IMG/VR virus record: IMGVR_UViG_3300022538_000472
Location: 45,608 to 109,607 of that record
Strand: one strand, 5' to 3'
DNA from: a virus
DNA: 64,000 nt
Shown: one piece after another, positions 1-64,000 of the stretch
Numbering within the stretch: position 1 is the stretch's first letter
Layout: every line of letters begins with the position of its first letter
Translations under genes and position numbers: made by a program
The notes under the pieces: model-generated
The model's input: the letters and a program-made list of their open reading frames with translations, nothing else
Database searches by the model: none
What the model was told of the DNA's origin: nothing

Positions 1-681
1 ATTCGTGCGACCTCCAAGATAGTAGCGGAACAATGGTTCATTAGTGACTTGTCGAATACCCCATCCTGCCGCCCCAATGCGCAGCCAGAACTCGGCATCC
101 TCGGTTCCACAGCCCTTCGGTGCGAATCGTTGACGGTAACCTCCCAGTCGTTGCCATGCCTCACGGCGGAAGACATTGCAGGTGGGAACTTGGTTATTGT
201 GGATGCCCTTGAGTTGCTGGTCGAAGTTGCACTCGCCGGGCCACCCACCCTGCCTGCCCTTTTTGCGGCCCATCAGCAGCAGGCCACTATAGACCAGCCC
301 GAGACTCCTGTCGGCCTCCAGCGATGGCACCAGGGTCTCTAGGAAACTGGGCTCAATCCGGTCGTCGGCGTCCAAACAACAGATGTAAGGTGCAGAACCC
401 AAAGAAATGCCAAGATTTCTTGCTTCCGCCACACCCCGATTTGAAGTATGGACATACATGAATCTGCGATCATTGGCGATTGCCTCTAAGATAGCCTCTC
501 TGGAATTGTCTGTGCTTCCATCATCCACTACAATACATTCCAGATTGTTAGCACTTTGTTGCATAACACTTGAGATTGCGGCTCCTACCTTGTCATCATA
601 GCAGTAGCATGGTATCACGACCGTCACAAGAGGTGAAGGGAGATTTTTACGGCGATCTAATTCAATTTGACATTTCTGCAT
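1..681 (-). CDS. GT2 family glycosyltransferase (3' end beyond window)
   Basis: Reading the minus strand from an ATG at 681 gives an open frame to the left edge. The N-terminal third has the GT-A nucleotide-sugar fold signature: VTVVIPCY, then VVDDGSTDNS, and the DXD-type metal site CLDADD. It probably transfers a sugar from a nucleotide donor in the cytoplasm. No strong SD precedes 681, so the start is approximate. The promoter of the opposing endonuclease gene overlaps its 5' end. The acceptor cannot be predicted. Confidence 0.85.
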   Translation of the reverse strand, partial: MQKCQIELDRRKNLPSPLVTVVIPCYCYDDKVGAAISSVMQQSANNLECIVVDDGSTDNSREAILEAIANDRRFMYVHTSNRGVAEARNLGISLGSAPYICCLDADDRIEPSFLETLVPSLEADRSLGLVYSGLLLMGRKKGRQGGWPGECNFDQQLKGIHNNQVPTCNVFRREAWQRLGGYRQRFAPKGCGTEDAEFWLRIGAAGWGIRQVTNEPLFRYYLGGRTN

Positions 682-695
682 AGTTGTAGTACACT
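667..695 (+). promoter_or_regulatory. sigma70 promoter of the endonuclease gene
   Basis: TTGACA at 667-672 and TACACT at 690-695 are separated by 17 bp. The expected start of transcription, about 7 nt after the -10 box, falls on the ATG at 702, so the message should be leaderless or nearly so. The site lies inside the start of the opposing glycosyltransferase gene. Confidence 0.6.
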
Positions 696-701
696 CCCTC
701 T

Positions 702-1514
702 ATGACAAACCTGATCTATTCTGAAACCGAGATTGACAAAATCGTTGAACTTTATATGTCTGGTTTTGGTACTACAAGAATTGCCCGTCAGATAGGGAAA
801 GGCAAACGTCACCAAGTTGAATACGTCTTGAAGCTCAGACAAGTAGAAATGCGACCAGCAGGGCGTGGGAGACCGGTTAACTCTTTCCCTGGAGTGTCTG
901 AGCTCAGGAACTTTATTGATGGCATCCTTCTTGGTGATGGATGCCTTTTTCCTGTCGCTGGCAAACATAAAAACTCCGGTCTTATTGTTAATCAGAAATC
1001 AGCTCACAAAGACTTTCTATCTTGGATTCAAGATGTCCTTATCAGTGAAGGCATACCGTCCAGAATCCATCCGATGTCAAAACGAGACGCTCACTCGCTT
1101 TACACTCCTCGGTCAATTGAATTCACTGAACTTCGAGAACGCTGGTATCCAGACAGTAAGCAAGTTCCCAAGGATATTCATCTTACACCAAAGTCTTTCA
1201 CTGCTTGGTACCTTGGAGATGGAACAAAGCATCCCAGTGATGCCATGACAATATACACAAACTCTTTCTCCTTTCTTAAGGTCGAGTTTCTCACTAGTTG
1301 TATTTTACGTGATTTTGGTGTAAAGGCAACTGTGCACGAACATATTCCAGGGAAAAACTCTTGGGCGAAGCACCCCAATCGCGCCAGACCAATTATATAC
1401 ATCAAGGCAAATCAGGCACGATGGCTATTTGGCCTATTAGGGCCATGCCCCGTTAAATCCCAGTCTTATAAATGGCCGGATCAATTCTCATTGGCCTTCC
1501 CTCTTCAACCATAG
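702..1514 (+). CDS. Free-standing LAGLIDADG homing endonuclease
   Basis: The 270-aa product has two LAGLIDADG-type helices, IDGILLGDG near residues 72-80 and AWYLGDGT near 168-175, each ending in the catalytic acidic residue. An N-terminal helix-turn-helix-like stretch (residues 8-45) may bind DNA. The segment IYTNSFSFLKVEFL resembles LYTNSFSESDVQWL in the intein endonuclease at 36.2-37.4 kb, so the two are related. It is transcribed against the surrounding glycan genes from its own promoter and its 3' end overlaps the converging gene by 62 bp, as expected for a mobile intruder. It would cleave an allele lacking the insertion and so promote its own spread. Confidence 0.85.
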   Translation: MTNLIYSETEIDKIVELYMSGFGTTRIARQIGKGKRHQVEYVLKLRQVEMRPAGRGRPVNSFPGVSELRNFIDGILLGDGCLFPVAGKHKNSGLIVNQKSAHKDFLSWIQDVLISEGIPSRIHPMSKRDAHSLYTPRSIEFTELRERWYPDSKQVPKDIHLTPKSFTAWYLGDGTKHPSDAMTIYTNSFSFLKVEFLTSCILRDFGVKATVHEHIPGKNSWAKHPNRARPIIYIKANQARWLFGLLGPCPVKSQSYKWPDQFSLAFPLQP

Positions 1515-2391
1515 CCAGTCTATAGACTTCTGCCACGCGCTGGCAAGCGGACTCCCAAGTCCACCTCTTGGCGGCTTCTCTGGCATTTGCGCCAAGAGTG
1601 ACACTATGCTTCTGGCAATAAGCGAGGCCCTCTGCCAAGTCCTCGGCGTCCCCTGGTCGTGCCAGGTAGCCAGCGATGCCATGTTCTACCAGGTCAAGAG
1701 CACCACCATAGCCATAAGCCAGCACTGGCGTACCAGCAGCCATTGCCTCCAAGATGCCAATGCCGAAAGTTTCCTGCGTCGCTGCTAGATAGACTCCTGC
1801 TCGCTGTACAAGTTGCTTCATCTCGGCATGCGGCACTACGCCGGTGATGGTTACATTCTCACCTGCGCCATCCAGCGCAAAGGTGGAGACAAAGCGGACT
1901 AAGGGAAACTGCCGAGCCAGCACATTGACGGCTTCTGGTGAACACACATCGCCAGCGCGATTTTTGTTGAATAGCACAAATCCTTCGTGCTCAAAGTCGT
2001 GTTGCCATTCCTGCCATTCTATGCCGTGGGGAATGATGTGAGGTGTAAAATGCATATCACGCTGGAATGCCTTCGCAACCCAGGGGGAAGGAACTGTCAC
2101 TTCCTTAGCGTGGCGAATTGCCCCAATGACCTTTGCATTGACTTTGTACTGCCATTTGGAGCATGGATAATCTGAAGTCCAATGGAGCCCGTGGCAATGG
2201 CAAATGTCACAGTTTGCGCCAGTCGCTCCGGCGTGCGCTGTCAGGAGGTCATAGGAAGTAGCATCTCTGTCTACTAGTTCAACACCGAATGCTGGCAAGT
2301 AGTGGAAGTATGCTTCAATCACGCGCCTGATGCCACTTTCACCTTTAGTGCTGCTATAATCAGAGAGATGGGGGATCATCAAAACTTTCAT
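1453..2391 (-). CDS. GT4-like (GT-B) glycosyltransferase
   Basis: The 312-aa protein ends in the donor-binding region of retaining GT-B enzymes: the E-x7-E motif ETFGIGILEAMAAGTPVLA followed by GGALDLVEHGIAGYL (about residues 205-245). The N-terminal half begins MKVLMIPHLSDYSSTKGESG, typical of a Rossmann-fold acceptor domain. It would transfer a sugar from an NDP-sugar to a glycan. Its start overlaps the upstream stop by 4 nt (ATGA), indicating translational coupling. The donor sugar is unknown. Confidence 0.85.
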   Translation of the reverse strand: MKVLMIPHLSDYSSTKGESGIRRVIEAYFHYLPAFGVELVDRDATSYDLLTAHAGATGANCDICHCHGLHWTSDYPCSKWQYKVNAKVIGAIRHAKEVTVPSPWVAKAFQRDMHFTPHIIPHGIEWQEWQHDFEHEGFVLFNKNRAGDVCSPEAVNVLARQFPLVRFVSTFALDGAGENVTITGVVPHAEMKQLVQRAGVYLAATQETFGIGILEAMAAGTPVLAYGYGGALDLVEHGIAGYLARPGDAEDLAEGLAYCQKHSVTLGANAREAAKRWTWESACQRVAEVYRLAMVEEGRPMRIDPAIYKTGI

Positions 2392-3002
2392 ACTATGATA
2401 ACCTCAATTGCCTTGTCAACCCCATCGGCACAGCCCACAAACTCAGCCAACCGTAGCGCCTCACTTCGCTTGGTTCTCAGTTTCTCAAAGTCCAGTCTCA
2501 GCGCAGAGACAACCACAAACTTCAGGAATGTCTCAATCCGTTCGTAGTAAGTTGCGGCTAGTAGTGCCCAGTATGCCTCGTCTTTTCCCGACGGCCCGCG
2601 TGACACGATGGATTGTACCACGCCCTTGATTTCCCGCTTGATGTAGATGTACTGTGGATCAGGAAGCCAGGGATGATAGAGTTCCACTGTCAAGGCAGTA
2701 CGCGGGTCTTTGAATCCCCACAACTTGCTGTCACTTCGTTCTATTATGAGGTCCTTTATCTGTACCTTGAAGTCATATCGTACCGATTGGACATCCGTTC
2801 GTGAAGGAGGATAATCCCACTTGCCCCCAGCCGCCGCCAGTATCTGCGCGTTGAGTGTGACGAACTTAGTGTCCTCGTAGTTCAGATAATGCTTGACTTT
2901 GGCCTCTGGGTTGTAGTGCATATTGACGCCAAGAGCATCGAGCATGCCCGCTACCAGGGATGTCCCTCCGCCATGCATTCCCATCACACAAAAGCAAGTC
3001 AT
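2388..3002 (-). CDS. Sulfotransferase-like P-loop protein
   Basis: The 204-aa protein starts with a P-loop-like PAPS-binding strand and loop, VMGMHGGGTSLVAGML (residues 6-21), and has the WGFKDPRTALTVELY region (about 94-108) that resembles the 3'-phosphate-binding part of sulfotransferases. It is shorter than typical enzymes (250-300 aa). It probably sulfates a glycan built by the neighbouring transferases. A P-loop kinase is the alternative. Confidence 0.6.
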   Translation of the reverse strand: MTCFCVMGMHGGGTSLVAGMLDALGVNMHYNPEAKVKHYLNYEDTKFVTLNAQILAAAGGKWDYPPSRTDVQSVRYDFKVQIKDLIIERSDSKLWGFKDPRTALTVELYHPWLPDPQYIYIKREIKGVVQSIVSRGPSGKDEAYWALLAATYYERIETFLKFVVVSALRLDFEKLRTKRSEALRLAEFVGCADGVDKAIEVIIV

Positions 3003-3295
3003 TCTATTGTTTCTCTTTTGCGTGACTGGCTATAATGAATGCGAGCACGGCGTAGACTCCGGCGCAGACCAGAGGCATAGTCACGCAAATTGCCCCAGAT
3101 ATTGGACCAGATAGCCGCTGGGATTGACATCGTAGGTTCAATTCTATACTCAGATGGTGGATGAGACTTAACACCAATTGACCAAGCATACCAGATGAAC
3201 CAGTGCTTGTACACTGCGCCATACGTTGGATCAAAACCGGCTATAACGAAAGCGTGCTCAAACCAACGACGCAGTCTATCGGTTCTGCTCTTCAT
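2999..3295 (-). CDS. Hypothetical basic protein
   Basis: A 98-aa protein with many Arg residues at both ends and an aromatic middle (YKHWFIWYAWSIG). No family recognised. It overlaps both neighbours by 4 nt, so it is translated as part of the glycan operon. The aromatic segment could be a membrane-surface helix. Confidence 0.55.
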   Translation of the reverse strand: MKSRTDRLRRWFEHAFVIAGFDPTYGAVYKHWFIWYAWSIGVKSHPPSEYRIEPTMSIPAAIWSNIWGNLRDYASGLRRSLRRARIHYSQSRKRETIE

Positions 3296-4152
3296 GTTCT
3301 CCTCCTACTCAACAGGCTATGCGCTGGCACAGGTAGCACTGGCTCTGGCACACGAGTCACAATAGTTACCTGCGGCGGCACGTATTTAGACCTTGGTGTA
3401 CGCCTGGAAACTGGCATAGGCCTATCTATCTTTGGCGACTGCTTGATTGCCTCTCGTAACTTCACTTCTTTTACCTTCTTTGGTCTAGGTTCTACCTTTG
3501 GCCTTCGCGGACTCGCATGAGGCAAGAGTCGCCAATCATTGGGAGCAATCTCTGCCAGTTCAAACTCCTGTGCCGCCTTTCGGAACCAATCCCTGCCACA
3601 CTCCTCAAATAACCTACCACGACCCAACTGCTGCGTCTCTGCTACAATCTCGTCGAGCCACGCAAAAGACGCGCCGCTATCCCGCACTGCCTTCAGGAAG
3701 TGCCAGTCTCCAGCAGCAGACTCGCCAAATGCCTCTATGTGCTCTAGCCATACCTGGCGCTTCACGATATAGCATAGACAATTCGTGGAGGTCAGTGCCA
3801 GCCGCTCAGGGCAATTCCAGACGAATGGCTTGGGCAGGATGTGAGGCGAGAACTGAGGGCGTCGGGACTTGACCATAATCACGTCAGGGTCTGTCTCTGC
3901 ACTGCATCTGATTTTAGCGACGAAGCCTTTGTCCTCCAGTCTAGTGTCGTCGTCCAGGATGTACACATAATCACCACTGACTCTATTCTTGTTCTGCGCA
4001 AGACTGGCATTGGCTCTTGGTACTCCAGCCTGGTCATAGTCTACGATGAATATTTGTTCTACATCCTGGTCAGTCTGGGATAGCACCGACTCAATATTGG
4101 ACGTGAGCATGCGGGGGCGCTTGCAGCAGCGAGTTACTATCGTGAGAAACAT
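3292..4152 (-). CDS. GT2-like glycosyltransferase with basic C-terminal tail
   Basis: I place the start at 4152 (MFLTIVTRC), where AAGGAG lies 8 nt upstream; the longer frame to 4206 lacks an SD and overlaps the upstream gene more. The GT-A domain shows IVTRCCKRPRML, IESVLSQ and the metal-binding YILDDDTRLED. The last 75 residues are rich in Pro, Lys and Arg and look disordered. About 286 aa. The acceptor is unknown; related in style to the GT2 genes at 4137 and 14232. Confidence 0.75.
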   Translation of the reverse strand: MFLTIVTRCCKRPRMLTSNIESVLSQTDQDVEQIFIVDYDQAGVPRANASLAQNKNRVSGDYVYILDDDTRLEDKGFVAKIRCSAETDPDVIMVKSRRPQFSPHILPKPFVWNCPERLALTSTNCLCYIVKRQVWLEHIEAFGESAAGDWHFLKAVRDSGASFAWLDEIVAETQQLGRGRLFEECGRDWFRKAAQEFELAEIAPNDWRLLPHASPRRPKVEPRPKKVKEVKLREAIKQSPKIDRPMPVSRRTPRSKYVPPQVTIVTRVPEPVLPVPAHSLLSRRRT

Positions 4153-4778
4153 TCTGGGTACTCCTTCAGGAACCTCTGAGCCACTACCCCTGTCGACCCA
4201 CTCCACTTCTCACGAAATGCCAGCACGTCATGATTCTTCCACTTGCGAATGTTCGGCGATTTCCTGTGCTCAACCCAGACGTGCTGAGCGTAGACTGGTC
4301 TAAAGCCAGCCTGAAGTGCCCGCAGGCAGTAGTCATTATCGCAGCCATAGTGGATGAATAGTTCATCCAGTAGACCAATCTTGTCCAGCAGTTCACGTCG
4401 GAATACTGCGCAGAACAGAGACAGATAGACAACTAGTCTCACACCATAAGGCATACCTGGCTTACCTCTACATTGAGGCGCAATCCCGCAGCCACCGGAA
4501 GGCCCTACGACTCCATTGCGGGGGTCAAGTTTTAGAGCCTCTATGAGTTGCGCGAGCCAGTCTTTGTGAGGGAATGATACATCGTCGTTGATGTAGCAGA
4601 CGAAGGGAGTGTCCACAGCAGCGGTCAATGCTCTATTGGCTGTCCTGACACCACCCTCGCGTTTGTGGTCAACAGCGACGAAGGTATGAACGGGAATGCC
4701 AGCAGTGGCGATGGCCTGCTCTATGGTTCGCTCGCCGACTGCGCGGTCAAGCGTTGGAGTTACTATCCAGCAATTCAT
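4137..4778 (-). CDS. GT2 family glycosyltransferase
   Basis: About 213 aa from MNCWIVTPTLDR; the in-frame extension to 4871 overlaps a better-supported gene. It shows a GT-A core with YINDDVSFPHKDWL as the DXD region and HYGCDNDYCLRA downstream, both shared with the protein at 14232-14849 (YINDDVDIEQHGWL, HYGCDNDWNLRA). The two are paralogues. Probably a cytoplasmic NDP-sugar transferase. Its first 27 nt are duplicated upstream at 5037-5063. Confidence 0.8.
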   Translation of the reverse strand: MNCWIVTPTLDRAVGERTIEQAIATAGIPVHTFVAVDHKREGGVRTANRALTAAVDTPFVCYINDDVSFPHKDWLAQLIEALKLDPRNGVVGPSGGCGIAPQCRGKPGMPYGVRLVVYLSLFCAVFRRELLDKIGLLDELFIHYGCDNDYCLRALQAGFRPVYAQHVWVEHRKSPNIRKWKNHDVLAFREKWSGSTGVVAQRFLKEYPECFSR

Positions 4779-5019
4779 CCAGGTAGGTTCCTTCCACGAA
4801 CTCAGAAGACAGAATATTAGCAAGTAACTTCTCTGCTGCTTCTGTGGCGGTGTCTGCGTAGACCTTGGCATGTCTTCCTGCTACCCCTTCGACCGGCCCG
4901 TCAAGGAAAGCCCATGCCTCCCATCCATTCGCGTCATATCCAATGGCGGGGAATAAGCCAACTGCGCACAACTTCTCTAGTACTTCACCAACCTTCTGCC
5001 AGTTCTCTCCAGATTCCAT
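4747..5019 (-). CDS. Small acidic hypothetical protein
   Basis: Start at the second ATG of ATGATG, 6 nt after GGAGGAG; about 90 aa. Tryptophans and acidic residues dominate (GENWQKVGEVLEKL, NGWEAWAFLDGPV). No family recognised. The gene sits between two copies of the start of the neighbouring GT2 gene (4746-4772 and 5037-5063), so it looks like a cassette inserted at that junction. Its 3' end overlaps the GT2 start by 32 nt. Confidence 0.55.
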   Translation of the reverse strand: MESGENWQKVGEVLEKLCAVGLFPAIGYDANGWEAWAFLDGPVEGVAGRHAKVYADTATEAAEKLLANILSSEFVEGTYLDELLDSNSNA

Positions 5020-5036
5020 CATTATCTCCTCCAATA

Positions 5037-5063
5037 GTCAAGCGTTGGGGCAACTATCCAGCA
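5037..5063 (-). repeat. Duplicated start of the GT2 gene
   Basis: 27 nt match 4746-4772 with three or four mismatches and still encode W-I-V-A-P-T-L-D, the start of the GT2 enzyme at 4137-4778. It lies just upstream of the SD of the small gene at 4747-5019 and has no continuing frame. Confidence 0.7.
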
Positions 5064-5071
5064 GGTTGGTC

Positions 5072-5623
5072 TCATTTTTGTGATTCCCACGTATCTGTCA
5101 AGACGGCAACTCTAGTCACATTCCAAAATTGACCCTCCTTGAAAACATGGTCAACTAGATACCCTGCTCGATGAAAACCTAGAGATTCACAGAGGTCAAA
5201 TGCCTCTGAGTTCCTGGTCAGTATCTCACCGTAGACCTTATGCAATCCCAACATAGTGAAAGCAAAGTTGAGCAACGTCAGGAGCGCATCCTTGCCGTAG
5301 CCTTTTCCTCTGTACTCCTCTGCGATTAGGAACCGGCCATACTCTGCGCGCCGGTGGCGGAAGTCTATGTTCTGGAGTCCTATCGTGCCAATGGGAGGAG
5401 GAAAGGAGCTATCTTGGTGTAGATGATATGTACCTCTGAATTCTATCACAAAGAACCTCTGACTTGCATCGTGGCTCACTCGCTCATACCAGTCCAGGTG
5501 ACTCTCCAGCGACACTGGCTCATCACTGAAAAAGTATCGTAGGTTGTCATTGCGCCACTTGACCAATTGGAGATGGTCGCCTGGCTCTGGAAAGCGCAAT
5601 CTGACCAATTTACCCTCAATCAT
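5072..5623 (-). CDS. GNAT family N-acetyltransferase (RimJ/RimL type)
   Basis: The 183-aa length and layout match the RimJ/RimL-like GNAT branch. MIEGKLVRLRFPEPGD is the usual first strand, and EEYRGKGYGKDALLTLL (about residues 102-118) is motif A with the R/Q-x-x-G-x-G/A acetyl-CoA loop. GLHKVYGEILTRNSEAFDLCESLGF is motif B. In this glycan operon it most likely acetylates an amino sugar, as PseH-type enzymes do; that is inference. It overlaps the upstream gene by 4 nt. Confidence 0.85.
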   Translation of the reverse strand: MIEGKLVRLRFPEPGDHLQLVKWRNDNLRYFFSDEPVSLESHLDWYERVSHDASQRFFVIEFRGTYHLHQDSSFPPPIGTIGLQNIDFRHRRAEYGRFLIAEEYRGKGYGKDALLTLLNFAFTMLGLHKVYGEILTRNSEAFDLCESLGFHRAGYLVDHVFKEGQFWNVTRVAVLTDTWESQK

Positions 5624-6006
5624 AGTCCAAACTCCTTAACTACAGTCAGACAGGTGGACAGAAACAGAACCAATTGCCCACGATCAATCTCATCCCACGA
5701 ATCATAGCTGGTCAGGAAATACTCATTGACTAAATCGAGAGGCTTATCATAGCCGACGGCGTGCGTCTCTGCCCGTTTATAAGTTGCACGAAACACAGCA
5801 TCATTACATGGATACAGTTCTTCCAGTGCACCCTCAATCAACCAATCCCCTGACCGTCCCTGCGACCAACCCTCTAGTGTTTCAACCATAAAGGGAACAT
5901 CCATTTGTGCGGCACTTACGACAACCGGGCACTTTCGATATTTATTCCACTCTAGTTCATCAGTAGGAATTACATCGTGCTCCAACGTCGTGACATTTCT
6001 AGTCAT
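5620..6006 (-). CDS. PGDYG-like phage protein
   Basis: Start at 6006 (MTRNVTTLEH) because GGAGG precedes it; the frame extends to 6084 without an SD. 128 aa. The segment SQGRSGDWLIEGALEELYPCNDAVFRATY (described in pieces: GDWLIEG, ELYPCNDAVF) resembles the small phage domain named PGDYG. Function unknown. Neighbours on both sides overlap by about 4 nt. Confidence 0.55.
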   Translation of the reverse strand: MTRNVTTLEHDVIPTDELEWNKYRKCPVVVSAAQMDVPFMVETLEGWSQGRSGDWLIEGALEELYPCNDAVFRATYKRAETHAVGYDKPLDLVNEYFLTSYDSWDEIDRGQLVLFLSTCLTVVKEFGL

Positions 6007-6221
6007 TCCAAGTCCTCCTTCAATCTGTACCAGATCACAGACGGCCAGAACAAATACCAAAGAAATGATGCTGTCCAACACCAAAAATCGCTATCAGCAA
6101 CGACCAATATCCAGAACCTTGGAAAATGGGTGACTTTCTTTTTAAGCCACTGCCGAGTCAGCACAATTCCCCCAATGTAGATCAACCAACCTAGCAAGTC
6201 AAGCCACTGGAGAATTGTCAT
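6003..6221 (-). CDS. Small membrane protein
   Basis: About 72 aa from MTILQWLDLLG, preceded by GGGAG. Two hydrophobic spans (LLGWLIYIGGIVL and FWILVVADSDFWCW...LWYLFW) flank a basic loop (RQWLKKK). Probably an inner-membrane protein. No family recognised. Confidence 0.5.
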   Translation of the reverse strand: MTILQWLDLLGWLIYIGGIVLTRQWLKKKVTHFPRFWILVVADSDFWCWTASFLWYLFWPSVIWYRLKEDLE

Positions 6222-6240
6222 AGCGTTCTCCCAAACCCCC

Positions 6241-6513
6241 TCATGTCTGAAATTGTCGGCCTTCCTCAGAGTTACCTGTAATGAGATATGCCAAATAGTC
6301 ACTTGGTGGACGGGATAGAGTCAGATCAGACTTGTACGTACTCCCTCTTGGCATCGTGATCGTCAATGACATCTCCCCATCCCGAAATTCGCGAGTACCA
6401 ACCAAGACACTCAGAATGGCTTGTGGGTTCTCCGTCTTGGGACAAAAGATAATCTCCACCGTCTCCCCAAGTTCCAATTCTAGCCGTGTAATCTCACCTG
6501 TATTGATTTGCAT
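6241..6513 (-). CDS. Hypothetical protein, probable beta-rich
   Basis: About 90 aa from MQINTGEITRLEL, with AGGAGG 10 nt upstream; the TTG at 6522 lies inside the SD and is rejected. Alternating hydrophobic residues suggest a beta sandwich. No family recognised. Confidence 0.5.
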   Translation of the reverse strand: MQINTGEITRLELELGETVEIIFCPKTENPQAILSVLVGTREFRDGEMSLTITMPRGSTYKSDLTLSRPPSDYLAYLITGNSEEGRQFQT

Positions 6514-6539
6514 CTTGCTCAATCCTCCTTTTCAGAAAA

Positions 6540-6779
6540 CTACAAAGTCCTCTCAAACTCCCTCACATTCTCATCATAGAAACTTGGATCCTCCCCATTC
6601 TCCTGGTCAAGATACTTCTTGGCAAACGCAAGAAGAACCCGTCCAAGAATTCTTTCATCCATCGTAAAAACAGATGTCACTATCTCCCGACCCTGATGAA
6701 GGAAATATTGACGGAGTATTTGTAACCGGGATTCCAGATACTTCAGTTCAGACAATTCCAAACTTACTAATGCTTCCAC
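6540..6779 (-). CDS. Hypothetical protein, paralogue of 13536-13778
   Basis: 79 aa, helical and charged. The start MEALVSLELSELKYLESR is nearly the same as MEALVSLKLSELKWLESR in the protein at 13536-13778, and similarity continues through ILG-VLLAF-KKYLD. Conservation across 7 kb argues that both are real genes. Function unknown. Confidence 0.65.
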   Translation of the reverse strand: MEALVSLELSELKYLESRLQILRQYFLHQGREIVTSVFTMDERILGRVLLAFAKKYLDQENGEDPSFYDENVREFERTL

Positions 6780-6793
6780 TCTATCCTCCCAAG

Positions 6794-7084
6794 CTACAGC
6801 CAGTCCCCAAACTTTCTCACATTCTCTATATCATATCTTTCCAAGATGTCGGCCAAAATGCTCCCAATTTCTCTGCCCTGACTAGCCAAACGCCCAAAAA
6901 CTTCCAAGATTGCTCGTGCTTCTCGTGGAGCAAGAGGAGACTGTATTATAGGCTTTGTTACCCAAGCCATCCACTTATCAGCATCAGTCTCAACAGGAAG
7001 TGAATAAGGAAAACGCGCCAAAGCAACCCAAAAAACAGACCAATAGTCTAAAAGAACTCCACCAGGTGGTTCTTTCTCTTCCAT
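6794..7084 (-). CDS. Hypothetical protein
   Basis: 96 aa, helical and Trp-rich, in the spacing expected of an operon member. No domain recognised. A long hydrophobic stretch is absent, so it is probably soluble. Confidence 0.5.
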   Translation of the reverse strand: MEEKEPPGGVLLDYWSVFWVALARFPYSLPVETDADKWMAWVTKPIIQSPLAPREARAILEVFGRLASQGREIGSILADILERYDIENVRKFGDWL

Positions 7085-7109
7085 TTATTCTTCTCCCTCT
7101 GTTGTAATC

Positions 7110-8273
7110 TCAGAGAGTCTTCCCAAACTCCCTCACACCCTCCACGACTTGCCCTATCTCATCCGTCGTCAGTCCAGGATACAATGGCAGTGTCAATATA
7201 CGCTGCCATACATCCTCGGCAACCGGTAGACTTGGCTGGCCCTGGTCACGGTAGTAAGGCTGTAAGTGAATAGGCATATAGTGAACGCCTGTGGCAATGT
7301 CTCTGTCACGCAGGAACAGGTTAAGCCTATCTCTATACTCTGGCTTCTCCAATTTAATGTGGTACAGATGCCAGGAACTCTTGCAGTAGTCCCTCTTGAC
7401 TGGCCGCTCTAGCCATCCCAGGTCAGCAAAGGCATCCTGGTAGAAGTCAACTATTGACCGCCTCATAATGTTAGAGACTTCTAACTTCTCCAATTGAACT
7501 AGGCCAATGGCAGCGTTGAGGTCGCTCATGTGACACTTGTACCCTAGTCTGTCAATCTCGTAGTACCAGCCATACTTACCATACTGCCCGCGCGTGCCAG
7601 CCTTAACTTCCTCAGTACGCCCCCAGGTGGATTTGTCTATGCCGCACCAGCGGAGGCGGCAGAGGCTTTCGGCAATGGCAGCGTCAGAGGTAGTGACCAT
7701 GCCACCTTCGCCACAGGTTAGATTCTTGACCGCGTGATGTGAGAAACACACTAGTGGAGAGAATAGATTAGAACCAATGCGCGTGCCACAATATTCAGCG
7801 CCACAAGCGTGTGCAGCATCCTCAACAACAGCAACTGGAATCTGCCTGCTAAGGACACCTTCAAGCATCAAGAGGTCACAGGGATGTCCAGCATAGTGGA
7901 CTGGCAACACTGCTTTCGTCTTGTTAGTAACCTTCCAGTTGGCATCCGCATAATCCATGCAGAGAGTATCAGCGAACACATCCACGAACACCGGCTTAGC
8001 GCCGCAATACTCCACCGCGTGCGCCGTGGACACGAATGTGATGGTAGGCACTAGCACCTCATCCCCAGGCCCAATGCCAAGCACCAACAGAGCCAAATGT
8101 AGCGCCGCTGTGCCACTGTTCACAGCAACTGCGTGCTCAGCGCCGACGTACTCGGCAAACTTCTGCTCAAACTCCGCCACCTTTGGCCCCAGGCCAAGCC
8201 AGCCGGATTCGAGCACCTTGGTTACGGCTTTGATTTCGCGTTCATCTATCCACGGTTTGAACACTTGTATCAT
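7110..8273 (-). CDS. DegT/DnrJ/EryC1/StrS family PLP aminotransferase
   Basis: The 387-aa length is typical of sugar aminotransferases. It opens with the family hallmark MIQVFKPWIDEREIKAV, then SGTAALHLALLVLGIGPGDEV (PLP phosphate and substrate loop) and VVEDAAHACGAEY (PLP ring Asp). The Schiff-base lysine is in FSHHAVKNLTCGEGG (about residue 190). It should convert a keto-sugar nucleotide to an amino sugar, supplying substrate for the GNAT enzyme at 5072. Its first 36 nt reappear upstream at the start of the gene at 8285. Confidence 0.93.
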   Translation of the reverse strand: MIQVFKPWIDEREIKAVTKVLESGWLGLGPKVAEFEQKFAEYVGAEHAVAVNSGTAALHLALLVLGIGPGDEVLVPTITFVSTAHAVEYCGAKPVFVDVFADTLCMDYADANWKVTNKTKAVLPVHYAGHPCDLLMLEGVLSRQIPVAVVEDAAHACGAEYCGTRIGSNLFSPLVCFSHHAVKNLTCGEGGMVTTSDAAIAESLCRLRWCGIDKSTWGRTEEVKAGTRGQYGKYGWYYEIDRLGYKCHMSDLNAAIGLVQLEKLEVSNIMRRSIVDFYQDAFADLGWLERPVKRDYCKSSWHLYHIKLEKPEYRDRLNLFLRDRDIATGVHYMPIHLQPYYRDQGQPSLPVAEDVWQRILTLPLYPGLTTDEIGQVVEGVREFGKTL

Positions 8274-8284
8274 GGCAAATCACC

Positions 8285-8623
8285 TCACTCGCCTTGTATC
8301 GTGCCTACAATCTCGAACTCCCCAACATGTGAATGTGGCTCAGTTCTACCGATTGCTTGGCACTCTTCACACCACTTGTATCCCAGGTGTGTCTCACCAC
8401 AGATTTTACCACCGAAGGATTTGCCACATCCGTGTATTGAGATAGGAAAATCAAGCCAAGACTGTTCCTCTAGGTGTTCTTTAGTGCAATCACAGCAGTA
8501 CCAAAAGCCCAAATCTCGCGGGCAGGCTCTCTTTGGCGCTCTGATATGTGTGACGTCTGGGAAAGTCTCTGTGACTACTTCCTCTTCACGTTCGTCAATC
8601 CACGGTCCGAATACTTGTATCAT
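8285..8623 (-). CDS. Cys-rich protein with a borrowed aminotransferase N-terminus
   Basis: About 112 aa. The first 12 residues, MIQVFGPWIDER, copy the start of the DegT enzyme next door (MIQVFKPWIDER), with DNA differences mostly silent. The rest is unrelated and has five cysteine pairs or triplets (WYCCDC, HGCGK, KICGE, KWCEEC), likely one or two zinc sites. It is a chimera created at the gene junction. Function unknown. Confidence 0.6.
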   Translation of the reverse strand: MIQVFGPWIDEREEEVVTETFPDVTHIRAPKRACPRDLGFWYCCDCTKEHLEEQSWLDFPISIHGCGKSFGGKICGETHLGYKWCEECQAIGRTEPHSHVGEFEIVGTIQGE

Positions 8624-8834
8624 CTTCATCTTCCTCACTTCTCAGAATTGCAAAGGTAGTATACTCACTATCATTCCAAGCAAGCATCTTGCCACTGTAA
8701 AGTGCCTCAATATGTTCATGCGTCAGTTGCACGACATCTGACCCACATCTATGTCCATACTTGTCAGCGGCTTCCTTAGTTGCCTCGATCACCTTGACAC
8801 TATCGTTCGGGTCTGTCCAGAATGGAATCTTCAT
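8595..8834 (-). CDS. Hypothetical protein
   Basis: 79 aa starting MKIPFWTDPNDSVKVIEAT. Mixed alpha/beta composition with an acidic end (SEEDEDD). Its 3' end overlaps the chimeric gene start by about 29 nt. No family recognised. Confidence 0.5.
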   Translation of the reverse strand: MKIPFWTDPNDSVKVIEATKEAADKYGHRCGSDVVQLTHEHIEALYSGKMLAWNDSEYTTFAILRSEEDEDDTSIRTVD

Positions 8835-8837
8835 ACC

Positions 8838-9668
8838 TCATCTCCCTATCAGATAATAATGCGCCCTCAGATGCTTTACACGCCATTTAGTCCAGTCACG
8901 GTCGTATCTTCGCGCAAACTCATCGAAGTAGGCAATGTTATCAATACCTAGCATGCTCCGATGGTACGCCAAGAGAAACGTTGGGAATTCTGCCACTAGT
9001 CGTTCAATCTCCCTTCTCAAAGGCATGTCAACTTCACACAGTGACCAAATGGCAATGAACAATGATTCGCGTGGGACTTGCTCCAGGAGAACTTTCAATG
9101 AGGGAATATCTGTAGCCAATTTGACAGCGCCTAGTCCCACAGTCCCAAGGTAGTACTCCTGTAAAAGCGAGAGAACTGGTAAGTCATAGATAACATACTG
9201 CCCCTGAAAACCCAGTTCGTGAGCAATCCGACATAGACACCCATACCCGCCGCCGAACTCAAAGATGAACTGGAGGTCATGTATCCGTTTCCTGGTGACC
9301 AATTCAAATTGCAGCAGATGGTACGCCTGGTGGATTGCGTTTGGACTGGTCTCTCCATGGTGGACGTAGGGTACTGGCTTCCCAACTGGGACTTCATGAA
9401 TCGCAGGACGCCAGCGGGATTGCCAGTCGGAGCGCTCTTGTAGTGCGGTGAATTCATGATGGAACCGTGGCGCATTTCGTGGGGCCATCGTGCCCTCAAT
9501 TCTAGTGCCTTGCAGAAACTCATCCAGGTTACAATCCAAGAGTTCTTGACGGATTTGATTCTGGTAATGATACCAGTATGCTGCCTCATCTGAGAGACCG
9601 TCTAGGTCAGAATGAGGGAGCCGCCTCAGTGCCTCCAGAGTTGTTTCACGGAAGTCGCCTTTCACCAT
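8838..9668 (-). CDS. Putative sugar O-methyltransferase
   Basis: About 276 aa. FIFEFGGGYGCLCRIAHELG (about residues 136-155) is a SAM-binding motif I in the form seen in the putative sugar O-methyltransferase family, followed by QYVIYDLPVLSLLQEYYL. The start at 9668 gives an overlap with the upstream stop (ATGGTGA). It most likely methylates a sugar hydroxyl of the glycan made by this cluster. Confidence 0.75.
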   Translation of the reverse strand: MVKGDFRETTLEALRRLPHSDLDGLSDEAAYWYHYQNQIRQELLDCNLDEFLQGTRIEGTMAPRNAPRFHHEFTALQERSDWQSRWRPAIHEVPVGKPVPYVHHGETSPNAIHQAYHLLQFELVTRKRIHDLQFIFEFGGGYGCLCRIAHELGFQGQYVIYDLPVLSLLQEYYLGTVGLGAVKLATDIPSLKVLLEQVPRESLFIAIWSLCEVDMPLRREIERLVAEFPTFLLAYHRSMLGIDNIAYFDEFARRYDRDWTKWRVKHLRAHYYLIGR

Positions 9669-10411
9669 GCCCACTCCTCTGGCGGTCTAAGTGTCTTCCA
9701 ATCCACCGGCATCAAAATCGTCTCCGTTGGTTTATCTGCTCTCACTGGCACGTCGCCACAGTGGAAGCAGAACGTATCAGTCAGGTAACCGATCTTGAGT
9801 CCCACTTCACGCGCCCGTCCGCATCGCTGCGAGTCAGGGAAATAACCACCACCTCTGATGTTCTGCCCCTTGTGCGTTTTATGCTGCCAGCCTGTCAATA
9901 CGCGGCGCTGTACACACTGAAAGTGACCTGGCAATGCCTTGCACTCTGTGATCGGCCCGACCCTGCGAATTGCACCCCGCGCCCCGCCTTGGTCTACCCG
10001 CTCATAATTCTTGCCAGGGCTGTTGAGCGCCACGATGCCAAATTCTCTGTGGCTGCGCATTGCGTCAAGAAGCCGCCGTAGCCAGTCGGGGTTTACATCA
10101 GGACACAATATGTCGTCGTCGGTAAACACGATTGGATCAGAACGCGACATCTCAAAGCCAAGATTGAGATTCGCTCGCTGGCCCCAGCGTTCATTTCTGA
10201 AGACAAGTTTGTGGATTTTACCACTTGCCTCGAGTCCTTGCAGAAGTCCACGCACACCAGTTCCTGGCTCTGAGGCATCGTCAATCACAATTAAGTGATA
10301 TGGCGTGCGGGTGCGCTCGTTTAGGAACTTGATGCATTTCTCTACATAGTCACGCCGCACCTGGCGGTCTCTGGTCGTGCGAGTGGTCACGATGATGTCA
10401 ATCGGTCTCAC
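9662..10411 (-). CDS. GT2 family glycosyltransferase
   Basis: 249 aa from a GTG overlapping the previous stop (GTGA). GT-A features: DIIVTTRTTRD, LIVIDDASEPG, NERWGQRANLNLGFEMSR and the metal site FTDDDILCP (about residue 97). Probably transfers a sugar in the cytoplasm. A zinc-like Cys/His cluster is not evident. Confidence 0.8.
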   Translation of the reverse strand: MRPIDIIVTTRTTRDRQVRRDYVEKCIKFLNERTRTPYHLIVIDDASEPGTGVRGLLQGLEASGKIHKLVFRNERWGQRANLNLGFEMSRSDPIVFTDDDILCPDVNPDWLRRLLDAMRSHREFGIVALNSPGKNYERVDQGGARGAIRRVGPITECKALPGHFQCVQRRVLTGWQHKTHKGQNIRGGGYFPDSQRCGRAREVGLKIGYLTDTFCFHCGDVPVRADKPTETILMPVDWKTLRPPEEWAW

Positions 10412-11451
10412 TGTCCCGCCTCTCTGAGACTCAGAATCTCAGACACCCGCACATCCCAGGTGTGCTTTTGTCTTACGATCTCTGAGCCACGTTGAGCAAT
10501 CTCATTCCTCTGATCCTCATTTTCCAGATAATATCGCACTTTCTCGACCGCTTCACTCCTAGTCGTGAACCACTGTAGGTGCTCACACCGGGTAAAGACA
10601 GTTTCAAGACCAGGGAAATAGCGTATCAACAGGAATGCGCCACTCGCCATCGTGTTGAATATGCGCCGCCAGGAGGCATACATCCTGACATTTGCATTCA
10701 GGCTGAGTGCAATCTTAGCGCGTGAACAGGCCCAGGCAAGACCGTCGCCATCGGTGAATCTGTGAAAATGCACTTGCTTCAATCCACGCATCTTTGTCCA
10801 GTTTCCACCGAAGACATGGACGTTCAGGTCAATTTGAGCGAGAGTACTGAGCAATTCCGCCCGCTCGCAGCCTCCCTCTCGGATGGGACGACCCATGAAG
10901 ACTATGTCAAAGTCTCGCTTTTCAACCTTGCGTGGATAGTACACTGAAGGATCAGTCCCAGTCCACCAGAAGCCAACACGCTGACAGCCTGCCTCTTTGT
11001 GCATCGTTACTATGTCGAGGTCTTGGTGACATAGCAGTGTCCAGTCTGCTATCCCGCCAATATCCACAACCCAGGGCTTAGGTTTGCGTGAGAAGTCGCC
11101 ATAGTAATGCACGACAAATGCGTCAGTCTTTGCCTTGATGCGCTTCACTGTTTCGCCATCCAGATACTCACACTTGCCAAGATGTACTAAGTCAGGCTTG
11201 TACCAAGCCGCAACCTTCACCAAGTCGTCGCGCATGGATTGTAAGCCACACGCGACCAGTTCCTTCCATTCTGGACACTCCCAGATTTCGGGCCTCGACC
11301 AGGGCGCTTTAGTCTCGTGCGTCTTGGCACGGTAGTCATAAGTGTACAACTCACCGGCGCGGCGATAGGCGGCTGCCAGGCCCTGGGTATTGGCCCAGGC
11401 TGCTAGGGTGGAGAAGGCATCCACATAAAGAATTCTAAGAGAATCCGGCAT
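10408..11451 (-). CDS. GT-B glycosyltransferase (CgeB/Glyco_trans_1_2-like)
   Basis: 347 aa. The C-terminal half carries the pattern of the CgeB-like transferases: IVFMGRPIREGG, CSRAKIALSLNANVRMYASW, RIFNTMASGAFLLIRYFPGLETVF, then a short helix and KHTWDVRVSEIL. It is a close paralogue of the next gene (11435-12412), sharing DLVHLGKCE, WVVDIGG and WTGTDPSVYY-like motifs. The pair probably arose by tandem duplication and act on related acceptors. Confidence 0.75.
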   Translation of the reverse strand: MPDSLRILYVDAFSTLAAWANTQGLAAAYRRAGELYTYDYRAKTHETKAPWSRPEIWECPEWKELVACGLQSMRDDLVKVAAWYKPDLVHLGKCEYLDGETVKRIKAKTDAFVVHYYGDFSRKPKPWVVDIGGIADWTLLCHQDLDIVTMHKEAGCQRVGFWWTGTDPSVYYPRKVEKRDFDIVFMGRPIREGGCERAELLSTLAQIDLNVHVFGGNWTKMRGLKQVHFHRFTDGDGLAWACSRAKIALSLNANVRMYASWRRIFNTMASGAFLLIRYFPGLETVFTRCEHLQWFTTRSEAVEKVRYYLENEDQRNEIAQRGSEIVRQKHTWDVRVSEILSLREAGQ

Positions 11452-12412
11452 ATTCCAGCATCTTCCTTATTCTGCAATCCCAGGTGTGATTCCTGAGCAC
11501 TTCCTCACGTCCCTGTCTACCAATCTTATCTCGTTCACCAGGATGGTTCTGATAGTAGTGCACCTTGTCCACTGCCTCTGGAATGGACTTAAACCAATCC
11601 AAGTGAACACCTCGCTTGAATATCTTCTCTAATCCAGTGAAGTACCGTGTCAGAAAAAAGACACCACATACCATAGAGTTGAGCATGCGGGGCCAGGAGG
11701 TGTAACCTGGCACATTATGCGCACCATAACCCAGCGCAATCTCGGCACGGGAGCACGCCATTGAGAAACCCTCACTGCCAACATAGCGATGGTGAAAGAC
11801 CCGTGCATGTTTGACCTTGTCCCAGCCTCTGCCAAAGACATTGACTCGATATCGCCTTGCTAATGCCTCCACCAACTCTTTGCGCCCAGCATACCACTCA
11901 AATTGTGCCGGGTTTCCCAACGTGCCCATGAAGACTACTGACAGATCGCGGCTCTTGACTTTGTGTGACCTATAGATCTCGGAGTCGGTTCCGGCGGGCC
12001 AGTAGCCGATGCTTTTACAACCCGCTTTCTTGTAGGCTTTGACCAATGGCCCGCCGTCAATTTGCATCACAGTGCGATCACAGGCGCGGCCTATATCCAC
12101 GACCCAGGGGATGACATTGGGACGGTAGTCACCGAAGAAGTGAATGATCTTGACTTTAGGGACGGCATTCCTTATGCCTATAATTGACCACCCCTTGATA
12201 CTCTCACACTTGCCAAGGTGAACAAAGTCGGGCTTGAACTCAGCAGCAGTCTGCATAAGACTGCGGTTCATTCGTTCACCACCATGCTGCTTTGCCAGGG
12301 TTCTGTAGTCGAAGGTGCGAACTTGGGCCACCTTGCTGTAGGCTTTTGTCATGCCTGCGACGTTGGCTATGGCGTTTGGTGCTTTGAGCGCGTCTACGTA
12401 GAGAACTTTCAC
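11435..12412 (-). CDS. GT-B glycosyltransferase (CgeB-like), tandem paralogue
   Basis: 325 aa. Shares with its neighbour the order FVHLGKCE, PWVVDIGRACD, WPAGTDSEIY, VVFMGTLGNP, CSRAEIALGYGAHNVPGYTSW and MVCGVFFLTRYFTGLE. Start at ATG 12412 overlaps the upstream methyltransferase stop by 4 nt. Role as for the paralogue; donor unknown. Confidence 0.75.
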   Translation of the reverse strand: MKVLYVDALKAPNAIANVAGMTKAYSKVAQVRTFDYRTLAKQHGGERMNRSLMQTAAEFKPDFVHLGKCESIKGWSIIGIRNAVPKVKIIHFFGDYRPNVIPWVVDIGRACDRTVMQIDGGPLVKAYKKAGCKSIGYWPAGTDSEIYRSHKVKSRDLSVVFMGTLGNPAQFEWYAGRKELVEALARRYRVNVFGRGWDKVKHARVFHHRYVGSEGFSMACSRAEIALGYGAHNVPGYTSWPRMLNSMVCGVFFLTRYFTGLEKIFKRGVHLDWFKSIPEAVDKVHYYQNHPGERDKIGRQGREEVLRNHTWDCRIRKMLEYAGFS

Positions 12413-12939
12413 TTTTTCACTGCCTCACAGACGATATCACCGTTCGGTCTATACTCAATACCTTTATTCTGCCTGGTCTTGGTCACTTCACACTGTACAA
12501 TTCTAAACCCAAACCGAGGAAGGATGCGCCGAAGCCGTTCTACTGAAAAGCCAGTGCGGGTGAGGAAGCCGGGGCCACCAGTCTGGTGTCCGAAGATATT
12601 CAGCAGGCCCCAAGCGCCCTTACCGCTGCCGTCCTTGCCGTAGCGATAGTCGTCGCCACGCTCGACAAACTCACGGGCATAGATCTCGAAATTGGGACAG
12701 CGGATGACCAGCTTGCCGCCGGGCTTTAGGACTCTGTGCCATTCGCGCAGTGCTGCCTCAAACTCGTGTGGCGGAAGGTGCTCGACCATGTGGGAGGAGA
12801 ATACTTCCTCTATGCTGTTATTGGCGTACATTGGGAGTTCGTGCGCCGCTGCTTTTACGTCAGCTTTTGATTCGTACTTATCCACTGAGACATAGCCAGG
12901 CTTGCGAACTACGCCGCTTCCGATGTTGAGTTTGGTCAT
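12409..12939 (-). CDS. SAM-dependent methyltransferase (class I)
   Basis: 176 aa. LNIGSGVVRKPGYVSVD is motif I plus the acidic ribose-binding Asp; SSHMVEHLPPHEFEAALREWHRVLKPGGKL contains the HMVEHL and LKPGG motifs of Methyltransf_11-like enzymes acting in glycan clusters. The first 75 nt of this gene are repeated at 13964-14038 with seven mostly silent differences. Confidence 0.85.
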   Translation of the reverse strand: MTKLNIGSGVVRKPGYVSVDKYESKADVKAAAHELPMYANNSIEEVFSSHMVEHLPPHEFEAALREWHRVLKPGGKLVIRCPNFEIYAREFVERGDDYRYGKDGSGKGAWGLLNIFGHQTGGPGFLTRTGFSVERLRRILPRFGFRIVQCEVTKTRQNKGIEYRPNGDIVCEAVKK

Positions 12940-12942
12940 TGT

Positions 12943-13542
12943 CTAACTCCATTGGTCCTCCACATACTTCCTGGCCTCCCTCCTCATGTGACCAGGAATT
13001 CTTACACCTGAAGCTATATATCCAATGAAGTTGGTGGCTTTCTCCGCTGGGTAAATGTTGACAGGTCCAGCAACGTAACCTAGAACAGATATATTTCTGG
13101 CAGTTATTTCCTCGTCCCCATTCTCGTAAACACACACCAGACACACCTCGGTCAAGGCAAATGCCACAAGGGGTTCGACGCGAGCATATCTACGATCATC
13201 TTCGTGATACTCGGCATATACAGACTGCCAACCACTGGCCGGAATCATACTCAGTGGCTTGTAGGTTCTGTCAAAACGACTTACCTTTGTGGGAATTCCC
13301 TTTCGTTCACTCTTGGCATAATCATCGTATACTCTTGCAGTGATATAATAATCCAAGATGTCCTTATTCATGTCAATATCTATTCGTAGCGGAAATCCAG
13401 CATCGAGACTAACTTCCTTAAAGACATAATAAGCTAGATCCGTAAAGAGTTTCGCGAAACTCTGCTCGAATCGCTGTCTGCCCTCATCTACAGAACAGGC
13501 AGTGTCAAAGTTCTCTTGACGTACAACTATGGGTTTCACCAT
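12943..13542 (-). CDS. Hypothetical protein
   Basis: 199 aa, mixed alpha/beta, ending in a basic helix (GHMRREARKYVEDQWS). No family recognised. Together with 13536-13778 and the T-loop RNA it lies between two copies of the methyltransferase start, so the whole block may have arrived as one insert. Confidence 0.6.
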   Translation of the reverse strand: MVKPIVVRQENFDTACSVDEGRQRFEQSFAKLFTDLAYYVFKEVSLDAGFPLRIDIDMNKDILDYYITARVYDDYAKSERKGIPTKVSRFDRTYKPLSMIPASGWQSVYAEYHEDDRRYARVEPLVAFALTEVCLVCVYENGDEEITARNISVLGYVAGPVNIYPAEKATNFIGYIASGVRIPGHMRREARKYVEDQWS

Positions 13543-13778
13543 GGTGCCTCCTCATTGAACACTTCCTCATCCAGCGCCAAGAAACTTGGTTCTTTCTCTT
13601 TCTCCCAATCAAGATACTTTTTGAAGAATGCAAGGAGAACCTCTCCAAGAATCTCTTCCTCTATCGTAAAAGCAGGCGGAACCAATCTCTTACAGTGGAG
13701 AAAGCTCTGACGAAGCGACCGCATCCGAGATTCTAGCCACTTCAGTTCGGACAATTTTAGACTTACTAATGCTTCCAC
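13536..13778 (-). CDS. Hypothetical protein, paralogue of 6540-6779
   Basis: 80 aa; see the paralogue at 6540. The start MEALVSL follows TAAGGAGGTAAA, a strong SD. Helical and acidic at the C-terminus. Function unknown. Confidence 0.65.
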   Translation of the reverse strand: MEALVSLKLSELKWLESRMRSLRQSFLHCKRLVPPAFTIEEEILGEVLLAFFKKYLDWEKEKEPSFLALDEEVFNEEAPW

Positions 13779-13855
13779 TTTACCTCCTTATAATGGGCTT
13801 GAATTAACAAGCCTCCACCTACCACGGCTATCGAGTTACTTATGGCCAAGTTAAC

Positions 13856-13954
13856 GGCGCGGGGCTGGATTTGAACCAGCCTCTTTTACCCCATACCTGG
13901 GAATCGAACCCAGTGGTAAATGAGCTCATCTACCAGTGCCCAGACGCCCGCGCC
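13856..13954 (-). ncRNA. T-loop RNA, copy 1 (tRNA-like)
   Basis: 99 nt on the minus strand closed by an 8-bp stem (GGCGCGGG with CCCGCGCC). Inside, in order: a hairpin with GGTA/TACC ends, the T-loop hairpin CTGGG-TTCGATT-CCCAG (13897-13913), a 15-nt linker GTATGGGGTAAAAGA, and a second T-loop hairpin GGCTGG-TTCAAAT-CCAGCC (13863-13881). It is not a normal tRNA: two T-arms and no convincing anticodon arm. The same layout and linker recur at 28421-28525, so this is a repeated RNA family. No promoter is visible here. A strongly divergent class II tRNA is the alternative. Confidence 0.6.
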
Positions 13955-13963
13955 ATGTTGGAT

Positions 13964-14038
13964 ATTTGATTCGTACTTATCCACTGAGACGTAGCCGGGC
14001 TTGCGGACTATGCCGCTGCCGATGTTTAGTTTGGCCAT
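13964..14038 (-). pseudogene. Truncated copy of the methyltransferase 5' end
   Basis: Starts at ATG 14038 and encodes MAKLNIGSGIVRKPGYVSVD and KYES, then runs into the T-loop RNA. It matches 12865-12939 over 75 nt with seven mismatches, six of them silent, so this start once evolved under protein selection. It marks the left border of an inserted block. Confidence 0.8.
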
Positions 14039-14235
14039 GTAATCTTTGCTCCATTGAGCTTCAAGAAGATTAGACACGAGCCCCAGCCCAACAACATCGT
14101 GATTGCATTATGAACTACCCTAGTTCCTATGCTGCCAGATGTCTCAATCCCTAAAACACTGGCTGAGACTGCATAAACAATAGCAAAAATCAACGCGGCA
14201 GCAACATAGACTATGACCTTGAGTAGCCGATTCAT
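14026..14235 (-). CDS. Small membrane protein
   Basis: 69 aa from MNRLLKVIVYV, preceded by GGGAGGG; the longer frame to 14337 lacks an SD. Two hydrophobic spans (VYVAAALIFAIVYAVSA and NAITMLLGWGSCLIFL). Overlaps the upstream GT2 stop by 4 nt. Confidence 0.55.
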   Translation of the reverse strand: MNRLLKVIVYVAAALIFAIVYAVSASVLGIETSGSIGTRVVHNAITMLLGWGSCLIFLKLNGAKITWPN

Positions 14236-14849
14236 CGGTAGTATCCCTCCCCTAATCGTTTCTTGTACAGTGCCTGGTCGTGCTTCATCCAGTCTACCAT
14301 TCTGCGCCCAGGATGGCAACCCCAGTGATTGATCCACACATCACGCACCCAGACCAATTTCCATCCCTTTTGTGCTGCTCTCAAATTCCAATCATTATCA
14401 CAGCCATAGTGGAAAAAGGCTTCGTCAAATATGCCAATGTCCAGCAGTGCCTCTCGTTTGTGCACAACGCAGAAATGCGAGAGATGTTTCACAACTCGAC
14501 GACCTCTTGGTGCTCCCTTGACTGCCTTATTCTGCGGAGCCGTCGCGCAGTGACCGCCAGGAGCAACGCAGCAATAGCGCGGGTCACTATCGAGTACCTC
14601 TATGAGCCGTTCAAGCCAGCCATGTTGCTCTATGTCCACGTCGTCGTTGATATAGCAGATATATGGTGTGTCCTGCGCCAGTGCCCAGCGCAGGCCAACG
14701 TTGGCTGAACGCGCACCACCGACCTTCTTCGTGTCATGTATCACTTTGTGGACACATTGAATCTTAGTATGTCTCATTGCCAATTGACAGGCGCGTTCAG
14801 CAACCTTCGGCTCTAGTGTGGGCGTTGTGAGAGCGACTTTTGGGGTCAT
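14232..14849 (-). CDS. GT2 family glycosyltransferase
   Basis: 205 aa GT-A domain: VALTTPTLEPKVAERACQLA, GGARSANVGLRWALA, the metal site YINDDVDIEQHGW and HYGCDNDWNLRAAQKGW. Paralogue of 4137-4778. Probably adds one sugar to the same class of glycan. Confidence 0.8.
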   Translation of the reverse strand: MTPKVALTTPTLEPKVAERACQLAMRHTKIQCVHKVIHDTKKVGGARSANVGLRWALAQDTPYICYINDDVDIEQHGWLERLIEVLDSDPRYCCVAPGGHCATAPQNKAVKGAPRGRRVVKHLSHFCVVHKREALLDIGIFDEAFFHYGCDNDWNLRAAQKGWKLVWVRDVWINHWGCHPGRRMVDWMKHDQALYKKRLGEGYYR

Positions 14850-15580
14850 TGCTTCTCCTTCACTTCCTCGGCAATCTCGCTCAGGAACTTAAACTCGACC
14901 TTCTCGAAAGACCTAACTGTTCTAACGATATTATCAAATGTGTCTTGTGTCAAGTTATTCCTGCACAGGCTGACCAGGTGTCCCCTGTGCAGATAGTACC
15001 TCCGAGAGTCCAACAAGAGCCGCTTGAATGGCTTGACCAGATGATACTCCTCATTTTCTCTGATGTCGCTGTTCGGGAACAGTCTTGGAATCTCAATACC
15101 TCTATGCGCCTCGTAAAACTCTGGATTGTCTGAGAGATATAGGTAGTCTAGCTCTTCCAACGCTTGTGCAGTGCCTCGGCTCATCTCCCATCGTGGCGGG
15201 CGGAAGCCCTTCGTGCATCGAATCCCAGCTTTCCCAAACGCCTCTTCGCACTTCAGAAGCAACTCAATCGCTCCGCTCTGCGTCAGATGCTTGAACTCGG
15301 GCGTGCCTGCCGCATCGTCATGATGATGATAATATCCATGAACGGAGAACTCAAAATTCTCTGCTGGAAGTTGTGCAACTTCCTGGCACCACTCTGGATG
15401 GTCGAGAATGTTGTTTTTGCCCTCGCCCCGGTCCCTGCTGTCGACGGGCATAAACACCGTGATCCTAATCTCTGGGAGAATCTGAGTCAAATCCTCCAAA
15501 AGCGCAAAATCTCGATAGCACGGCAAGAGATCGTCAAGACTCAGGTTATAGCGGCGGATGGCTCCGCTCATAATGGACAT
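14846..15580 (-). CDS. Polysaccharide deacetylase-like (NodB/DUF2334-type) protein
   Basis: About 244 aa from MSIMSG; the frame opens at 15616. SLDDLLPCY (metal Asp region), FSVHGYYHHHDD (metal His region) and GFRPPRWEMS (the RPPxW catalytic arginine) appear in the order of the NodB-homology barrel. It would remove an N- or O-acetyl group from a glycan, metal-dependent. Start is uncertain within about 36 nt. Confidence 0.75.
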   Translation of the reverse strand: MSIMSGAIRRYNLSLDDLLPCYRDFALLEDLTQILPEIRITVFMPVDSRDRGEGKNNILDHPEWCQEVAQLPAENFEFSVHGYYHHHDDAAGTPEFKHLTQSGAIELLLKCEEAFGKAGIRCTKGFRPPRWEMSRGTAQALEELDYLYLSDNPEFYEAHRGIEIPRLFPNSDIRENEEYHLVKPFKRLLLDSRRYYLHRGHLVSLCRNNLTQDTFDNIVRTVRSFEKVEFKFLSEIAEEVKEKQ

Positions 15581-16142
15581 GCCCCCAACTCTGAGCCTTT
15601 GCGGAGGGAACTTCAATCCCTATCAGGTCTTGCTCTGTGAACAGCTCAGGCTTCCGAGCAACAAGGTAAACCAATGACCGCCCTGGCGAATCTGTATGCA
15701 GGGCTTCAATCTTGAAGTCAGAGAAAATGGTCGCCAGGTCCGCTTTCGTGTACCGCCAGTAGTCGCGATAGTTGTTGCCATAGGTTCGATACTGCCAACG
15801 TGCACTGGTAGTAATGAAGATGATTCCTCCGCGTTTGCACACACACTTCAAGTTTGAGATTGCCTGACGCCAGTCTCTGACGTGAGATAGAGTACTGCAA
15901 GTGACAACAAAGTCAAAGGACTCTTCACCGTACTTCTGAACGAGTTCGCAGACATCACAGAGTTCGTCCACGCAAGGTCCCTGCCTGATGTCCACTCCTG
16001 TATACTCCATTGGCCCCATTGGTTCAATCACATCACGGATCGTACCATTGATATTATAGGAACCAACCTCAAGGACACACTTGTCCCTGATGTCTGCACT
16101 ATTGAGACATCTACGCGCAAAATCAAGGACATTCTGATTCAT
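15546..16142 (-). CDS. SAM-dependent methyltransferase
   Basis: 198 aa. CVLEVGSYNINGTIRDVIEP is SAM motif I, YTGVDIRQG holds the ribose-binding Asp, FDFVVTCSTLSHVRDW and GGIIFITTSA follow as motifs II-III. Class I methyltransferase in a glycan cluster, likely sugar-modifying. Confidence 0.8.
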   Translation of the reverse strand: MNQNVLDFARRCLNSADIRDKCVLEVGSYNINGTIRDVIEPMGPMEYTGVDIRQGPCVDELCDVCELVQKYGEESFDFVVTCSTLSHVRDWRQAISNLKCVCKRGGIIFITTSARWQYRTYGNNYRDYWRYTKADLATIFSDFKIEALHTDSPGRSLVYLVARKPELFTEQDLIGIEVPSAKAQSWGHVHYERSHPPL

Positions 16143-16840
16143 TTGTCATTGCCCCCCCAGACGAACTCTCCGACTAGTATTTCCAGGTCTAGTCCTTCAC
16201 GCGAGACATACCTTTTGGCTGAACTAGTCCACCTGCGTTTAACAACCGGGCCTTGCATCCAGTCAAGTGTTCCAGTCTGCACGTATTGGAAATGTCTGTT
16301 CTCCCTAACGCCAAGAAATCTATTGACCAACGCCTCGCTTCGTTTGCTACCGGCATTCTCAAACTGCCAACAGTTCTCGCCATTCCTGAGCAGGCTAACG
16401 AGTGTCTCCACATGCCAGAAACTTGCCTGCAATGCGGTGCGATATCTTGAGTCGTCTGCGAAGACATAGAGCCGGTCATCGCCAGTGAAAATGCCCTTGC
16501 TCGCCGTCGAGCCCACATTGAGCAGAATGTAGTCGGCTCCACCTCGCTGAATAATCGATGCAAATTCAATCAGCGCCGCAGTGTCGACTGGTCCCACGAG
16601 CCAATAGTCTTCCAGTAAAAAAAGGATGATCGGCGACTCTGTCTTCTCGAGACCCTTGCGGATAGTTTTCGTCCATCCCTCATCTTGGCCCACCTTTATC
16701 GTTTTTCCACACGGCGCGTCGAGAGAGTTGGTCACGAATTGCAGTGGCCACGGGCAATCCGGCCAATATCGGGACATTCCATGGCAAAAAGGCACCCAGA
16801 CCTCGCTGTATCTGTCGCAAGAGGACACCAACACCGTCAC
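16139..16840 (-). CDS. Glycosyltransferase-like protein
   Basis: 233 aa. VLVSSCDRYSEVW at the start and ILFLLEDYWLVGPVD (a possible E-D-x metal motif) resemble small GT-A enzymes of capsule clusters. Motifs are weaker than in the other GT2 proteins. Overlaps the downstream methyltransferase by 4 nt. Confidence 0.55.
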   Translation of the reverse strand: MTVLVSSCDRYSEVWVPFCHGMSRYWPDCPWPLQFVTNSLDAPCGKTIKVGQDEGWTKTIRKGLEKTESPIILFLLEDYWLVGPVDTAALIEFASIIQRGGADYILLNVGSTASKGIFTGDDRLYVFADDSRYRTALQASFWHVETLVSLLRNGENCWQFENAGSKRSEALVNRFLGVRENRHFQYVQTGTLDWMQGPVVKRRWTSSAKRYVSREGLDLEILVGEFVWGGNDK

Positions 16841-16841
16841 A

Positions 16842-17456
16842 TCAATCGTCCTTGATCTTCCAGCCCTCCCAGATGAATAGGAATCGAAAGATCAGATCGT
16901 GAGTCTTTTCCAGTCCCTGCTGAATTCTCGCCAGTTGCCACTCAGCATTTGGCATAAAGTCATGAAACTGAATCTGGATGTTCTTGATTCGTGGCATAAG
17001 TCCCGATTCAATCAGATGATCAAGAAGGTCATATTCACCGCCTTCGATGTTGATTCCTAATAGGTCTATCATCTCGATTTGGCTCTCAAGGATAAAGTCA
17101 GACGCACACACCTCACGCGCATCCTTGGAGTCACCCGCCTTCCTGTAAAACGACGAACTATCCCGCATCACTGAGATTAGTCGCGTCTGGCTCACACGCC
17201 CCAGCCCGAAACTGTGGACGTGAATCTTCTCAATCCCGGCAAACCTTTGCTTCATCTCATCCGCAAACTCTAGCACAGGTTCAAAGACATGAATCGTACA
17301 GCCATATCGCGAAAAGATTCTGCCTGTCCACTTTCCCAGATAGCCGCCGATCTCAAAGACTATGGAGTCAGCACTGAGGTCGTGATTGACTCTGAGCGAA
17401 TCATCACCTTTGATCTCAGACCAGCGTTTTGCTGCTTTCTCCTTTTGAGCAATCAT
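16842..17456 (-). CDS. FkbM family methyltransferase
   Basis: 204 aa. VFEIGGYLGKWTGRIFSRYG (motif I), IHVFEPVLEFADEM (the FEP motif after strand 2) and LLGINIEGGEYDLLDHL, the FkbM signature (usually K-x-D-x-E-G-x-E). FkbM enzymes O-methylate sugars or polyketides. Here a sugar is the likely target. Confidence 0.85.
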   Translation of the reverse strand: MIAQKEKAAKRWSEIKGDDSLRVNHDLSADSIVFEIGGYLGKWTGRIFSRYGCTIHVFEPVLEFADEMKQRFAGIEKIHVHSFGLGRVSQTRLISVMRDSSSFYRKAGDSKDAREVCASDFILESQIEMIDLLGINIEGGEYDLLDHLIESGLMPRIKNIQIQFHDFMPNAEWQLARIQQGLEKTHDLIFRFLFIWEGWKIKDD

Positions 17457-17484
17457 CGTTCTCTGGTCCGAAATTGACAGCCTC

Positions 17485-18279
17485 TCAGAGATAGCCCAAA
17501 TGTCGCATCACCTCGCCGCAAATAGCCAGGAATGTCTCTCGTTGCTCCCGACTCCAACCTGCCAGCAATCGAATCGGCGTCCGATCTCCCATTATATGAC
17601 GATTCCAGTCTGTCCCTTGCCTGGTTCTAACCTCGCTGTATGGCAGTTCAAAGCCTAGCCAGTCTGTCAGTAGTGTAAGGATGTCACACGAAGTAGTCAA
17701 GTCCTCCAGTCGATGCACTCTAACGTCAAGACCTTGCCCTACCAGCCAGTGCGCCGTTGCAATGTTTGCAGCCCACCACCTGCACCAGTTTAACCAGACA
17801 CCTTCCTTCGGTAAATCAAAGCCAATCCTCTCGGCTTCTCGTTCTATCACACGATGGAACCAATTCTCAGGCTCGCCGTGATCAGTCTCGTAGAGTGAGT
17901 GCACATTCTGAATACCATTACGTACCAGGTGAATCACACCACTTACCCCGACTCGCTTGGCAACCTCTGGCACAGCGGAGGGAATCCAGGAGTGAGCATC
18001 GATAACGACCTCGTATTGATTCAACAGTTCGTCCAGTTTTGCAAAGTAACAGTCAAAGCGCTGGTCTATCTGGTCTATGCCGTGCTCCAGGTAGTACAGG
18101 GCGCTGTCCTTCCAAGAGCCCAACGACTGCCGACGTGGACACCACCATCTAATGCCCTCGTGGATTGCATAGACGCCGTGCTCTCGGTAGTCGAGTGCAT
18201 TAGCGAGCCATTGGGTGCCACAGTGTCCTATACCGGTGACGAGATAGAGTTTGCCTTTGCTCACCGAAAGCAACTCCAC
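17485..18279 (-). CDS. Sulfotransferase-like protein
   Basis: 264 aa, near the usual family length. YLVTGIGHCGTQWLANAL (residues 12-29) is a PAPS-binding loop, and GVIHLVRNGIQNVHSLYE (about 133-150) is the 3'-phosphate motif with the conserved Arg. It likely sulfates a glycan. A 20-nt piece of its 5' end recurs at 18821-18840. Confidence 0.75.
   Translation of the reverse strand: MELLSVSKGKLYLVTGIGHCGTQWLANALDYREHGVYAIHEGIRWWCPRRQSLGSWKDSALYYLEHGIDQIDQRFDCYFAKLDELLNQYEVVIDAHSWIPSAVPEVAKRVGVSGVIHLVRNGIQNVHSLYETDHGEPENWFHRVIEREAERIGFDLPKEGVWLNWCRWWAANIATAHWLVGQGLDVRVHRLEDLTTSCDILTLLTDWLGFELPYSEVRTRQGTDWNRHIMGDRTPIRLLAGWSREQRETFLAICGEVMRHLGYL
18257..18276. repeat. Junction repeat, copy 1
   Basis: TTGCTCACCGAAAGCAACTC here and TTGCTCACCGAAAGCAACCT at 18821-18840. 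The two copies flank the gene at 18261-18785. One copy encodes the start of the sulfotransferase, the other the end of the small membrane gene at 18825-19001, which implies the two genes once overlapped and were separated by an insertion. Confidence 0.75.
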
Positions 18280-18785
18280 TCCCAGTCCTCAGCAGTAATT
18301 CCCGGCCTAGAATGGCGGATGCGACAAAGCCCAAGACCCGGTATGACAATATTGTCCTCTTTAACGTTGTCTTCTGGTGTATACCTAAAATGTGGGGGTG
18401 AGGCATCCTTGTCTGTACCAGTTTCAAACTCAGCGCCACAGAAGATGCACTTGCGCTTACCAGCCAATTCCTTGAACTTTCCGCTACCACAGTTGGGACA
18501 CAGCAATGCTTTCATCCCCATTCTCTTACTCTCACGCGACATTCCCCGGCAAGGCTGTTCATCTCGTGGCAACTGATTGCCGTTGCTATCAATAGCAGTG
18601 AAGGCTTCAGCATAGAAGCCCGGCCAGTCACGGCGCAACTTCTCTACTGTCTCCATGCTATCAAGCGTGCAACACTCGAAGCAGCCCATTGCCTCATTGT
18701 AAATCATCTCCCCCTTGACATTGAGATCATCTCTGAGGTACACCCTGTCACTTTCCTGTGCTGTAATCCATCCAACTAGTTTCAT
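18261..18785 (-). CDS. Zinc-ribbon hypothetical protein
   Basis: About 174 aa from MKLVGWITAQES. A four-Cys zinc ribbon, CPNCGSGKFKELAGKRKCIFC, lies near residues 95-115 (the two pairs are CPNC and CIFC). The preceding segment VEKLRRDWPGFYAEAF resembles a motif in 20340-20711 and 44061-44444 (WPEFYLSGP, WPRFYLEGP). Function unknown. Flanked by junction repeats. Confidence 0.6.
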   Translation of the reverse strand: MKLVGWITAQESDRVYLRDDLNVKGEMIYNEAMGCFECCTLDSMETVEKLRRDWPGFYAEAFTAIDSNGNQLPRDEQPCRGMSRESKRMGMKALLCPNCGSGKFKELAGKRKCIFCGAEFETGTDKDASPPHFRYTPEDNVKEDNIVIPGLGLCRIRHSRPGITAEDWEWSCFR

Positions 18786-18824
18786 TGTTCCCTTCCTCAT
18801 GGAGCTGGGGCAACAGCCCCTTGC

Positions 18825-19001
18825 TCACCGAAAGCAACCTCGCAGAAGTATCACCAGCAACAAAAGCGTAACAGCCAGATTGAAAAGTGCAATTGCCCAG
18901 ACGAAGGGACTCAACTTCTCGACAATCCGATCCCAGGTTTCTGCCATGTAGTTGTGGACTGACTCAAAGAATCTCCAGATGGGTTCATAGAGTCCTGTCA
19001 T
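18825..19001 (-). CDS. Single-span membrane protein, 58 aa
   Basis: Too short for most ORF cut-offs. Starts MTGLYEPIWRFFESVHNY and has one hydrophobic helix, FVWAIALFNLAVTLLLLVILL, before a short Arg-rich tail; the stop lies in the junction repeat. It begins 4 nt after the upstream stop, as an operon member would. Confidence 0.6.
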   Translation of the reverse strand: MTGLYEPIWRFFESVHNYMAETWDRIVEKLSPFVWAIALFNLAVTLLLLVILLRGCFR

Positions 19002-19004
19002 TGA

Positions 19005-19415
19005 CTAATCCACCCCCATCACTTTCAGCGCAGCATAGCAGATCGCTAAAGGTGCACTGCTAGCTTTAACCTCAAGGCCTATTGATGCTGGCTCGCCCCC
19101 AATTGCATTATTGATCTCACAGTACCATTCTGCCCCCTCATTTTCATAGTCCAAACGAAGGTAGAAACCTCGCACATGAAGTTCCTCAACAACTGCCCAG
19201 ACATTCCTAATGTCAACACTAGGAGCAAAGTGCATAAAGTTGCTTCCAGCGACTTGCTTAATGTGAACCCCGTTACTGAGTGAGTGAATTCCACTTGCCA
19301 CTATAAAAGCAAAGCCCTTTTCATGGCTACCACGGCAGTCTTCCTCAATGTAGCCCAATGCCTTAGCCACTAGTATGTCCAATTCAACCCCTGCTGGCAT
19401 CTCGTCAATGTTCAT
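19005..19415 (-). CDS. Phage ABA-sandwich-like (BC1872-type) protein
   Basis: 136 aa. The pattern MPAGVELDILVAKALGY ... FAPSVDIRNVWAVVEEL ... APLAICYAALKVMG is that of the small phage family often named ABA sandwich. Function unknown. Tandem paralogue of 19405-19860. Confidence 0.7.
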   Translation of the reverse strand: MNIDEMPAGVELDILVAKALGYIEEDCRGSHEKGFAFIVASGIHSLSNGVHIKQVAGSNFMHFAPSVDIRNVWAVVEELHVRGFYLRLDYENEGAEWYCEINNAIGGEPASIGLEVKASSAPLAICYAALKVMGVD

Positions 19416-19860
19416 TTACCTCTCCAGCTCCCTTCATCACTTTTAGTGCAGCACGGCAGATCGCCAAACTTGGAGTGGAGCCTCTGCCCTGGTCCTGTTC
19501 TACATTCGTGAAGGCATATTGTGGTTCCATAAACGCTGCGCTCCACCTTTTCTCAATGAGGTAGCCAGTTGTATCGGGGACTTCTGGCCCCACCAGACGC
19601 AATGTATATCCTTGCTGAGTCAAAGCCTGTACAATTTCCCAAGCGGCGGCGATGTCAGTGCTAGGAGCAAAGTATGTGAAATCATCAGCACCTTGTCTAA
19701 TGTACACCTTGTCATCACTGACTGAGGGAACTCCTTCTACCACTATGAAAACAGTGCTTTCTGCTCCAGTGGCCATTGAAGTGGCTTGGACATAGCCCAA
19801 CGCCTCGGCCACCAGCACATCCAGTTCAACCCCCGCTGGCATCTGGTCAACGTCCATCAT
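19405..19860 (-). CDS. Phage ABA-sandwich-like protein, tandem paralogue
   Basis: 151 aa with the same three landmarks: MPAGVELDVLVAEALGY, FAPSTDIAAAWEIVQAL and PSLAICRAALKVM. The pair arose by duplication. Starts at ATGATG overlapping the upstream stop. Confidence 0.7.
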   Translation of the reverse strand: MMDVDQMPAGVELDVLVAEALGYVQATSMATGAESTVFIVVEGVPSVSDDKVYIRQGADDFTYFAPSTDIAAAWEIVQALTQQGYTLRLVGPEVPDTTGYLIEKRWSAAFMEPQYAFTNVEQDQGRGSTPSLAICRAALKVMKGAGEVNEH

Positions 19861-20096
19861 TTACCTTTCTGAGCCTTCTCTACTTCCGACAGTAGCCCTA
19901 TTGCCTTATGACGCACCTTTACTATCCTATTCTGTGCACCATTGCTCAACTCTTCCCAACACCAATCCCAGGTATCATCACTGCTGTCCCACTTGCTACT
20001 GTCTGGCAGACAGTCAAGTAATTCACCGACTAAAGCGACCATCTTTCTCAGCACGTCCGGTTCGTCACTTGCTGGCATCCAGTCAACATCAGTCAT
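19857..20096 (-). CDS. Hypothetical protein sharing the ABA-family N-terminus
   Basis: 79 aa. The first residues MTDVDWMPASDEPDVL resemble MMDVDQMPAGVELDVL of the next gene, but the body (a Trp/Asp-rich centre and a helical end) differs. This is another case of a shared start joined to a different body. Function unknown. Confidence 0.55.
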   Translation of the reverse strand: MTDVDWMPASDEPDVLRKMVALVGELLDCLPDSSKWDSSDDTWDWCWEELSNGAQNRIVKVRHKAIGLLSEVEKAQKGK

Positions 20097-20296
20097 ACTT
20101 TGCCACCTCCGCCAATCAGACTCAAGAGACTTGCCTGATATTGCAGAACCAAGAGTTGTGCAAGCCCTTCGCCGACACCACCATCGACCAGTATCTTGTG
20201 GTAAGCAACTATCATCTCAGCGAAGCGTTCAATGCCTGCCCTCTGTTCATCCCAGGCTACCAGGTGACTCACAATCTGCTCCTCGATTCTATCCAT
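20093..20296 (-). CDS. Small helical hypothetical protein
   Basis: 67 aa from MDRIEEQIVSHLVAW, 6 nt after AGGAGG; upstream in-frame starts overlap the SD. Helical and Leu/Gly-rich at the end. Overlaps the next gene by 4 nt. Confidence 0.5.
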   Translation of the reverse strand: MDRIEEQIVSHLVAWDEQRAGIERFAEMIVAYHKILVDGGVGEGLAQLLVLQYQASLLSLIGGGGKV

Positions 20297-20339
20297 GCAC
20301 ATCCTCCTGCGTCCCCTGCTTGCTCCCAGCCCCACACAA

Positions 20340-20711
20340 CTACGGTGTCCTAATCGGTCCTTCGCACATTTCTTCCCAGATCTTCACCGGAAACCAGCGA
20401 CCGTCTACTGGAATTGCCTTTTGGTTACGGAATTTTACTCTCAGGTCTCCCAGCATCTGATCGGAACACCGCAGCTTCACGATTGGTCTTGGCTTCCTGA
20501 AAATCTTCCGTAAAATCCCCCGCAGCCAACTCTCCTTCGGTTGCAATACAGGGCCACTCAGGTAAAACTCAGGCCAAGATAGAACTAGCTGCTCAAAGTC
20601 AACCCTCGTCATGACCAGAGCCTCAACACCAGAGCGACGTAGCCACCTCGCTGCCCAGAGGAAAGAGTCTGCGGCCTCTGCTCCATGCCAATGGATAAAT
20701 CCCAAGTTCAC
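20340..20711 (-). CDS. Hypothetical protein, paralogue of 44061-44444
   Basis: 123 aa. FEQLVLSWPEFYLSGPVLQ, a basic central helix (LRGILRKIFRKPR) and QKAIPVDGRWFPVKIWEE match the same three segments of the protein at 44061-44444. Having copies in two operons suggests a phage-specific role. Function unknown. Confidence 0.65.
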   Translation of the reverse strand: MNLGFIHWHGAEAADSFLWAARWLRRSGVEALVMTRVDFEQLVLSWPEFYLSGPVLQPKESWLRGILRKIFRKPRPIVKLRCSDQMLGDLRVKFRNQKAIPVDGRWFPVKIWEEMCEGPIRTP

Positions 20712-21478
20712 TTCGACCCTCCAGCATCCAGTTCTGTCCCCTGCCTGCTCTCCCCAATGTGATCATAATGCCACAAGGTAAAATTAGCAGGACATGCAAT
20801 CAATGGCCCTCCATCCCGCTTCCGGACGCAGTCCTTAATCTGATGGTTCATTGCATCCTCAGTCGCTCCCAGACTTAGCCCTTCGGGATACAGGCCATAG
20901 AAATCGTGGAAGCGCCGATGTTTCAGATGAGGCCGGTTGGAATAACGGTAGAAGGTGAAGGGGCCTGGAGGTTGCTCATGGACAATCTCCCACCAGTTGA
21001 GTTTGCCTGCGCCAGTATAGCCTCGGTTACTATCGTTCTCCTGATAGTCAGGAATTCGAGCCCTAATGTCCGTCTCGTGCATTCGACAGGCGAACCCATG
21101 TCCCACTATGCCAAAGCGGACGAGGCCGATTTGCTTCTCGGCCTCCATGAGCGCGACGTTGGCAGATAGGTCTAGGTCACGCTGCAAAATGTAATCATCC
21201 TCGGTGAGATAGACGTAGGAAGTTTTGATTTGTCTCAGCGCAGCATTTACGTTAGCGCCCCAGCCTTTGCGATTCGTGACAGTGTACGTGAAGTTCAATT
21301 CGGGGAAGTCTCGGAGGAGGTTGGGAATGTAGCCAGAAGGACTGCCATCGTCGCAAATGTGCCAACGCAACCTTTCAGGGGAATACTTGATGTGCTTTCG
21401 GAGCGCGTCAATAGTGAGGCGAATTTCCCGTTTGCGGAAATATGTGACAATTATTATGCTCACGACTGGCAAGTCCAT
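20708..21478 (-). CDS. GT2 family glycosyltransferase, first gene of the glycan operon
   Basis: 256 aa from MDLPVVSIIIVTYFRK; AGGAG lies 5 nt upstream and a promoter lies between this start and the longer frame to 21604, which settles the start. GT-A signs: IIIVTYFRKREIRLTIDAL, WHICDDGSPSGY, TNRKGWGANVNAALRQIKTSYVYLTEDDYIL (metal motif TEDD). Confidence 0.85.
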   Translation of the reverse strand: MDLPVVSIIIVTYFRKREIRLTIDALRKHIKYSPERLRWHICDDGSPSGYIPNLLRDFPELNFTYTVTNRKGWGANVNAALRQIKTSYVYLTEDDYILQRDLDLSANVALMEAEKQIGLVRFGIVGHGFACRMHETDIRARIPDYQENDSNRGYTGAGKLNWWEIVHEQPPGPFTFYRYSNRPHLKHRRFHDFYGLYPEGLSLGATEDAMNHQIKDCVRKRDGGPLIACPANFTLWHYDHIGESRQGTELDAGGSK

Positions 21479-21494
21479 TGTCGCTCCTGATTTT

Positions 21495-21522
21495 ATTATA
21501 GCAGAAGTGGGAGAAAAGTCAA
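21495..21522 (-). promoter_or_regulatory. sigma70 promoter, leftward glycan operon
   Basis: On the minus strand TTGACT (21522-21517), 16 bp, TATAAT (21500-21495). The predicted transcript starts about 10 nt before the ATG at 21478. It is back to back with the rightward promoter at 21535. Confidence 0.75.
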
Positions 21523-21534
21523 ATATATGGACGC

Positions 21535-21562
21535 TTGACATTGTTTCAAACCGTGCTATACT
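21535..21562 (+). promoter_or_regulatory. sigma70 promoter of the TIGR-Tas-like operon
   Basis: TTGACA (21535-21540), 16 bp, TATACT (21557-21562). Transcription would start near 21569, exactly where the structured leader begins. Confidence 0.75.
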
Positions 21563-21569
21563 AGAGCCG

Positions 21570-21691
21570 TTGACGGGTTGCGCTCGTTTTGTGTTTGCAG
21601 CCAAGAAAACACAGGCAAATATCCCGACATCTGTCGCCAGCGAGCCGACCCGTCAACAGGAAGGTTCTCAGCGATAGGCGTCGGGATATTT
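21570..21691 (+). promoter_or_regulatory. 5' leader able to form an H-type pseudoknot
   Basis: Helix A pairs 21570-21586 with 21641-21656 (TTGACGGGT with ACCCGTCAA, then GCTCG with CGAGC, one bulge). Hairpin B, TGTGTTT/AAACACA, lies at 21590-21613. Helix C pairs AAATATCCCGAC (21617-21628) perfectly with GTCGGGATATTT (21680-21691). A and C interlock, so both together make a pseudoknot ending 12 nt before the SD GGAGG. Likely a translation or stability control, or a precursor RNA of the operon. Confidence 0.65.
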
Positions 21692-21711
21692 ACTGTACAG
21701 AGGGAGGTACA

Positions 21712-22260
21712 ATGGCAAAGAAGGAACTGACCTTAGTAATACCCATTGGAGACTGGGAAGACGAATACCTGCGTGATGAAGTAGATGTTTCCTCAGAAGA
21801 TGCTATCATTACAATACGTCTTCAGACAGACATCGGCCCAGCGCAGTTAGGCCGTTCCCTTGTCGTAGCACGTGAACGCGATGAAACGAAGTCTAACATC
21901 ATCCCACAGAACAAGCCACTGCTGAACATAGCCGCCTCGTTGAGCGCAAGGAGGATATTGACTAAGCGGCAGGAGCCGGTAGAGATGCCAAACGGGAAGG
22001 TCTATGATGTTCCCTCATTCGTTGGCCCCATGAGCACATCTGATGATGAACCTAATGGGATAAAACCATTCGTCAGGTTGCACGATCCAGAAGCAATAGC
22101 ACTGGCGCTGGGGTATCTGGATCGTGCAGTGTCAGGGCATATCTGGAAGCGGCTGCTCGTGTTGGCGGCAAACGATGAGGACATCGTGACGGCGGCGCAG
22201 AAGGTGGTTGATAACGTTTGGGAGATGGTGGAGCGGTTGACGGAGCCAGAGGAGGAGTGA
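21712..22260 (+). CDS. Hypothetical protein upstream of the repeat array
   Basis: 182 aa from MAKKELTLVIPIGD, with GGAGGT 4 nt upstream; the longer frame from 21589 runs through the leader helices and is rejected. Acidic. ALALGYLDRAVSGHIWKRLLVLAAND is a likely helical pair near the C-terminus. No family recognised. Its TGA stop is the first three bases of the first array repeat, so gene and array are fused and must share a transcript. It may be an accessory gene of the system, or a simple passenger. Confidence 0.75.
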   Translation: MAKKELTLVIPIGDWEDEYLRDEVDVSSEDAIITIRLQTDIGPAQLGRSLVVARERDETKSNIIPQNKPLLNIAASLSARRILTKRQEPVEMPNGKVYDVPSFVGPMSTSDDEPNGIKPFVRLHDPEAIALALGYLDRAVSGHIWKRLLVLAANDEDIVTAAQKVVDNVWEMVERLTEPEEE

Positions 22261-22921
22261 AATCCAGTTTTAGTGTACGAGCCATGTTGCTCATGAAACC
22301 CACGACCGCTGTGCGAGCCAGACCTTCAATGAAACCCAGGCAAGGTATGCGAGCTAACTCAGTGATGAAACCCAGGGAGGTGGTGCGAGCCACGATCCTA
22401 GTGAAACCCACTTGAACGGTGCGAGCCACGCGCGTGATGAAATCCAGTAGCCCCGTGCGAGCCAACCAGGTGATGAAATCCAGCGTGGTGGTGCGAGCCA
22501 TCTAATTGGTGAAATCCAGAATCGCGGTGCGAGCCAGTGCGCATGTGAAACCCAGATGCAAGGTGCGAGCCAACCAGAGCATGAAATCCAGACGGCCAAT
22601 GCGAGCCAGTTGACCGGTGAAACCCACGGTGCTAGTGCAAACCAGTCGTGTAATGAAACCCAGATAGAACATGAGCCACTTGACGGGTGAAATCCAGCTG
22701 AGCGATGCGAGTCAATCTTCGGGTGAAACCCACGAATTCTGTACGAGCCAATTAGCATATGAAACCCAACACAACCATGCGAGCCAACGGCGCAGTAAAA
22801 CTCACATCACCCGTGCGAGCCATCTTGACTATGAAGCCCAGCGGCGCAGTGCAAGCCATACACGATGTGAAACCCACGATGCAAGTGCGAGCCATTGCTG
22901 TGGTGAAACCCAACCGATGAG
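22258..22921 (+). repeat. TIGR-type array: 18 units of 36 bp, two repeats and two 9-nt spacers each
   Basis: The unit is TGAAAYCCA, 9 variable nt, TGCGAGCCA, 9 variable nt. It repeats 18 times in perfect 36-bp register from 22258 to 22903, with one 2-bp deletion in the repeat at 22672-22678, then a final TGAAACCCA and a decayed end. All 37 spacers have exactly 9 nt, differ from each other, and every one ends in A or G, giving RTGA/RTGC at each repeat start, reminiscent of box C of C/D snoRNAs. This is the published architecture of tandem interspaced guide RNA arrays, whose processed guides are 36 nt with two 9-nt spacers. It is not CRISPR (spacers far too short). Next gene: Tas-like protein. 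Confidence 0.88.
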
Positions 22922-22946
22922 TACGTAATTCAAGAAAAGGAGAGAC

Positions 22947-23912
22947 GTGAAAACCAAAGACAAGAGACCCGACCCAAAGCCACGGAAACACCCGCAACTG
23001 TGGCAGTCCTATCTATGGTGGGATGAACTGGTGCAGATGCGCAAGCGCCATACCCTGCGCATCAGCAGCATCGAGGCGGGCAAGTCCAATCTCGACGCTC
23101 AGTTTGAACGAGACATGATGGAGGGACATGCAAAAGTAACCCACATCAGCCGTGGTAAGACCACTGAGACAACCATTGGCGTCCCCCTTGACGCTGCCAT
23201 AGCCGGAACAAAGGAGATAATGATTGGCTACGGCAAGGACGTGGGGCCAGTATGGGACTGGCTCGCCAGCATCAAGGGCCTGGGCGCTGGCGGACTGGCG
23301 GCGCAACTGCTGGCGCAGTTCGACGACGTGAGCAAGTTTGACACCGTAAGCAAGTTCTGGCGGTTCGCTGGACAGGCAGTGTATTTTTACTGGCGAAACG
23401 GCCAGGGCACAATAGCAGCGCCCAGAGACGGGTATAAGTCACGCAAGGCCAAAAAGGGAGAACGGGCCATGAACGGAACCATCTGTGGGCCTGGGATGGG
23501 GAAACTTGTCGAACCTGGCATGGTCGTGAGAGAATACATTGTGCCAACCCCTGAGCCAGATTGGAAACTAGTGAAGCACAGAGATATAAAACTGAGCGGC
23601 TGGAACAGTCCATACAATGCCCGTCTCAAATCAATCTGCTATCTCATAGTCGAGCAGTTCATCAAACAGCAAACGCCAGTCTACGTTGACATCTACTACG
23701 CCGAAAAGGAGCGGCAACGGCATGACCATCCTGAGCCCATCAAGGAAAACGGCAAATGGAAGTTCAACGACGGCCACCTACACCATCGGGCAATGCGCAA
23801 GACGGCTAAAATCTTCTTGCAGCACCTGTGGGTGAAGTGGCGTGAGGCTGAAGGATTGCCAGTATCAAAGCCCTACGTTGAGGCAGTCCTGGGGCATACA
23901 AACATCATTTAG
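22947..23912 (+). CDS. tasA-like: Tas-like protein (IS110 C-terminal/Nop-like core, no nuclease domain)
   Basis: 321 aa from GTG with AAGGAGAG upstream. Residues 20-60 are a charged helical stretch; 105-145 (WLASIKGLGAGGLAAQLLAQ and SKFWRFAGQAV) match the helix-hairpin-helix Transposase_20 core of IS110 proteins; 221-305 form a helical domain with LHHRAMRKTAKIFLQHLWVKW. There is no DEDD/RuvC or HNH catalytic block, so it is not a complete IS110 transposase. Tas proteins of TIGR systems share this Nop/IS110-related core, and nuclease-free forms are called TasA. Position 26 bp after the array supports that call. It would bind the 36-nt guides and target DNA without cutting it, perhaps silencing or recruiting a partner. 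Assignment rests on motif and context. Confidence 0.75.
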   Translation: MKTKDKRPDPKPRKHPQLWQSYLWWDELVQMRKRHTLRISSIEAGKSNLDAQFERDMMEGHAKVTHISRGKTTETTIGVPLDAAIAGTKEIMIGYGKDVGPVWDWLASIKGLGAGGLAAQLLAQFDDVSKFDTVSKFWRFAGQAVYFYWRNGQGTIAAPRDGYKSRKAKKGERAMNGTICGPGMGKLVEPGMVVREYIVPTPEPDWKLVKHRDIKLSGWNSPYNARLKSICYLIVEQFIKQQTPVYVDIYYAEKERQRHDHPEPIKENGKWKFNDGHLHHRAMRKTAKIFLQHLWVKWREAEGLPVSKPYVEAVLGHTNII

Positions 23913-24006
23913 ACTCAACAGGGCGGGGCTCCGCGCGGCAGAAACCTGGCCCGGCTTGGCTGGTCATGGCATGACATGGCGGGGCGCGACATGGCAGGGG
24001 AACAAA

Positions 24007-24038
24007 AAGGGCCAACTCCACGTTCAGAGTTGGCCCTT
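24007..24038. terminator. Bidirectional intrinsic terminator
   Basis: AAGGGCCAACTC (24007-24018) pairs perfectly with GAGTTGGCCCTT (24027-24038), 12 bp, 8-nt loop. On the minus strand it is followed by TTTTT, so it ends the structural operon; on the plus strand CTTCTTTC follows, ending the Tas operon. Confidence 0.85.
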
Positions 24039-24086
24039 CTTTCATTCTCTGGCAGTAGTCTATTGCCAGTCTAAGTTGAGGCTGGA

Positions 24087-25553
24087 CTAGGTGATCAGAC
24101 CACCAGCTCCTTGACCCCAAATCGCATACGAACTCCTAGCAGGCGGTGGTCCGCTGGATCCCCCGTCTAAGAAATAATCGCTCGCGGGGAATGGGCTTCT
24201 CAGGTGCTGTTGTGGCGTATAGGCGACGTGGTCAATGCGACCGGCGAGTTGTGGTGCTCTCAGGATGATACGCTGCTCGGTCAGGAGACCCAGCAGGTAG
24301 CACCACAACTGCCCGTCGTAAGCCCAACTGAAGATTCCATTGTCGCTCCAGAAGTCGGGGCGACGCATGTTCATGAAGGGCTTGATATTGGCCTGTGCCA
24401 CAGACGAGCGGTAGTCAAGGTATTCGCGGTAGGTGACGGGGAAGTTGCCTAAGACAGTCAAAGGCACAAAGTAAACGGTGGACGCGAATTGACCTTGGAC
24501 AAGATTGGCGTTGTTGGCGGCGTCGTGCTCGAAGATACCGTCGTCGATTACGACCGGGTAGTTGACGCCGTTGATGGGCAGGTACATACCGTCGCGCAGT
24601 TTATCGCGCAGGTTGACGTTAGACTCGTCGTTGATGATGCCAACCTGCGTTCCTGCGAAGTCCTGGCAGCGGTTGGTCAGATAGCGGCATGGCCAGCATG
24701 CGCTGAGCTCATACCAGAGGTTGGCAGTCATTGCGATGACCCACTTGACCGGCTTGAGTTTCATCTTGCGTGCATTGTAGTCCAGATACCATGCCATCAT
24801 GGACATGTACTCCACAATGTCATTGACTGTACCGCAGACATCGGCGTAGTTGAAGTCTTTCACGTCGGAATCGAGGGCCGGGCAGAGGACGCCAGGTCGG
24901 TCGGCATCTACTTGTCCGGTTGCGATTTGGACGTCAAGACCGGGGAACTCATTGACTACAGCGGTCGTTCCCTGCCAGTACTGGTGGGTCAACTCGCGCT
25001 GCATCTGGACGCCAGCGACGAGCATCTCGGACAGTGTGACAACGTTCAGAAGATCGCCACCGGTCAGATTAGCGGGGACGAGTCCCATGGCCGCCTGGTC
25101 GTTGCCCAGCAAACTGCCGAGCAACTGCAAGTCCATGAAGTCGCCACGGTTGAGACGCGTGATGACTTTGTTGAACTCGATGGTGTTGGTATCGAAGCGT
25201 AGTTGCCCGAAGCGAGCGGTGAGATTACAGCCTTTCAAGTAAGCGTGAGGCGCGGCCTCGCACTTATTCTCAGGCTGGTGGCCATAACTGCCCGTGATGC
25301 CAGTGATGGTAGCATAGCGCGGATCAGTGTCCATTGATGGGTTGATTGGAAGAACAGAAGCGATGCCTTCGGGCTGGACGTGTGCGGTTAGAATCTCGCG
25401 ATTCAGGCCGAAGGTGCTGAAGATTCCACCGGGGCCGTGCAAGGTAAAGCCGGTTCCAGTGTGGGCGTAAGCGCCTTTCTTGTCGGTGCCGAGTCCCTTG
25501 ACCGCGTCGGCCAAGTTGCTAAGCACCTGGATTTGTTCTTGTGACAGTTTCAT
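24087..25553 (-). CDS. Major capsid protein (HK97-like)
   Basis: 488 aa, last gene of the structural operon and directly downstream of the protease/scaffold fusion, the usual capsid order. N-terminal helical region (EQIQVLSNLADAVKGLG), then a long alpha/beta body with VKWVIAMTANLWYELSACWP and TVYFVPLTVLGNFPVTYREYLDY, typical of large HK97-fold capsid proteins. It forms the icosahedral shell. The Cys residues near CWPCRYLTNRCQ are unusual and could cross-link or bind metal. Confidence 0.8.
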   Translation of the reverse strand: MKLSQEQIQVLSNLADAVKGLGTDKKGAYAHTGTGFTLHGPGGIFSTFGLNREILTAHVQPEGIASVLPINPSMDTDPRYATITGITGSYGHQPENKCEAAPHAYLKGCNLTARFGQLRFDTNTIEFNKVITRLNRGDFMDLQLLGSLLGNDQAAMGLVPANLTGGDLLNVVTLSEMLVAGVQMQRELTHQYWQGTTAVVNEFPGLDVQIATGQVDADRPGVLCPALDSDVKDFNYADVCGTVNDIVEYMSMMAWYLDYNARKMKLKPVKWVIAMTANLWYELSACWPCRYLTNRCQDFAGTQVGIINDESNVNLRDKLRDGMYLPINGVNYPVVIDDGIFEHDAANNANLVQGQFASTVYFVPLTVLGNFPVTYREYLDYRSSVAQANIKPFMNMRRPDFWSDNGIFSWAYDGQLWCYLLGLLTEQRIILRAPQLAGRIDHVAYTPQQHLRSPFPASDYFLDGGSSGPPPARSSYAIWGQGAGGLIT

Positions 25554-25555
25554 GG

Positions 25556-28342
25556 TTAGTTACCTCCTACTGCTGATTGATCCGTTTCACCGATGAAGGC
25601 GTCTACGAAGGGGATGCCAGTGATGGCATCAGCGAGGGATGCTGTTTCCTCGGGGCCAGACTTGGCCAGTTCGGAGTCGGCCTTCACGAAGGTCGCCTTA
25701 CTGCCAATGACAGACTGGAGTAAGGAACTCAGAGAAGCGGCGGGAGTCTCGGCGGCCTTCTCGGCGACTTTGACGTCGTCGGCCTCTTTGAGCGACTTGA
25801 CTTCGGCCACTAGCGGCTTGAGTGCCTCGGTGATTTCAGCCACGACTGTCTCAGTAGTCTCCTTGATTTCACCTCGGAGCACTTCGACCATAGCCTTCAT
25901 CGCGTCGGCCACCTCCTCACGGGTGAGGACGTTGACCTCTGGCTTTGGCTCTACTGCCTTCTCTGCCTCTACCTTGGTTGTGGTCTCAGCATCTTCCTTC
26001 CTGCCAGATGCCGTTGCCATTTCCTCGGCAATGGCGGAGAGTTTCTCGCCAGCGTCGCCACCGACTTTGCCTGCCAGCATGCGGAGTTGGCCCGCCAGTG
26101 ATGCCACGTCGGTCTTCGCCTTCTCGGCTTCGTCGGTCTTCATCTTCTCGGCTGTCGGAATTGCTTTCTCCAACTTGGTGCAGAAGACCTCGACTTGGCC
26201 CTTTAGGCCCTCATCTTCGATGGACTCGGCGATTTCCTTGATGCGTGCTACGTAGTTACCGCCAGCCTTTTCATCTTCGGGTGGGGCTTCCTTGAAGTCA
26301 ACCTCACCCTCCAGTCTTTTGGTGCTTTCCTCACCGACTTTCACGATGGAGTCAACTAATTCCTGACCACCAACAATCATGAAAGCCTTGCGTTGCTGCT
26401 CGTTCATTTGTTTTACCTCCTGGAGTATCTGTGGCATTGGACTATATGGATTGGACGCATAGCGAGCCGGAAGAACCGTGCTCTCATTTATGTCAAACCA
26501 GTTATATACACCGTCTACTGCGCGATCCGTTGACTTGTAGGAATACTTGTGGGAGGTTCCCCAACCTTCGGGTGCGATGTCGGGATGCGAGTGTGGATGT
26601 GCGGAGAAGAACTCCTTGAACGCTCGTCCAATTGTCGTGTCGTCGAATGGCCCAGCTTGGGCCAGAAAGCGGCCCACCATAGCCTGTAATCGGACAGTGC
26701 CGAACTTAGAGCCTGGCGTATGCCAGAACCAGAATTCCCCCTTGATGTCGTCGTTCTCTTTGCGGTCTACGAAGTCGCTGATTGATTGAGTAGTGAATAT
26801 CTCGCCTTCTCTGTCCTTGAAGGCGTTGGTGGTCCATTGGAACCACCAGGTAGTGCCATCTAGTGCTTTAAATGCGAAGGCGGTTGAGCCTTGGTCGAGG
26901 GCCTTTTTGCCTGCGATTGACAGAAGTGTGCCAAGGTCGAATTCGTCCGAGTCAGTGTCATCGTTGTCGTTGTCGTTCGGCTTGTCGTCGTAGGTGGCCC
27001 ACCCTATGAACTCACCGAGGGAGACAAGGAATTCATTTAGTTCATCCTTGAGTTTCTGGAGGAGGCCGACTTTATCTTGGCGGACGCGGCGGCCTTCCTT
27101 CTCACCCTCGGCTTTTATTGCTGTACCCACGCCAGATGCGACCGCCGCAGTAACGGCGCGACCTGCCTGAACACCGGCTGCTTCAACTTCGGCCTGGGTT
27201 GCGTCCTTCATCATTCCATCGCATTCCTCGCACTCGATCTCAGCGCAGGGAGCATCATCCTTGCGCTCAGTGACGTGATTGCATTTCTCACAGATGCAAT
27301 AGTCGCTGCGTACCTTTTTGCTCTCAGCAAGTAACTCCTGTGCCTTTTTACGCAGTCTCTCTACAGTGGCAGCAGGGAACCGTTTGCCTTCTTTGTCCTT
27401 CATCTGGGACATACGAGCCAGTGCATTGCGGAGGTGACCTAAGTCTATCTCGCCATCTTTGCCGCGCACAGGAAGGTGGCGAAGGGAAAGCGGGCGTGTG
27501 ATGTCATCCTTCTTCTCACCGCCAGATTCAATGAGCAAGAATGCGGTGTCAGGAAGTTTACCGATATACGCGCCCGACCACTTCGCCTTGTCACCGGTCT
27601 TGGCTCGCTTCACCCATGCATCTCCCTCAATTTCGTAGAGTTCCTTGAATTGCGCGATAGCAGCGCCCCAGGGTGACTCGGGGCCGTCCTCGGCGGCTTC
27701 CATTGCGTCGGCCCAACTAGCCACTAGGTTTGCCTGTGTCAAGTCAATTGGCGGCTTGATTCCCCTAAGCGCAGGATTCGCCTCACTTAGTTTGCCGTAC
27801 ACCTTTTCGCCTTCCAATTCCACTTGCTCATCGTCTAGCAGAACTGTGATCTCCTGCATGTCAGTAGTCTCCTTTGTTCCCTCTACCTCTGGCTCTGGTT
27901 GCGCCTTGTCAGCCATGTCAGCGGTCGCAGGACTGCCAGGGTCTACACTTGGACGCACTACGCTTGACATAACCGTCTGGACGCCAGCGGGAACGTCTAC
28001 AGCCAATGGCTCAGCGTACTCCTTGAACCCCTCAATAGGGTACTCCCATAATGTCTCATATTCGGGCCACCAGCGCATCCGGTCAACCCGACTCACTCGA
28101 TGCCTTGATTCCTTCGTGTCAAAGTCTTCCAGCGACCTTTCTACTGGCTCTCCCAGTGTCATATCCCCCAAGCCCAATCCAACCCCGTCCACCTTCGACA
28201 CCAGCATCCAGTCGCCGCGCAGGTCGAACAGCTTGTGACCAGGGACATACTTTGACTTGACAATAGCAGACTTCGCGCCGGTTGCAATCAACTCACCGTG
28301 GGGGGGAACTAAGTATAGACCTCTGGTTTGCTTAAGACTCAT
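25556..28342 (-). CDS. Capsid maturation protease/scaffold fusion
   Basis: About 928 aa from MSLKQTRGLYLVPP. It holds LGHLRNALARMSQMKDKEGK with RLRKKAQELL, a motif common beside prohead proteases; a four-Cys zinc site (CICEKC ... CAEIECEEC, about residues 350-375); an XkdF-like protease region (FKDREGEIFTTQSISDFVD, EFWFWHTPGSKFGTV, AHPHSHPD) near 520-640; and a 250-residue acidic coiled-coil C-terminus typical of scaffolds. It should guide capsid assembly and cleave itself and the capsid protein. The length and the zinc module are unusual. Catalytic residues cannot be fixed by eye. Confidence 0.7.
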   Translation of the reverse strand: MSLKQTRGLYLVPPHGELIATGAKSAIVKSKYVPGHKLFDLRGDWMLVSKVDGVGLGLGDMTLGEPVERSLEDFDTKESRHRVSRVDRMRWWPEYETLWEYPIEGFKEYAEPLAVDVPAGVQTVMSSVVRPSVDPGSPATADMADKAQPEPEVEGTKETTDMQEITVLLDDEQVELEGEKVYGKLSEANPALRGIKPPIDLTQANLVASWADAMEAAEDGPESPWGAAIAQFKELYEIEGDAWVKRAKTGDKAKWSGAYIGKLPDTAFLLIESGGEKKDDITRPLSLRHLPVRGKDGEIDLGHLRNALARMSQMKDKEGKRFPAATVERLRKKAQELLAESKKVRSDYCICEKCNHVTERKDDAPCAEIECEECDGMMKDATQAEVEAAGVQAGRAVTAAVASGVGTAIKAEGEKEGRRVRQDKVGLLQKLKDELNEFLVSLGEFIGWATYDDKPNDNDNDDTDSDEFDLGTLLSIAGKKALDQGSTAFAFKALDGTTWWFQWTTNAFKDREGEIFTTQSISDFVDRKENDDIKGEFWFWHTPGSKFGTVRLQAMVGRFLAQAGPFDDTTIGRAFKEFFSAHPHSHPDIAPEGWGTSHKYSYKSTDRAVDGVYNWFDINESTVLPARYASNPYSPMPQILQEVKQMNEQQRKAFMIVGGQELVDSIVKVGEESTKRLEGEVDFKEAPPEDEKAGGNYVARIKEIAESIEDEGLKGQVEVFCTKLEKAIPTAEKMKTDEAEKAKTDVASLAGQLRMLAGKVGGDAGEKLSAIAEEMATASGRKEDAETTTKVEAEKAVEPKPEVNVLTREEVADAMKAMVEVLRGEIKETTETVVAEITEALKPLVAEVKSLKEADDVKVAEKAAETPAASLSSLLQSVIGSKATFVKADSELAKSGPEETASLADAITGIPFVDAFIGETDQSAVGGN

Positions 28343-28365
28343 CTCTGTATGTCCATAACGCAAAA

Positions 28366-28389
28366 ACCGGGAGCACAATGGCTCCCGGT
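28366..28389 (-). terminator. Intrinsic terminator of the small RNA
   Basis: ACCGGGAGC and GCTCCCGGT (9 bp, 6-nt loop) followed on the minus strand by TTTTTGC. It ends the T-loop RNA transcript just before the 928-aa gene, so upstream transcription must read through it to express the capsid genes. Confidence 0.85.
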
Positions 28390-28420
28390 CTGAAGCAATT
28401 CTATTAGATTATTCTATTTT

Positions 28421-28525
28421 GGTCTGACAGGACGGGAGTTGAACCCGTCTCTTTTGTCCCGTACCTCAGAGTTGAACTGAGCCGAAGGCAGTACTACCTT
28501 CGGGTTCCGCAACGCCTGCCAGACC
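28421..28525 (-). ncRNA. T-loop RNA, copy 2, with its own promoter and terminator
   Basis: On the minus strand an 11-bp closing stem (GGTCTGGCAGG with CCTGTCAGACC, one G-U) encloses a 7-bp hairpin CCGAAGG/CCTTCGG, a T-loop hairpin CTCAG-TTCAACT-CTGAG, the linker GTACGGGACAAAAGA, and a second T-loop hairpin GACGGG-TTCAACT-CCCGTC. Same order as the element at 13856-13954, with 12 of 15 linker bases shared. Transcript about 28530 to 28361, roughly 170 nt. Not a standard tRNA. Confidence 0.72.
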
Positions 28526-28536
28526 TCTATATTGCC

Positions 28537-28565
28537 AGTATACTATAACTCCAATCTTATGTCAA
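28537..28565 (-). promoter_or_regulatory. sigma70 promoter of the T-loop RNA
   Basis: TTGACA (28565-28560), 17 bp, TATACT (28542-28537) on the minus strand. The start of transcription, near 28530, is about 5 nt before the closing stem of the RNA. Confidence 0.8.
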
Positions 28566-28569
28566 TATC

Positions 28570-28827
28570 TCAACTACTCAGTTTATCCAATATCTCGAGC
28601 ACGTTTGCCTTCTTCGGCTCCAGCCGCTTCACTATTGGCCTTGTCCAAATCAATGGGTCACCAAACTCAATGGACGCCGGATTCCCGTCAGCATTGACCA
28701 GTATACTGATAGTCAGCACTGCGTAGCCACCCTCAGCGTGAATCTTGCCACGTGCCATAGATTGCAGGCGTCGTGCTACACTCAGCCAAGGTGGTCTCAG
28801 ATCGCTGATGGTCAATGGACGTGTCAT
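28570..28827 (-). CDS. Hypothetical protein
   Basis: 85 aa starting MTRPLTISDLRPPWL. Its centre GGYAVLTISILVNADGNPASI reads like two beta strands, and a basic helix follows. It lies in the structural operon just upstream of the small-RNA unit. No family recognised. The 97 nt between it and the next gene upstream hold nothing I can name. Confidence 0.5.
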   Translation of the reverse strand: MTRPLTISDLRPPWLSVARRLQSMARGKIHAEGGYAVLTISILVNADGNPASIEFGDPLIWTRPIVKRLEPKKANVLEILDKLSS

Positions 28828-28924
28828 ATTGTCTCCAGGCGCGGGGCTACAATTGGTTACTCACTCTCGGTGCTATTTGGCTATTTTAGTGTCGCTCCTG
28901 AGCCAAAATGGGCCAGGAGCAGGG

Positions 28925-29866
28925 TCAGAAGGGTATCGGAACCCCAGATTCATCAAATAATTGCTCTGCGTAGACACTCGACCGATGCTTTGCCTTTACT
29001 ATATTGAGCCATATACGAGAAATTTTCGTCCGTCGTTTGGTTGACCGAGCACCCCAGTCCAAGAGTTTCCCGCCCCCCTCAACAATGAAGGTAGCAATCG
29101 TGGCTGTAAGTTCCTCCACAAACTGCTGCGCCGACTCATTGTCTTCGATTCTGAGATCATCGGGAATCAATTTGAGCGCACGCGAGATAGCCACTGCTTC
29201 AATGCCAGGATTGGCAGGATTGGGGGCAATGTAGATTCTTGGATAGGCAATTTCCACTTCGCCATCTTCCAGAGGAGCAGGCTCTGACTTTCCAAAGTTG
29301 CCGCTGAGATTCTTTCCTGGAGGGGTATTGGCAAATTCCTTCCAGTCCAATCCATCTAGTTGTTCAAGGTCCTCAATCAATTGTCGTTCCTCAACATCAA
29401 AAGAGGAAACCTTGTCTGCCTCTGCCAGAAGCACTACTTTGCCAGATTTGAGTGGCATGCGCTGATAGTTGTCCTTGCCAATCCTTCGACAAATCTCAGT
29501 GATGGTTTCAGCATCATCTTTAAGAAGCATAAGTCCCGATTCTTCCTCAATGGTCTTTTCTAGTGCATTCTTCGCACGCCATTTCACGTATTTTTGCTGA
29601 CGCTTCTCGCAGCGGAAACAGAAGCCGTCATGATAGAGACCACAAAAGCACGGTGTATGCTTCCATTGAAAACTGCCTTCTATCTCAACATGACGCCCAA
29701 ACCATCCACCGCACATTTCCCGACGTTCTAACCATCGCTCTTGCTCTCCAGAAGATAGTGTATCAAAGATAGCAACGTCCAGTGAGATAATTGGGATAGG
29801 TCGTGGGCCAATCCAAGGTTCCTCATCACTCAAAAAGTCAGATAGTCCATCTGGGTCGCGGTTCAT
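28925..29866 (-). CDS. Hypothetical structural-operon protein with a Cys cluster
   Basis: 313 aa. A Cys-rich segment, TPCFCGLYHDGFCFRCEK (about residues 70-88), probably binds zinc; the C-terminal half is helical and basic (STKRRTKISRIW). Position between capsid and connector genes suggests a virion or head-assembly role, but this is inference. Confidence 0.55.
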   Translation of the reverse strand: MNRDPDGLSDFLSDEEPWIGPRPIPIISLDVAIFDTLSSGEQERWLERREMCGGWFGRHVEIEGSFQWKHTPCFCGLYHDGFCFRCEKRQQKYVKWRAKNALEKTIEEESGLMLLKDDAETITEICRRIGKDNYQRMPLKSGKVVLLAEADKVSSFDVEERQLIEDLEQLDGLDWKEFANTPPGKNLSGNFGKSEPAPLEDGEVEIAYPRIYIAPNPANPGIEAVAISRALKLIPDDLRIEDNESAQQFVEELTATIATFIVEGGGKLLDWGARSTKRRTKISRIWLNIVKAKHRSSVYAEQLFDESGVPIPF

Positions 29867-29894
29867 AGTTCGTCCTCCTTAGTAATATGTATCC

Positions 29895-30419
29895 TTAGCC
29901 ATAAGCCTTCTTCATCCCCACTTTCACTGCCGTATTCATGCGCTTTACGAACGGCTTCTTTCTGCGCTTCTGAACCAGTTCAGACCAGCCACGTGCTTGG
30001 ATACCAGGGTGCATCACCGACTTTGCAGAGCGCCAGTGAACGCCGACATAATAGGAACCTCTAGTAGTCAGAGTGCCGGGGCGCGTGCCAGGATTATACC
30101 CCAATCTAAATTTTAGCAAAGGCGCACGACGTGCGGTGATGGGATAGGGGCCTCTGGTTCCTTCATCAAGCCACTTCCACTTCTGCACTGCTTTGAGCGT
30201 ACCAGTCGGCCCCGTCAGCACTGTCGCTTCCTTAGTAGTCAAACCGATGAGCGTCTCGAACCCAGGCCGTGCGCCTCGGAAGTTGCGAACTGTCTTCTCC
30301 AGTTCCTTCTTTACAACGCGGCCTTCGGCTCGTAGCGCGTTAAGGATTTCCAGGCGGACCTTGTCGACCCGAAGACGCCTTGGGCGAATGGCCTTGACCT
30401 CGAAAACTACGCTAGCCAT
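29895..30419 (-). CDS. HK97 gp10-like head-tail connector/tail completion protein
   Basis: 174 aa. N-terminal helix with ALRAEGRVVKKELEKTVRNF, then KWLDEGTRGPYPITARRAPLLKF and GWSELVQKRRKKPFVKRM, the order seen in the HK97-gp10-like family: a helix, the T/S-RGPY loop, hydrophobic strand, basic C-terminal helix. It would sit at the head-tail joint. Confidence 0.7.
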   Translation of the reverse strand: MASVVFEVKAIRPRRLRVDKVRLEILNALRAEGRVVKKELEKTVRNFRGARPGFETLIGLTTKEATVLTGPTGTLKAVQKWKWLDEGTRGPYPITARRAPLLKFRLGYNPGTRPGTLTTRGSYYVGVHWRSAKSVMHPGIQARGWSELVQKRRKKPFVKRMNTAVKVGMKKAYG

Positions 30420-30428
30420 AGAATTGCC

Positions 30429-31019
30429 TCACCCCACTGTCTCCTCATACCACTGCGCAACGAGCGAGAACTGTTGTGCATTTCCCGCTCTATTCGTGAC
30501 TCGAACAAGGTACGATGTATTGGGCCGCAAGATGTCCTCAGTGTTGTCTCTGATCGCACCACCGGCTGACCTGCCAGTAGTCCCTCCGCCAACAAACTCG
30601 CCGTGAATCTCCGTCCCGACGTTGTTGATGGTCGGACCCCACCTCGCAGCCACGGTGGAGGTTCCTATACTGTAATCCTTCAGATTGTGCGGTGTCTGGG
30701 TCGTCCCGTCCAAGTCAAAGTCTGGGCCGCGATAGATATTGAACTCACAGTCACCACCGAATCCAAGCGCGAAGACAACATGCGCATGCTTGCTGCCAGT
30801 GATCAATACCAAGTCCACGAATCCATTATCTGCCACAAGTGATCCATGCGGCGAGATGTACCAAGCGCGAAATGTCTCGCCTTCATGTACCTCATGGTGA
30901 ACGGTCGAGATTGTAGCAAGAGCGTCTGTGATTTCATCCGTGAGCAAAACCTGCGCCTCGCTAGACGCAGGCAGGGCGAGAGTAACACGCCCACTTCCAC
31001 CTGAGAATCCTAAGGCCAT
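30429..31019 (-). CDS. Putative virion structural protein (beta-sandwich)
   Basis: 196 aa of alternating beta pattern with Gly-rich turns. HHEVHEGETFRAWYIS near residue 42 and NTSYLVRVTNRAGNAQQFSL near the end look like small phage decoration or tail-surface proteins. Position supports a virion role. Confidence 0.55.
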   Translation of the reverse strand: MALGFSGGSGRVTLALPASSEAQVLLTDEITDALATISTVHHEVHEGETFRAWYISPHGSLVADNGFVDLVLITGSKHAHVVFALGFGGDCEFNIYRGPDFDLDGTTQTPHNLKDYSIGTSTVAARWGPTINNVGTEIHGEFVGGGTTGRSAGGAIRDNTEDILRPNTSYLVRVTNRAGNAQQFSLVAQWYEETVG

Positions 31020-31028
31020 AATGTCCTC

Positions 31029-31334
31029 CTATGTCATCGCCAGCCAGTTGACGCGCTGAGTGCCAGACACCGCGCGGGCCATTATCTTTTCCACGTCGTT
31101 GATTGGAATTGTAATGGCGGAACCTGCTGTCAGTCTAATGGTGCAGCCCTGCGTGTTGTTTCCAATTAGCACATTGGCATCGTTGTCTGGGTCTGATTGC
31201 ACCAGTACCTCGAAGCAACCCACGGTCACGGCAGAGATTGCAACCGCGTTTACACCAACCAGTATTGTGCCAGTATGCATTGCGTCGTAAGTCTGGCCTC
31301 CGAGTTGGGCTTTGCCACCTATTAGTTTGGTCAT
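31029..31334 (-). CDS. Putative virion protein
   Basis: 101 aa, beta-rich, of the kind MTKLIGGKAQLGGQTYDAM ... FEVLVQSDPDNDANVLIGN, found as a small structural protein beside head-tail genes in phages. Function not established. Confidence 0.5.
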   Translation of the reverse strand: MTKLIGGKAQLGGQTYDAMHTGTILVGVNAVAISAVTVGCFEVLVQSDPDNDANVLIGNNTQGCTIRLTAGSAITIPINDVEKIMARAVSGTQRVNWLAMT

Positions 31335-31343
31335 GATTATCTC

Positions 31344-31658
31344 CTATTTGAGTCGTGCCTCAATCCGTGAGTGTTCTTGGCTCAGCCTTCCTAGTGCTCC
31401 ATTGATTTCCCTGAGTGACTGCGTGAATTCTGCGTGAGTTTTCAGCATCGCACGGGTCATCTCACGCCACTGTTCTAGATGCTCATCCTGAGATGCCAGC
31501 GCACGCTCTGCCAGTCTGCGGACGAAGTCCTGCTGCTCGCAGGCTATCTCCTGCTGTTTCTTGGAGTAGTCCCTGAACCAGACACCGACGGCTATCAGCA
31601 CCAGAGTTAACAGACCAAATGCACCGTATTGCAAGAAACTGGACACGTCGGAGCTCAT
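31344..31658 (-). CDS. Membrane-anchored coiled-coil protein
   Basis: 104 aa from MSSDVSSFLQYGAFG; the frame extends upstream without support. One membrane span (FGLLTLVLIAVGVWF) then a long coiled coil to the end. Resembles small i-spanin or holin-associated proteins near lysis genes, but no lysin is seen here. Confidence 0.5.
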   Translation of the reverse strand: MSSDVSSFLQYGAFGLLTLVLIAVGVWFRDYSKKQQEIACEQQDFVRRLAERALASQDEHLEQWREMTRAMLKTHAEFTQSLREINGALGRLSQEHSRIEARLK

Positions 31659-31891
31659 TCTCGACTCCCTGACGTTGCAATCACGCCACTCACCATAATT
31701 GACAGTACCAGGCCAAATCCCAGCAGCAGAGCAGATGACATTGTCCATCCATTGTAACTGAAAGTGACCCGCCATGCCACAGCAAGAGTGAATGTCCATA
31801 GTGACGCCGCCAGGCACTTCGAACCACTGTGCCACCAGGGGCGGTTGTCAATCTTGGATTTCCTACTCGTCTTTGAGCCATTGCCGTTCAT
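31655..31891 (-). CDS. Small two-span membrane protein (holin-like)
   Basis: 78 aa. A basic N-terminus then two hydrophobic helices, CLAASLWTFTLAVAWRVTF and SALLLGFGLVLSIMVSGVIA. Overlaps its neighbours by 4 nt on both sides. A holin role is possible but unproven. Confidence 0.5.
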   Translation of the reverse strand: MNGNGSKTSRKSKIDNRPWWHSGSKCLAASLWTFTLAVAWRVTFSYNGWTMSSALLLGFGLVLSIMVSGVIATSGSRE

Positions 31892-32085
31892 GATTGACTC
31901 CTCCTGTACTCATCGTATGCTCTGTGTGCTTCTCCAGCCCAGGCTGCAAGGAGCCAGACACTCACGACTGCCATGATGACACCAAGTACCCACATCTCCC
32001 CTTGCTCAAATGTATGCCCTGTTGTCGAGCGACACATTATCCACATATAAGCCAAAAAACAAATTAGTCCCATCCACCCGTTCAT
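31888..32085 (-). CDS. Small two-span membrane protein
   Basis: 65 aa from MNGWMGLICFLAYMW, preceded by GGGGAGG. Two hydrophobic helices with a charged loop (TFEQGE). Part of a group of three membrane genes (31.3-32.1 kb) that may together form the lysis module. Confidence 0.5.
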   Translation of the reverse strand: MNGWMGLICFLAYMWIMCRSTTGHTFEQGEMWVLGVIMAVVSVWLLAAWAGEAHRAYDEYRRSQS

Positions 32086-32112
32086 CGTTGTCCTCCCCGT
32101 CATAATCTACTC

Positions 32113-32379
32113 TCAATCAAACTTCAATTCAGGCAGCCATCGCTCGGGCCACTTGTCAGCAAGCCACCGCGCAAATTGCTCTGGGACTTTCCACTTCGTC
32201 AACGACCAGTATAACTGCTCCCGGCGAACCCAGATGATGAAGACCCTAATCTGCACCACCATCTTCTCCCAGGCCGGGACAACAAATTTGGCTATTGTTT
32301 CTCTCAAGTCCAGAAGGCTCTGGCGCAGTGCTTCCCACTGTTCCATAGCCTCATTGAGATTTGTCAAGTCTCTGTCCAT
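32113..32379 (-). CDS. Hypothetical amphipathic helical protein
   Basis: 88 aa, Trp-rich, with a central hydrophobic run (KMVVQIRVFIIWVRREQLYW). No family recognised. Confidence 0.45.
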   Translation of the reverse strand: MDRDLTNLNEAMEQWEALRQSLLDLRETIAKFVVPAWEKMVVQIRVFIIWVRREQLYWSLTKWKVPEQFARWLADKWPERWLPELKFD

Positions 32380-32389
32380 TTGGCTACCT

Positions 32390-33046
32390 CTAACTTCCCA
32401 TCCACAACAACTTACACTCTGATCGCGCCACTTTCTCTGGCCTCGTAGACCAGACGTGTGGACAGTTAACGTGATATGGTGGCGGATTGTTCTCCGCTAC
32501 TCTCAATGGTACTTCACCGCGCGCAACCCAGCCTATGCAAACTGGGCACACTGCTGTCTTCGGGTCCAATTTCGCTGTACCCATTACCTGACTATTGAAT
32601 CTGTAGAAGTCCTGTTGTGCCTTTGCACGTGCTGAGACCTCAGTGTGCTGCGCTATCTGCGGCTGCTTCCACTCGTTCCTTCTTGCTTCCCAACCAGCAA
32701 GCCGACTAGCATAGACCCAGCGGTTGGCTGTCGGTGTCTCCTCATAGATGTGCCGTATGGCAAGTGCCACATCATAGTTAAACGTATTGACAATAGATAC
32801 TGCATCCCGCCGACTCGCCTCATTCAACTCTGTGAGAGAAGGTCCTTCCCTCAAATTCCCACGGCGACTGGGACAACCCGCTCTTGATGCCTGTTCAGTC
32901 AGTTCATCCTCGTAGAAAGTGCGCCTGCTCCTAAGCAGGGTTACTCTAATTTCCTCTTCGTCCACTGGCGTCATGCGAAACATCAGATGAACCAGTTTTT
33001 GAACATTTGTCATTTGGTCTACTAGTGATCTCCAATCACGTGGCAC
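32390..33046 (-). CDS. Minor head protein (SPP1 gp7/Mu F-like)
   Basis: About 218 aa from a GTG with AGGAG 7 nt upstream; a TTG at 33073 is the alternative. The C-terminus has the family pattern of a Cys pair and a His/Cys pair before a conserved Trp: CPVCIGWVARGEVPL ... PPYHVNCPHVWSTRPEK. Located right after the portal, as usual. It is present in few copies in the head and helps DNA delivery. Shorter than SPP1 gp7. Confidence 0.7.
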   Translation of the reverse strand: MPRDWRSLVDQMTNVQKLVHLMFRMTPVDEEEIRVTLLRSRRTFYEDELTEQASRAGCPSRRGNLREGPSLTELNEASRRDAVSIVNTFNYDVALAIRHIYEETPTANRWVYASRLAGWEARRNEWKQPQIAQHTEVSARAKAQQDFYRFNSQVMGTAKLDPKTAVCPVCIGWVARGEVPLRVAENNPPPYHVNCPHVWSTRPEKVARSECKLLWMGS

Positions 33047-33206
33047 TGATGGACTCCTGTGTGTCCTGAGCAATTGCTCCTTGCCACGCCTCGTCAGAAA
33101 TTCCCCTCAGTTTCCGCAGCCGCTCGGAGTTGTCAAGCATCTTAGCAATGTCGGCGAGCAATTGCTTTCGCAACTTTCTTAATCTGCGCTTCTGTTTTTC
33201 ACTCAT
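33036..33206 (-). CDS. Small basic helical protein, 56 aa
   Basis: Reads MSEKQKRRLRKLRKQLLADI, then a charged helix and QDTQESISAT. It overlaps the portal stop by 4 nt and the minor head start by about 11 nt, good signs of a coupled gene. Function unknown. Confidence 0.55.
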   Translation of the reverse strand: MSEKQKRRLRKLRKQLLADIAKMLDNSERLRKLRGISDEAWQGAIAQDTQESISAT

Positions 33207-36200
33207 AATTCAATCGATGGATCAAAGGTGCTACCGCAGTTCCCGCAGACACAGAGACCCTTGTGGTCGCGATACTGTTTCGCGCCATGCTCGTTGCAAA
33301 CTGGGCAGGGGAAGGCGACTATCCCAAAGGTGTGTTGTGCTTGCTTTGATTCTACAGTGGCGGCGTCAATGTCCTCATCGGAGATGGGAACTTCATCCTT
33401 GGTAAATGGTTTCAATGGCTCCCCCCTTGGCTCAACCTTCTGCTTCTCTCCACGTCCCAAGAGTGCACCCATCGCACCCTGAACCATTGCCTTGACTCTC
33501 CCGCTCAGGCCATGCTCAATAGTCTCACTCTCACCACTGGATTCTGGCACTCTACTGATTGCCTTCTCCTCTGGCTCAGGCGCTTCCCCCCCAGGCCCCA
33601 CCTTACTCTGTGGCCTCGTCTCCGTCCACGCACCACCGCCGACCTTATCCACCAGATCCCTGGCATCTTCGTCGTAGCTGACAGCATCTGCATCTTTGTC
33701 AGTGGCAGATTTCCGCTTATCAGCAGCGCGCTCCAACTTCTTGCTGGCTTGCTCGCGTTTTGCTTCAGCTTGCTCTCGCTTCTTTTCAGCGCGTTCACGA
33801 GCCTTGGTAGCATTTGCTTCTGCCTTCTCAATGTCCACTGAATCAGCACCAGCGGCCACCAGCTCGGCTACCTCAGCATCGAATCCATCAGCCTCAGTGT
33901 CGAACTCATCTGCCTCTGTCTCATAGCCATCAGCCTTCGTCTCATAAGCATCCGCATCGGCGTCCAACTTCTCAGCATCGGCGCGATAGTCGGCAGCCTT
34001 ATCCCGTGCATCGCTGGCCTTTTCCCGCGTAACTTCCGCCTTGTCCAATGTACCGACAACCCTCTCCCGCGCCTGGCTCATCTCATCCAGCACTCTGCGA
34101 GTATCACCGCTATCAGCGGCGCTCATCACTGCCCTACCATCTGTGGTCAGTCGCGGGTTCCCTTCAGGATCCAACTCTACCAGGCCAGAAGCCGCCAGCC
34201 TCTGCGCTGACGCGGCGTCAAGACTCGCGCCATCCCTGAATGTCATCAACCCATTGAAGTCCTCTTCCCTAACTCCCCTTGAACCAAGCGCCTGCGCTGC
34301 CTCGCTGTGGTTGCTCTCTAATTCCAGCATCCGCTCAATGTCCCGTGTCGCTGCTTCCGTCTCGCGTTGTAGTTCACGCTCCTGCTTCTCGCGTTCGCGC
34401 GCGGCTTCCTTCTCCAGTCGCTTGCGTTCACGCTCGGCCTCTCGTTCGCGCTTCTTGGCAGCACTGACTGCCTGCTTGGCCTGACGGTCGCGTTCCTTTC
34501 CCTCAGCACGGGTCTTCTTCTCAGCATCCTTGTCAATGGCGGCTCGTGCTTTGTCCACGTCACCGCTATTGCCTGCCGAGAGCATAGAGCGACCGAGCGT
34601 GGTCATGATCGGCTGGCCATCCATTCCTAACTTGACAAACCCACGTCCAACGAGGTCACTCACATCACCTGCATCCCCACCAGACCTCAACACAGTCAAC
34701 GCATCCAGTGACCCTGGAGGCATTCCAAGTGCCTCGGCCACTGCCGCAGTGTTGGCCGCCTTCGCCGCCGCTGCTGCGCTAGGTTTACTCTCTGCTGCTT
34801 CTCCCGCGCGTGCACGACGCGCCAGCATCCCTGCTCTTAATTGCTCCTTGAGTTGCGCGACGTTGACGAACCTGCCACCAGCACCGCGTGCTAGTTCTCC
34901 GGTGATGACCTCGCCAACCGGCACACTGAAGTCAAAGCCCGACGCGAAGCCTTTCTCTCCCTCGGCTACTTCCTCTTCTCCCTCCTGTACCTCGGCAGTG
35001 ACTTCGGCCTGCATCTCCTGCTCAGTCTCACGTTGAGCTTCTGGCGCATAAATGGTCTTCAGCTTACCCAACGCCGCCAGTGCTTCACGTGCTTTCTGTC
35101 GTTCACCCGCAGTGCGTCCACTGCCAATGATGTTTTGCGCATTGAGCGCGGCGAGGTCAACTTCCTCCAGTATGATGAAGGGGTCATTGGCGTGCAACGC
35201 CAGCGGCTCCCTGACTCCCAGGTCAAGCAAGCGCAGGTAGATGTCATCTACGCTGGTAAACAGCGAGAGTACATCTGAGCCATCCGGCAGCCGCCCATCA
35301 TCCAGTTCCAGTTGATTGAACTGAGACTGAGATAAGTCACCGGACTCCAATGCTTGCTCACGCGCCACGCGTGAGTTGATGACGCCGTCTGCCAGTGACT
35401 TGCTGCGAGCCTCAGTTCGCACCTTGCTGATGTCAGCCTTCATGCGATCCTGCTCATCGTCCTGGAAGTCAAACACTAACTTAAGATGAGGCGGCAGGAA
35501 CTTGCCAGCCGAATGCCGGGAGCCTCGTGGATCACCGCCGAGCAGCATCGTGATGATGCTCAGCACCTTGCCAATGCCACCGCCCAAGCCCGCAATGTGT
35601 TGATACATCGCATCGGCCTTGGTTGCGCCCGAAGTTGCAGCCGGCCATATCCACCTAATCGGAACCCCAAACGCCAGCGCAATAGCGAACATCCCCAGAC
35701 GCGTGGAGGTCTCCTCATCAAACCCATCAGGTAAACCAGAGAGACTAAGCAGAGACAGGTCAGCGTCAGTTGCGATGTCACCAATGATGGGGAGTTTGGC
35801 GAGACGCGCAAGACCCTGGTTGTCCATGATCTCATCAGCTACCTCTAAGGAACCGGTCACTACGCTGGTGTGGATGCCTTTGCCAAGCAGTATCCCACGC
35901 ACAGGTCGGGAGCCCAGCTTTTCTTGCTTGAAAATCGAGATGTCCTGGAGGTTCTGGCTGACATTGATTGCTCTCGACAAAGCGCAGAACCCTACACCCC
36001 TCATCTCCACCCGCGACGACGGCATGTCAGACGCAAACGCTACACGAGTTCGGTGCAGTTTGGAGGGTTTGCCACTGGTGTCGCGGTAGAGTACCGGAAA
36101 CTCAATGTCGCCAGTCCTAACACAATGGAACGAGTCGAGGCACGAGAGACCTTGCGCTGGTCCAACTATAGGGCCATCCTGCTTGCCCTCGCCGATGACC

Positions 36201-37780
36201 TCCCAGAATCCACCGTTGTCGCTGCAATTATGAACAACAGTCTGAGCGGCAACAAATGTTTCTGTTCCCTCAACAGATAGATTGTAAGTCGTCTCTGCGG
36301 GTCTCTTGTCGTAGTAAGAACTCCCAGTCCTGAAATCACGCTGCTTGCTAACTGCAACCCGATCCCAGTACACTCTCGCTGACCCCAACTCCCAAAACCC
36401 AAGGTCATAATCCGGTGCATCCTCAGTGACTTTATAACGCATAGATGGAGGAACAAAAGAACCAATCAGTTCCATCAACTTACGGGAACCTTCAGCCCCA
36501 ATTGCTATCACAGGATAGGACTTTCCTCCATCCCTGGGACGGCGGTTGATTCGCATCTTGCTTGGAATCTCCTGAGATGTAAGCAGATCGGCCAACCATT
36601 GAACATCAGACTCTGAAAAACTGTTCGTGTAAAGCGTAACTTGAGGAATCAAATTGCCGGTTGTAGTTTCAACTTGATGTAGACTTCCATCATCAAGATA
36701 CCAGGCTGCTAGCATGAGAGATGAGAAATTTTCCTTCACCAGGTCACGAGGCACTATCTTCTTGCCATCAGGGTAAAATGCCTCATGCCAACTATTCAAG
36801 CCAAGTGAAGCGCGAGAGTTTATTCCAATAACTTCACTTTCGTTCAATCCAATCTTGGACACTCTATGATTCCGCCCTGTCCAGTGAAAACCTTGGAGCG
36901 CCAAGAGTTTCAGGTCTAACCATTTTTCCTGCTTCACACTATGCCCAAACCTAAGCATTGCCCGCTTGCGCACAAAGGACATGCTCGCATCACCTAATAA
37001 TGTACCCACCAAGAGTTGGGACTGCAACTCATTGGGAACAGGATCACCAGTTGCCACCATCATATCTGACTCAACTTCCCGTGCGGGTAGCCAACCGTTC
37101 TCAGTGAGAATAGGATGATCCTCTGTTACAAAGATTCCCCCTCTTTGGTCCCGACTATGAAAGGATGCTTCCTCAAGTGAAAGCCACCACCACCTGCGAT
37201 TGCCAAGAGGATTCTTGAACCATTCAGTGACTTGACGTTCTACGAGATAACCTTCTTTGGTCACCGAAAGTACAGGGCCAGTATCTTTATCCTTGACCAT
37301 CTTCGCAATGGCCTTAGTCTGCCCTCTTCGCTCTCCCCCCAAATGAATCCTGGTGGGACCTGCAAGACACCAGTAATCTGCAAGCCATTTGCAGATGGTA
37401 TCTGTCCACGCTTGACCAAACTCTGATTCCTCAGTTAGCCTGATAGTGAAGTCCTCAGCCTGACGCAAGTGGGCTTTGACAGTGGAGTCACGAGGGAGCA
37501 CTCGGAGGGGAACTGTGGCAACCCGTGCAGCGAGCAATGCCAGCGCGCCAGAGAGGTGATCAGACTTCTTCCAGAAGGCATCCAGGTCGGCATCGCGACG
37601 CGGCGACCACCAGGGAGCGATAAGTTGTCCGGCCTGGGTGAGATAGGTCAGTAACCCACCCGAACCCCAACTGCCCTCCTGGGTTGCGCGGGCTTGCACA
37701 CTGAGTTCACGTGCCGTCTTGACGCTTTTCTGGTCGGATGTGCTTTTGGGGGAGCGGGTTCGTTTGCGGGTTCGGGCCAT
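33203..37780 (-). CDS. Portal protein interrupted by an intein, with a long coiled-coil tail
   Basis: 1525 aa precursor. Residues 1-137 and 519 onward are the portal (GPTR-free body with DADLDAFWKKSDHLSGALAL and AFGVPIRWIWPAATSGATKADAMYQ, typical of phage portals that bind the head-tail ring). Residues 138-518 are an intein. After about residue 880 come 500 residues of Glu/Lys/Ala coiled coil with repeated YETKADGYETEADEF-like units, ending in a zinc ribbon (CPVCNEHG ... CVCGNC). Portals are normally 400-600 aa, so the tail is exceptional; it could act as an internal scaffold. Mature length about 1144 aa. Confidence 0.8.
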   Translation of the reverse strand: MARTRKRTRSPKSTSDQKSVKTARELSVQARATQEGSWGSGGLLTYLTQAGQLIAPWWSPRRDADLDAFWKKSDHLSGALALLAARVATVPLRVLPRDSTVKAHLRQAEDFTIRLTEESEFGQAWTDTICKWLADYWCLAGPTRIHLGGERRGQTKAIAKMVKDKDTGPVLSVTKEGYLVERQVTEWFKNPLGNRRWWWLSLEEASFHSRDQRGGIFVTEDHPILTENGWLPAREVESDMMVATGDPVPNELQSQLLVGTLLGDASMSFVRKRAMLRFGHSVKQEKWLDLKLLALQGFHWTGRNHRVSKIGLNESEVIGINSRASLGLNSWHEAFYPDGKKIVPRDLVKENFSSLMLAAWYLDDGSLHQVETTTGNLIPQVTLYTNSFSESDVQWLADLLTSQEIPSKMRINRRPRDGGKSYPVIAIGAEGSRKLMELIGSFVPPSMRYKVTEDAPDYDLGFWELGSARVYWDRVAVSKQRDFRTGSSYYDKRPAETTYNLSVEGTETFVAAQTVVHNCSDNGGFWEVIGEGKQDGPIVGPAQGLSCLDSFHCVRTGDIEFPVLYRDTSGKPSKLHRTRVAFASDMPSSRVEMRGVGFCALSRAINVSQNLQDISIFKQEKLGSRPVRGILLGKGIHTSVVTGSLEVADEIMDNQGLARLAKLPIIGDIATDADLSLLSLSGLPDGFDEETSTRLGMFAIALAFGVPIRWIWPAATSGATKADAMYQHIAGLGGGIGKVLSIITMLLGGDPRGSRHSAGKFLPPHLKLVFDFQDDEQDRMKADISKVRTEARSKSLADGVINSRVAREQALESGDLSQSQFNQLELDDGRLPDGSDVLSLFTSVDDIYLRLLDLGVREPLALHANDPFIILEEVDLAALNAQNIIGSGRTAGERQKAREALAALGKLKTIYAPEAQRETEQEMQAEVTAEVQEGEEEVAEGEKGFASGFDFSVPVGEVITGELARGAGGRFVNVAQLKEQLRAGMLARRARAGEAAESKPSAAAAAKAANTAAVAEALGMPPGSLDALTVLRSGGDAGDVSDLVGRGFVKLGMDGQPIMTTLGRSMLSAGNSGDVDKARAAIDKDAEKKTRAEGKERDRQAKQAVSAAKKREREAERERKRLEKEAAREREKQERELQRETEAATRDIERMLELESNHSEAAQALGSRGVREEDFNGLMTFRDGASLDAASAQRLAASGLVELDPEGNPRLTTDGRAVMSAADSGDTRRVLDEMSQARERVVGTLDKAEVTREKASDARDKAADYRADAEKLDADADAYETKADGYETEADEFDTEADGFDAEVAELVAAGADSVDIEKAEANATKARERAEKKREQAEAKREQASKKLERAADKRKSATDKDADAVSYDEDARDLVDKVGGGAWTETRPQSKVGPGGEAPEPEEKAISRVPESSGESETIEHGLSGRVKAMVQGAMGALLGRGEKQKVEPRGEPLKPFTKDEVPISDEDIDAATVESKQAQHTFGIVAFPCPVCNEHGAKQYRDHKGLCVCGNCGSTFDPSIEL
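36227..37369 (-). other. Intein with LAGLIDADG endonuclease domain
   Basis: Residues 138-518 of the portal precursor (381 aa). It starts at Cys138 (CLAGPTRIHLGG), has block B with the T-x-x-H motif (VTEDHPILTENGW, residues 218-230), LAGLIDADG helices LVGTLLGDA (257-265) and AAWYLDDG (358-365), block F/G GTETFVAAQTVVHN ending at His517-Asn518, and Cys519 as the first C-extein residue. All splicing nucleophiles are present, so it should be active. The endonuclease resembles the free-standing one at 702-1514. Confidence 0.92.
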
Positions 37781-37783
37781 AGT

Positions 37784-37981
37784 TTAGTCCTGGTTACTAA
37801 GCACCTGCTTATACTTTGGACAAGCAATAGGTTCCTTTGTCCAATCATCATCGCCCCAGATGTGCGCTGAGATTTTGGACATCCCACAGTTTACACACCA
37901 GGGAAGCTCTACACTTTTAACCCAGTCATGTGTCCGGTCAGCCTGTCTCAGAGAATGAGTTTGCCTACAAATTCGTGGCAT
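37784..37981 (-). CDS. Small zinc-binding protein
   Basis: 65 aa. THDWVKSVELPWCVNCGMSKI and a later IACPKY supply Cys ligands (CVNC plus one Cys and a His), a pattern common in short phage proteins. Lies directly upstream of the portal gene. Confidence 0.55.
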   Translation of the reverse strand: MPRICRQTHSLRQADRTHDWVKSVELPWCVNCGMSKISAHIWGDDDWTKEPIACPKYKQVLSNQD

Positions 37982-37984
37982 AGG

Positions 37985-38236
37985 CTAGTCCAAGGTGGAG
38001 GTAGTAGGATCTGTTGGGCGCATCTCACCTTTCGGCATCGTCATAATAGACATCATCACCACTATGCAACCGAACATCGGCATGGCGGCTGGCCAGATGC
38101 CCGCCCAGCGGATGCATGTGCCAGGAAGTACCTCTTCTGGATGGGTATCCAAGAGGCGATACATACCGAGAAAGCCCAGACAATATATGACTATTCCACC
38201 AACTATCGCTATTCCCAGATTATCAACCACCGTCAA
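37985..38236 (-). CDS. Small membrane protein
   Basis: 83 aa with two hydrophobic helices (LGIAIVGGIVIYCLGFLGMY and GIWPAAMPMFGCIVVMMSIMT). Overlaps the upstream gene by 14 nt. No family recognised. Confidence 0.5.
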   Translation of the reverse strand: MTVVDNLGIAIVGGIVIYCLGFLGMYRLLDTHPEEVLPGTCIRWAGIWPAAMPMFGCIVVMMSIMTMPKGEMRPTDPTTSTLD

Positions 38237-38438
38237 TTTCCATGATTGTCGTTTCGGTCACCTCTTCCGCAGTATCAACGTTGACCGCTACGTCATGTCC
38301 GCTGAACTGACAGTCAGTCACCACCACTTGTGTGGCAATTTTCAATGCATCAGCCAGTTTGTTGATTGCTTGCGCAAGTTCCGTGATTGCGCGTAGTCGT
38401 TTCTCGGTTTGCACTGTGACTTGGATTTTGCCCGTCAT
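38223..38438 (-). CDS. Small hypothetical protein
   Basis: 71 aa: MTGKIQVTVQTEKRLRAITE, a helix, then a beta-rich acidic half. No family recognised. Confidence 0.5.
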   Translation of the reverse strand: MTGKIQVTVQTEKRLRAITELAQAINKLADALKIATQVVVTDCQFSGHDVAVNVDTAEEVTETTIMEIDGG

Positions 38439-38492
38439 TTTGCTCTCCCTATTTTGTCATCGGACGGATTTTCGGACGCTTCACCAAGTTTC

Positions 38493-38936
38493 TCAACAGG
38501 AAATCTCCTCACTCCGTTTATCCCAGAAGGCATAGCCGCCATCACCGACGGGAAAGATATCATCAGCAGAAACAAGTAACGCATCTTCCGTCGTCGTGGT
38601 GGGGTCTATCGGGTGCATCCTTTGGCGCAGCGCCAGTTGGGTCTTGTGGCGTGCATGACATACCTGAGACCCGATGAAGACCATAGCGAAGAACACCCAG
38701 AAGTTCAACCTATCGCTCGTCACAATGTAGACTGCCAGAGAGACAATAGCAGATAGTGCTACAGCTAGATACCGCGTGACTTCTGGCGGTTCTAAGCCAA
38801 AGTAACCAAGCCAAGCAGCAAGTCTATCTCGTAGTCGCTGGCCTACTGCTGACTCGATGAACCACCAATTGGCAGCAACGGCAGCGCCGCCAATGATGCC
38901 CAAGAACAATGCTCTGAGCAGTCCGCTTTCAATCAT
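38493..38936 (-). CDS. Membrane protein with acidic C-terminus
   Basis: 147 aa. Three hydrophobic helices: ALFLGIIGGAAVAANWWF, YLAVALSAIVSLAVYIV and FWVFFAMVFIGSQVC. The soluble tail is acidic. Holin-like topology is possible but not diagnostic. Confidence 0.5.
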   Translation of the reverse strand: MIESGLLRALFLGIIGGAAVAANWWFIESAVGQRLRDRLAAWLGYFGLEPPEVTRYLAVALSAIVSLAVYIVTSDRLNFWVFFAMVFIGSQVCHARHKTQLALRQRMHPIDPTTTTEDALLVSADDIFPVGDGGYAFWDKRSEEISC

Positions 38937-38948
38937 TGCCCTGCCTCC

Positions 38949-39215
38949 TCAAACCCTTCCTCGCCGCCACCACGCCAATATCCCAGCGCAAGGCTGCCGT
39001 GGCCATTTCAGTGCTGTCACTAGCCATCTTGGAGGCCACCGGGGATTAGTGAATCCCGCAATTGTATGCTGGCATCCTGGGCAGACGGGGTCAAATTGTA
39101 GCCAGCCTTTCTTCTTGATGACTCCACCAAATTCTATCAGGCAAGTGGGGCAGGTCAATGCCCAGCGATAGTGCTGGCTATCTACTGACCCTAATGACCC
39201 TAACCTAGATGCCAT
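38949..39215 (-). CDS. Small zinc-ribbon protein
   Basis: About 88 aa from MASRLGSLGSVDSQ. Two Cys pairs, CPTC and CPGC, spaced 24 residues apart form a likely zinc ribbon. Basic C-terminus (WPRQPCAGILAWWRRGR). Function unknown. Confidence 0.45.
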   Translation of the reverse strand: MASRLGSLGSVDSQHYRWALTCPTCLIEFGGVIKKKGWLQFDPVCPGCQHTIAGFTNPRWPPRWLVTALKWPRQPCAGILAWWRRGRV

Positions 39216-39274
39216 CAAACACTCCTTCACTCAATGCAATGATAGCTATCTGCTTCTTCAAGCGTCATTGATAT

Positions 39275-39523
39275 TCATCCCAAAACCAAGCGCAACAGCC
39301 ACTCAATCACTGCTATCAGTGCAGGAACGTCCTCGCGAGCATGTGCTGTGAACTCCGCATCGGCCTCCTCAAAGACCCCATAGTCCTGACCACGAGCAAC
39401 TGGAGTGACTTCCCAGAGGTCATCATACGGCTGGCTTGTCCAAGGCGGAGGAGTCGCAGCATTGCATCGGCTCTTAGCAGCATTGCATCGGTCTCTAATT
39501 GCATCAAGGTCAGCCTTACTCAT
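39275..39523 (-). CDS. Small phage protein with ATP-P-W motif
   Basis: About 82 aa from MSKADLDAIRDRCNAAK. Short inner repeat RDRCNAAKSRCNAATPPPW, then DAEFTAHAREDVPALIAVIEWLL, a pattern common in small phage proteins of unknown function. Confidence 0.6.
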   Translation of the reverse strand: MSKADLDAIRDRCNAAKSRCNAATPPPWTSQPYDDLWEVTPVARGQDYGVFEEADAEFTAHAREDVPALIAVIEWLLRLVLG

Positions 39524-39536
39524 CTTACCCATTGGC

Positions 39537-39567
39537 TATCTCCTCATTGTAACTACGCCGACGCTAC
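39537..39567 (-). repeat. Duplicated 3' end of the terminase gene
   Basis: On the minus strand this matches the end of the large terminase (39923-39953): AGCGT-GG-GTAGT then ATGAGGAGAT, with about six differences in 30 nt, and could encode S-V-G-V-V-T-M-R-R-stop. The two copies flank the gene at 39553-39924 and each supplies an SD (GAGGAG) to the gene that follows. Confidence 0.6.
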
Positions 39568-39924
39568 TGCTGGCCATTCTCGAATTGCCCCATAGGTACA
39601 TTCAAATTCAGGCGTTGGGATTGTTACCTCACCAGTAGCTCGATTCTTTAGCAGCACAAGCGGCGTACCTTTAACAATACGAAAGCAACTGAACGTTATC
39701 AACTTCCCCAATTGGCGCTCATCAAAGAACATCCGAGGGTCATCTGATTCCTGGAAGACAAGATGAAGCGTCTGGGGAGAAGCCAAGTTCAAATCCCTTG
39801 GCAGGTGCCCAGTCAAGGTGAACTTTCCCTGCTGCCATTCGTCCAGAGTGATGCCCTCTAGTAAGCACGGCTGTCCAGCCCGCTCGACAAATATCCTCTG
39901 GTGCATGGCTCTCACCGGTTGCAT
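39553..39924 (-). CDS. Hypothetical protein
   Basis: 123 aa, beta-rich. SD GAGGAG is inside the terminase 3' end. Flanked by the terminase-end duplication, so it looks like an inserted cassette. No family recognised. Confidence 0.55.
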   Translation of the reverse strand: MQPVRAMHQRIFVERAGQPCLLEGITLDEWQQGKFTLTGHLPRDLNLASPQTLHLVFQESDDPRMFFDERQLGKLITFSCFRIVKGTPLVLLKNRATGEVTIPTPEFECTYGAIREWPAVASA

Positions 39925-39925
39925 C

Positions 39926-41578
39926 TCATCTCCTCATCATTACTACACCAACGCTGCCCCCCGCCATCAGCGACCCACTCGCCGCCACGTTCTCGTAGTT
40001 CTCAGCGTGCGCATAGTGGTCAGCGCCAGTCTCGACGTACCGCGCCACACTCTCGCCACTACGAGGTCTCTCCACTACTCGCACTGATGCCTGCATCTGC
40101 TTATAATACTCTGATACCGTCTTTATGTCAAGCGGAAGCGTGCGAGTGCTGGCATAGACTTGGGCAAACATTTCATCCAGGGTGCGCGTCCGGTCGAGGT
40201 TCACTACGCCTTCACTAATGTTAGGTTCAATTGGTTTGAGCTTCTTGGAGCCGGTGCGCTGGGTAGAGTAGTAGGCCAGCCAGACCACGCCAAGGGGGAA
40301 GGCTGATTGCAGTTCACGCGCCTTGCGAGTTTCGGGCAGAGCGTCGATGACGCACGTCTTGACTTTGAACTTGGTGAGGACTGTAGCCAGTTCATCGAAG
40401 GTTGCAACGCCAGCAGCGTAGCGTAGTGGCCGTTCGCCAGACTCAGTATCGGCTGGGCCTCGGATGATCACATTGAGCACTGAGCCAACGTCCACGCCAG
40501 CGGTTGTGAGTTCGTCCGACTTGGGGCCTAGTCCGTAGTCTCTAATGCAGGCATCAAGTACTTCACTAGTCAACTTGCCACCGCGTGGGATGTAGGGCAA
40601 TCCCAGGTCCTGATTGAATGCCTCCTTGCGAACCGTCTCATCCACGGTACTCAGCGCCTCAACGATGGCCAGCAGATCAACCACTGGAGAGAACAGCCGC
40701 GTGAGGTGAAAGCCAATCACCTTAACGCCTAGTCTGGCTGCAACCCACTCGCCCTGCGCCAGGTGATTTAACTCCCTGCCACACTTTCGACATGCAGTCC
40801 ATGCGCGGTTCTCTTGCCGGCCATGCCAAGCAGCGGGTCGCTCCAGTTCATCCCACTCGGTCACTATCGAATCAATAGTGAGCGGCTGCCGCTCGCCACA
40901 GCGCCAGCATCGGACGTGCCATTCGCGCTGATCACTGAGTTGCCAGGCGGCGTGAATGCCAAGGTCGTGGTAGGTGGGAGTGGAGACTAAGCGCACCTCG
41001 GCAATCCTGGAAGCGCCGAGCCTCTTCTCTGCAATGGTAGGAGCACGGCGGTCCATTTCGTCCACTTCGTCGAGGATGAGAACATCGGCATCCACGGCCT
41101 TGAGTTGAGGTGCACTGCCATCGGGTGCGACCTTGCCACCGCGCAGATAGAGAAAGCGATTGCGAACTCGCTTGAGAGTGGTTCGGTCAGCGCCTTTGCC
41201 GTGGGCGGGGACTACGATGGAGGTGAGATAGTCAGAGGCAGCGATAGCAGGCCCAATGCGGCCAGCAGAGAAGTCACGAAGGTGAACGTCAGTGGGGAAT
41301 ACATAGAGGACGGTGGCTTGGCGTTGGTCGGCGGCGTGGAAGGCGTAGGAGATGAGATACTCAGAAGCGCCCATTTGGCTGGCTTTGTAGATGACCAGGC
41401 GCTTGGCGTTGGCGGTGTAGATGTCGGTGAGGTAGGAATGCGCGGTGAAGTCGACTGGCTTGTCGGGGCCAAGTAGAGGGCGCTTGGATTGTGTCCAGGC
41501 CAGGAGTGATAATTGGTTAGGTCGTTCCCTCAGCCGTCTTTTGGCTTCCTGCCACACTTCCGACATCAGGCTGTCCAT
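39926..41578 (-). CDS. terL: Large terminase subunit (GpA-like ATPase/nuclease)
   Basis: About 550 aa from MDSLMSEVWQEAKRR; the frame opens at 41647. The Walker A region is LVIYKASQMGASEYLISY, Walker B is VLILDEVDEMDRRAP, a coupling motif LVSTPTYHD follows, then a zinc knuckle CWRCGERQ ... CRKCGREL. The nuclease acidic residues lie in AGVDVGSV, CVIDALPE and DHYAHAENY. This is the GpA branch that packages DNA through the portal. It ends with a Gly-rich tail whose coding end is duplicated downstream. Confidence 0.9.
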   Translation of the reverse strand: MDSLMSEVWQEAKRRLRERPNQLSLLAWTQSKRPLLGPDKPVDFTAHSYLTDIYTANAKRLVIYKASQMGASEYLISYAFHAADQRQATVLYVFPTDVHLRDFSAGRIGPAIAASDYLTSIVVPAHGKGADRTTLKRVRNRFLYLRGGKVAPDGSAPQLKAVDADVLILDEVDEMDRRAPTIAEKRLGASRIAEVRLVSTPTYHDLGIHAAWQLSDQREWHVRCWRCGERQPLTIDSIVTEWDELERPAAWHGRQENRAWTACRKCGRELNHLAQGEWVAARLGVKVIGFHLTRLFSPVVDLLAIVEALSTVDETVRKEAFNQDLGLPYIPRGGKLTSEVLDACIRDYGLGPKSDELTTAGVDVGSVLNVIIRGPADTESGERPLRYAAGVATFDELATVLTKFKVKTCVIDALPETRKARELQSAFPLGVVWLAYYSTQRTGSKKLKPIEPNISEGVVNLDRTRTLDEMFAQVYASTRTLPLDIKTVSEYYKQMQASVRVVERPRSGESVARYVETGADHYAHAENYENVAASGSLMAGGSVGVVMMRR

Positions 41579-42107
41579 TGCCTGTGGCGACAGCGACAGT
41601 TTCGACGGCCTCTTGGACGAGTCTTTCAAAAGCGGCTGCAGGGTCAAAGCCTGCCTCCCGTGTTTCCCTGCGCCAGTCTACAATGACATGGCGCTCAATG
41701 AACAGCCCAAAGTGCTTAGCAAGAGTCTCTAACGCCCGCTGAGCGTCATAGAATTCAACCTGCTTGCCATACTTGGTTTCCTTGATGGACTTGACAAGGA
41801 ACCCCTGACTATCAGCGAGCAGATTAGCAAAGTCAACAGTTGCATCTTCTTTGAGGTATCTACTGTAGTCACTGCGAGCAATGGCGGCCAGTCGAGCCAG
41901 GACTTCATTAGCAGTCATCGCTGACTCGTTGAGGCGTATCTTAACCAGAGCCTGAATCTTAGGATTTCTTACTAACTCATACCCCCGGACAGCAAGCGAG
42001 TTATCATCGCCTGCATAGCCTGCTCGTTCGGCTGCACGGGTGGCGTTGAAATCTTGGAGGTATTCCTCAACAAATCGCGCTTGTTTGCCAGTTAGTTGAC
42101 TGCCCAT
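41517..42107 (-). CDS. terS: Small terminase subunit (Terminase_2/XtmA-like)
   Basis: About 196 aa from MGSQLTGKQARFVEEYL, the family's typical start: LTGKQ-RFVEEYL-DFNAT-AA-RAGYAG (DNA-binding HTH), then NEVLARLAAIARSDYS and a helical oligomerisation region. The frame continues upstream to a GTG at 42203, but that part would translate a 14-bp hairpin and resembles no terminase. Recognises the packaging site together with TerL. Confidence 0.82.
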   Translation of the reverse strand: MGSQLTGKQARFVEEYLQDFNATRAAERAGYAGDDNSLAVRGYELVRNPKIQALVKIRLNESAMTANEVLARLAAIARSDYSRYLKEDATVDFANLLADSQGFLVKSIKETKYGKQVEFYDAQRALETLAKHFGLFIERHVIVDWRRETREAGFDPAAAFERLVQEAVETVAVATGNGQPDVGSVAGSQKTAEGTT

Positions 42108-42119
42108 TGGCTTGAGTTT

Positions 42120-42160
42120 GGTTGCCTGCGGAGTTTGGGCGGGGGGCTCCGCAGGCAACC
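42120..42160 (-). promoter_or_regulatory. 14-bp hairpin just before the small terminase start
   Basis: GGTTGCCTGCGGAG and CTCCGCAGGCAACC pair perfectly around a 13-nt loop, 12 nt upstream of the ATG at 42107. Further hairpins precede it (CCAAGTG/CACTTGG near 42240-42285 and CGCACC/GGTGCG near 42200). No SD lies between hairpin and ATG, so it may control terminase translation or mark a packaging-site structure. Confidence 0.5.
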
Positions 42161-42314
42161 CAGAGAAAAGGAGGAGCGCAAGAGATGCAGATGCGCCTCG
42201 CACCGCTCCTGGGTGCGGCTATTATGTTAAGTTAGACAGCCAAGTGAGATGAGGTCTCAGCAAGCCACTTGGTAACTGAGTAGCCCTCCCAGCTGCCTTG
42301 CACTTGGTACAGTA

Positions 42315-42401
42315 GCGGGGCCAGGAATCGAACCTGGGTCTCCGGATTAGACCTGGTGTCTCTGGATTAGTGCCCGGCTTGACGCCACTCCACTACCCCG
42401 C
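42315..42401 (-). tRNA. tRNA-like sequence, class II length, anticodon unresolved
   Basis: 87 nt. GCGGGG at the 5' end pairs with CCCCGC at the 3' end; a normal T-arm, CCAGG-TTCGATT-CCTGG, sits directly before the 3' strand, and TA follows the 5' strand as at positions 8-9. The middle contains a 20-nt near-tandem duplication (CTAATCCAGAGACACCAGGT and CTAATCCGGAGACCCAGGTT) that spoils a clear anticodon arm. Either a decayed tRNA or another tRNA-like RNA. Confidence 0.45.
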
Positions 42402-42419
42402 ATTATGTCGATGATTACG

Positions 42420-42527
42420 CTAAAATAGACAAGGACACTCAATACAATAACACGCGACAGCCAGCAGCAAAAGTGTGCCAAAGACAGCCACTGCAGCCAC
42501 GAATTGCAAAAACCTGCGCCTTAACAT
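42420..42527 (-). CDS. Possible 35-aa membrane peptide
   Basis: Reads MLRRRFLQFVAAVAVFGTLL, then LLAVACYCIECPCLF. Three Arg followed by a hydrophobic helix and a Cys-rich end. GGAGGAG stands 7 nt upstream of the ATG. Function unknown; a chance ORF is possible. The 290 nt between it and the promoter at 42817 hold no other gene I can support. Confidence 0.4.
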   Translation of the reverse strand: MLRRRFLQFVAAVAVFGTLLLLAVACYCIECPCLF

Positions 42528-42816
42528 TCTATACTCCTCCTATTTCTCTAATCATGGTAACAGCATAGCAGAAATGCAGTCTCCAGAACAGCAGGACAAG
42601 GCCAGGTTCCCCTACTGGCTCCCTACTCTTCATTTGTTGCGTCTCTCCCCTCAGGGGTGTCAGTTTTGGAGTACCGCGATCATCGTTTAGAAGTGATGCA
42701 TCACCTCCGACTCGTCGGCCTCCTCCTGTTTGGTACTGGCCTCATAGCAGTTGCCAGTCCCCGCAACGCAAACAACCCTAGCGCTACCATGCCACTTATC
42801 CTACCGTCTTACAGAC

Positions 42817-42845
42817 AGTATAGCAGATTTGAGCGGGATTGTCAA
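42817..42845 (-). promoter_or_regulatory. sigma70 promoter of the structural operon
   Basis: TTGACA (42845-42840), 17 bp, TATACT (42822-42817) on the minus strand. First promoter upstream of the terminase genes, about 700 bp before the small terminase start. Confidence 0.8.
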
Positions 42846-42894
42846 GGGGGGATAAAAGGGGGAAAGGTTAGAAGGGAGTTAGAGCCAGACTGAG

Positions 42895-42978
42895 CAAAGC
42901 AAATGCCCTGGTTTTCACCAGGGCATAGGGGGCCGAGTAGTAGGCTACTCTGTGCCATCCACCAGCGTCTTTCGACGC
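42895..42978 (-). ncRNA. Stand-alone small RNA with three hairpins
   Basis: Between a consensus promoter and an intrinsic terminator lie about 84 nt with no ORF. Order on the minus strand: GCGTC-GAAA-GACGC at the 5' end (a GNRA tetraloop), GAGTAG-CCTA-CTACTC (42935-42950), and the terminator ATGCCCTGG/CCAGGGCAT (42903-42926) followed by TTTGCTTTGC. A regulatory RNA or decoy is likely; its target is unknown. Confidence 0.7.
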
Positions 42979-42984
42979 AACTAT

Positions 42985-43013
42985 ATTATACCAGAGTTTA
43001 TCGAATCTGTCAA
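42985..43013 (-). promoter_or_regulatory. Exact-consensus sigma70 promoter of the small RNA
   Basis: TTGACA (43013-43008), 17 bp, TATAAT (42990-42985) on the minus strand. The first transcribed base, near 42978, is the first base of the GNRA hairpin. Confidence 0.85.
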
Positions 43014-43112
43014 GAAAAGACAGTGGTAGAAAAAACTAGGGACGCGCGGGTGTGGGGCCGGTCTGACCCTGGTACTTGCCATGGTAGGTTGACTCAGGGG
43101 GAGCCTCTAGAC

Positions 43113-43427
43113 TCAAATCCGAGGGTCATTGTCATGGAGCCACTTAAAGTAAGGCTCAATCCCAAGACGATTGCACAATGCCAGAAGATAAGTAATGCAA
43201 TCGCCTACTTCATGAGCAACGATGCGCCGCCCAGGGTCACGGGCATCTGCCCAGATCAAAGGCATCTTCTTAGCCGACGGCTTGAAATCTTCACACTCCG
43301 TCAAAAGAATCGCCTGAGCCAATTCGCCCATTTCCTCCATTGCGCCAAGGAGGAGAGTCTGCACCTTTGCATCATAGCCGCGTTCGGCATACAAGTGTTT
43401 CACTTGGGATTGAAGTTCTCGTATCAT
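43113..43427 (-). CDS. MazG-like nucleotide pyrophosphohydrolase
   Basis: 104 aa, the size of a single MazG domain. The metal-binding pattern is EEMGELAQAIL (E-E-x-x-E) and, downstream, HEVGDCITYLLALCNRLGI (E-x-x-D). Phage MazG proteins hydrolyse NTPs or alarmones and alter host nucleotide signalling. Last gene of the 43.1-48.0 kb operon. Confidence 0.85.
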   Translation of the reverse strand: MIRELQSQVKHLYAERGYDAKVQTLLLGAMEEMGELAQAILLTECEDFKPSAKKMPLIWADARDPGRRIVAHEVGDCITYLLALCNRLGIEPYFKWLHDNDPRI

Positions 43428-43445
43428 TACAGAATCCTTACATTA

Positions 43446-44042
43446 TCAAAGCAGCGGTCCATCATCGTCTGACTGCTGCAGGAAGCCAATATCTCTGAGA
43501 TAGCGCAGACTAGAAGTCCTGCTCGGCAGCCAGAGCCGCCACCGCTTACGTCTCTGTCTCAATGGTTCGCGCTTGATGTGTGCTGTGGCGGCAGAGAACT
43601 TACCGCCAGTGATAGAACCCGCGAGAGCCAGGGTCATCACTACGACGGCATTGGAATCAAAGACTTCCGATTTGAGCGATTCGTAGTAGATGTGTTCAGC
43701 GTGAGCCAGACGGTCGCGGAGTGTCACCGTGATGATGCGCGGGACGAGTTTCTTGCGAATGACCTTGCGGCGATTCCCGGCTTTAGTGTAGAAATAGCCG
43801 CCAGGCTTGATCCACAGCCAGCGCAGGTCATATTGACGCTCTAGTAGCAAGCAGAGTGCTGTCCATGCCGTGGGGCTGAGAATGGACTGCATGAAGGCTT
43901 CCCAAGCCCCGCGTAGTCCCTCGCCACTGCGTCTCCATGCCTCTGCGCCGGGGTGGAGGCGCTTGACCTCAGCATAGCCAGACCAGGCTTGTCTGAATAG
44001 CCAGGGACCGGGAGTGCGGAGGCGGCGTAAGCATTCCTTCAT
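43446..44042 (-). CDS. Hypothetical basic protein
   Basis: 198 aa, Arg- and Trp-rich, with RKVIRKKLVPRIITVTLRDRL and REPLRQRRKRWRLWLPSR. No family recognised. The high Arg content suggests nucleic-acid contact, as inference only. Confidence 0.5.
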   Translation of the reverse strand: MKECLRRLRTPGPWLFRQAWSGYAEVKRLHPGAEAWRRSGEGLRGAWEAFMQSILSPTAWTALCLLLERQYDLRWLWIKPGGYFYTKAGNRRKVIRKKLVPRIITVTLRDRLAHAEHIYYESLKSEVFDSNAVVVMTLALAGSITGGKFSAATAHIKREPLRQRRKRWRLWLPSRTSSLRYLRDIGFLQQSDDDGPLL

Positions 44043-44060
44043 TGCTCACCCATTAGAGAA

Positions 44061-44444
44061 TTACTCACCCAATATATCCACAGGAACCCAGACGCCATCA
44101 ATCGGGATTGCTTGCTTTTCTAGCATTCGTTCTTTGAAGCTCTCCAGCATCTCGTCGTTCAATGATAATGACAACAATGGCGGCATTCTCCTCTTTCTGG
44201 CAAAGAATCGCCTCAGCCAAAACCAAATATCCTTATCACGAGTCTTCACAACAGGGCCTTCCAGGTAAAATCGGGGCCAGTAATCGATCAGTCTCTCAAA
44301 GTCAGAACGTGATAGAACCAAATCGGGTTCCAAGCTCTGTCGGCGTGCATATCTAACAGCGAACATCAGCGACTCCCCCAGTCTTGGAGAGAGAACATCG
44401 ACATCAGTGATTACGATCTGCCGAGCAACCTCAACCAATTTCAT
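44061..44444 (-). CDS. Hypothetical protein, paralogue of 20340-20711
   Basis: 127 aa. FERLIDYWPRFYLEGPVVK, a basic helix (FWLRRFFARKRR) and KQAIPIDGVWVPVDI match the protein at 20340. Function unknown. Confidence 0.65.
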   Translation of the reverse strand: MKLVEVARQIVITDVDVLSPRLGESLMFAVRYARRQSLEPDLVLSRSDFERLIDYWPRFYLEGPVVKTRDKDIWFWLRRFFARKRRMPPLLSLSLNDEMLESFKERMLEKQAIPIDGVWVPVDILGE

Positions 44445-44746
44445 CCGTGTGTCAACTCCTCGATCAACTTCCGCATTCGTTTCAGCGTCGCGCGAAGGTG
44501 AAACTGTGCTTCTTCTGGCTCGACGCCAGTCAGGATGAGCAGTAGTCGTTCAAATGCTCGGAACATCCGACACAACCACGTCACCGTATAGAACCCAAGC
44601 ACCATCAGCACCGCCGACATCGCGGCCACGATCCAGGTGGGATCAGTGTAATGACCTGGCACATCGGGAACTCTGGCCATGAGCAGCACGGCAATGCAAG
44701 CAGTGGCGCTGAGGATGAGCATCATGATGATGTCAGAAGCCATCAT
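44441..44746 (-). CDS. Three-span membrane protein
   Basis: About 101 aa from ATGATG (MMASDIIMMLILS) with AAAGGAAAG upstream. Hydrophobic helices MMLILSATACIAVLLMA and TWIVAAMSAVLMVLGFYTVTWL, then a basic helical tail. Overlaps the next gene by 4 nt. Confidence 0.5.
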   Translation of the reverse strand: MMASDIIMMLILSATACIAVLLMARVPDVPGHYTDPTWIVAAMSAVLMVLGFYTVTWLCRMFRAFERLLLILTGVEPEEAQFHLRATLKRMRKLIEELTHG

Positions 44747-44793
44747 TCTTTCCTTTTGCGTACCGCAACTAGCCCAACTCAACGATACTATTA

Positions 44794-45177
44794 TTAGGCA
44801 ACGATCAGGCTTACCTCAATTTCTTCTCTGTGCATTGCCTCAATTAAAAGTCGCACAAATGCCCTGCGGACATGATACTTAATGGGGCCAGCAGTTGATG
44901 CTAATTGCATAATTTGACGATCGCCTTCACCTCGGTTGATTATTGAGATAGGATGTCCATAGGTCTCAAAGGACTCTGCATAATTATCGGCATAGGTATC
45001 CAAACTGCAACACCCTTTTGAGCAAGCTTCTGGCGCGCCAAGTCTGCGGGCCTCGGCAATTATAACTCGCGGCTGGTCGCAGATTTCACGCACCTTCTGT
45101 TTAAGGATTTCCCACATATCATCGTAGTCAATGCACGCTACGCCGTTGTATCCCAATGTGATATGATAACCTGTCAT
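44794..45177 (-). CDS. Hypothetical protein with Cys motif
   Basis: 127 aa. PEACSKGCCSLDTY near the middle could bind metal. C-terminal half is alpha/beta. No family recognised. Confidence 0.5.
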   Translation of the reverse strand: MTGYHITLGYNGVACIDYDDMWEILKQKVREICDQPRVIIAEARRLGAPEACSKGCCSLDTYADNYAESFETYGHPISIINRGEGDRQIMQLASTAGPIKYHVRRAFVRLLIEAMHREEIEVSLIVA

Positions 45178-45211
45178 TCTAAACCGCCTCCATCTGTGTG
45201 CCAGGATAGCC

Positions 45212-45517
45212 TTAACTCATATAGATTCTCAGCGCCTCAGTCCCTGGCGGCAAGTCGGCAATCTTAATAATCATGCCACCACTATGTCTGGCATCGCCCG
45301 CACCCCCAACACTGATAGCTATCATCTCAGTGTCGGGTGATATAGTAATTTTCTCATCCGGGAAAAAGTTGTTGTTACCCAAGGCTCCCTGTAGATGTTT
45401 GACTACTGCCGCTGGCGGCTTGATTCCCTTGGAAACAAGACTGTTGTAAATAGCCACGTATTCCATGTCGGCCTCACTGATTCTACGATGTGCCTCCACG
45501 CAAATACTGACCGACAT
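45212..45517 (-). CDS. Hypothetical protein
   Basis: 101 aa: helical first half (SISVCVEAH-type start and EYVAIYNSLVSKG), then beta strands (KITISPDTEMIAISVGGAG). No family recognised. Adjacent to 45518 without a gap. Confidence 0.5.
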   Translation of the reverse strand: MSVSICVEAHRRISEADMEYVAIYNSLVSKGIKPPAAVVKHLQGALGNNNFFPDEKITISPDTEMIAISVGGAGDARHSGGMIIKIADLPPGTEALRIYMS

Positions 45518-45742
45518 TTAGTTCTCCTTCACAGACTTCGCTTCCCGCAACTCGATCTGCAATAGCGCCTCGTCAATCCAGGTGAGATGCTTGCGCACAT
45601 CACGTTGAATTGCCCGTATCCCTACCATGCTGTGTTCCTGATAACACCTATGCGAGACCATATTCGCGACACCATCAAGCCACGTCTCAGCCTCTTGCCA
45701 GAATTCCTCGGTAGTTATTTTTTTCACATTGGCAGCAGTCAT
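45518..45742 (-). CDS. Small helical protein
   Basis: 74 aa from MTAANVKKITTEEF, with GGGAGG 7 nt upstream. Charged helices throughout. Starts 4 nt inside the previous gene. Function unknown. Confidence 0.5.
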   Translation of the reverse strand: MTAANVKKITTEEFWQEAETWLDGVANMVSHRCYQEHSMVGIRAIQRDVRKHLTWIDEALLQIELREAKSVKEN

Positions 45743-46188
45743 TTGCACACCTCCCATCTCTCACGCGGCACACGCTTGACCCAGTATTCTGAGCCAGGCT
45801 TCTCGTAGTAACCCGTCGTTATCTCATCGCCGATCTGTAGTATAGCGCCAACAATGCCGGTCACTGGGTCTACGCAAAAGTACGCGAACTCCTGCTCAGA
45901 CCCACCGCAGAACTTGGCAACCTCAGCGCATTTGCCTTGCAGGAGATTTGCGTATATTTGCTCAGTGTCTCCGTGATGCTTGGCGGCATGTGCACTGATA
46001 ATCAGATTGTTCGGCACAGGTACCTGGTCAGGTCGCAGCCAGTCTATTGCAGCGGCCTGGTGAACTGTAGCACCGGTGGCTGGCAAAGTGATACTGGCGC
46101 TGCTGAGCATAGTGAGAGCAAAAGCACTTATGATCAACGTCATAACGAACAACAGTACCATAGTCCCTAATGAACTTGTCCTCGTCAT
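45739..46188 (-). CDS. Signal-anchored hypothetical protein
   Basis: 149 aa. MTRTSSLGTMVLLFVMTLII begins a signal anchor; the exported part has two Cys pairs (GKCAEVAKFCGG, AYFCVDP). Shares its N-terminal tag MTRTS-LG with the next gene. Confidence 0.5.
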   Translation of the reverse strand: MTRTSSLGTMVLLFVMTLIISAFALTMLSSASITLPATGATVHQAAAIDWLRPDQVPVPNNLIISAHAAKHHGDTEQIYANLLQGKCAEVAKFCGGSEQEFAYFCVDPVTGIVGAILQIGDEITTGYYEKPGSEYWVKRVPRERWEVCK

Positions 46189-46189
46189 T

Positions 46190-46579
46190 CTATTTACCTC
46201 CTATATGGATATCGGGATAATGTTCCTCGAACCAATCCTTCAATTCCGTGATTTTTTCCCCGTCGCTTAACTTGAACGCCTCAACGTACTCCCTCAATCT
46301 TTTGTGGTATTCCGTGGCAGGATCATATACATCTATTTGCTGCTGTGCGACTGAATCACCTTCGTATTCTCTCCGTAACTCGTCATATCTGGCAGTAGGT
46401 ATGCCTATCCTATTTAACTCGCCATGATGCTCTGGCTTTAAGCCAAACACAACAGTTGGCACTGGATATGGCAGTTCCAAATCTTGGACTTGACCAAGCA
46501 TCACCAGCGCGATGACGCCAAACAAAATGAGCATCCCGAATAACATAATGGGCAATCCTAAATTGCTGGTTCTAGTCAT
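46190..46579 (-). CDS. Signal-anchored hypothetical protein
   Basis: About 129 aa from MTRTSNLGLPIMLFGMLILF; AGGAGG precedes. One N-terminal span then a charged domain (LRREYEGDSVAQQQIDVYD, KITELKDWFEEHYPD). The first eight residues and the anchor resemble 45739-46188, but the bodies differ: another shared start. Confidence 0.5.
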   Translation of the reverse strand: MTRTSNLGLPIMLFGMLILFGVIALVMLGQVQDLELPYPVPTVVFGLKPEHHGELNRIGIPTARYDELRREYEGDSVAQQQIDVYDPATEYHKRLREYVEAFKLSDGEKITELKDWFEEHYPDIHIGGK

Positions 46580-46827
46580 TATGCCGTACCTCCTGTACCT
46601 AACCATTCAAACAATCCTTTGCCACAACACGCGAGAAGAATCAGTGAGGCGTGTTCCTGTGGAGTGACTCCCGCCTGCCATTGATCACCGAGCACCTTTG
46701 CTAGATGCGCAATGTGGAAGATGCGTATCTGGTCGCCCTCGATTGCCAGATATTCACTGTGATTCTGGCAGAAGATCGTTGGACCGCCAGTCTGCTCAGG
46801 ACTCAAAAACTTTTTGTTTGTATTCAT
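46579..46827 (-). CDS. Hypothetical protein
   Basis: 82 aa from MNTNKKFLSPEQTGG; AAAGGAG stands 6 nt upstream. His/Cys residues (CQNHSEYLAI) are scattered. The longer frame to 46992 overlaps two better-supported small genes and is rejected. Confidence 0.5.
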   Translation of the reverse strand: MNTNKKFLSPEQTGGPTIFCQNHSEYLAIEGDQIRIFHIAHLAKVLGDQWQAGVTPQEHASLILLACCGKGLFEWLGTGGTA

Positions 46828-46829
46828 CC

Positions 46830-46967
46830 TCACTCCTTTATATCCATTTCCCACCCTCCGCCAGGATGAGAACGGACGTCGGTCACTCTGCCACGAAACC
46901 ATAGAGCGACTACTACCAGTGCCGCCACGACGGTTGGTGCAATCACGATGATCGTGAAGGTATCCAT
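46830..46967 (-). CDS. 45-aa single-span membrane protein
   Basis: MDTFTIIVIAPTVVAALVVV then ALWFRGRVTDVRSHPGGG and an acidic end. GAGGAG 4 nt upstream. Its ATG overlaps the previous stop (TAATG). Below common ORF cut-offs. Confidence 0.55.
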   Translation of the reverse strand: MDTFTIIVIAPTVVAALVVVALWFRGRVTDVRSHPGGGWEMDIKE

Positions 46968-47143
46968 TATGCTCCTCTCTTGAATTCTGCATCGTCTGGA
47001 TGCATTGGTGGCGGCTCGCGTCCCTCTCGCTCTTGCCTAGCAGCCTTGAAGTTGGCTATCATCACGGTCGCTAGCAGCGTCAAGCCAAAGGCGACGACGA
47101 CAGCCACGATGATGAATCCAGCTGATGTAACTATGTGTGTCAT
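46967..47143 (-). CDS. 58-aa single-span membrane protein
   Basis: MTHIVTSAGFIIVAVVVAFG, then LTLLATVMIANFKAARQERE and a Pro-rich tail. GGAGG 7 nt upstream. Coupled to the next small membrane gene by TAATG. Confidence 0.55.
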   Translation of the reverse strand: MTHIVTSAGFIIVAVVVAFGLTLLATVMIANFKAARQEREGREPPPMHPDDAEFKRGA

Positions 47144-47174
47144 TTTACTGACCTCCTAAAACTTAGACTTAGTG

Positions 47175-47247
47175 TCGGGGCCAAGCGGAAACCCCGCTTT
47201 CGCGAGTAAAGGAGAACGGGTATGCAAGACCCGCCGCCTGGCCCCGA
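47175..47247. other. 73-nt element with a 9-bp closing stem
   Basis: TCGGGGCCA (47175-47183) pairs with TGGCCCCGA (47239-47247). Inside are AGCGG/CCGCT (47184-47198) and CGGGT-ATGCAAG-ACCCG (47217-47233). Size and multiloop recall a tRNA, but there is no T-arm. It fills the gap between two minus-strand genes; orientation and role are open. Confidence 0.5.
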
Positions 47248-47255
47248 ACCACATC

Positions 47256-47576
47256 TCAGAGAACTATTTTCCCCTTCCGCGTTTCACCACAGAACCGACA
47301 AATGCTATGTGGCACTCCCCAAGCATCTGTTCGCCATGCTTTCCATTGGTGCGGGCATTCATCCAGAACAACTAATTCTGTAATCCTGCTACACTCTGGG
47401 CAGTGGCTTTCCACAATGTCCTCCAATGGAATACTTATTCCCTCCGGTAGTGAGGCATCGTCACTTACTCGTAGTTTGCCACGCCGGGGTTCCAAAGTAG
47501 CGCCGATATATAGCCTCACAGTTGCATCAAGAGAATAGGTATTGCAGTGTGGACAGCAGAATAGTGTAATAGACAT
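47256..47576 (-). CDS. Multi-zinc-ribbon protein
   Basis: 106 aa with three Cys pairs: CCPHC near residue 8, CPEC near 60 and CRFC near 95, the last preceded by CPHQW. Two zinc ribbons are likely. Phage transcription modulators often look like this, but no family is assigned. Confidence 0.55.
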   Translation of the reverse strand: MSITLFCCPHCNTYSLDATVRLYIGATLEPRRGKLRVSDDASLPEGISIPLEDIVESHCPECSRITELVVLDECPHQWKAWRTDAWGVPHSICRFCGETRKGKIVL

Positions 47577-47579
47577 CCT

Positions 47580-47948
47580 CTAGTCCTCCAAAAGTGCCAA
47601 ATATCTCTGTGCTATGTCCTCACGCTCGGCCTCGTCCTGCGGATACCGCGACAGAATTGCCACCGGCTCAGCAGCCCGCAGCCAGACAGTGCGAAATTGG
47701 CCGTCAGCGAGAGATGCGAGGACTTCTGTTTTGAGTCCACCATACTGCTGGACATTTTGCATCGTGCGACAGTCCTCGGCGGCGAGTTCGGCGATCCTGA
47801 TGGACCACGGCCAGGGGAGTAACAGTGCCGCTGACTTGCGTGCTGACGTGAGAACGGCAAGACAGCCGCGCGCCATTTCCAAGATGACCGCCGTGTCTAC
47901 GCCGCCTATGGCGGAGAGATTGATGCTTTTCAATTTGCTCGTTTCCAT
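47580..47948 (-). CDS. First gene of the 43-48 kb operon, hypothetical
   Basis: About 122 aa from METSKLKSINLSAIGG. The predicted transcript starts near 47962, which would leave the upstream ATG (47960) almost leaderless; GGGGGA before 47948 favours the second ATG. Helical, soluble. No family recognised. Confidence 0.6.
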   Translation of the reverse strand: METSKLKSINLSAIGGVDTAVILEMARGCLAVLTSARKSAALLLPWPWSIRIAELAAEDCRTMQNVQQYGGLKTEVLASLADGQFRTVWLRAAEPVAILSRYPQDEAEREDIAQRYLALLED

Positions 47949-47968
47949 CTGTTCCCCCATTTGTACCG

Positions 47969-47997
47969 ATTATAGCACACTTTAGCAGATGTGTCAA
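47969..47997 (-). promoter_or_regulatory. Exact-consensus sigma70 promoter, leftward
   Basis: TTGACA (47997-47992), 17 bp, TATAAT (47974-47969) on the minus strand. Divides the leftward operon from the rightward one. Confidence 0.88.
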
Positions 47998-48145
47998 CGA
48001 GAGGCAATTCTTGAAAATCAAACAAGTCAATAGATTCTCACCACTTTTCATCCCCAAGAACCTTGCAAAAGTGCGCAAAAACCCTGCAAAATCACGTCGG
48101 AAACCTTGCAGAAACAACCATCCGTGACCAATTTGCCCAAAAGAC

Positions 48146-48174
48146 TTGACTTCCGGTAAGTTATATGATATTAT
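48146..48174 (+). promoter_or_regulatory. sigma70 promoter, rightward
   Basis: TTGACT (48146-48151), 17 bp, TATTAT (48169-48174). The 200 nt that follow have no ORF and carry GGAA motifs at short intervals (GAAGGAAACG, AAAGGAAC, CCGGAAGG, CAGGAAGG, TCGGAAGG). I see no clear fold there. Confidence 0.75.
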
Positions 48175-48377
48175 TATAGCGTAGTAAACGAAGGAAACGA
48201 ACCAAAGGAACATTAACAACCGAAACCCCGGAAGGCGAACAGGAAGGCACAATCGGAAGGCCAAATAAAGACCGGCCACCGAGGCGGTAAGTCGCAGAGA
48301 CTGAATAGTAACTGGTAAACTGAAAGGGGAGACGGCGAAATAGCCCAGGCGCTGGAGGAGGCGGGTGGGCAGGGAAC

Positions 48378-48406
48378 TTGCTTTATTTCCAATCATGCAG
48401 TATAAT
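48378..48406 (+). promoter_or_regulatory. sigma70 promoter of the pseudoknot RNA
   Basis: TTGCTT (48378-48383), 17 bp, TATAAT (48401-48406). The predicted start, near 48413, is the first base of helix P1. Confidence 0.75.
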
Positions 48407-48412
48407 AAGACC

Positions 48413-48530
48413 GTCTAGCCAAACGCTCAATAGGGCGTTTTCAATTGCATACTTGGAGGTAAAGCTCCCCTCTTGTGTAGGCTTAGCGCCCTACGTTTGG
48501 CTAGACACCAACGTACACAAGCGGGGAGTT
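48413..48530 (+). ncRNA. Pseudoknotted non-coding RNA
   Basis: P1: GTCTAGCCAAACG (48413-48425) with CGTTTGGCTAGAC (48494-48506), 13 bp perfect. P2 continues it: TAGGGCG (48431-48437) with CGCCCTA (48487-48493). P3: 48465-48479 with 48514-48528, CTCCCC and CTTGTGTA paired to GGGGAG and TACACAAG, 14 of 15. P3's 5' strand is in the P1/P2 loop and its 3' strand outside, so the RNA is pseudoknotted. GGAG/CTCC inside the loop can form a rival hairpin. No ORF to 48692. Function unknown. Confidence 0.75.
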
Positions 48531-48691
48531 TTGCGTAAAAAGCGAGGTTTTCAATGGCACTAAAACAATGACAAGCCCGCATAGGAACCGAACGAAACTC
48601 GATTGAGCAGCAGGGAAACGAAATAGGAACTGGCAATGGTTGGGTCGGTTAAATCTGAATGAGCAAGAGAGAAACCCTAAGGAGGAGTGAA

Positions 48692-48817
48692 ATGTTAAAG
48701 TGTAAACTTTGTGGTGAATGGGCAGTTCGCACCCTCAAACGGGTGTGGTGTAAGGTGACCAAACGGTACGTTACCGTTGTCGTGTACAGGTGCGTCAAGT
48801 GTGGTGAGGAGGCGTGA
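48692..48817 (+). CDS. 41-aa zinc-ribbon protein
   Basis: MLKCKLCGEWAVRTLKRVWC ... YRCVKCGEEA; two Cys pairs (CKLC, CVKC) make a compact zinc ribbon. AAGGAGGAG 5 nt upstream. First gene of the rightward early operon. Confidence 0.65.
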   Translation: MLKCKLCGEWAVRTLKRVWCKVTKRYVTVVVYRCVKCGEEA

Positions 48818-48818
48818 A

Positions 48819-49076
48819 ATGACATGTCCTTGCTGTGGCGGAAAGATGGTACAAGAAACAAGGAGTAATAAAATGTCAAAAGGTACAGTAGTCATCAAGG
48901 AAACAATGGAAGCAGGATTGACGAAGTTCAAGGCTACCTGGCCTAGCGGCAAGGTTTTTGAAAAGTACGTTGATATGGGCGATGACGTGAATGAGCGAAG
49001 GCGTCAAGAGGACTTCGCCGAAAGCAGGGGTTACACCGTCGAGTGGGACGAGGAAGGCTTGGTCTTTGGAGACTAA
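48819..49076 (+). CDS. Small protein with N-terminal CxxC
   Basis: 85 aa from MTCPCCGGKMVQET, with GGAGG upstream; an internal ATG (MSKGTVVIKE) also has an AAGGAG and could give a shorter form. Acidic C-terminus. Start overlaps the previous stop region by adjacency (TGAAATG). Function unknown. Confidence 0.6.
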   Translation: MTCPCCGGKMVQETRSNKMSKGTVVIKETMEAGLTKFKATWPSGKVFEKYVDMGDDVNERRRQEDFAESRGYTVEWDEEGLVFGD

Positions 49077-49080
49077 TATC

Positions 49081-49745
49081 TCCCAGGGGGCGCGACCTGG
49101 ACAAAAACGCGTCGGCAGCAAGATGATTAGCAAGGGGGCTGGTAAAATCCAGCACGCAGGCAAATGTGAGCGCCTGCGGGGAACTTGCGCCGGAGCCGTG
49201 AGGCAAACGGGGAACGCCACCGCGAGTACTCGTGGCGGGCTGAGGAGGCCGGGAAGGGGGAACCGGCATTGCTAATCATCGGAACGAAAACGCGCAGGCA
49301 GCGGCTCTTTGACAGATAGATGACAGATTGGTGAGGTCCAACCGGTAGACGTTCTGGCCAAACTCATCCCGCTTTAGGCCAAGCCACGGGAGGCCTGGGA
49401 TTGGCGCATACCGCCTAGACAGGGCCTGGTTGCGGCAGATTACGAAGTCGCAATTTGAGCACCGCAGGAATGGACGCGCTGAAACCCAAGCCGGAATGAA
49501 CGTGAAGCCTGGGAGTAACGCCCCAGCGTATGGGTAGGAAGTGGTAGCGGAAGGCAACGCAGTCATCTATCTGTCAAAGAGTCGCGCAGGCAGCGGGCTT
49601 CGGCCCCTGCTGGCCGCTGGCCCAACTGGCTCACGCTTATCTTGGCGTCCATCGGTTGTCCGGGACGCACGGACGTGCCGGAGTAATGCTCGGCGAATAA
49701 CACCGACCGGGTCGCCGCCGACTGGTGGCCGGTGGATGGCAAGAT
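49081..49745 (+). ncRNA. Large structured non-coding RNA or MITE-like insertion
   Basis: 665 nt without a gene. Domain 1 is closed by GATGATTAGCAA (49122-49133) and TTGCTAATCATC (49269-49280). Domain 2 is closed by a perfect 20-bp pair, CTCTTTGACAGATAGATGAC (49305-49324) with 49562-49581. Copies of ACGCG-(T)C-GGCAGC-type sequence separate the domains (49107-49119, 49289-49302, 49583-49596); the last two share 14 nt exactly. Inner hairpins include GCTGG/CCAGC, GCAGGC/GCCTGC, CGCCAC/GTGGCG and CTGGG/CCCAG. Size and modular folding recall the large phage RNAs GOLLD and ROOL, though no sequence motif confirms either. Domain 2 with its flanking 14-nt repeat also fits a small inverted-repeat element. 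Confidence 0.7.
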
Positions 49746-49782
49746 GCGCATGAGCATCTACTTACTCAAAAAGGAGAAAAAG

Positions 49783-49968
49783 ATGTTATTCGTTCAATGT
49801 GATATAGTACATCCTGAAAGCGGCGAGGTCATTGCCGAGCCAGGCAAAGCGCTCAATGTATCATCTCCGCGAGCGCAGCATGTGCTGGCTGTGTGTGAGG
49901 AATACAGTCAATTCTATTCTATTTGTCAGGACGATGATAGCGACATGATTATCATAAAGCCAGTTTGA
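49783..49968 (+). CDS. Small acidic hypothetical protein
   Basis: 61 aa from MLFVQCDIVHPESG; AAAAAGGAG upstream. Upstream in-frame ATGs lie in the structured RNA. Function unknown. Confidence 0.5.
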   Translation: MLFVQCDIVHPESGEVIAEPGKALNVSSPRAQHVLAVCEEYSQFYSICQDDDSDMIIIKPV

Positions 49969-50016
49969 TCAGCACGGCCCATGCGACCGCGCCAGCGCAG
50001 AATAAGGAGAAGAGTA

Positions 50017-50313
50017 ATGAGATACAAATTTGAAGGGAAACATAAGAGCGCCATCCACGTTATAGATAGCGTCGCAGAGAACGTGGAGCGCGTAAACAAG
50101 GGCGTGGAAGCTTTCGGGATAAAATTCCCGGCCTGCCACTGCAACGATATGGCAGATCTAATCATTATAGTACCAGATGACTGGGCTTACCAATACCTCG
50201 TCGTGCCATCGTGGTTCAAATGCACTTCGCATCCGCACTTACGTGTGGAAAGGATGCGGGGCAAGGACCACCGTATCTACAAAAAAGTATTTATCAATCA
50301 GGTAGAGAAATAG
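50017..50313 (+). CDS. Hypothetical protein
   Basis: 98 aa from MRYKFEGKHKSAIHV; AAGGAG 7 nt upstream. Preceded by the hairpin motif TGCGACCGCG-x-GCGCAGAA (49982-50002), which recurs before 50668. Function unknown. Confidence 0.5.
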   Translation: MRYKFEGKHKSAIHVIDSVAENVERVNKGVEAFGIKFPACHCNDMADLIIIVPDDWAYQYLVVPSWFKCTSHPHLRVERMRGKDHRIYKKVFINQVEK

Positions 50314-50375
50314 CCCGGTATCCTTCCCGGCAATCAGGAGTGGCCGACGGTAAACTAAGTCAAAAGGAGCAAGCA

Positions 50376-50609
50376 ATGTCTTGGATTAATAAGTTCGTAG
50401 GAGAGAAGGAATTAGATACTGACCACGTCTTTGAGGTTGAGGGCGCAAGCGGCTTCAACCTCATCCCGCTAGCGGTCGTGGTTGAATACATCACGATCGC
50501 CACCAAGCAAGAGCAGGCAGCAATCAAGAAAATGCTAATCAAGATTGACTTCGTCAACGGTGACGTGATGCACTTTTTCAATCATCTGGCGAAGGCAATA
50601 GCAATCTAG
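50376..50609 (+). CDS. Hypothetical protein
   Basis: 77 aa from MSWINKFVGEKELD; AAAAGGAG upstream. Helix (YITIATKQEQAAIKKML) between beta segments. Function unknown. Confidence 0.5.
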   Translation: MSWINKFVGEKELDTDHVFEVEGASGFNLIPLAVVVEYITIATKQEQAAIKKMLIKIDFVNGDVMHFFNHLAKAIAI

Positions 50610-50631
50610 CATCTCAGCCACTGCGCCCCCG

Positions 50632-50652
50632 TGCGACCGCGTTGGCGCAGAA
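50632..50652 (+). repeat. Intergenic hairpin motif, copy 2
   Basis: TGCGACCGCGTTGGCGCAGA here and TGCGACCGCGCCAGCGCAGA at 49982: the ends TGCG/CGCA pair and the loop varies. Both sit just before an SD. Other intergenic gaps of this operon have their own repeated GC-rich hairpins. Confidence 0.6.
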
Positions 50653-50667
50653 ACAGAGGAGGAGAAG

Positions 50668-50868
50668 ATGAACAAGAAGCCAACCAAGTGGCAGCGAGAC
50701 GCGGAGAATGTCGAAACCTCCAGAGTGCAATTCTGGCGGGACGGCGTCATGATAACTGCGCAGATGACACAGGCACGGGCGCAGGCGATGATCAGGAATA
50801 AAACAGCATACGTCATCTCAGCGCAGGCTGTCGGTGTTCTTAGCACTGACGGGACGCGGAGGGGGTAA
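50668..50868 (+). CDS. Hypothetical protein
   Basis: 66 aa: MNKKPTKWQRDAENVETSRV ... TQARAQAMIRNKTAYVISA. GGAGGAG upstream. Looks like a short helix-strand domain. Function unknown. Confidence 0.5.
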   Translation: MNKKPTKWQRDAENVETSRVQFWRDGVMITAQMTQARAQAMIRNKTAYVISAQAVGVLSTDGTRRG

Positions 50869-50877
50869 AGGAGAAGA

Positions 50878-51315
50878 ATGGTATACAAAGACACAACCGA
50901 AAGTGCAAAGGCTGTTCGCAGGGTGCTCAAAGCAGAGTATCCCAATACCAAGTTCTCAGTCCGCGTCAAGCGGTTCAGCATGGGCTCATCTGTCAATATC
51001 ATCTGGATAGACGGCCCTACAGAGACGGAAGTAGCCGACAAAACAGCACACTTGAAGGGCGGCGAATACCTGAACGAGTATATTGGAACTCGCCGCACTA
51101 TCACCCGCGCCGTAATGGTAGCAGCGGCGGAAGCCTTCACCAGGCATTACGGCGTGGGCGTGCTAGAGGTAAGAGGCGGCGAATTTGATCCATATCTCAC
51201 CAGTACAGTGAGGGTGGGCAATGTGGCGATTTGCGACCGGGTACACCAGGCGGTGTGGGCCACCAGCGTTTACAACACGACGCCAGAAGAGGCATTCAGG
51301 AAAGTATTTCCATAG
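50878..51315 (+). CDS. LPD29-like domain protein
   Basis: 145 aa. KFSVRVKRFSMGSSVNIIWIDGP and TESAKAVRRVLKAEYP match the layout of Large polyvalent protein-associated domain 29, found in phage and plasmid polyvalent proteins. Role probably in early infection; not established. Confidence 0.6.
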   Translation: MVYKDTTESAKAVRRVLKAEYPNTKFSVRVKRFSMGSSVNIIWIDGPTETEVADKTAHLKGGEYLNEYIGTRRTITRAVMVAAAEAFTRHYGVGVLEVRGGEFDPYLTSTVRVGNVAICDRVHQAVWATSVYNTTPEEAFRKVFP

Positions 51316-51364
51316 AGTAGCAGCCCCCCTGCTGCTGCTAGCGCAGGAGATAGAGAAGGAGGCA

Positions 51365-51595
51365 ATGGACAACAAAACGAAACTGCTGGAGGCACTAATT
51401 TCCGAACACGAGCGATTTGGCGTGGGGAGCCGCTCATTGACGAGGCTGGCTAATGGAATCGGTATATCTGTTTCGAGGAAGGAACTGGAGCAATGGTTTG
51501 CATATGAGCGGCCATTGCGATACAAAGGCTTCGCTTTTACATATCAATTTCCGAGAGCAGGCATTTCGCCCACATTGGTGATAGTCAAAGAATAA
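51365..51595 (+). CDS. Hypothetical protein
   Basis: 76 aa from MDNKTKLLEALISEHERFG; GGAGG 4 nt upstream. A helix-turn-helix-like segment (SLTRLANGIGISVSRKELEQW) is possible. Function unknown. Confidence 0.5.
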   Translation: MDNKTKLLEALISEHERFGVGSRSLTRLANGIGISVSRKELEQWFAYERPLRYKGFAFTYQFPRAGISPTLVIVKE

Positions 51596-51655
51596 GCATC
51601 ATCCGCCGTCTTGAGTTCGCAGGGCGGCGGCAAGAGAACGGAAAAGGAGAGAGCA

Positions 51656-51871
51656 ATGTCTGAGAAAACATTCGTAGTAACTGAGGGCACGCTGCAAGCT
51701 GCTCTGTCCGACGCCAGAGCGAGAGTGGCGGCAGCCAACGAAGAGATTGACGACCTGGCCGAGAAGGGTTGCACTCGTAGCAATAGCAGCCAGATGTGTT
51801 CTGCCATAATGGTCGTGGAATACGGCCAGCAGCATATTGCACGACTGCTAGGACTGCTATATGGAAAGTAG
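51656..51871 (+). CDS. Hypothetical helical protein
   Basis: 71 aa from MSEKTFVVTEGTLQA; AAAGGAGAG upstream. Mostly helical. Function unknown. Confidence 0.5.
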   Translation: MSEKTFVVTEGTLQAALSDARARVAAANEEIDDLAEKGCTRSNSSQMCSAIMVVEYGQQHIARLLGLLYGK

Positions 51872-51885
51872 CCCCCTCTCCCCCC

Positions 51886-51919
51886 GCCACCGGGCTATCG
51901 ACGCCCGGCAGCCGAACCG
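51886..51919 (+). repeat. Intergenic hairpin motif CCGGGC/GCCCGG
   Basis: ACCGGGC-7 nt-GCCCGGCAGCCGAACCG, repeated at 52150-52179 with the same stem and tail but a different loop. Both copies lie between a stop codon and the next SD. Confidence 0.6.
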
Positions 51920-51935
51920 AAAGAAAAGGAGAGCA

Positions 51936-52139
51936 ATGAACGCAAGTGAAGCATATATAGAATACGCCAACGCGCGGGCAACAGCATGGGCAATCCACGA
52001 CGCGCTGGTAGCTGACGGCAAGGTGTCTTGTGTTGAGGACCTGGATATATGTGAAGGATACCAAGCGGCAGTTGAAAAGGAACATATCGCCTGGGTACGC
52101 TACTTGGAAATATGCAAGGCTTCACTACAAGGGAAGTAG
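51936..52139 (+). CDS. Hypothetical helical protein
   Basis: 67 aa from MNASEAYIEYANARATA; AAAAGGAG upstream. Two helices joined by CVEDLDICEGY. Function unknown. Confidence 0.5.
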   Translation: MNASEAYIEYANARATAWAIHDALVADGKVSCVEDLDICEGYQAAVEKEHIAWVRYLEICKASLQGK

Positions 52140-52254
52140 CCAGCCCTCAACCGGGCCGCAATACCCGGCAGCCGAACCGACGGCAGCCCGCCCGGCGACT
52201 TGCGCCGGGTACGCGAGAGCGACCGGGGAAGCTGGAGGGACTAAGGGGGTAAAA

Positions 52255-52467
52255 ATGGAAAGGCAAGATTGTAGTTTTTGCGGATGGACTGATGGCGAAC
52301 ATGCACCTGGGTGCCCGTACAATCCAAAGTACAACACAGACTACGCATATACCCAAGGTGGAGGAGTAGTCCGCTGGGATAGTATTAATGCCCGTTGGGT
52401 CTTTACAGAGCCCCCGGAAGGATTCAGGCCAGGTGACTTTATGCCTGAAGAATGGGGAATAGTCTAG
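52255..52467 (+). CDS. Small Cys-rich protein
   Basis: 70 aa from MERQDCSFCGWTDGEHAPGC; C-x2-C then H-x3-C suggests a zinc site. No strong SD, but AGGGGGTAAAA precedes. Function unknown. Confidence 0.5.
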   Translation: MERQDCSFCGWTDGEHAPGCPYNPKYNTDYAYTQGGGVVRWDSINARWVFTEPPEGFRPGDFMPEEWGIV

Positions 52468-52522
52468 AGCCACCGGGGAGGCTGGAGGGAGGCTATCAGT
52501 TTATACTCATAAGGAGGTTAAC

Positions 52523-52726
52523 ATGTTAGACATGAGCAAATTCTGGGAATCGCTACAACAGGCAGCGCAGGAGTTGGGCGGAGAGATTACCCAGACCTCT
52601 ACCCAGATAGCAGATGGGCGCAAGCGGTGGCCTGGCGCTATCCGCACCGCCATAATTGAGACACCAGAGGGGCTAGTGAATCTTCACAGAGTAGATTGCT
52701 ATGGCTGGTGCAAAAGTATCACTTGA
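52523..52726 (+). CDS. Hypothetical protein
   Basis: 67 aa: MLDMSKFWESLQQAAQELGG, then beta strands. AAGGAGGT 4 nt upstream. Function unknown. Confidence 0.5.
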   Translation: MLDMSKFWESLQQAAQELGGEITQTSTQIADGRKRWPGAIRTAIIETPEGLVNLHRVDCYGWCKSIT

Positions 52727-52751
52727 CAAAACGACGCAGGGCCTCGGCCCT

Positions 52752-52871
52752 CGTCACGTCGGCGCGAGAGTCAAGCCAGTGGTAAGAAGCGGAAACGGTA
52801 GATATTAGAGATTGGCTTTTTATCGCCCACTCACCCGTTCCGACGTGACGGCGACCGAGACGGTAGCCAAT
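52752..52871 (+). promoter_or_regulatory. Leader with interlocking helices (pseudoknot)
   Basis: CGTCACGTCGG (52752-52762) pairs perfectly with CCGACGTGACG (52840-52850), and ATTGGCT (52811-52817) with AGCCAAT (52865-52871). The helices interleave, forming a pseudoknot that ends 4 nt before the SD AAAGGAGG of the next gene. The order matches the leader at 21570-21691. Confidence 0.55.
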
Positions 52872-52889
52872 TCAAAGGAGGTAACGTAA

Positions 52890-53156
52890 ATGGACGAAGC
52901 GTACTTTTTAACTGTAAATTGGTGCAACAAAGGACAGCGTGGCATATTCTGTGATACCGAGGGACATTGTTTTCGCAAGGACAATGAACCCCACACGGCG
53001 TTGGAAATGCAAGAGATTCTTGGACCATTCTGGATAATCCTTGAGCCGGAATCAGCAGCGTTCAATACACAACAGGTGTCAGAATACTGCCAATGGATAC
53101 CGCTAGCAGAGTATTCCAATCAATTTGGCATTGCATTGCTGTTCGCAGAGGAGTAA
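52890..53156 (+). CDS. Hypothetical protein
   Basis: 88 aa from MDEAYFLTVNWCNKG. Aromatic, beta-rich. Its SD directly follows the pseudoknot leader, so its translation may be controlled. Function unknown. Confidence 0.5.
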   Translation: MDEAYFLTVNWCNKGQRGIFCDTEGHCFRKDNEPHTALEMQEILGPFWIILEPESAAFNTQQVSEYCQWIPLAEYSNQFGIALLFAEE

Positions 53157-53217
53157 TCCACGCATCCCGTTCCGGCCCCGGCGCTGAGACAGGAGCGCCC
53201 TACCCTACACGAGGAGG
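53157..53217 (+). repeat. Intergenic repeat, copy 1 of 2
   Basis: CGCATCCCGTTCCGGCCCCG-GCGCTG continues to GAGGAG; the same block stands at 53452-53513 with a few changes. Each lies between a stop and the next SD. Inner pairing of GGCCCCGGCGC-type sequence gives a GC-rich hairpin. Confidence 0.7.
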
Positions 53218-53219
53218 AA

Positions 53220-53450
53220 ATGATGAGCAACTATTGGCAGGCGAGGACGCATACAGAAAAACACGTTTGTCCAAAGTGCAAGCAGGAAATCGCCGCCCTC
53301 GTCACAGTGCCGCAAACCGGCTTCGGCGACACAGGGATTATGGTGAACTTTGAGAATCGCTGTGAGCACCTGGGTATTGACGGCATGTCATACTCATATG
53401 AAGTTTACGAGTGCTCACTGGAACTGGCTATCAAAGACTGCTTTGATTAA
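53220..53450 (+). CDS. Hypothetical protein with zinc motif
   Basis: 76 aa from MMSNYWQARTHTEKH; VCPKCKQEI and RCEHLG give three Cys and a His. Function unknown. Confidence 0.5.
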   Translation: MMSNYWQARTHTEKHVCPKCKQEIAALVTVPQTGFGDTGIMVNFENRCEHLGIDGMSYSYEVYECSLELAIKDCFD

Positions 53451-53515
53451 CCCGCGCATCCCGTTCCGGCCCCGGCGCTGGGACGGGAGCACCCCACCCT
53501 AACGAGGAGATAGCG

Positions 53516-53674
53516 ATGAGTTTCGACCAATGGATGAAAGAGGTGGATGACCGTGTGTACATGCTGGCGGGTTGCAGCGTCTACGATCTGCCAGACTACC
53601 TATGCCGCGACTGGTACGATGACGGCATGACACCGAGCGAGGCGGCGGTGTGGGCTATCAAGGAGGCAGCATGA
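53516..53674 (+). CDS. 52-aa phage protein
   Basis: MSFDQWMKEVDDRVYMLAGC, then DYLCRDWYDDGMTPSEAAVW. This short Trp/Asp-rich pattern is frequent in phages. GAGGAG upstream; its stop overlaps the next ATG. Function unknown. Confidence 0.6.
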   Translation: MSFDQWMKEVDDRVYMLAGCSVYDLPDYLCRDWYDDGMTPSEAAVWAIKEAA

Positions 53675-53871
53675 TGATAACAGACGAGGACGCCAGGGCA
53701 CTAGTTAAGACCCTACGCGATATATCAGCAAGAAACGCCAGTGAAAGAGATGACTACGCAGGTGAATACTGGGGGGGCCAGAGCGACGGCAGGGCCAGCG
53801 CGTACAAATTTGCCGCCGATTGGCTGGAGGCGATCATCCACGAGGAGGCCGAGAATGCCCAAGTATTCTAA
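53671..53871 (+). CDS. Hypothetical helical protein
   Basis: 66 aa from MMITDEDARALVKTLRD; coupled to the gene before by ATGATGA. GGQSDGRASAYKFAADWLEAI resembles small phage proteins often found next to the preceding type. Confidence 0.5.
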   Translation: MMITDEDARALVKTLRDISARNASERDDYAGEYWGGQSDGRASAYKFAADWLEAIIHEEAENAQVF

Positions 53872-54277
53872 CATCAGTGAAGAAACGGCAGCGATGCAAC
53901 GAGATGAGGCGATGGACGACAAGCCGCAGGATCGGTACGTCGGCAGGCGCAAGTTCACCTGCTGCCGCGAGTGCGGAAGCGTGGACGGGATGCAAGCTAT
54001 TTGTAGGGAGGCGCTGGAGGATATGGCGGCAGTCACTATCCAATGGCTGGCAGGCAAGTATCAATACCAACAGAACGATGAGGAGCTATTCTATCCCTGC
54101 CACTTCTGCAATCCAGATCGAGACGTCCCCGATGGCTACACGTCATTGACTGTGGCAGAGGTAATGACTTGGCTTGACCGCGACCCAATGCAACCCGACT
54201 ATGACGCGCTGGCCGCCGAGCCTGAGCCGGTGCTGGCGTCGGAGATAGACCGCGAGAGCGCGGGAATGGAGGGATGA
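53855..54277 (+). CDS. Hypothetical protein with Cys pairs
   Basis: 140 aa from MPKYSNISEETAAMQRD; GAGGAGG upstream. CCREC and CHFC suggest one zinc site. Acidic C-terminus. Function unknown. Confidence 0.5.
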   Translation: MPKYSNISEETAAMQRDEAMDDKPQDRYVGRRKFTCCRECGSVDGMQAICREALEDMAAVTIQWLAGKYQYQQNDEELFYPCHFCNPDRDVPDGYTSLTVAEVMTWLDRDPMQPDYDALAAEPEPVLASEIDRESAGMEG

Positions 54278-54283
54278 GACGAT

Positions 54284-54508
54284 ATGGTTGACCACTTGAA
54301 AGAAGCTCAGTTCTATGCCCATAGCGCAGATTCTATAGGCGACGTGGTAGAGACAGCACAACTCAACGCCCAACTCGCCATCGCCCATGCGCTGATTGCG
54401 ATTTGCGAGCGGATGGATAAGACTGCTAAAGAAGCCGATTACGCGGCAGAACGCGCCGAACTGGCACAGGCACGGGCAGAGCGGTACGCGGCGGAAAGGG
54501 AGGGATGA
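54284..54508 (+). CDS. Small helical protein
   Basis: 74 aa, Ala-rich coiled coil (AELAQARAERYAAEREG). Its end resembles the coil repeats of the gene at 63448. Function unknown. Confidence 0.5.
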   Translation: MVDHLKEAQFYAHSADSIGDVVETAQLNAQLAIAHALIAICERMDKTAKEADYAAERAELAQARAERYAAEREG

Positions 54509-54509
54509 G

Positions 54510-54776
54510 ATGAGTGATATAGATACCGCAATGAACCTAATTATCTTGGCAATCGCTGATCTGTCGGAATGTATCAACGAAGTACACTCCGATGAAGCAG
54601 AGTCTGAGGTCGAGACATTGCACGTAGTCCGAGAGAAACTACTTGACATCAAATCTCTTTTGGTATCGTCAGAGGACATGTACATCCGCGTAGGAGAGTT
54701 GGGGCAAGATGTTGGAAGCCTGAGGAGAGCAATAAACGGGCTCATACATCGTGTCGAGAGATTGGAACAGAAGTAG
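54510..54776 (+). CDS. Coiled-coil protein
   Basis: 88 aa from MSDIDTAMNLIILAIAD, all helical with heptads to the end (GLIHRVERLEQK). Followed by a GC hairpin (GCCCCG and CGGGGC, 54787-54822) before the next SD. Confidence 0.5.
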   Translation: MSDIDTAMNLIILAIADLSECINEVHSDEAESEVETLHVVREKLLDIKSLLVSSEDMYIRVGELGQDVGSLRRAINGLIHRVERLEQK

Positions 54777-54842
54777 CAACAACCTGCCCCGGTGCGCGTG
54801 CATTCGCCGCATCGGGGCAAGGAGACCAAAAGGAGCATCATT

Positions 54843-55052
54843 ATGGACCTAGCCAAGATCATCAAAGAAGTGCGAGGCGATAGCACAATGAAACAGTTCG
54901 CAACCCTGCTCAATGTCAGCGAGGCTTCCATCTCGCGCTACGAGAGCAGAGAGCGGAGGCCATCAGCGCCGGTGTTTGGTGCGCTGCTAGATCTGGCGAC
55001 GCCAGAGCAACGGGTATCTTTGCTCAGCGCAATTCAGAAAGGAGTAAAATGA
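54843..55052 (+). CDS. XRE-family HTH regulator
   Basis: 69 aa from MDLAKIIKEVRGDSTMKQFA; AAAAGGAG upstream. The helix-turn-helix is TMKQFATLLNVSEASISRYESRERRPSAPV, the Cro/C1 pattern with S-x-x-S-x-x-E/R-x-G/R. A DNA-binding repressor or Cro-like switch protein is likely. Confidence 0.8.
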   Translation: MDLAKIIKEVRGDSTMKQFATLLNVSEASISRYESRERRPSAPVFGALLDLATPEQRVSLLSAIQKGVK

Positions 55053-55300
55053 CACCAGAACAGTATCAAGAACAGTATCAGTCTTCACCAGAATTCCTAT
55101 CAAACATCCCCTCTGAAAACGCGGAGTTCATCCGCGAGGCAGCAGAGGAGATAGGATTCAGTATCACAGTCCACGACAGTCCAGTACCAGGCAATGTCTC
55201 GGTTTGGACTAACGAGCCACTATCCCGCGACCATGGCCCCTTCTGGCAGGCTTATAGGCAACTCAAAGAGGCAGCCAAAGGAGAATCAGATGACAATTGA
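55049..55300 (+). CDS. Hypothetical protein coupled to the regulator
   Basis: 83 aa, ATGA overlap with the XRE gene. Acidic, QYQEQYQ at the start. No family recognised. Confidence 0.5.
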   Translation: MTPEQYQEQYQSSPEFLSNIPSENAEFIREAAEEIGFSITVHDSPVPGNVSVWTNEPLSRDHGPFWQAYRQLKEAAKGESDDN

Positions 55301-56204
55301 CACCTTCACCAAGTCAGAATTCGAGGACGCCCTGCCCACGCACCGTGAGACTGGCGAGCCGCTGTGGGTGTGCCTCGGACTGCTTCAGTCCGAGTACACA
55401 TACAGGGTAGCTGGGCCTGATCGTACCACATCAATCGAGGTGAGGAGCAGCATCGGGCCAGACGGCATGTCAGCTCCGAGCGGCAAGGACTCGCTTCGCG
55501 CCTGGTTAGTGGACGCCAGTACCGGCAAACCACTTGGCTCTAAAGTCACACGCTGGACTACACGGCTCCCTGGCTGGCAAGAACGGCTGCGTGAGACACT
55601 GCGCACTCTGTGGCTGTGGCGGCTGAGAGCGGGAGATTGCCCAAAGTGTGACAAGCCAAAGGGGATTTGGAAGGTCAAGAAAGAAGGTGCAAACAAAGGC
55701 CGCCCCTTTGCCAAGTGCTCCCATTGTGGCCTGGAAAGTCAATTCGTGTGGCTGGATGAGAAATCCAAAATACCGCCTTGGTTCGCTTCTAAGGCTGAGA
55801 ACGACTGGAAGGACGCCAATGCCACGGGAGACACCTTAGCGACACTAAAAGATGCCTCTAACAGTATCCAGGAGGACACTCAGACCTCAAAAGGGCTGAA
55901 CTTCCTCAGCGACGATGATGCGCAGATATTGGGCGACCTCGCCGAGATGGAGGAAGCAGAAACTGCCATTGACGAAACAGTAGACCCTAGCGACATTGAG
56001 GCCGGGGACATGATGCTGTTCGTCGTGAAGGCGATGGTAGTCCGGCCTGGAGTGTATCGGCTATATCGGTGTGCATATCCTCCTGTGCTGATAATAGGAG
56101 ATGATAGCAAGATTCCCCAAGGCAGCCGCATCACCAACGAGCGGGAAGTCTGCCAAGCGCTGTTCCCCTCGCTGGCGATGGTGGCGGAGCCAGATGCGAC
56201 TTGA
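55290..56204 (+). CDS. Zinc-finger hypothetical protein
   Basis: 304 aa from MTIDTFTKSEFEDAL; AAAGGAG upstream. A four-Cys finger, CPKCDKPKG ... CSHCGLES (about residues 115-145), resembles topoisomerase-type ribbons. The phrase LNFLSDDDAQ (about 205) recurs as LDFLSDEEVR at the start of the protein at 59914, hinting at a shared interaction motif. Its stop lies in the -35 box of the next promoter. Confidence 0.5.
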   Translation: MTIDTFTKSEFEDALPTHRETGEPLWVCLGLLQSEYTYRVAGPDRTTSIEVRSSIGPDGMSAPSGKDSLRAWLVDASTGKPLGSKVTRWTTRLPGWQERLRETLRTLWLWRLRAGDCPKCDKPKGIWKVKKEGANKGRPFAKCSHCGLESQFVWLDEKSKIPPWFASKAENDWKDANATGDTLATLKDASNSIQEDTQTSKGLNFLSDDDAQILGDLAEMEEAETAIDETVDPSDIEAGDMMLFVVKAMVVRPGVYRLYRCAYPPVLIIGDDSKIPQGSRITNEREVCQALFPSLAMVAEPDAT

Positions 56205-56229
56205 CGTATACCGCAAAGTGCGGTATAAT
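56201..56229 (+). promoter_or_regulatory. sigma70 promoter with palindromic operator
   Basis: TTGACG (56201-56206), 17 bp, TATAAT (56224-56229). Between and over the boxes lies a perfect palindrome, TATACCGC-AAAGT-GCGGTATA (56207-56227). The start of transcription would be at or next to the ATG at 56236. The next gene encodes a ribbon-helix-helix protein, so autorepression is likely. Confidence 0.8.
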
Positions 56230-56235
56230 AGCAGC

Positions 56236-56391
56236 ATGGATGAGAAGAAGAAGAAAACCAGCTTCAGCCTCAGTGCCAAAAGTAAACGACTACTCGAGAA
56301 ATTAGCAAAGCGGATAGGCGCTAGTCAAACAGGTATCATTGAGATGCTTATACGCGAAGAGGCAGAGAAAAAAGGCATCACCGATGACTAA
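56236..56391 (+). CDS. Ribbon-helix-helix repressor
   Basis: 51 aa. KKTSFSLSAKSKRLLEKLAKRIGAS-QTGIIEMLIREEA matches the RHH/CopG pattern (a short strand then two helices). Near-leaderless. Probably binds its own palindromic promoter and keeps the endonuclease gene that follows in check. Confidence 0.8.
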   Translation: MDEKKKKTSFSLSAKSKRLLEKLAKRIGASQTGIIEMLIREEAEKKGITDD

Positions 56392-56899
56392 GAGACAAAG
56401 AACTGTTGCAATATATGGTCTTGTATGTCCTACTACTGACAAGGTACGATATGTGGGCAAATCCCAAAACCCAGAATTGAGATTCAAGCAGCATCTATAC
56501 ATCGCCCAGAGCAAAAAGTATCACCAAAACACATATGTATATAGATGGTTAAGGGAACTACATCAACAGGGGCTTGAACCAAGACTTGTGACCATTGAAG
56601 AGACTGACGAAAACAACTGGGCAGAACGTGAGCAACACTGGATTGCTCACTATGGACTTAAGAACCTTTGCAACATGAAAGATGGGGGACCTCAACCACC
56701 TCTCCATGCCACCAGAAAAGACAAAATGAAGCGAACAAATCACTATCTCACAGAGCGCCAAGTCAAACTACTCAGAATGCACTCTATGCAAACTGGACTG
56801 AGCTTGGCGGAGATTGTCCGACGGTGCATAGACGATGGATTGGAGAAAGCAGGATTCAACGTCAACAGAAGGGAAGCAGAGAAAAGGAGTAGACAATGA
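56384..56899 (+). CDS. GIY-YIG homing endonuclease with RHH tail
   Basis: 171 aa from MTKRQRTVAIYGLVCP (overlaps the RHH stop). The GIY-YIG domain opens with AIYGLVC...VRYVGKSQNPELRFKQH (catalytic Tyr, Arg) and has WAEREQHWI (Glu). The last 50 residues, YLTERQVKLLRMHS and LSLAEIVRRCIDDGL, look like another RHH domain that would place it on DNA. A mobile, self-regulated cassette with the preceding repressor. Confidence 0.8.
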   Translation: MTKRQRTVAIYGLVCPTTDKVRYVGKSQNPELRFKQHLYIAQSKKYHQNTYVYRWLRELHQQGLEPRLVTIEETDENNWAEREQHWIAHYGLKNLCNMKDGGPQPPLHATRKDKMKRTNHYLTERQVKLLRMHSMQTGLSLAEIVRRCIDDGLEKAGFNVNRREAEKRSRQ

Positions 56900-57363
56900 C
56901 CACCTGGAAGGACGGCGGTGACTATGGCAGATATAGCCGCGAAATCACCGACGAAAAGGGCAGACGGGTTATTTGCCACGTCCGTACACGGCAAAGCGGA
57001 TATGGACACGGTGACGAACCCTGGCCCGACGGCGAGGCCAACTTTCGGCTCATCTTGCAAGCGCCGCAGATGCTGGAAGCACTGGAGACTATTCGCGACA
57101 AGGCAGATAACATGATGGAAGTCCGCGATGGATCAGTGGACTGGACAGATTGGCAGCCAGTGCGCAGCACTGCCAATGCCGCCATAGCAGCAGCAAAGCC
57201 TACACCAGATGAAATGCTGACAATAATCCGCAAGGGGCTTATTCTTGGCAGAAATATAAAAGAATTCGCCGCGCAGTTTAACATGAGTTCTATACTGATG
57301 ACACGGCTCATCCGTGATGAGATAATGGAGGGAAAGAAACACCATGACGACCTGGAGGGCTAG
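56896..57363 (+). CDS. Hypothetical protein, tandem pair member 1
   Basis: 155 aa. MTTWKDGGDYGRYSREITDE and NFRLILQAPQMLEALETI; the latter matches the common phage pattern LI-AAP-MLEALE. The C-terminal part (IKEFAAQFNMSSILMTRLI) looks like an HTH. Overlaps the next gene by 20 nt. Confidence 0.6.
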   Translation: MTTWKDGGDYGRYSREITDEKGRRVICHVRTRQSGYGHGDEPWPDGEANFRLILQAPQMLEALETIRDKADNMMEVRDGSVDWTDWQPVRSTANAAIAAAKPTPDEMLTIIRKGLILGRNIKEFAAQFNMSSILMTRLIRDEIMEGKKHHDDLEG

Positions 57364-57667
57364 CGGCGACTGCGGCAAACACTATCGCGAGATCACCAAC
57401 GAAGATGAGACCCGTATCATTTGTCAGGTATGGACAAAATGGAATGTCTTCTCTACTCATCATCAACACCACCTGGAACCTTGTCCAGAAGGAGAAGCAG
57501 ATTTCCGCCTCATCCTCGCAGCGCCGCAGATGCTGGAGGCGCTGGAGAAAATCGCGGCGCTAAAGTATCCCCCGTGGGGCGACGCTAATGATATACTAAA
57601 GATATTTCATCAATGCAATGCAATCGCACGCGCCGCCATAGCGGTGGTGAAAGGAGACAGCCGTTGA
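57344..57667 (+). CDS. Hypothetical protein, tandem pair member 2
   Basis: 107 aa. MTTWRASGDCGKHYREITNE and DFRLILAAPQMLEALEKI align with the gene before it over 90 residues; it lacks the HTH-like tail. Function unknown. Confidence 0.6.
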   Translation: MTTWRASGDCGKHYREITNEDETRIICQVWTKWNVFSTHHQHHLEPCPEGEADFRLILAAPQMLEALEKIAALKYPPWGDANDILKIFHQCNAIARAAIAVVKGDSR

Positions 57668-57906
57668 AGATCAAGCAGGGACAAAGATTGAGAATTGAGC
57701 ATCGACGCAAGGGGATATTCATTGCCATAGCACTTCGGGATTTCGATTCTGACGAGGAAGCATGGTTTCCCGTTGCACCCGCAGAAGAGTCTACTGGTGG
57801 CCTCGGGGTCTTGAGTGGGGCCTGGATACCTGGAGAGGAGATTCCTTGCCGTGCATCACTTGCAGAGATTGTCGAGGTTCTAGGAGAGAGCAATGAAAAG
57901 GCGTAA
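57664..57906 (+). CDS. Hypothetical protein (TTG start)
   Basis: 80 aa from TTG 57664, whose TGA partner ends the previous gene (TTGA overlap); AAAGGAGA upstream. Beta-rich (GIFIAIALRDFDSDEE). Function unknown. Confidence 0.55.
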   Translation: MKIKQGQRLRIEHRRKGIFIAIALRDFDSDEEAWFPVAPAEESTGGLGVLSGAWIPGEEIPCRASLAEIVEVLGESNEKA

Positions 57907-58078
57907 CTGGTTTGAACGGCTGGTAACTGCCCTCGGCGGCGGCGAGGAAGGCAAGAGGCGCGCCGCCGGTAGCAGCAACCATAGGCGAAGCCAGCGCCCA
58001 CCGCACGGCTGGCATCGCGCACTGCGCGTTAGACGCAAGCGGCAACGGCAAGCACGACTAGCGCATCGCTATCGTTAG
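57893..58078 (+). CDS. Small highly basic protein
   Basis: 61 aa with about 20 Arg/Lys, GGAGAG upstream. Its 3' end, encoding RQARLAHRYR, is duplicated at 58825-58865. May bind nucleic acid. Confidence 0.5.
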   Translation: MKRRNWFERLVTALGGGEEGKRRAAGSSNHRRSQRPPHGWHRALRVRRKRQRQARLAHRYR

Positions 58079-58103
58079 AAACTGAGAGAAAAGGAGAATA
58101 AAA

Positions 58104-58334
58104 ATGAATTGGCTAATGGATTGGCTCCCGCTAGGAACGCTAGGAACTGGAACGATATGTATGGCATGCGGCGGTACATTGATCTTGGTTCTGTTCGCCG
58201 TCGTATGGTACTATACTGGTAAATCCCACCGGGTTGGCAAAAGGGGAGTCAGGTGGGATGATCCTACCGAGACCTTTGCCAAGTTTGTAGGGCGCAACCC
58301 AGATACATTCTATCCAACCAATGAGCAGGAATAA
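58104..58334 (+). CDS. Single-span membrane protein
   Basis: 76 aa with one hydrophobic helix (GTICMACGGTLILVLFAVVWYY) and a charged tail. AAAAGGAG upstream. Lies between the two copies of the junction repeat. Confidence 0.55.
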   Translation: MNWLMDWLPLGTLGTGTICMACGGTLILVLFAVVWYYTGKSHRVGKRGVRWDDPTETFAKFVGRNPDTFYPTNEQE

Positions 58335-58348
58335 GGGGAAAGAGTTTG

Positions 58349-58897
58349 ATGAAATTCACATCAAAACTAAAGAGGGCACTTCGGATTCTATTTGAGCCAA
58401 ATGATAAACCTGATGACAACACTATCTATCAACTTGATCCTGACAATTTTGGCTCTTTTCTCCCGGTTCGTCCTATTGTAAACGCTCCATTTGAGAAGCC
58501 ACGCCACTTCCTCATTTACGAAGTTGGCTTTGACATCAACTGCTCAGAACAGGAAGCCATTGGGCGATTCCGAGATAGCCTCGATGAACTGTTCTCGCTT
58601 CTCGCCCACGACATCACGAGGAATATCTGCAATTGCCTTGGGCCAGAGAAGGAAACTGAGCACGAAGTTAGGTTTCCGATTACAATAAAACTTGACCTTG
58701 ACCAAAGCGTGTGGGACTTCATGCTGAAGGGAGAGGCTTATGATGTAGGTCTTTGGCTGAAGGATCGCAAAGCACCAGATACTCTATGTCCCTGGCAGAA
58801 GATTCAGCATCGTGATATTGAAGGGGCAAGCACGATTAGCACATCGCTATCGGCTATCGTTAGAAAGAACTTGGAGGAAAAGAAGCAATATGAATGA
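58349..58897 (+). CDS. Hypothetical protein
   Basis: 182 aa from MKFTSKLKRALRILFEP. No family recognised. Its last 25 residues are encoded by the duplicated end of the gene at 57893 in another frame, so the C-terminus is a by-product of the insertion. Confidence 0.5.
   Translation: MKFTSKLKRALRILFEPNDKPDDNTIYQLDPDNFGSFLPVRPIVNAPFEKPRHFLIYEVGFDINCSEQEAIGRFRDSLDELFSLLAHDITRNICNCLGPEKETEHEVRFPITIKLDLDQSVWDFMLKGEAYDVGLWLKDRKAPDTLCPWQKIQHRDIEGASTISTSLSAIVRKNLEEKKQYE
58825..58865 (+). repeat. Junction repeat, copy 2
   Basis: GGCAAGCACGATTAGCACAT and the following CGCTATCG ... GTTAGAAA match 58047-58080 closely, with an extra 7-nt tandem copy. The two copies flank the genes at 58104 and 58349. Confidence 0.75.
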
Positions 58898-59492
58898 ACT
58901 AAAGCCATGTCCATTTTGCGGCGGACAAGTAGCATATAGTCGCTATCCAGTCAGCGGGGAAGGCCGCATCAAATGCCCCACCTGTCAGATAGCAGTTGTT
59001 TTCCTCAAAATGGAGAAGTCAGAGGAGGAAGTAGCACAGTGCTGGAACAATCGACGAGAGAACATGGAGTCTATACTCCATGAACTCGCCCTCATAAAAA
59101 GCGAGTATGACCACTGGACCAAAAAGTACAAGGCATTGGAGCAGGCACAAATAGAACTACACAGGGAAATCCTAAACCTGAGCCGAATTCGTTCTAACTT
59201 GAACAGTGCTCTGTCCGCATATATGGACGAAGAAGAACAGTTAGAGGATGAATTTGAATCAATATGGGCATTGAGGAAAACGGAAAACAAAGAGATGCCA
59301 ACTATATGTGTGATAACATTGGGGGTCCAAGTGGGAAATGAAGAGGATATATTTCGGGGCCAACGTGGCGAGGCAGAAATGAAGACAAAAATTCCGTGCT
59401 CAATGTTGGAGGATCTCAGTCTCAACTCCCTGCTCGCCAGCATACTATCAGCAGCATTAGCGGATTATGATGTCAACGACAGGGAGTCATAG
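58890..59492 (+). CDS. Lar-like zinc protein with coiled-coil extension
   Basis: 200 aa. The start MNELKPCPFCGGQV ... IKCPTCQIAVV ... AQCWNNR is the Lar-type (restriction alleviation) zinc pattern: CPFCGG, C-x2-C, then W-N-R. It is followed by a long coiled coil and an acidic C-terminus not found in small Lar proteins. Lar proteins modulate host type I restriction; here that is inference. Confidence 0.7.
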   Translation: MNELKPCPFCGGQVAYSRYPVSGEGRIKCPTCQIAVVFLKMEKSEEEVAQCWNNRRENMESILHELALIKSEYDHWTKKYKALEQAQIELHREILNLSRIRSNLNSALSAYMDEEEQLEDEFESIWALRKTENKEMPTICVITLGVQVGNEEDIFRGQRGEAEMKTKIPCSMLEDLSLNSLLASILSAALADYDVNDRES

Positions 59493-59588
59493 TTCGGATC
59501 GGGCCAAGCCTACGCACCTGATGCCTCACTCGGGTTGAAACGCTGTGGGCAGGCAAGTAATCCATACTGAGAAAAGGAGGTGAAAAAA

Positions 59589-59795
59589 ATGAAGGCAATT
59601 ATCGCTGACGTAATCGGATTTGTGTTTCTGGCTGTAGCATTGGCGCTTCTAATGGCACTCCCTGTCTACTACTTGTGGAATGCGCTCATGCCAGAAATCT
59701 TCGGTCTGACTACGGTCACCTTTTGGCAGGCGCTTAGTATTTCATTACTCTCAGCCTGTCTGTTTGCTCATAGAAGTTCAACGTCGAGTTCTTAA
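59589..59795 (+). CDS. Two-span membrane protein
   Basis: 68 aa from MKAIIADVIGFVFLA, AAGGAGG 8 nt upstream. Two hydrophobic helices (FVFLAVALALLMALPVYYL and FWQALSISLLSACLF). Function unknown. Confidence 0.5.
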   Translation: MKAIIADVIGFVFLAVALALLMALPVYYLWNALMPEIFGLTTVTFWQALSISLLSACLFAHRSSTSSS

Positions 59796-59822
59796 AGTGC
59801 AACAGAGAGAGAAAAGGAGGTG

Positions 59823-59903
59823 ATGCCCGCTAGTGTACATTACAGGACTGGCAATCCCAACATAGACCCAGAAGCACCTAATATTCAATCCATATCAGAA
59901 TAG
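59823..59903 (+). CDS. Possible 26-aa peptide
   Basis: MPASVHYRTGNPNIDPEAPN and IQSISE after an AAGGAGG only 2-3 nt from the ATG. Could be a leader peptide of the next gene or a chance ORF. Confidence 0.3.
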   Translation: MPASVHYRTGNPNIDPEAPNIQSISE

Positions 59904-59913
59904 GAGAACGCAA

Positions 59914-61053
59914 ATGATGACAGACATATTGAAAGGCTTAGATTTCCTCAGCGACGAGGAAGTACGAATCCCAGTCGGCGGGGTTATGACATCCGATCTC
60001 ATCGGGTACTGGAGTGGCGGTATCGCCTACTCATTCCTTGCCGAACTGGATGCAAGCGTGGTTGAGAGCGAAGGAGTTACACCTTCCCTCGTGACAGGCA
60101 GTGGCCCCTGGTATCGGTTTTTCTTCAAGACGTTCGAGGAGTGCCGGGAGGCAATTGCGACTCTGGGCGTCGAGAGTTTCGGGAAGCTCAAACGCCCTGA
60201 CCAAGAATGGAGGTTTGAGACGTCGGCCGCTAACCTCCTCAACGTAAGTCAAGACAATAACCCGTTCGGTGACCCTGCCACTTTCGCGGCACAAGTCGCA
60301 ACTCTGCGCAGCAACAAAGCGCGGCATGAGATTCACATGATTGCACTCCCTGCGGCTGTAGCGGCAAGTGCAAATAAACTTGGATTCGCCAACCCTGGGT
60401 TCCCAATGGATGAACTGTTGGAACTTGGGCAAGACGTGGCTGCTACTGAGACAAAACAGCGGGAACTGATTGGGTCGTGGGTGGACGAGGATGCACCCAG
60501 CAGGAACAAGTACAAAGACGCTGACTATGAGCAATCCGTGATGTGGAAGCGCCGCGCTGTGTTGTGGAGTGCACTTGGGGAAAGCGACCCCAAGAAATAC
60601 CAACCTATCGGACGGGGCACTCGCTTTGACACCGAGAGCGGCAAACTGAGCAAGTGTCTCCAAATTCTAGCCACCAAGTGGAGCAAACCCATCTGGGGCC
60701 GCTTAGTGCTTGTGCCAGACCCCCGCGTGGATGCAGTGTACACATCACGTAGCAGCGGAGATGTGGGGCGACTGAACGTTCCCGCACTGGTGGAGATCTT
60801 CGCCAATGAAGCGGCGGCACATGCCGCGGCCGAGGCGGAGGGTACCGAGAGTGAGGGCACGTCAACGACAAGTGCCAGTACTAAGAAAGCCGTCCCAGAG
60901 GCGTACAAAGACTATCCTGAGATGTTCCATGAGGCAGTGAAACGATTCAAGGCCAAGGGTATTGCAGGGCCTCCGCCGGTGGTGTTGCAGAATATCTCCA
61001 GCGAGCCAGATTTCCAGGGCTGCGACCCTGCGAAGGTTATGGACTGGCTGTAG
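59914..61053 (+). CDS. Hypothetical protein, 379 aa
   Basis: Starts MMTDILKGLDFLSDEEVRIP with AGGAG upstream. Two domains: a beta-rich N-terminus (SGGIAYSFLAELDASVVES, WYRFFFKTFEECREAIATL) and a helical C-terminus ending in PPPVVLQNISSEPDFQGCDP. An Ala/Glu/Ser linker (HAAAEAEGTESEGTSTTSAS) separates them. No family recognised. Largest gene of the right half, so likely a core early function. Confidence 0.6.
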   Translation: MMTDILKGLDFLSDEEVRIPVGGVMTSDLIGYWSGGIAYSFLAELDASVVESEGVTPSLVTGSGPWYRFFFKTFEECREAIATLGVESFGKLKRPDQEWRFETSAANLLNVSQDNNPFGDPATFAAQVATLRSNKARHEIHMIALPAAVAASANKLGFANPGFPMDELLELGQDVAATETKQRELIGSWVDEDAPSRNKYKDADYEQSVMWKRRAVLWSALGESDPKKYQPIGRGTRFDTESGKLSKCLQILATKWSKPIWGRLVLVPDPRVDAVYTSRSSGDVGRLNVPALVEIFANEAAAHAAAEAEGTESEGTSTTSASTKKAVPEAYKDYPEMFHEAVKRFKAKGIAGPPPVVLQNISSEPDFQGCDPAKVMDWL

Positions 61054-61059
61054 ACCTGA

Positions 61060-61540
61060 TGTTCTGGCCCGGCAGAGCAAATCGTGGCTACACCGGGGCA
61101 AGGTAGCCACTTCACCAAGAACCGAGAGAGATTGACAATAACAACTTGGCGCGGGCGGCGTTGCCAGGATGAAACGCAGTGGGTGCAAGCGACTCGCAGA
61201 GCACAGCAAGGATCGAAAGTCAGGATGGCCTCTGATGAGTAGTGAAACGGCCCAGCACCGGGCACTTGTGCACAGGTTGGCCGGATTGAGACCGGCCCCG
61301 CGCCTTCACAGAGGCAGAGGTAACAATACCTGGGCAATGGATGGGCGATCCCAGTACGGGACGACCTGGGAGCCAGCGTGGGGAACCTGGCCTGCCTCTG
61401 TGATCTTGACAATTCATGGGTATGGTGCGGGCGGCGGAGGTAAGCGCGATCTGTGATTGAGAGAAAGCAGGGCCGACTTTGCCGCTGTACCGCACCACCA
61501 ACAGCACCGGCGGCGCATCCCGTCGGCATAATGAAAAGGA
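61060..61540 (+). ncRNA. Large structured non-coding region
   Basis: About 480 nt without a gene between two plus-strand genes. Perfect helices: GTGGCTAC/GTAGCCAC (61084-61110), GGCCGG/CCGGCC (61279-61297), TCACAGAGGCAG/CTGCCTCTGTGA (61306-61317 with 61392-61403), CTGGG/CCCAG (61330-61354, inside the former), TGGTGCGG/CCGCACCA (61423-61430 with 61490-61497). No promoter is evident within. Probably a structured RNA, unrelated in sequence to 49081-49745. Confidence 0.55.
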
Positions 61541-61546
61541 GAGAAT

Positions 61547-61936
61547 ATGTTTAACTTTACGAATATGCTAGCAAGTTATGACGTGCGGGCCATTGACCGC
61601 TACGATGAAGGTGATCTTTTCATAGACACCTGTGCCGTCTCAGATTCGGAGCAACCGTATGAAACGGCAGTTGCGCATCCAGCATATAATGGCGGCAAGC
61701 TCGTGATCGTGGAAATGTACGACTCGGTTGAATTAGCAGAGAATGGACACCAGCAGTGGGTTGAGAAGATGACAGCGAAGACTTTGCCAGACAGTCTCCG
61801 TGATGTGTCTACTGCTAGAATTGCCTCACTTGGTGCTGCAATGGCAAGGAATGACGATTGGCGCGTTCATGCACGCCAGGAGGTAATGGAGGAGCAATGC
61901 AACCCGGGTTTCGCGGCGCTGGCACTGTGGAACTAG
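61547..61936 (+). CDS. Hypothetical phage protein
   Basis: 129 aa from MFNFTNMLASYDVRAID; AAAAGGAG upstream. KLVIVEMYDSVELAENGHQQWVEKM recalls small conserved phage proteins of unknown role. Confidence 0.6.
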   Translation: MFNFTNMLASYDVRAIDRYDEGDLFIDTCAVSDSEQPYETAVAHPAYNGGKLVIVEMYDSVELAENGHQQWVEKMTAKTLPDSLRDVSTARIASLGAAMARNDDWRVHARQEVMEEQCNPGFAALALWN

Positions 61937-61937
61937 C

Positions 61938-62045
61938 ATGGGAAAGCACGACAATAGGAACCATCTGCTTTCGTCTTTTGAGGAGTTGCAAAATATGGGT
62001 TTCCTGGCCCGTGACTTCGAGGTTTGGGCGCAAGCGGCTTGGTAG
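61938..62045 (+). CDS. Possible 35-aa protein
   Basis: MGKHDNRNHLLSSFEELQNM then GFLARDFEVWAQAAW. Starts 1 nt after the previous stop, so it could be coupled. No SD of its own. Function unknown. Confidence 0.4.
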   Translation: MGKHDNRNHLLSSFEELQNMGFLARDFEVWAQAAW

Positions 62046-62107
62046 CCGGGGCGGGTGGAGGCTCGCTAACCTGAGCCCGCCTCGGCGCAAATGAGAAAAG
62101 GAGAGAA

Positions 62108-62995
62108 ATGGCCAAGACCAAAATTGAGTGGACGCAATTTTCCTGGAATCCCGTGACCGGCTGTACGCCCTGTTCGCTCGGCTGTACTCACTGCTATGCC
62201 AAGCGCATGGCTCGCAGGCTGGCAGGCAGGCATGGCTACCCTGAAGCGCCTCATCACTTCGATGTGACATTGCACCCTGACAGGCTCGATATACCATTGA
62301 GGCGCAAGAAGCCAACCATTTATTTTGTGTGCTCGATGGGCGACTTATTCCACGAAGATGTGCTTGAGCCATTCATATTCCGTGTACTCAAGGTCACACG
62401 AGATACACCACAGCATACCTACCAAATTCTAACTAAACGACCAGGGAGAATGGCCCCTGTTATGTGTGAGTATTACGCCAAGCTGCGGGCCGCTTATGGA
62501 AGCAAGGCAGAAGAACCTCAACGAAATCTCTGGCTCGGCGTCAGCGTTGAGAATCAGGCCACAGCCGACGAGCGGCGCGAGTATCTGGAGCGGTGTCCAG
62601 CCGCCGTCAAGTTCGTTTCCTACGAGCCTGCGCTGGGGCCGGTGGACTGGACGGGCTGGGAGTTCGTATCGCAAATTATATCTGGGGGAGAATCGGGGCC
62701 AGGAGCCAGGCCGTCGCATCCCGACTGGCACAGGGGGACGCGGGACTTTTGCCAAGAGAATGGCATTGCCTACTTTTTCAAAGCCTGGGGCGCTTGGATG
62801 CCGTACAAGAACGAGGAGCATAAGAGTACACTATCTACTTGGCAAGGTCGCACCAACTGGGGCTCTAGGATACGGTTCATGCATGTATCTGGTTCATGTG
62901 ATCCGTCCTACAAGGAAACTGTGACGATGATTCGCGTCGGCAAGAAGCGCGCCGGCCACCTGCTGGACGGTCGCGCCTGGAGAGAATCGCCATGA
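62108..62995 (+). CDS. DUF5131 (Gp37/Gp68) radical-SAM-like protein
   Basis: 295 aa from MAKTKIEWTQFSWNPVTGC; AAAAGGAG upstream. TGCTPCSLGCTHCYAKRMA contains the C-x3-C-x2-C-like Fe-S motif of this radical-SAM-related family, followed by MGDLFHEDV, WLGVSVENQ and SYEPALGPVD, its known landmarks. Common in phages; biochemical role not settled. Confidence 0.88.
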   Translation: MAKTKIEWTQFSWNPVTGCTPCSLGCTHCYAKRMARRLAGRHGYPEAPHHFDVTLHPDRLDIPLRRKKPTIYFVCSMGDLFHEDVLEPFIFRVLKVTRDTPQHTYQILTKRPGRMAPVMCEYYAKLRAAYGSKAEEPQRNLWLGVSVENQATADERREYLERCPAAVKFVSYEPALGPVDWTGWEFVSQIISGGESGPGARPSHPDWHRGTRDFCQENGIAYFFKAWGAWMPYKNEEHKSTLSTWQGRTNWGSRIRFMHVSGSCDPSYKETVTMIRVGKKRAGHLLDGRAWRESP

Positions 62996-63220
62996 GATTG
63001 ATACCGGGAACCCAAAGTAGTCGTCCTGCTCGACGACGACGAGCGCCGCTTCACCCTCGTCGCTGCCGACGGCGACGGCGACGGGCGGTTGAACGTCGCC
63101 GCGCCGCTGGCCGTGCTGCTCGGCATGATGACGGTCGGCAATACGGTGAAGGCGTGGACGCCGCCAGCGAGGGGGGCGACTTCCATGCGCGTGGAGCTGA
63201 TGGAGGTGACGTATGAGTGA
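62992..63220 (+). pseudogene. GC-rich frameshifted gene
   Basis: ATG at 62992 opens a frame that soon becomes Arg-only nonsense, whereas from 63002 the next frame reads YREPKVVVLLDDDERRFTLV ... LLGMMTVGNTVKAW to a stop at 63220. Removing one base near 63001 would join them (MRL-YREP). GC content is far above the neighbours. Either a decayed import or a sequencing error. Confidence 0.5.
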
Positions 63221-63479
63221 GTTGAAGTCATGTCCGCTGTGCGGCGCTGCGCGCCGAACTGGAGCAGGCCCGCGAGGACTCATGATAACCAAACAAATAG
63301 TCAAAGCACTACTCGCCGAAACTGAGCAACTGTGGCTCGTGGAACTTCAAGCGCGACGGGCGGCGGTTGCTAAGGAACGGGAATATCGAGCGGCACTATT
63401 GGAGTGGGCCGAGGCAGAGGTGATGGAAGCGCAAAAAAAGGGGAGCAATGACAGAACAAACGATCGAGCGGCCAGGTGA
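63213..63479 (+). CDS. Chimeric small protein (Lar-like start, coiled body)
   Basis: 88 aa. MSELKSCPLCGAARRTGAGP starts like a Lar zinc protein but the rest of the zinc pattern is missing. In another frame the same DNA encodes AELEQAREDS, a piece of the coil repeats in the next gene. MITKQIVKALLAETEQLWLV may be the true start of a helical protein. A recombination joint is likely. Confidence 0.45.
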   Translation: MSELKSCPLCGAARRTGAGPRGLMITKQIVKALLAETEQLWLVELQARRAAVAKEREYRAALLEWAEAEVMEAQKKGSNDRTNDRAAR

Positions 63480-64000
63480 TGAACTGACCGACACAAAGCG
63501 GATAGCACAGTTATGGTTCCGCAAAGCAATGGAGTGCAGGAAGGAACTGGTGCAAGTCCGTGACAAACTGGCGCACGCAAAGATCAGGACAAACAAATTG
63601 GATGCGGCGCTCACTGACGCCTGCACTGCCCGTGATGCACTGGCAAAAGAACATGACAGACTAGAGACATCACGTCAATTCTTCATCGAGATAGCCGAGG
63701 GACGCGATAGAAACTTGGCACAGGCCCGCGCTGAGCTGGCGCAATTGCGAAAGCGGATGGCCGCCCAAACTCAAATATGCGGATACTGCGGCTACAAATA
63801 TTCAGCGGGAACGGGCACGGAAAACTTCGCTGTGATGGCAGAGCACATCGAGTCCTGTCCTAAGCATCCGCTCTCTAAGGCGTTAACCGAACTGGCGCAG
63901 GCCCGGGATGAACTAAAAAACCTGCAAGGGACAAATCGGGAATGCGGGCGGCAGCTGGCACAGCGAACGAACAGCCGCGACTATTGGGTTGAGAAGTGCC
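63448..64000 (+). CDS. Coiled-coil protein with zinc site (3' end beyond window)
   Basis: At least 184 aa from MTEQTIERPGDELTD; GGGGAG upstream. Repeated heptads with LAQARAELAQLRKRM and LAQARDELKNLQ frame a C-x2-C ... H-x4-C-x3-H segment (ICGYCGYKYSAG, EHIESCPKH), a likely zinc finger. Function unknown. Confidence 0.6.
   Translation, partial: MTEQTIERPGDELTDTKRIAQLWFRKAMECRKELVQVRDKLAHAKIRTNKLDAALTDACTARDALAKEHDRLETSRQFFIEIAEGRDRNLAQARAELAQLRKRMAAQTQICGYCGYKYSAGTGTENFAVMAEHIESCPKHPLSKALTELAQARDELKNLQGTNRECGRQLAQRTNSRDYWVEKC

What the first reader, a model, noticed from the sequence alone, without database searches (positions are those of the whole stretch)
22258..23912. A TIGR-Tas-like RNA-guided locus: 36-bp-period dual-spacer array next to an IS110/Nop-like protein
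The sequence shows 18 units of repeat-9 nt-repeat-9 nt in strict 36-bp register, then, 26 bp on, a 321-aa protein with the helix-hairpin-helix core shared by IS110 transposases and Nop-domain proteins but without a nuclease block. From memory, TIGR-Tas systems pair such arrays (36-nt guides with two 9-nt spacers) with Tas proteins, and phages carry some. A nuclease-free effector inside a phage genome raises the question of what guided binding does: silencing of host or rival genes, or control of the phage's own switch.
Basis: partly seen in the sequence, partly recalled or inferred. Interest (0 to 1): 0.95.

Follow-up and report, generated by a model that had tools for sequence, protein, structure and literature searches.

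The report
Phage TIGR-TasA locus with partner gene
A bacterial virus carries a compact RNA-guided DNA-binding system of the recently described TIGR-Tas kind, with 19 possible two-part guides, a guide-binding protein that has no cutting domain, and a previously undescribed companion gene that travels with this branch of the system, and none of its guides points at the virus's own DNA.

Summary
The finding is real and correctly named. At 22240-22925 of a 109.6-kb phage record lies a dual-repeat TIGR array: edge repeat TGCGAGCCA, loop repeat TGAAACCCA, 9-nt spacers, 36-bp period, up to 19 spacer pairs, one 2-bp register slip. Twenty-one bp on is a 321-aa nuclease-free Tas (TasA type). It passes NCBIfam TIGR_Tas (125.8 bits, cut-off 100), is closest to solved TasR and TasH by sequence and fold, and only distantly like IS110.

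(2) The gene before the array (orf183, no known family) is conserved in 9 of 12 TasA loci of this clade and in none found outside it. (3) No spacer pair matches the phage's own genome, nor do those of 25 related contigs match theirs, so control of the phage's own genes is unlikely. (4) Arrays of related phages gain, lose and swap spacers. The natural targets remain unknown. The best mechanism is RNA-guided, non-cutting DNA binding that blocks foreign (host or rival) DNA. This is a new variant of a known kind.

The parts
21535..21562 (+). promoter-like site of the cassette (TTGACA-16-TATACT, TG before the -10)
   Evidence: consensus scan, 11 of 12 matches; function inferred. A divergent minus-strand promoter-like site lies at 21522-21495
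21712..22260 (+). orf183: 182-aa conserved accessory protein of the clade, no known family; its 3' end contains the first array elements
   Evidence: homologs directly upstream of the array or tasA in 8 other TasA loci; no Pfam, PHROGs or NCBIfam family
22240..22925 (+). TIGR array: up to 19 units (edge, 9-nt spacer A, loop, 9-nt spacer B), truncated edges at both ends
   Evidence: repeat counts
22672..22678 (+). degenerate edge repeat with a 2-nt deletion (TGAGCCA) that shifts the register by 2
   Evidence: sequence
22947..23912 (+). tasA: 321-aa nuclease-free Tas (coiled coil plus Nop/IS110-type RNA-binding core)
   Evidence: NF052498 125.8 bits over cut-off 100; PDB 9mty 3.5e-24; AlphaFold model pLDDT 84; Foldseek TasR 7.7e-10
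23127..23183 (+). beta-hairpin insertion in the coiled-coil region of this Tas (about aa 61-79), shorter or absent in closest relatives
   Evidence: alignment A7, strands E62-68 and E71-77 in the model
23382..23597 (+). lineage-specific insertion in Tas (aa 146-217), mostly low confidence, absent in the six closest relatives; other Tas have zinc-ribbon-like inserts at this place
   Evidence: alignments A3 and A7, pLDDT below 50 at 164-199
24007..24044 (+). intrinsic-terminator-like hairpin ending the cassette
   Evidence: 12-pair stem and T-rich tail

Best explanation
This is a TIGR-TasA system carried as an autonomous cassette in a tailed-phage genome. One plus-strand transcript covers orf183, the array and tasA (inferred from the promoter-like and terminator-like sites). 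With TasA bound, a host RNase cuts the array transcript inside the edge repeats into 36-nt tigRNAs, each with two 9-nt guides (shown by Faure et al. for other TIGR systems, inferred here). A TasA dimer holds one tigRNA by the UG/CCA boxes and opens a site reading 5'-spacer A, reverse complement of spacer B-3', with the two guides pairing to opposite strands. Without a nuclease it stays bound and bends the DNA, blocking transcription or replication of foreign DNA: host genes or rival mobile elements. orf183 is a dedicated partner of this TasA clade, probably aiding array expression, processing or the effector step (inferred).
For: Family model over cut-off; TasR/TasH best in PDB by sequence and by fold. 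Edge and loop repeats both carry UG...CCA with an A-rich loop repeat, the signature in PMC12045711. Truncated edges at both ends, as that paper describes. Cassette anatomy. All 32 aligned relatives hit the same family model, nearly all next to arrays. orf183 conserved in 9 of 12 clade members, with the three later ones found from Tas alone. Homologous arrays diversify. No self-targets for the 19 pairs or for those of 25 other TIGR-bearing contigs. A nuclease-free Tas of three rumen phages is fused to an RNA polymerase alpha-CTD, over Pfam cut-off, which points to transcription as one use of nuclease-free Tas.
Against: No natural target was found: matches in related or other TIGR phages are at chance level, and the host is unknown. 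Expression, processing and DNA binding of this locus are untested. One edge repeat has lost 2 nt and others are mutated, so some units may be dead. Three clade members lack a detectable orf183.
Confidence: 0.62

Rival explanations
1. A TIGR-TasA whose guides bind defined sites in the host chromosome to reprogram host gene expression during infection, rather than blocking rival elements.
For: No matches above chance in own genome or other phages. Five units of L147/L149 are 98.9% identical while flanking DNA is mostly 86-92%, as if some targets are stable. Fusion of a nuclease-free Tas to RNAP alpha-CTD in L013-L015.
Against: Host unknown, no host target tested. Other arrays turn over quickly: L156 versus L174 share almost no spacers although tas is 90% identical, which fits an arms race better.
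Confidence: 0.35
2. A regulator of the phage's own genes (lysis-lysogeny switch or late genes).
For: Nuclease-free effector inside a phage.
Against: None of the 19 pairs reaches 16/18 in the own genome in the expected geometry, same as permuted pairs; no self-match of 17/18 or better in any of the 26 array-bearing contigs; the 8+8 search is also negative.
Confidence: 0.05
3. An IS110-type transposase or its remnant with unrelated tandem repeats.
For: Weak Transposase_20 match, E 0.035, below cut-off; PHROGs family named transposase; 10 of 32 relatives match NCBIfam IS110.
Against: Best matches by sequence and fold are TasR/TasH; no DEDD domain precedes the core; repeats carry Tas boxes; array and tas recur together in dozens of contigs.
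Confidence: 0.02
4. A decaying TIGR locus: Tas lost its nuclease and the array is accumulating mutations.
For: 2-nt deletion in one edge repeat and several mutated boxes.
Against: Intact ORF with conserved core; the six closest relatives are also nuclease-free, so this is an established TasA clade; most repeats are intact.
Confidence: 0.06

Closest known systems
TIGR-TasA (Faure et al. 2025, PMC12045711; e.g. Flavonifractor FpTIGR)
   Same: Solo Nop-type Tas, dual-repeat array, two 9-nt spacers, 36-bp period, UG/CCA boxes, truncated edge repeats, phage setting
   Different: Array upstream of tas, overlapping a conserved gene (orf183) not mentioned in the main text read; a purine almost always precedes box D; lineage-specific insertion in Tas
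TIGR-TasR (TaTasR, PDB 9mty)
   Same: Best sequence and fold match; same repeat boxes (UG...CCA)
   Different: No RuvC domain; our core begins about 70 residues earlier in the chain
TIGR-TasH (Salicola phage CGphi29; PDB 21kl, 9w04)
   Same: Nop core and fold, phage origin
   Different: No HNH domain
TIGR-TasA of Microcystis phage Mvi-JY20 (PP438412)
   Same: Same edge repeat RTGCGAGCC and a close loop repeat, nuclease-free Tas
   Different: Array downstream of tas; 36% identity over the C-terminal 106 aa; not in the orf183 clade
tasParB-tasA operons (Faure et al.)
   Same: Accessory gene in an operon with tasA, array sometimes between the two
   Different: orf183 has no ParB_N match and no known fold (poor model), though remote kinship is not excluded

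Membership tests
TIGR-Tas | Tas protein with Nop/IS110-type RNA-binding core | tested here: met
   NF052498 125.8 bits; 9mty 3.5e-24, profile 4.7e-75; Foldseek TasR/TasH top
TIGR-Tas | adjacent array of alternating edge and loop repeats with about 9-nt spacers, about 36-nt unit | tested here: met
TIGR-Tas | UG (box D) and CCA (box C) in both repeats | tested here: met
   TGCGAGCCA and TGAAACCCA against PMC12045711
TIGR-Tas | array begins and ends with truncated edge repeats; terminator | tested here: met
   22240 and 22922; the terminator lies after tasA rather than after the array
TIGR-Tas | processing to 36-nt tigRNAs bound by Tas | not testable with these tools
   needs small-RNA sequencing
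TIGR-Tas | tandem-spacer recognition of opposite DNA strands | not testable with these tools
   geometry A.rc(B) was deduced from the published 8-nt 3' overhang; no natural target found here
TasA subtype | no fused RuvC or HNH nuclease | tested here: met
   N terminus enters the coiled coil directly
IS110/IS621 transposase | N-terminal DEDD RuvC-like domain plus Tnp core | tested here: not met
   only a partial Transposase_20 match, E 0.035 below cut-off; IS621 ranks behind all Tas structures
CRISPR array | single 25-36 nt repeat with spacers of similar size | tested here: not met
   two alternating 9-nt repeats

The most novel reading that the evidence does not exclude
This clade is a three-part variant of TIGR: orf183 is a dedicated partner of a nuclease-free Tas, and the complex is an RNA-guided DNA-binding silencer that phages aim at host or rival DNA. 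The same clade holds dual-repeat and stem-loop guide arrays (L268, L270), so it links the two known array types.
Probability: 0.4. Interest if true: 0.82.

Novelty: new variant of a known kind. Interest (0 to 1): 0.62.

Why it matters
What nuclease-free TIGR systems do is an open question of the 2025 discovery paper. This locus and its clade give a testable set: a conserved partner gene to knock out or co-express, arrays that diversify between close phages, a strong negative on self-targeting, and related phages in which a nuclease-free Tas is fused to an RNA polymerase domain, which points to transcriptional control.

Tried and rejected
Self-targeting in three geometries, gaps 0-2, and as 8+8 guides: at chance. 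Targets in TerL-related phages and other TIGR phages: at chance. A 17/18 match of unit 16 in a DnaD-like gene of a related phage looked attractive, but a scan of all viral contigs found the same 18-mer in unrelated genes, so it is background. An 18/18 match, gap 1, of a G042 pair in contig G050 is one hit where 0.1 is expected, tested among many; not pursued. Close relatives by single-protein scans gave nothing. TerL relatives, mostly fragments, show no Tas. Stop-codon recoding near the CTA tRNA: no clear support. orf183 as TasParB: no ParB_N match. Profile hits of orf183 to cytochrome c6 (E about 0.01) were taken as chance. Searches for more orf183 homologs in viral contigs returned only a known locus.

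Full report
Observation. The window is bases 45608-109607 of a 109,607-bp IMG/VR virus record. Terminase genes mark it as a tailed phage. At 22240-22925 (+) two 9-nt repeats alternate with 9-nt spacers: edge TGCGAGCCA and loop TGAAACCCA/TGAAATCCA. Nineteen loop repeats give up to 19 A/B pairs. The first edge (ACGGAGCCA, 22240) is 5'-truncated and lies within the upstream coding sequence; the last (TACG, 22922) is 3'-truncated. One edge repeat (22672) has lost two bases, so the register is not strict. Outside the array each motif occurs twice in the whole genome over both strands. The array is not a chance object.

The protein. The 321-aa ORF 22947-23912 scores 125.8 bits against NCBIfam NF052498 TIGR_Tas_endo (cut-off 100), 3.5e-24 against PDB 9mty (TasR) and 9e-4 against TasH. 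Pfam Transposase_20 is only 0.035. A profile of 32 relatives finds TasR at 4.7e-75, TasH at 1.8e-39, and IS621 and ISCro4 at about 6e-8. The AlphaFold model (pLDDT 84) matches TasR at 7.7e-10 and TasH at 5.5e-8, and IS621 at 0.017. It enters directly into the coiled coil, with no RuvC or HNH domain before the core: the TasA type. It has two insertions relative to its closest relatives, a beta hairpin (aa 61-79) and a mostly unordered stretch (aa 146-217). TasR in Faure et al. binds its tigRNA by UG (box D) and CCA (box C) in both repeats, with an A-rich loop repeat (PMC12045711); the repeats here have exactly these.

Cassette anatomy. Genes on both sides run on the minus strand. The plus-strand unit has a promoter-like site (21535-21562, 11/12), orf183 (21712-22260), the array, tasA and a 12-pair hairpin terminator (24007-24044). 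Most phage neighbours differ between related loci, so this looks like an exchangeable module. GC content does not set it apart.

A third component. orf183 has no family and no ParB_N match; its model is poor and has no fold match. Yet homologs stand directly upstream of the array in five other loci of the closest Tas clade (L150, L162, L130, L164, L142). Apart from Tas itself, ORFs read from the arrays and spurious overlapping frames, it is the only family near arrays shared by more than four contigs. The Tas tree puts these seven rows in one clade (100/100), with orf183 in six and in no other clade. Five further clade members were then fetched with Tas alone; three of them (L266, L268, L270) also carry it upstream, so 9 of 12 in all. 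The stop codon can double as repeat bases: TAAGCCA, TAGCCA and TGAGCCA are truncated edge repeats that include the stop in G033, G042 and G045, and in the window the stop TGA is part of the first loop repeat. The main text of Faure et al. describes only tasParB as an operon partner; their supplement was not readable here, so absence from it is not proven.

Guides. In this clade the base before box D is a purine in 163 of 166 spacers, against 323 of 460 in other TIGR phages. The ninth base therefore seems part of an extended box RUG and the free guide may be 8+8 nt (inference).

Targets. From the published 8-nt 3' overhangs I deduce the target order 5'-A, rc(B)-3'. None of the 19 pairs reaches 16/18 in the own genome in this order, the same as permuted pairs. 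In 26 array-bearing contigs including this one, none of the spacer pairs reaches 17/18 in its own contig; the 8+8 search of the seven clade contigs is also negative. In 2.8 Mb of related and other TIGR phages, matches equal the shuffled control. A tempting 17/18 match in a DnaD-like gene proved to be background. So self-control is unlikely, and the foreign targets (host or rivals) remain unknown.

Array evolution. A DNA pattern of the repeats found 48 stretches in viral contigs, most with an adjacent Tas. Homologous arrays differ: L147 and L149 (flanks mostly 86-92% identical) gained or lost units, also internally, while five shared units are 98.9% identical; L156 and L174 (tas 90%) share almost no spacers; L161 and L170 (99.9% over 6.5 kb) differ by replacement of one B spacer and one point change. 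Near-duplicate spacers within an array are 18 times as frequent as between arrays, and L150 has three identical units in a row, so unit duplication is one route of growth.

Mechanism. Shown here: family, array, anatomy, partner conservation, no self-targets. Taken from Faure et al.: processing to 36-nt tigRNAs, dual-strand recognition, DNA bending. Inferred: one transcript, non-cutting block of foreign DNA, role of orf183. A nuclease-free Tas with an RNA polymerase alpha-CTD domain in three rumen phages (Pfam over cut-off) makes a transcriptional role of such effectors plausible, but that is a different clade.

Verdict. It is a new variant of TIGR-TasA with a clade-specific companion gene; function and targets are not shown.

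Noticed in passing
L013:4344-5621, L014:4293-5621, L015:4293-5621 (rumen IMG/VR phages): A nuclease-free Tas fused at its N terminus to an RNA polymerase alpha C-terminal domain (PF03118, E 1e-6 to 4e-6, over cut-off), with a short 36-bp array (edge GCGAGCCG, loop AGTAACCCG) downstream or nearby; spacers differ among the three phages and those tested do not match their own genomes. Suggests an RNA-guided transcription regulator.
   Followed up: partly
L268 about 3645-3920 and L270 about 3562-3980: Two members of the window's Tas clade, with orf183, have stem-loop guide units (CCA-N9-TGATACCCA-N9-TG, several flanked by 7-10 bp stems) instead of edge repeats, so one clade spans both known array types.
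   Followed up: partly
IMGVR_UViG_3300036863_000086 (G032), 44168-69091: One 72-kb phage contig with 11 array pieces and about 105 spacer pairs of the same repeat type around a single Tas.
   Followed up: no
L016:4476-5681: The 36-bp array lies in frame in the 3' part of the Tas gene, so it could be translated as a periodic tail of the protein.
   Followed up: no
L161:10013-10453 and L170:7756-8197: Nearly identical phages whose arrays differ by one fully replaced B spacer; units 1 and 7 of this array carry A and B spacers that each differ by one base, as if tracking variants of one target.
   Followed up: partly
window 33203-37780 (-): A 1525-aa ORF near the terminase genes contains an intein-like insertion with a LAGLIDADG endonuclease and a VVHNC junction motif (and sequence).
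   Followed up: no
window 42312-42402 and about 44000-53700: A tRNA-like gene with CTA anticodon borders a stretch with few long ORFs in the standard code; no clear sign of stop-codon recoding.
   Followed up: partly
window 1453-21604 (-): A long run of glycosyltransferase-like, sulfotransferase-like and methyltransferase-like genes next to the TIGR cassette (judged from sequence; one confirmed by Pfam).
   Followed up: no
L182-L187: Same repeat type in contigs binned to Smithella, Desulfobacterales, Planctomycetota, Euryarchaeota and Thermoplasmatota genomes, possibly viral or proviral contigs in anaerobic hosts.
   Followed up: no

Follow-up and report, generated by a model that had tools for sequence, protein, structure and literature searches.

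A likely interlocked mRNA 5' leader at the head of a phage early operon, with four further elements of the same build in the phage record

What is the role of a tightly folded element that seems to begin at the very first transcribed base of a phage operon? The initial annotation of this locus described a pseudoknotted RNA with its own promoter in a divergent control region, and proposed that it could act as a switch or as a host-directed RNA. We analyzed the surrounding stretch of 64,000 nucleotides (the window; record positions 45608-109607 of IMGVR_UViG_3300022538_000472) together with the rest of this 109,607-base record. Our results suggest that the element is likely a cis-acting mRNA 5' leader rather than a free RNA. 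The whole reading, namely a 5' mRNA leader that is interlocked at the transcript start, shields the 5' end and restrains translation, is one to which we give a somewhat better than even chance. Coordinates below are those of the window unless they are assigned to the record.

The interlocked fold at this locus (copy 1) spans positions 48413-48534 on the plus strand and is made of three helices with the crossing arm order P1-P3-P1'-P3'. The 20-bp P1/P2 helix of the initial annotation was recovered as a 13-bp, 100% complementary P1 (48413-48425/48494-48506), whose 5' arm begins at the predicted +1, and a 7-bp P2 (48431-48437/48487-48493), which reaches 9 bp if a U.G and a U-A pair are added (arms 48431-48439/48485-48493). 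P3, previously described as a 15-nt helix, indeed interlocks with 14 of these 15 pairs as described, but its true extent had been missed: it covers 21 nt (48459-48479/48514-48534), 20 of which pair when G.U is allowed, and its 5' arm lies within the P1/P2 loop. The 7-nt L3 has to bridge P1/P2, which would strain classical coaxial stacking; we therefore claim crossing pairing and no geometry.

Together, P1 and P3 contain 27 Watson-Crick pairs, compared with a maximum of 24 among 100 dinucleotide shuffles of the window (best of each). Copy 1 scores 96 with a structural descriptor, against at most 74.5 for the best of 60 whole-record shuffles in which a promoter was required, and best scores of 68-81.5 in shuffles without the promoter requirement (n=25). 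It is nearly certain that copy 1 is a structured RNA.

A rival hairpin (GGAG/CTCC, 48455-48458/48465-48468) overlaps the P3 5' arm, as the initial annotation had noted in proposing two states. Such a local hairpin could keep the P3 5' arm occupied until displaced, so that the element would act as a metastable switch that opens a timed translation window. Copy 5 (see below) also contains a hairpin of this type (GGAGACU/AGUCUCC), and metastable folds are reported in a toxin-encoding mRNA, according to the accessible part of PMC6733600. However, the copy 1 hairpin has 4 bp, the nested fold in the loop totals -9.1 kcal/mol versus about -31 kcal/mol for P3, and copies 2 and 3 do not retain the hairpin as such. 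The hairpin exists but is weak; the two-state proposal is weakly supported, and a metastable switch is unlikely.

Upstream of the fold, on the plus strand, a TTGCTT box (48378-48383), a 17-nt spacer and a TATAAT box (48401-48406) form a promoter (48378-48406) that scores 9/12. The conventional spacing from the -10 box makes 48413, where P1 begins, the predicted +1 position, in agreement with the earlier claim that transcription starts exactly there; the -35 box is poor, matching 3/6 positions, and because our promoter tool demands 4/6 this promoter was not listed by it. A promoter-like site with a better score is found upstream (TTGACT-17-TATTAT, 48146-48174, plus strand), so that copy 1 may in addition be part of a longer leader. 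The placement at the head of an early operon is reasonable by gene orientation, but has to be read with this better-scoring upstream site in mind. The leftward operon has a consensus promoter on the minus strand (47969-47997, 12/12). Also on the minus strand, and close to strong promoters, ARAGORN calls a tRNA-Pyl with a CUA anticodon at 42312-42402.

A Shine-Dalgarno-like GGGGAG (48523-48528) sits in the P3 3' arm of copy 1. The sequence downstream of it, TTTTGCGTAA, has no start codon at the usual distance, unlike in copies 3 and 5. Reading on from copy 1, one first meets open frames that are very short and, beyond them, small early genes. The run of very short frames occupies 48540-48700, and could be a series of leader peptides. 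Further downstream, a long non-coding stretch (49080-49600, fold z -3.6) contains two domains; a perfect helix of 12 bp (49122-49133/49269-49280) closes one of them, and a 24-nt helix of 96% complementarity (49301-49324/49562-49585) the other. This stretch resembles a large ornate RNA, and has no match in Rfam. Direct repeats of CGCGCAGGCAGCGG occur at 49291 and 49583, with a near copy at 49108, and the motif is absent from the rest of the record.

Could copy 1 be a stand-alone small RNA, transcribed from the 48378 promoter and acting in trans on the host or the phage? It has a promoter of its own and a compact 120-nt fold, the nested part of which alone reaches z -5.7. However, the sole terminator-like site on the plus strand in the scanned stretch (47900-51000) is at 49886, with none before it, the U run is already consumed by P3, and the four other copies run directly into genes. 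Because no terminator was found ahead of 49886, a free host-directed RNA as initially suggested is unlikely, and the position of the other copies weakens that suggestion further.

A comparative search by structure, proposed in the initial annotation, was run over the whole 109.6-kb record and revealed four further elements of the same build, one of which lies in the window and had been overlooked. This is copy 2 (21569-21691, plus strand), with P1 at 21569-21580/21646-21657, P2 at 21582-21588/21639-21645 and P3 at 21617-21637/21671-21691, behind a promoter at 21535-21562 on the same strand (TTGACA, 16 nt, TATACT; 11/12). Copy 3 (record 6664-6807) was first picked up as an antisense match and then identified on the opposite strand. 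Copy 5 is located at about record 18400-18531, and the weaker copy 4 (score 67.5) at about record 21966 on the minus strand, with a promoter of 11/12. When the record was scanned without a promoter requirement, the top four scores belonged to copy 3 (105, the highest), copy 1 (96), copy 2 (89.5) and copy 5 (86), followed by a score of 74. These four copies each lie behind a promoter-like site of 9-11/12. For copies 1, 2 and 3 the -10 spacing predicts a base-paired 5' end with fewer than two unpaired nucleotides; P1 of copy 5 is imperfect and begins about 3 nt past the predicted start, or about 20 nt past it in an alternative pairing.

We also performed the reverse test: for each of the 162 sites that score at least 9/12 as promoters, we recorded the best fold with a start 3-9 nt past the -10 box. 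Ranks 1-5 go to the five leaders, each of which outscores all 200 of its local shuffles. These ranks favor this design somewhat, since copies 1-3 were already known when the descriptor score was tuned; copies 4 and 5 were found by the tuned score. For rank 6 (score 62), 2 of 200 local shuffles did as well. The seventh site (score 59, record 39002, minus strand, 0/200 shuffles) has almost no P2 and was not counted. Scores of at least 67.5 appeared five times in 60 whole-record shuffles (three best of each), and copy 4 therefore rests on its promoter and its gene.

At the sequence level the leaders of copies 1 and 3 are homologues (alignment z 12.9, reached by 0 of 500 shuffles), a relationship that BLASTN fails to detect. 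In a MAFFT alignment of the two, 34 pairs covering P1, P2 and the outer part of P3 could be compared; the inner half of P3 was excluded because the alignment shifts it. Six of these pairs carry compensated double changes (one in P1, two in P2 and three in P3) and none carries an uncompensated change. All 65 lettered cells are paired; opposite three of the P1 pairs of copy 1, the copy 3 sequence has a gap. In controls with the partner slid by 1-3 columns, 34-48% of positions were paired and no double changes were seen. Letter shuffles performed as well in 5 of 500 cases, a limit that is set by having two sequences and six variable pairs. In copy 3 itself all 22 positions of P3 pair, four of them as G.U. 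The initial annotation had named non-compensated changes in P1-P3 of homologues as evidence against its model, and copy 3 shows none in these 34 pairs. Six compensated changes with no broken pair make a recent neutral duplication unlikely, and copies 1 and 3 are in effect natural compensated mutants.

In leader sequence, no clear similarity links copies 2, 4 or 5 to copies 1 and 3 (z at most 2.3), so that common descent is established for copies 1 and 3 only. The other three support the architecture, either through convergence or through descent too old to detect. Copies 2 and 3 have similar promoter stretches (z 6.1).

These comparisons also bear on an explanation at the DNA level, according to which interlocked inverted repeats near the promoter bind a regulator or a recombinase. 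Perfect inverted repeats do adjoin the promoter, and the arrangement scores on both strands. On the other side, the copies differ in sequence and keep the pairing alone, G.U pairs are retained between copies 1 and 3, and the element is always positioned downstream of the predicted start. A DNA element is quite improbable.

Three of the five copies lead directly into homing-endonuclease genes, and these belong to three unrelated families, GIY-YIG, LAGLIDADG and HNH. Behind copy 3, a GIY-YIG gene (PF01541) starts with an ATG at record 6808, directly after P3, and its GGAGGG lies inside P3. Behind copy 5, a LAGLIDADG gene (LAGLIDADG_1, PF00961) starts with a GTG at record 18532, nearly directly after P3, and again the Shine-Dalgarno sequence (GGGGAG) is inside P3. 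Copies 3 and 5 are the only ones in which P3 contains a Shine-Dalgarno sequence ahead of a gene. The gene behind copy 4 encodes an HNH protein (PF01844, 22.8 bits, above cut-off), with a Shine-Dalgarno sequence that is apparently outside P3. Copy 2 precedes a gene for a 182-aa protein (21712-22260, plus strand), whose GGGAGG is outside P3 and which had no match in Pfam, PHROG, PADLOC or phage tblastn searches. Past this gene, 22260-22500 contains repeats of the type GTGCGAGCCA...GATGAAACCCA, and 22947-23912 encodes a transposase-like protein (phrog_4285).

Leaders are found at a subset of such genes. The record contains eight homing-type endonuclease-domain genes (an endonuclease-VII-like protein was excluded from this count), three with a leader and five without: GIY-YIG at record 6826 and 102018; HNH at record 1145, 15991, 21202 and 43087; and LAGLIDADG at record 18589 and inside a 1525-aa frame of the window. 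This frame (33203-37780) has an internal LAGLIDADG_2 endonuclease domain, and may represent an intein or an inserted endonuclease.

A pseudoknot RNA upstream of a gene also recalls type III antitoxins, which would pair the element with a ribonuclease toxin. However, the element is not tandemly repeated in 47900-51000, a PADLOC scan of seven neighboring proteins gave no toxin-antitoxin match, and three copies precede homing-endonuclease-like genes, leaving this explanation extremely improbable.

How might such a leader work? Transcription would begin on the first P1 pair or no more than about 3 nt away from it, and P1/P2 would close at once after synthesis. The emerging P3 3' arm would then pair back into the P1/P2 loop, giving an interlocked fold that is locked at the 5' end. 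No free 5' nucleotides would be left for a pyrophosphohydrolase or a 5' exonuclease, and the message would therefore be protected. Where P3 holds the Shine-Dalgarno sequence, as in copies 3 and 5, translation would be kept low or delayed until opening or cleavage of P3. Copy 1 would be such a leader on an early operon, with a buried GGGGAG and no start codon behind it; it may have lost a gene or have been put there by recombination. This function, 5' shielding combined with a translation brake, is our best reading of the fold.

Energy estimates, which assume a +9 kcal/mol penalty for knotted forms, place the knotted form below the nested one in copy 1 (-56.3 versus -52.6 kcal/mol) and copy 3 (-64.3 versus -63.4), whereas the nested form is somewhat better in copy 2 (-51.5 knotted versus -55.4 nested) and copy 4 (-35.9 versus -40.5). 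In copy 5 a long nested hairpin competes (-50.1 knotted versus -66.5 nested); judged by eye, an unpaired bulge in this nested fold could still accept P1.

RNA structures ahead of phage homing-endonuclease genes have precedents. According to the accessible part of PMC2988022, T4-type hairpins (I-TevI, I-TevII, I-TevIII, segB and Aeh1 mobE) hide the Shine-Dalgarno sequence, and they form on long early/middle transcripts only, as the gene's own late promoter omits them. The present leaders resemble these hairpins as there described in burying the Shine-Dalgarno sequence (copies 3 and 5). They differ from that description in that the gene's own promoter is predicted to start at the interlocked fold and that three nuclease families share the design; as the predicted starts coincide with the P1 5' end or lie no more than about 3 nt from it, the genes' own transcripts would carry the whole structure. 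In phage T4, the 5' leader of the gene 32 mRNA likewise contains a pseudoknot, which lies some 67 nt ahead of the start codon and nucleates gp32 binding in autoregulation (PMC3014915, accessible part). Unlike that pseudoknot as described there, the present one has two helices of about 20 bp each, occurs on several transcripts and has no known protein; none of the genes behind the copies gave an SSB match.

The 5' stabilizing leaders of mRNAs in B. subtilis and E. coli, among them ermC, aprE and ompA, are stem-loops or ribosome stalls that are not known to be interlocked or tied to mobile genes. With this group the present leaders share a predicted structure at the extreme 5' end, but here the fold is interlocked. 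The accessible text of PMC3997798 reports that B. subtilis RppH needs unpaired 5' bases and that a strong Shine-Dalgarno sequence without a start codon can stabilize an mRNA. The present leaders would withhold such bases from RppH, and copy 1 has a Shine-Dalgarno-like sequence of this kind, although it is paired.

The phage appears to reuse the knotted leader design as a control piece at mRNA starts, and the copy 1 leader may perhaps derive from endonuclease leaders. Homing endonucleases move between phages yet must spare the genome that carries them. A more tentative proposal, which we consider doubtful on balance, is that promoter and interlocked leader form a portable cassette and a new RNA family, acquired separately by three unrelated nuclease folds in one lineage, and that copy 1 has been domesticated in front of the early operon. 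If so, each selfish gene would receive the same 5'-end protection and translation brake. Were one leader common to three unrelated families of nuclease, selection and exchange would seem to act on the control module itself and not on the nuclease alone.

Searches beyond the record gave no relative of the leader in the phage and Chloroflexota DNA covered. Rfam returned no match at the gathering score in the window and the three loci that hold the rest of the record (L090-L092), and permissive Rfam scans around copies 1, 2 and 3 gave nothing credible; a search of an open-access library found no description of this leader. Scans with the neighboring 126-aa protein and the exact P1 arms found one contig, which is 100% identical over the 7 kb compared and is not independent evidence. 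BLASTN at E 10 gave no match for copy 3 against phages or copy 1 against plasmids. The copy 3 and copy 5 endonucleases have no relative in the viral contigs, while the copy 4 endonuclease has two distant ones and the neighbor behind copy 5 has one.

A covariance model built from the P1/P2 pairs of copies 1 and 3 (R1) found its two members as the only clear forward matches in the record, without copies 2 and 4; on copy 5 it gave 11.8 bits (E 0.62), mostly at the P3 end. Its reverse-strand matches at the copy 3 (35.9 bits) and copy 1 (10.1 bits) loci are a palindrome effect. It found nothing in 86 other loci, in sets of 30 and 5 records, or in 400 genomes of the phylum; since R1 leans on sequence, structural relatives may still exist.

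The structural descriptor was run on 135 other loci (1.68 Mb). With the promoter ignored, the 14 best scored 86-116.5; among high scorers, L077, L030, L046 and L099 are repeat-rich or GC-rich, and L039 scored 104.5 at a GC content of 0.49. Three loci combined a promoter score of at least 9 with a descriptor score of at least 60, the best (71) being a dispersed repeat of another phage; the repeat locus L077 had 109.5 with a promoter score of 8. Another phage record (L030, L107; 121,820 bases) carries many dispersed repeats of about 145 bp, the inverted parts of which mimic interlocked folds. No promoter-linked element was found upstream of 22 endonuclease-homologue loci, two of which are the same gene; the best of these (L159, 79.5) was without a promoter and GC-rich. 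A GIY-YIG gene in the searched phylum (L148) has a 16-bp inverted repeat upstream, with a long loop and no clear P3.

The host is perhaps a member of the Chloroflexota, a guess from sequence relatives of the terminase: two are 54% identical (Chloroflexota/Chloroflexi), one 30% (Anaerolinea) and one 29% (Planctomycetota). At the loci of terminase relatives (80 of 97 kept), 34 proteins were tested and a single match was obtained, to the protein at 62108-62995. Which RNases the host has is likewise a guess; of 101 genomes in the suggested host phylum, 95 have a match above the cut-off of the RNase J model.
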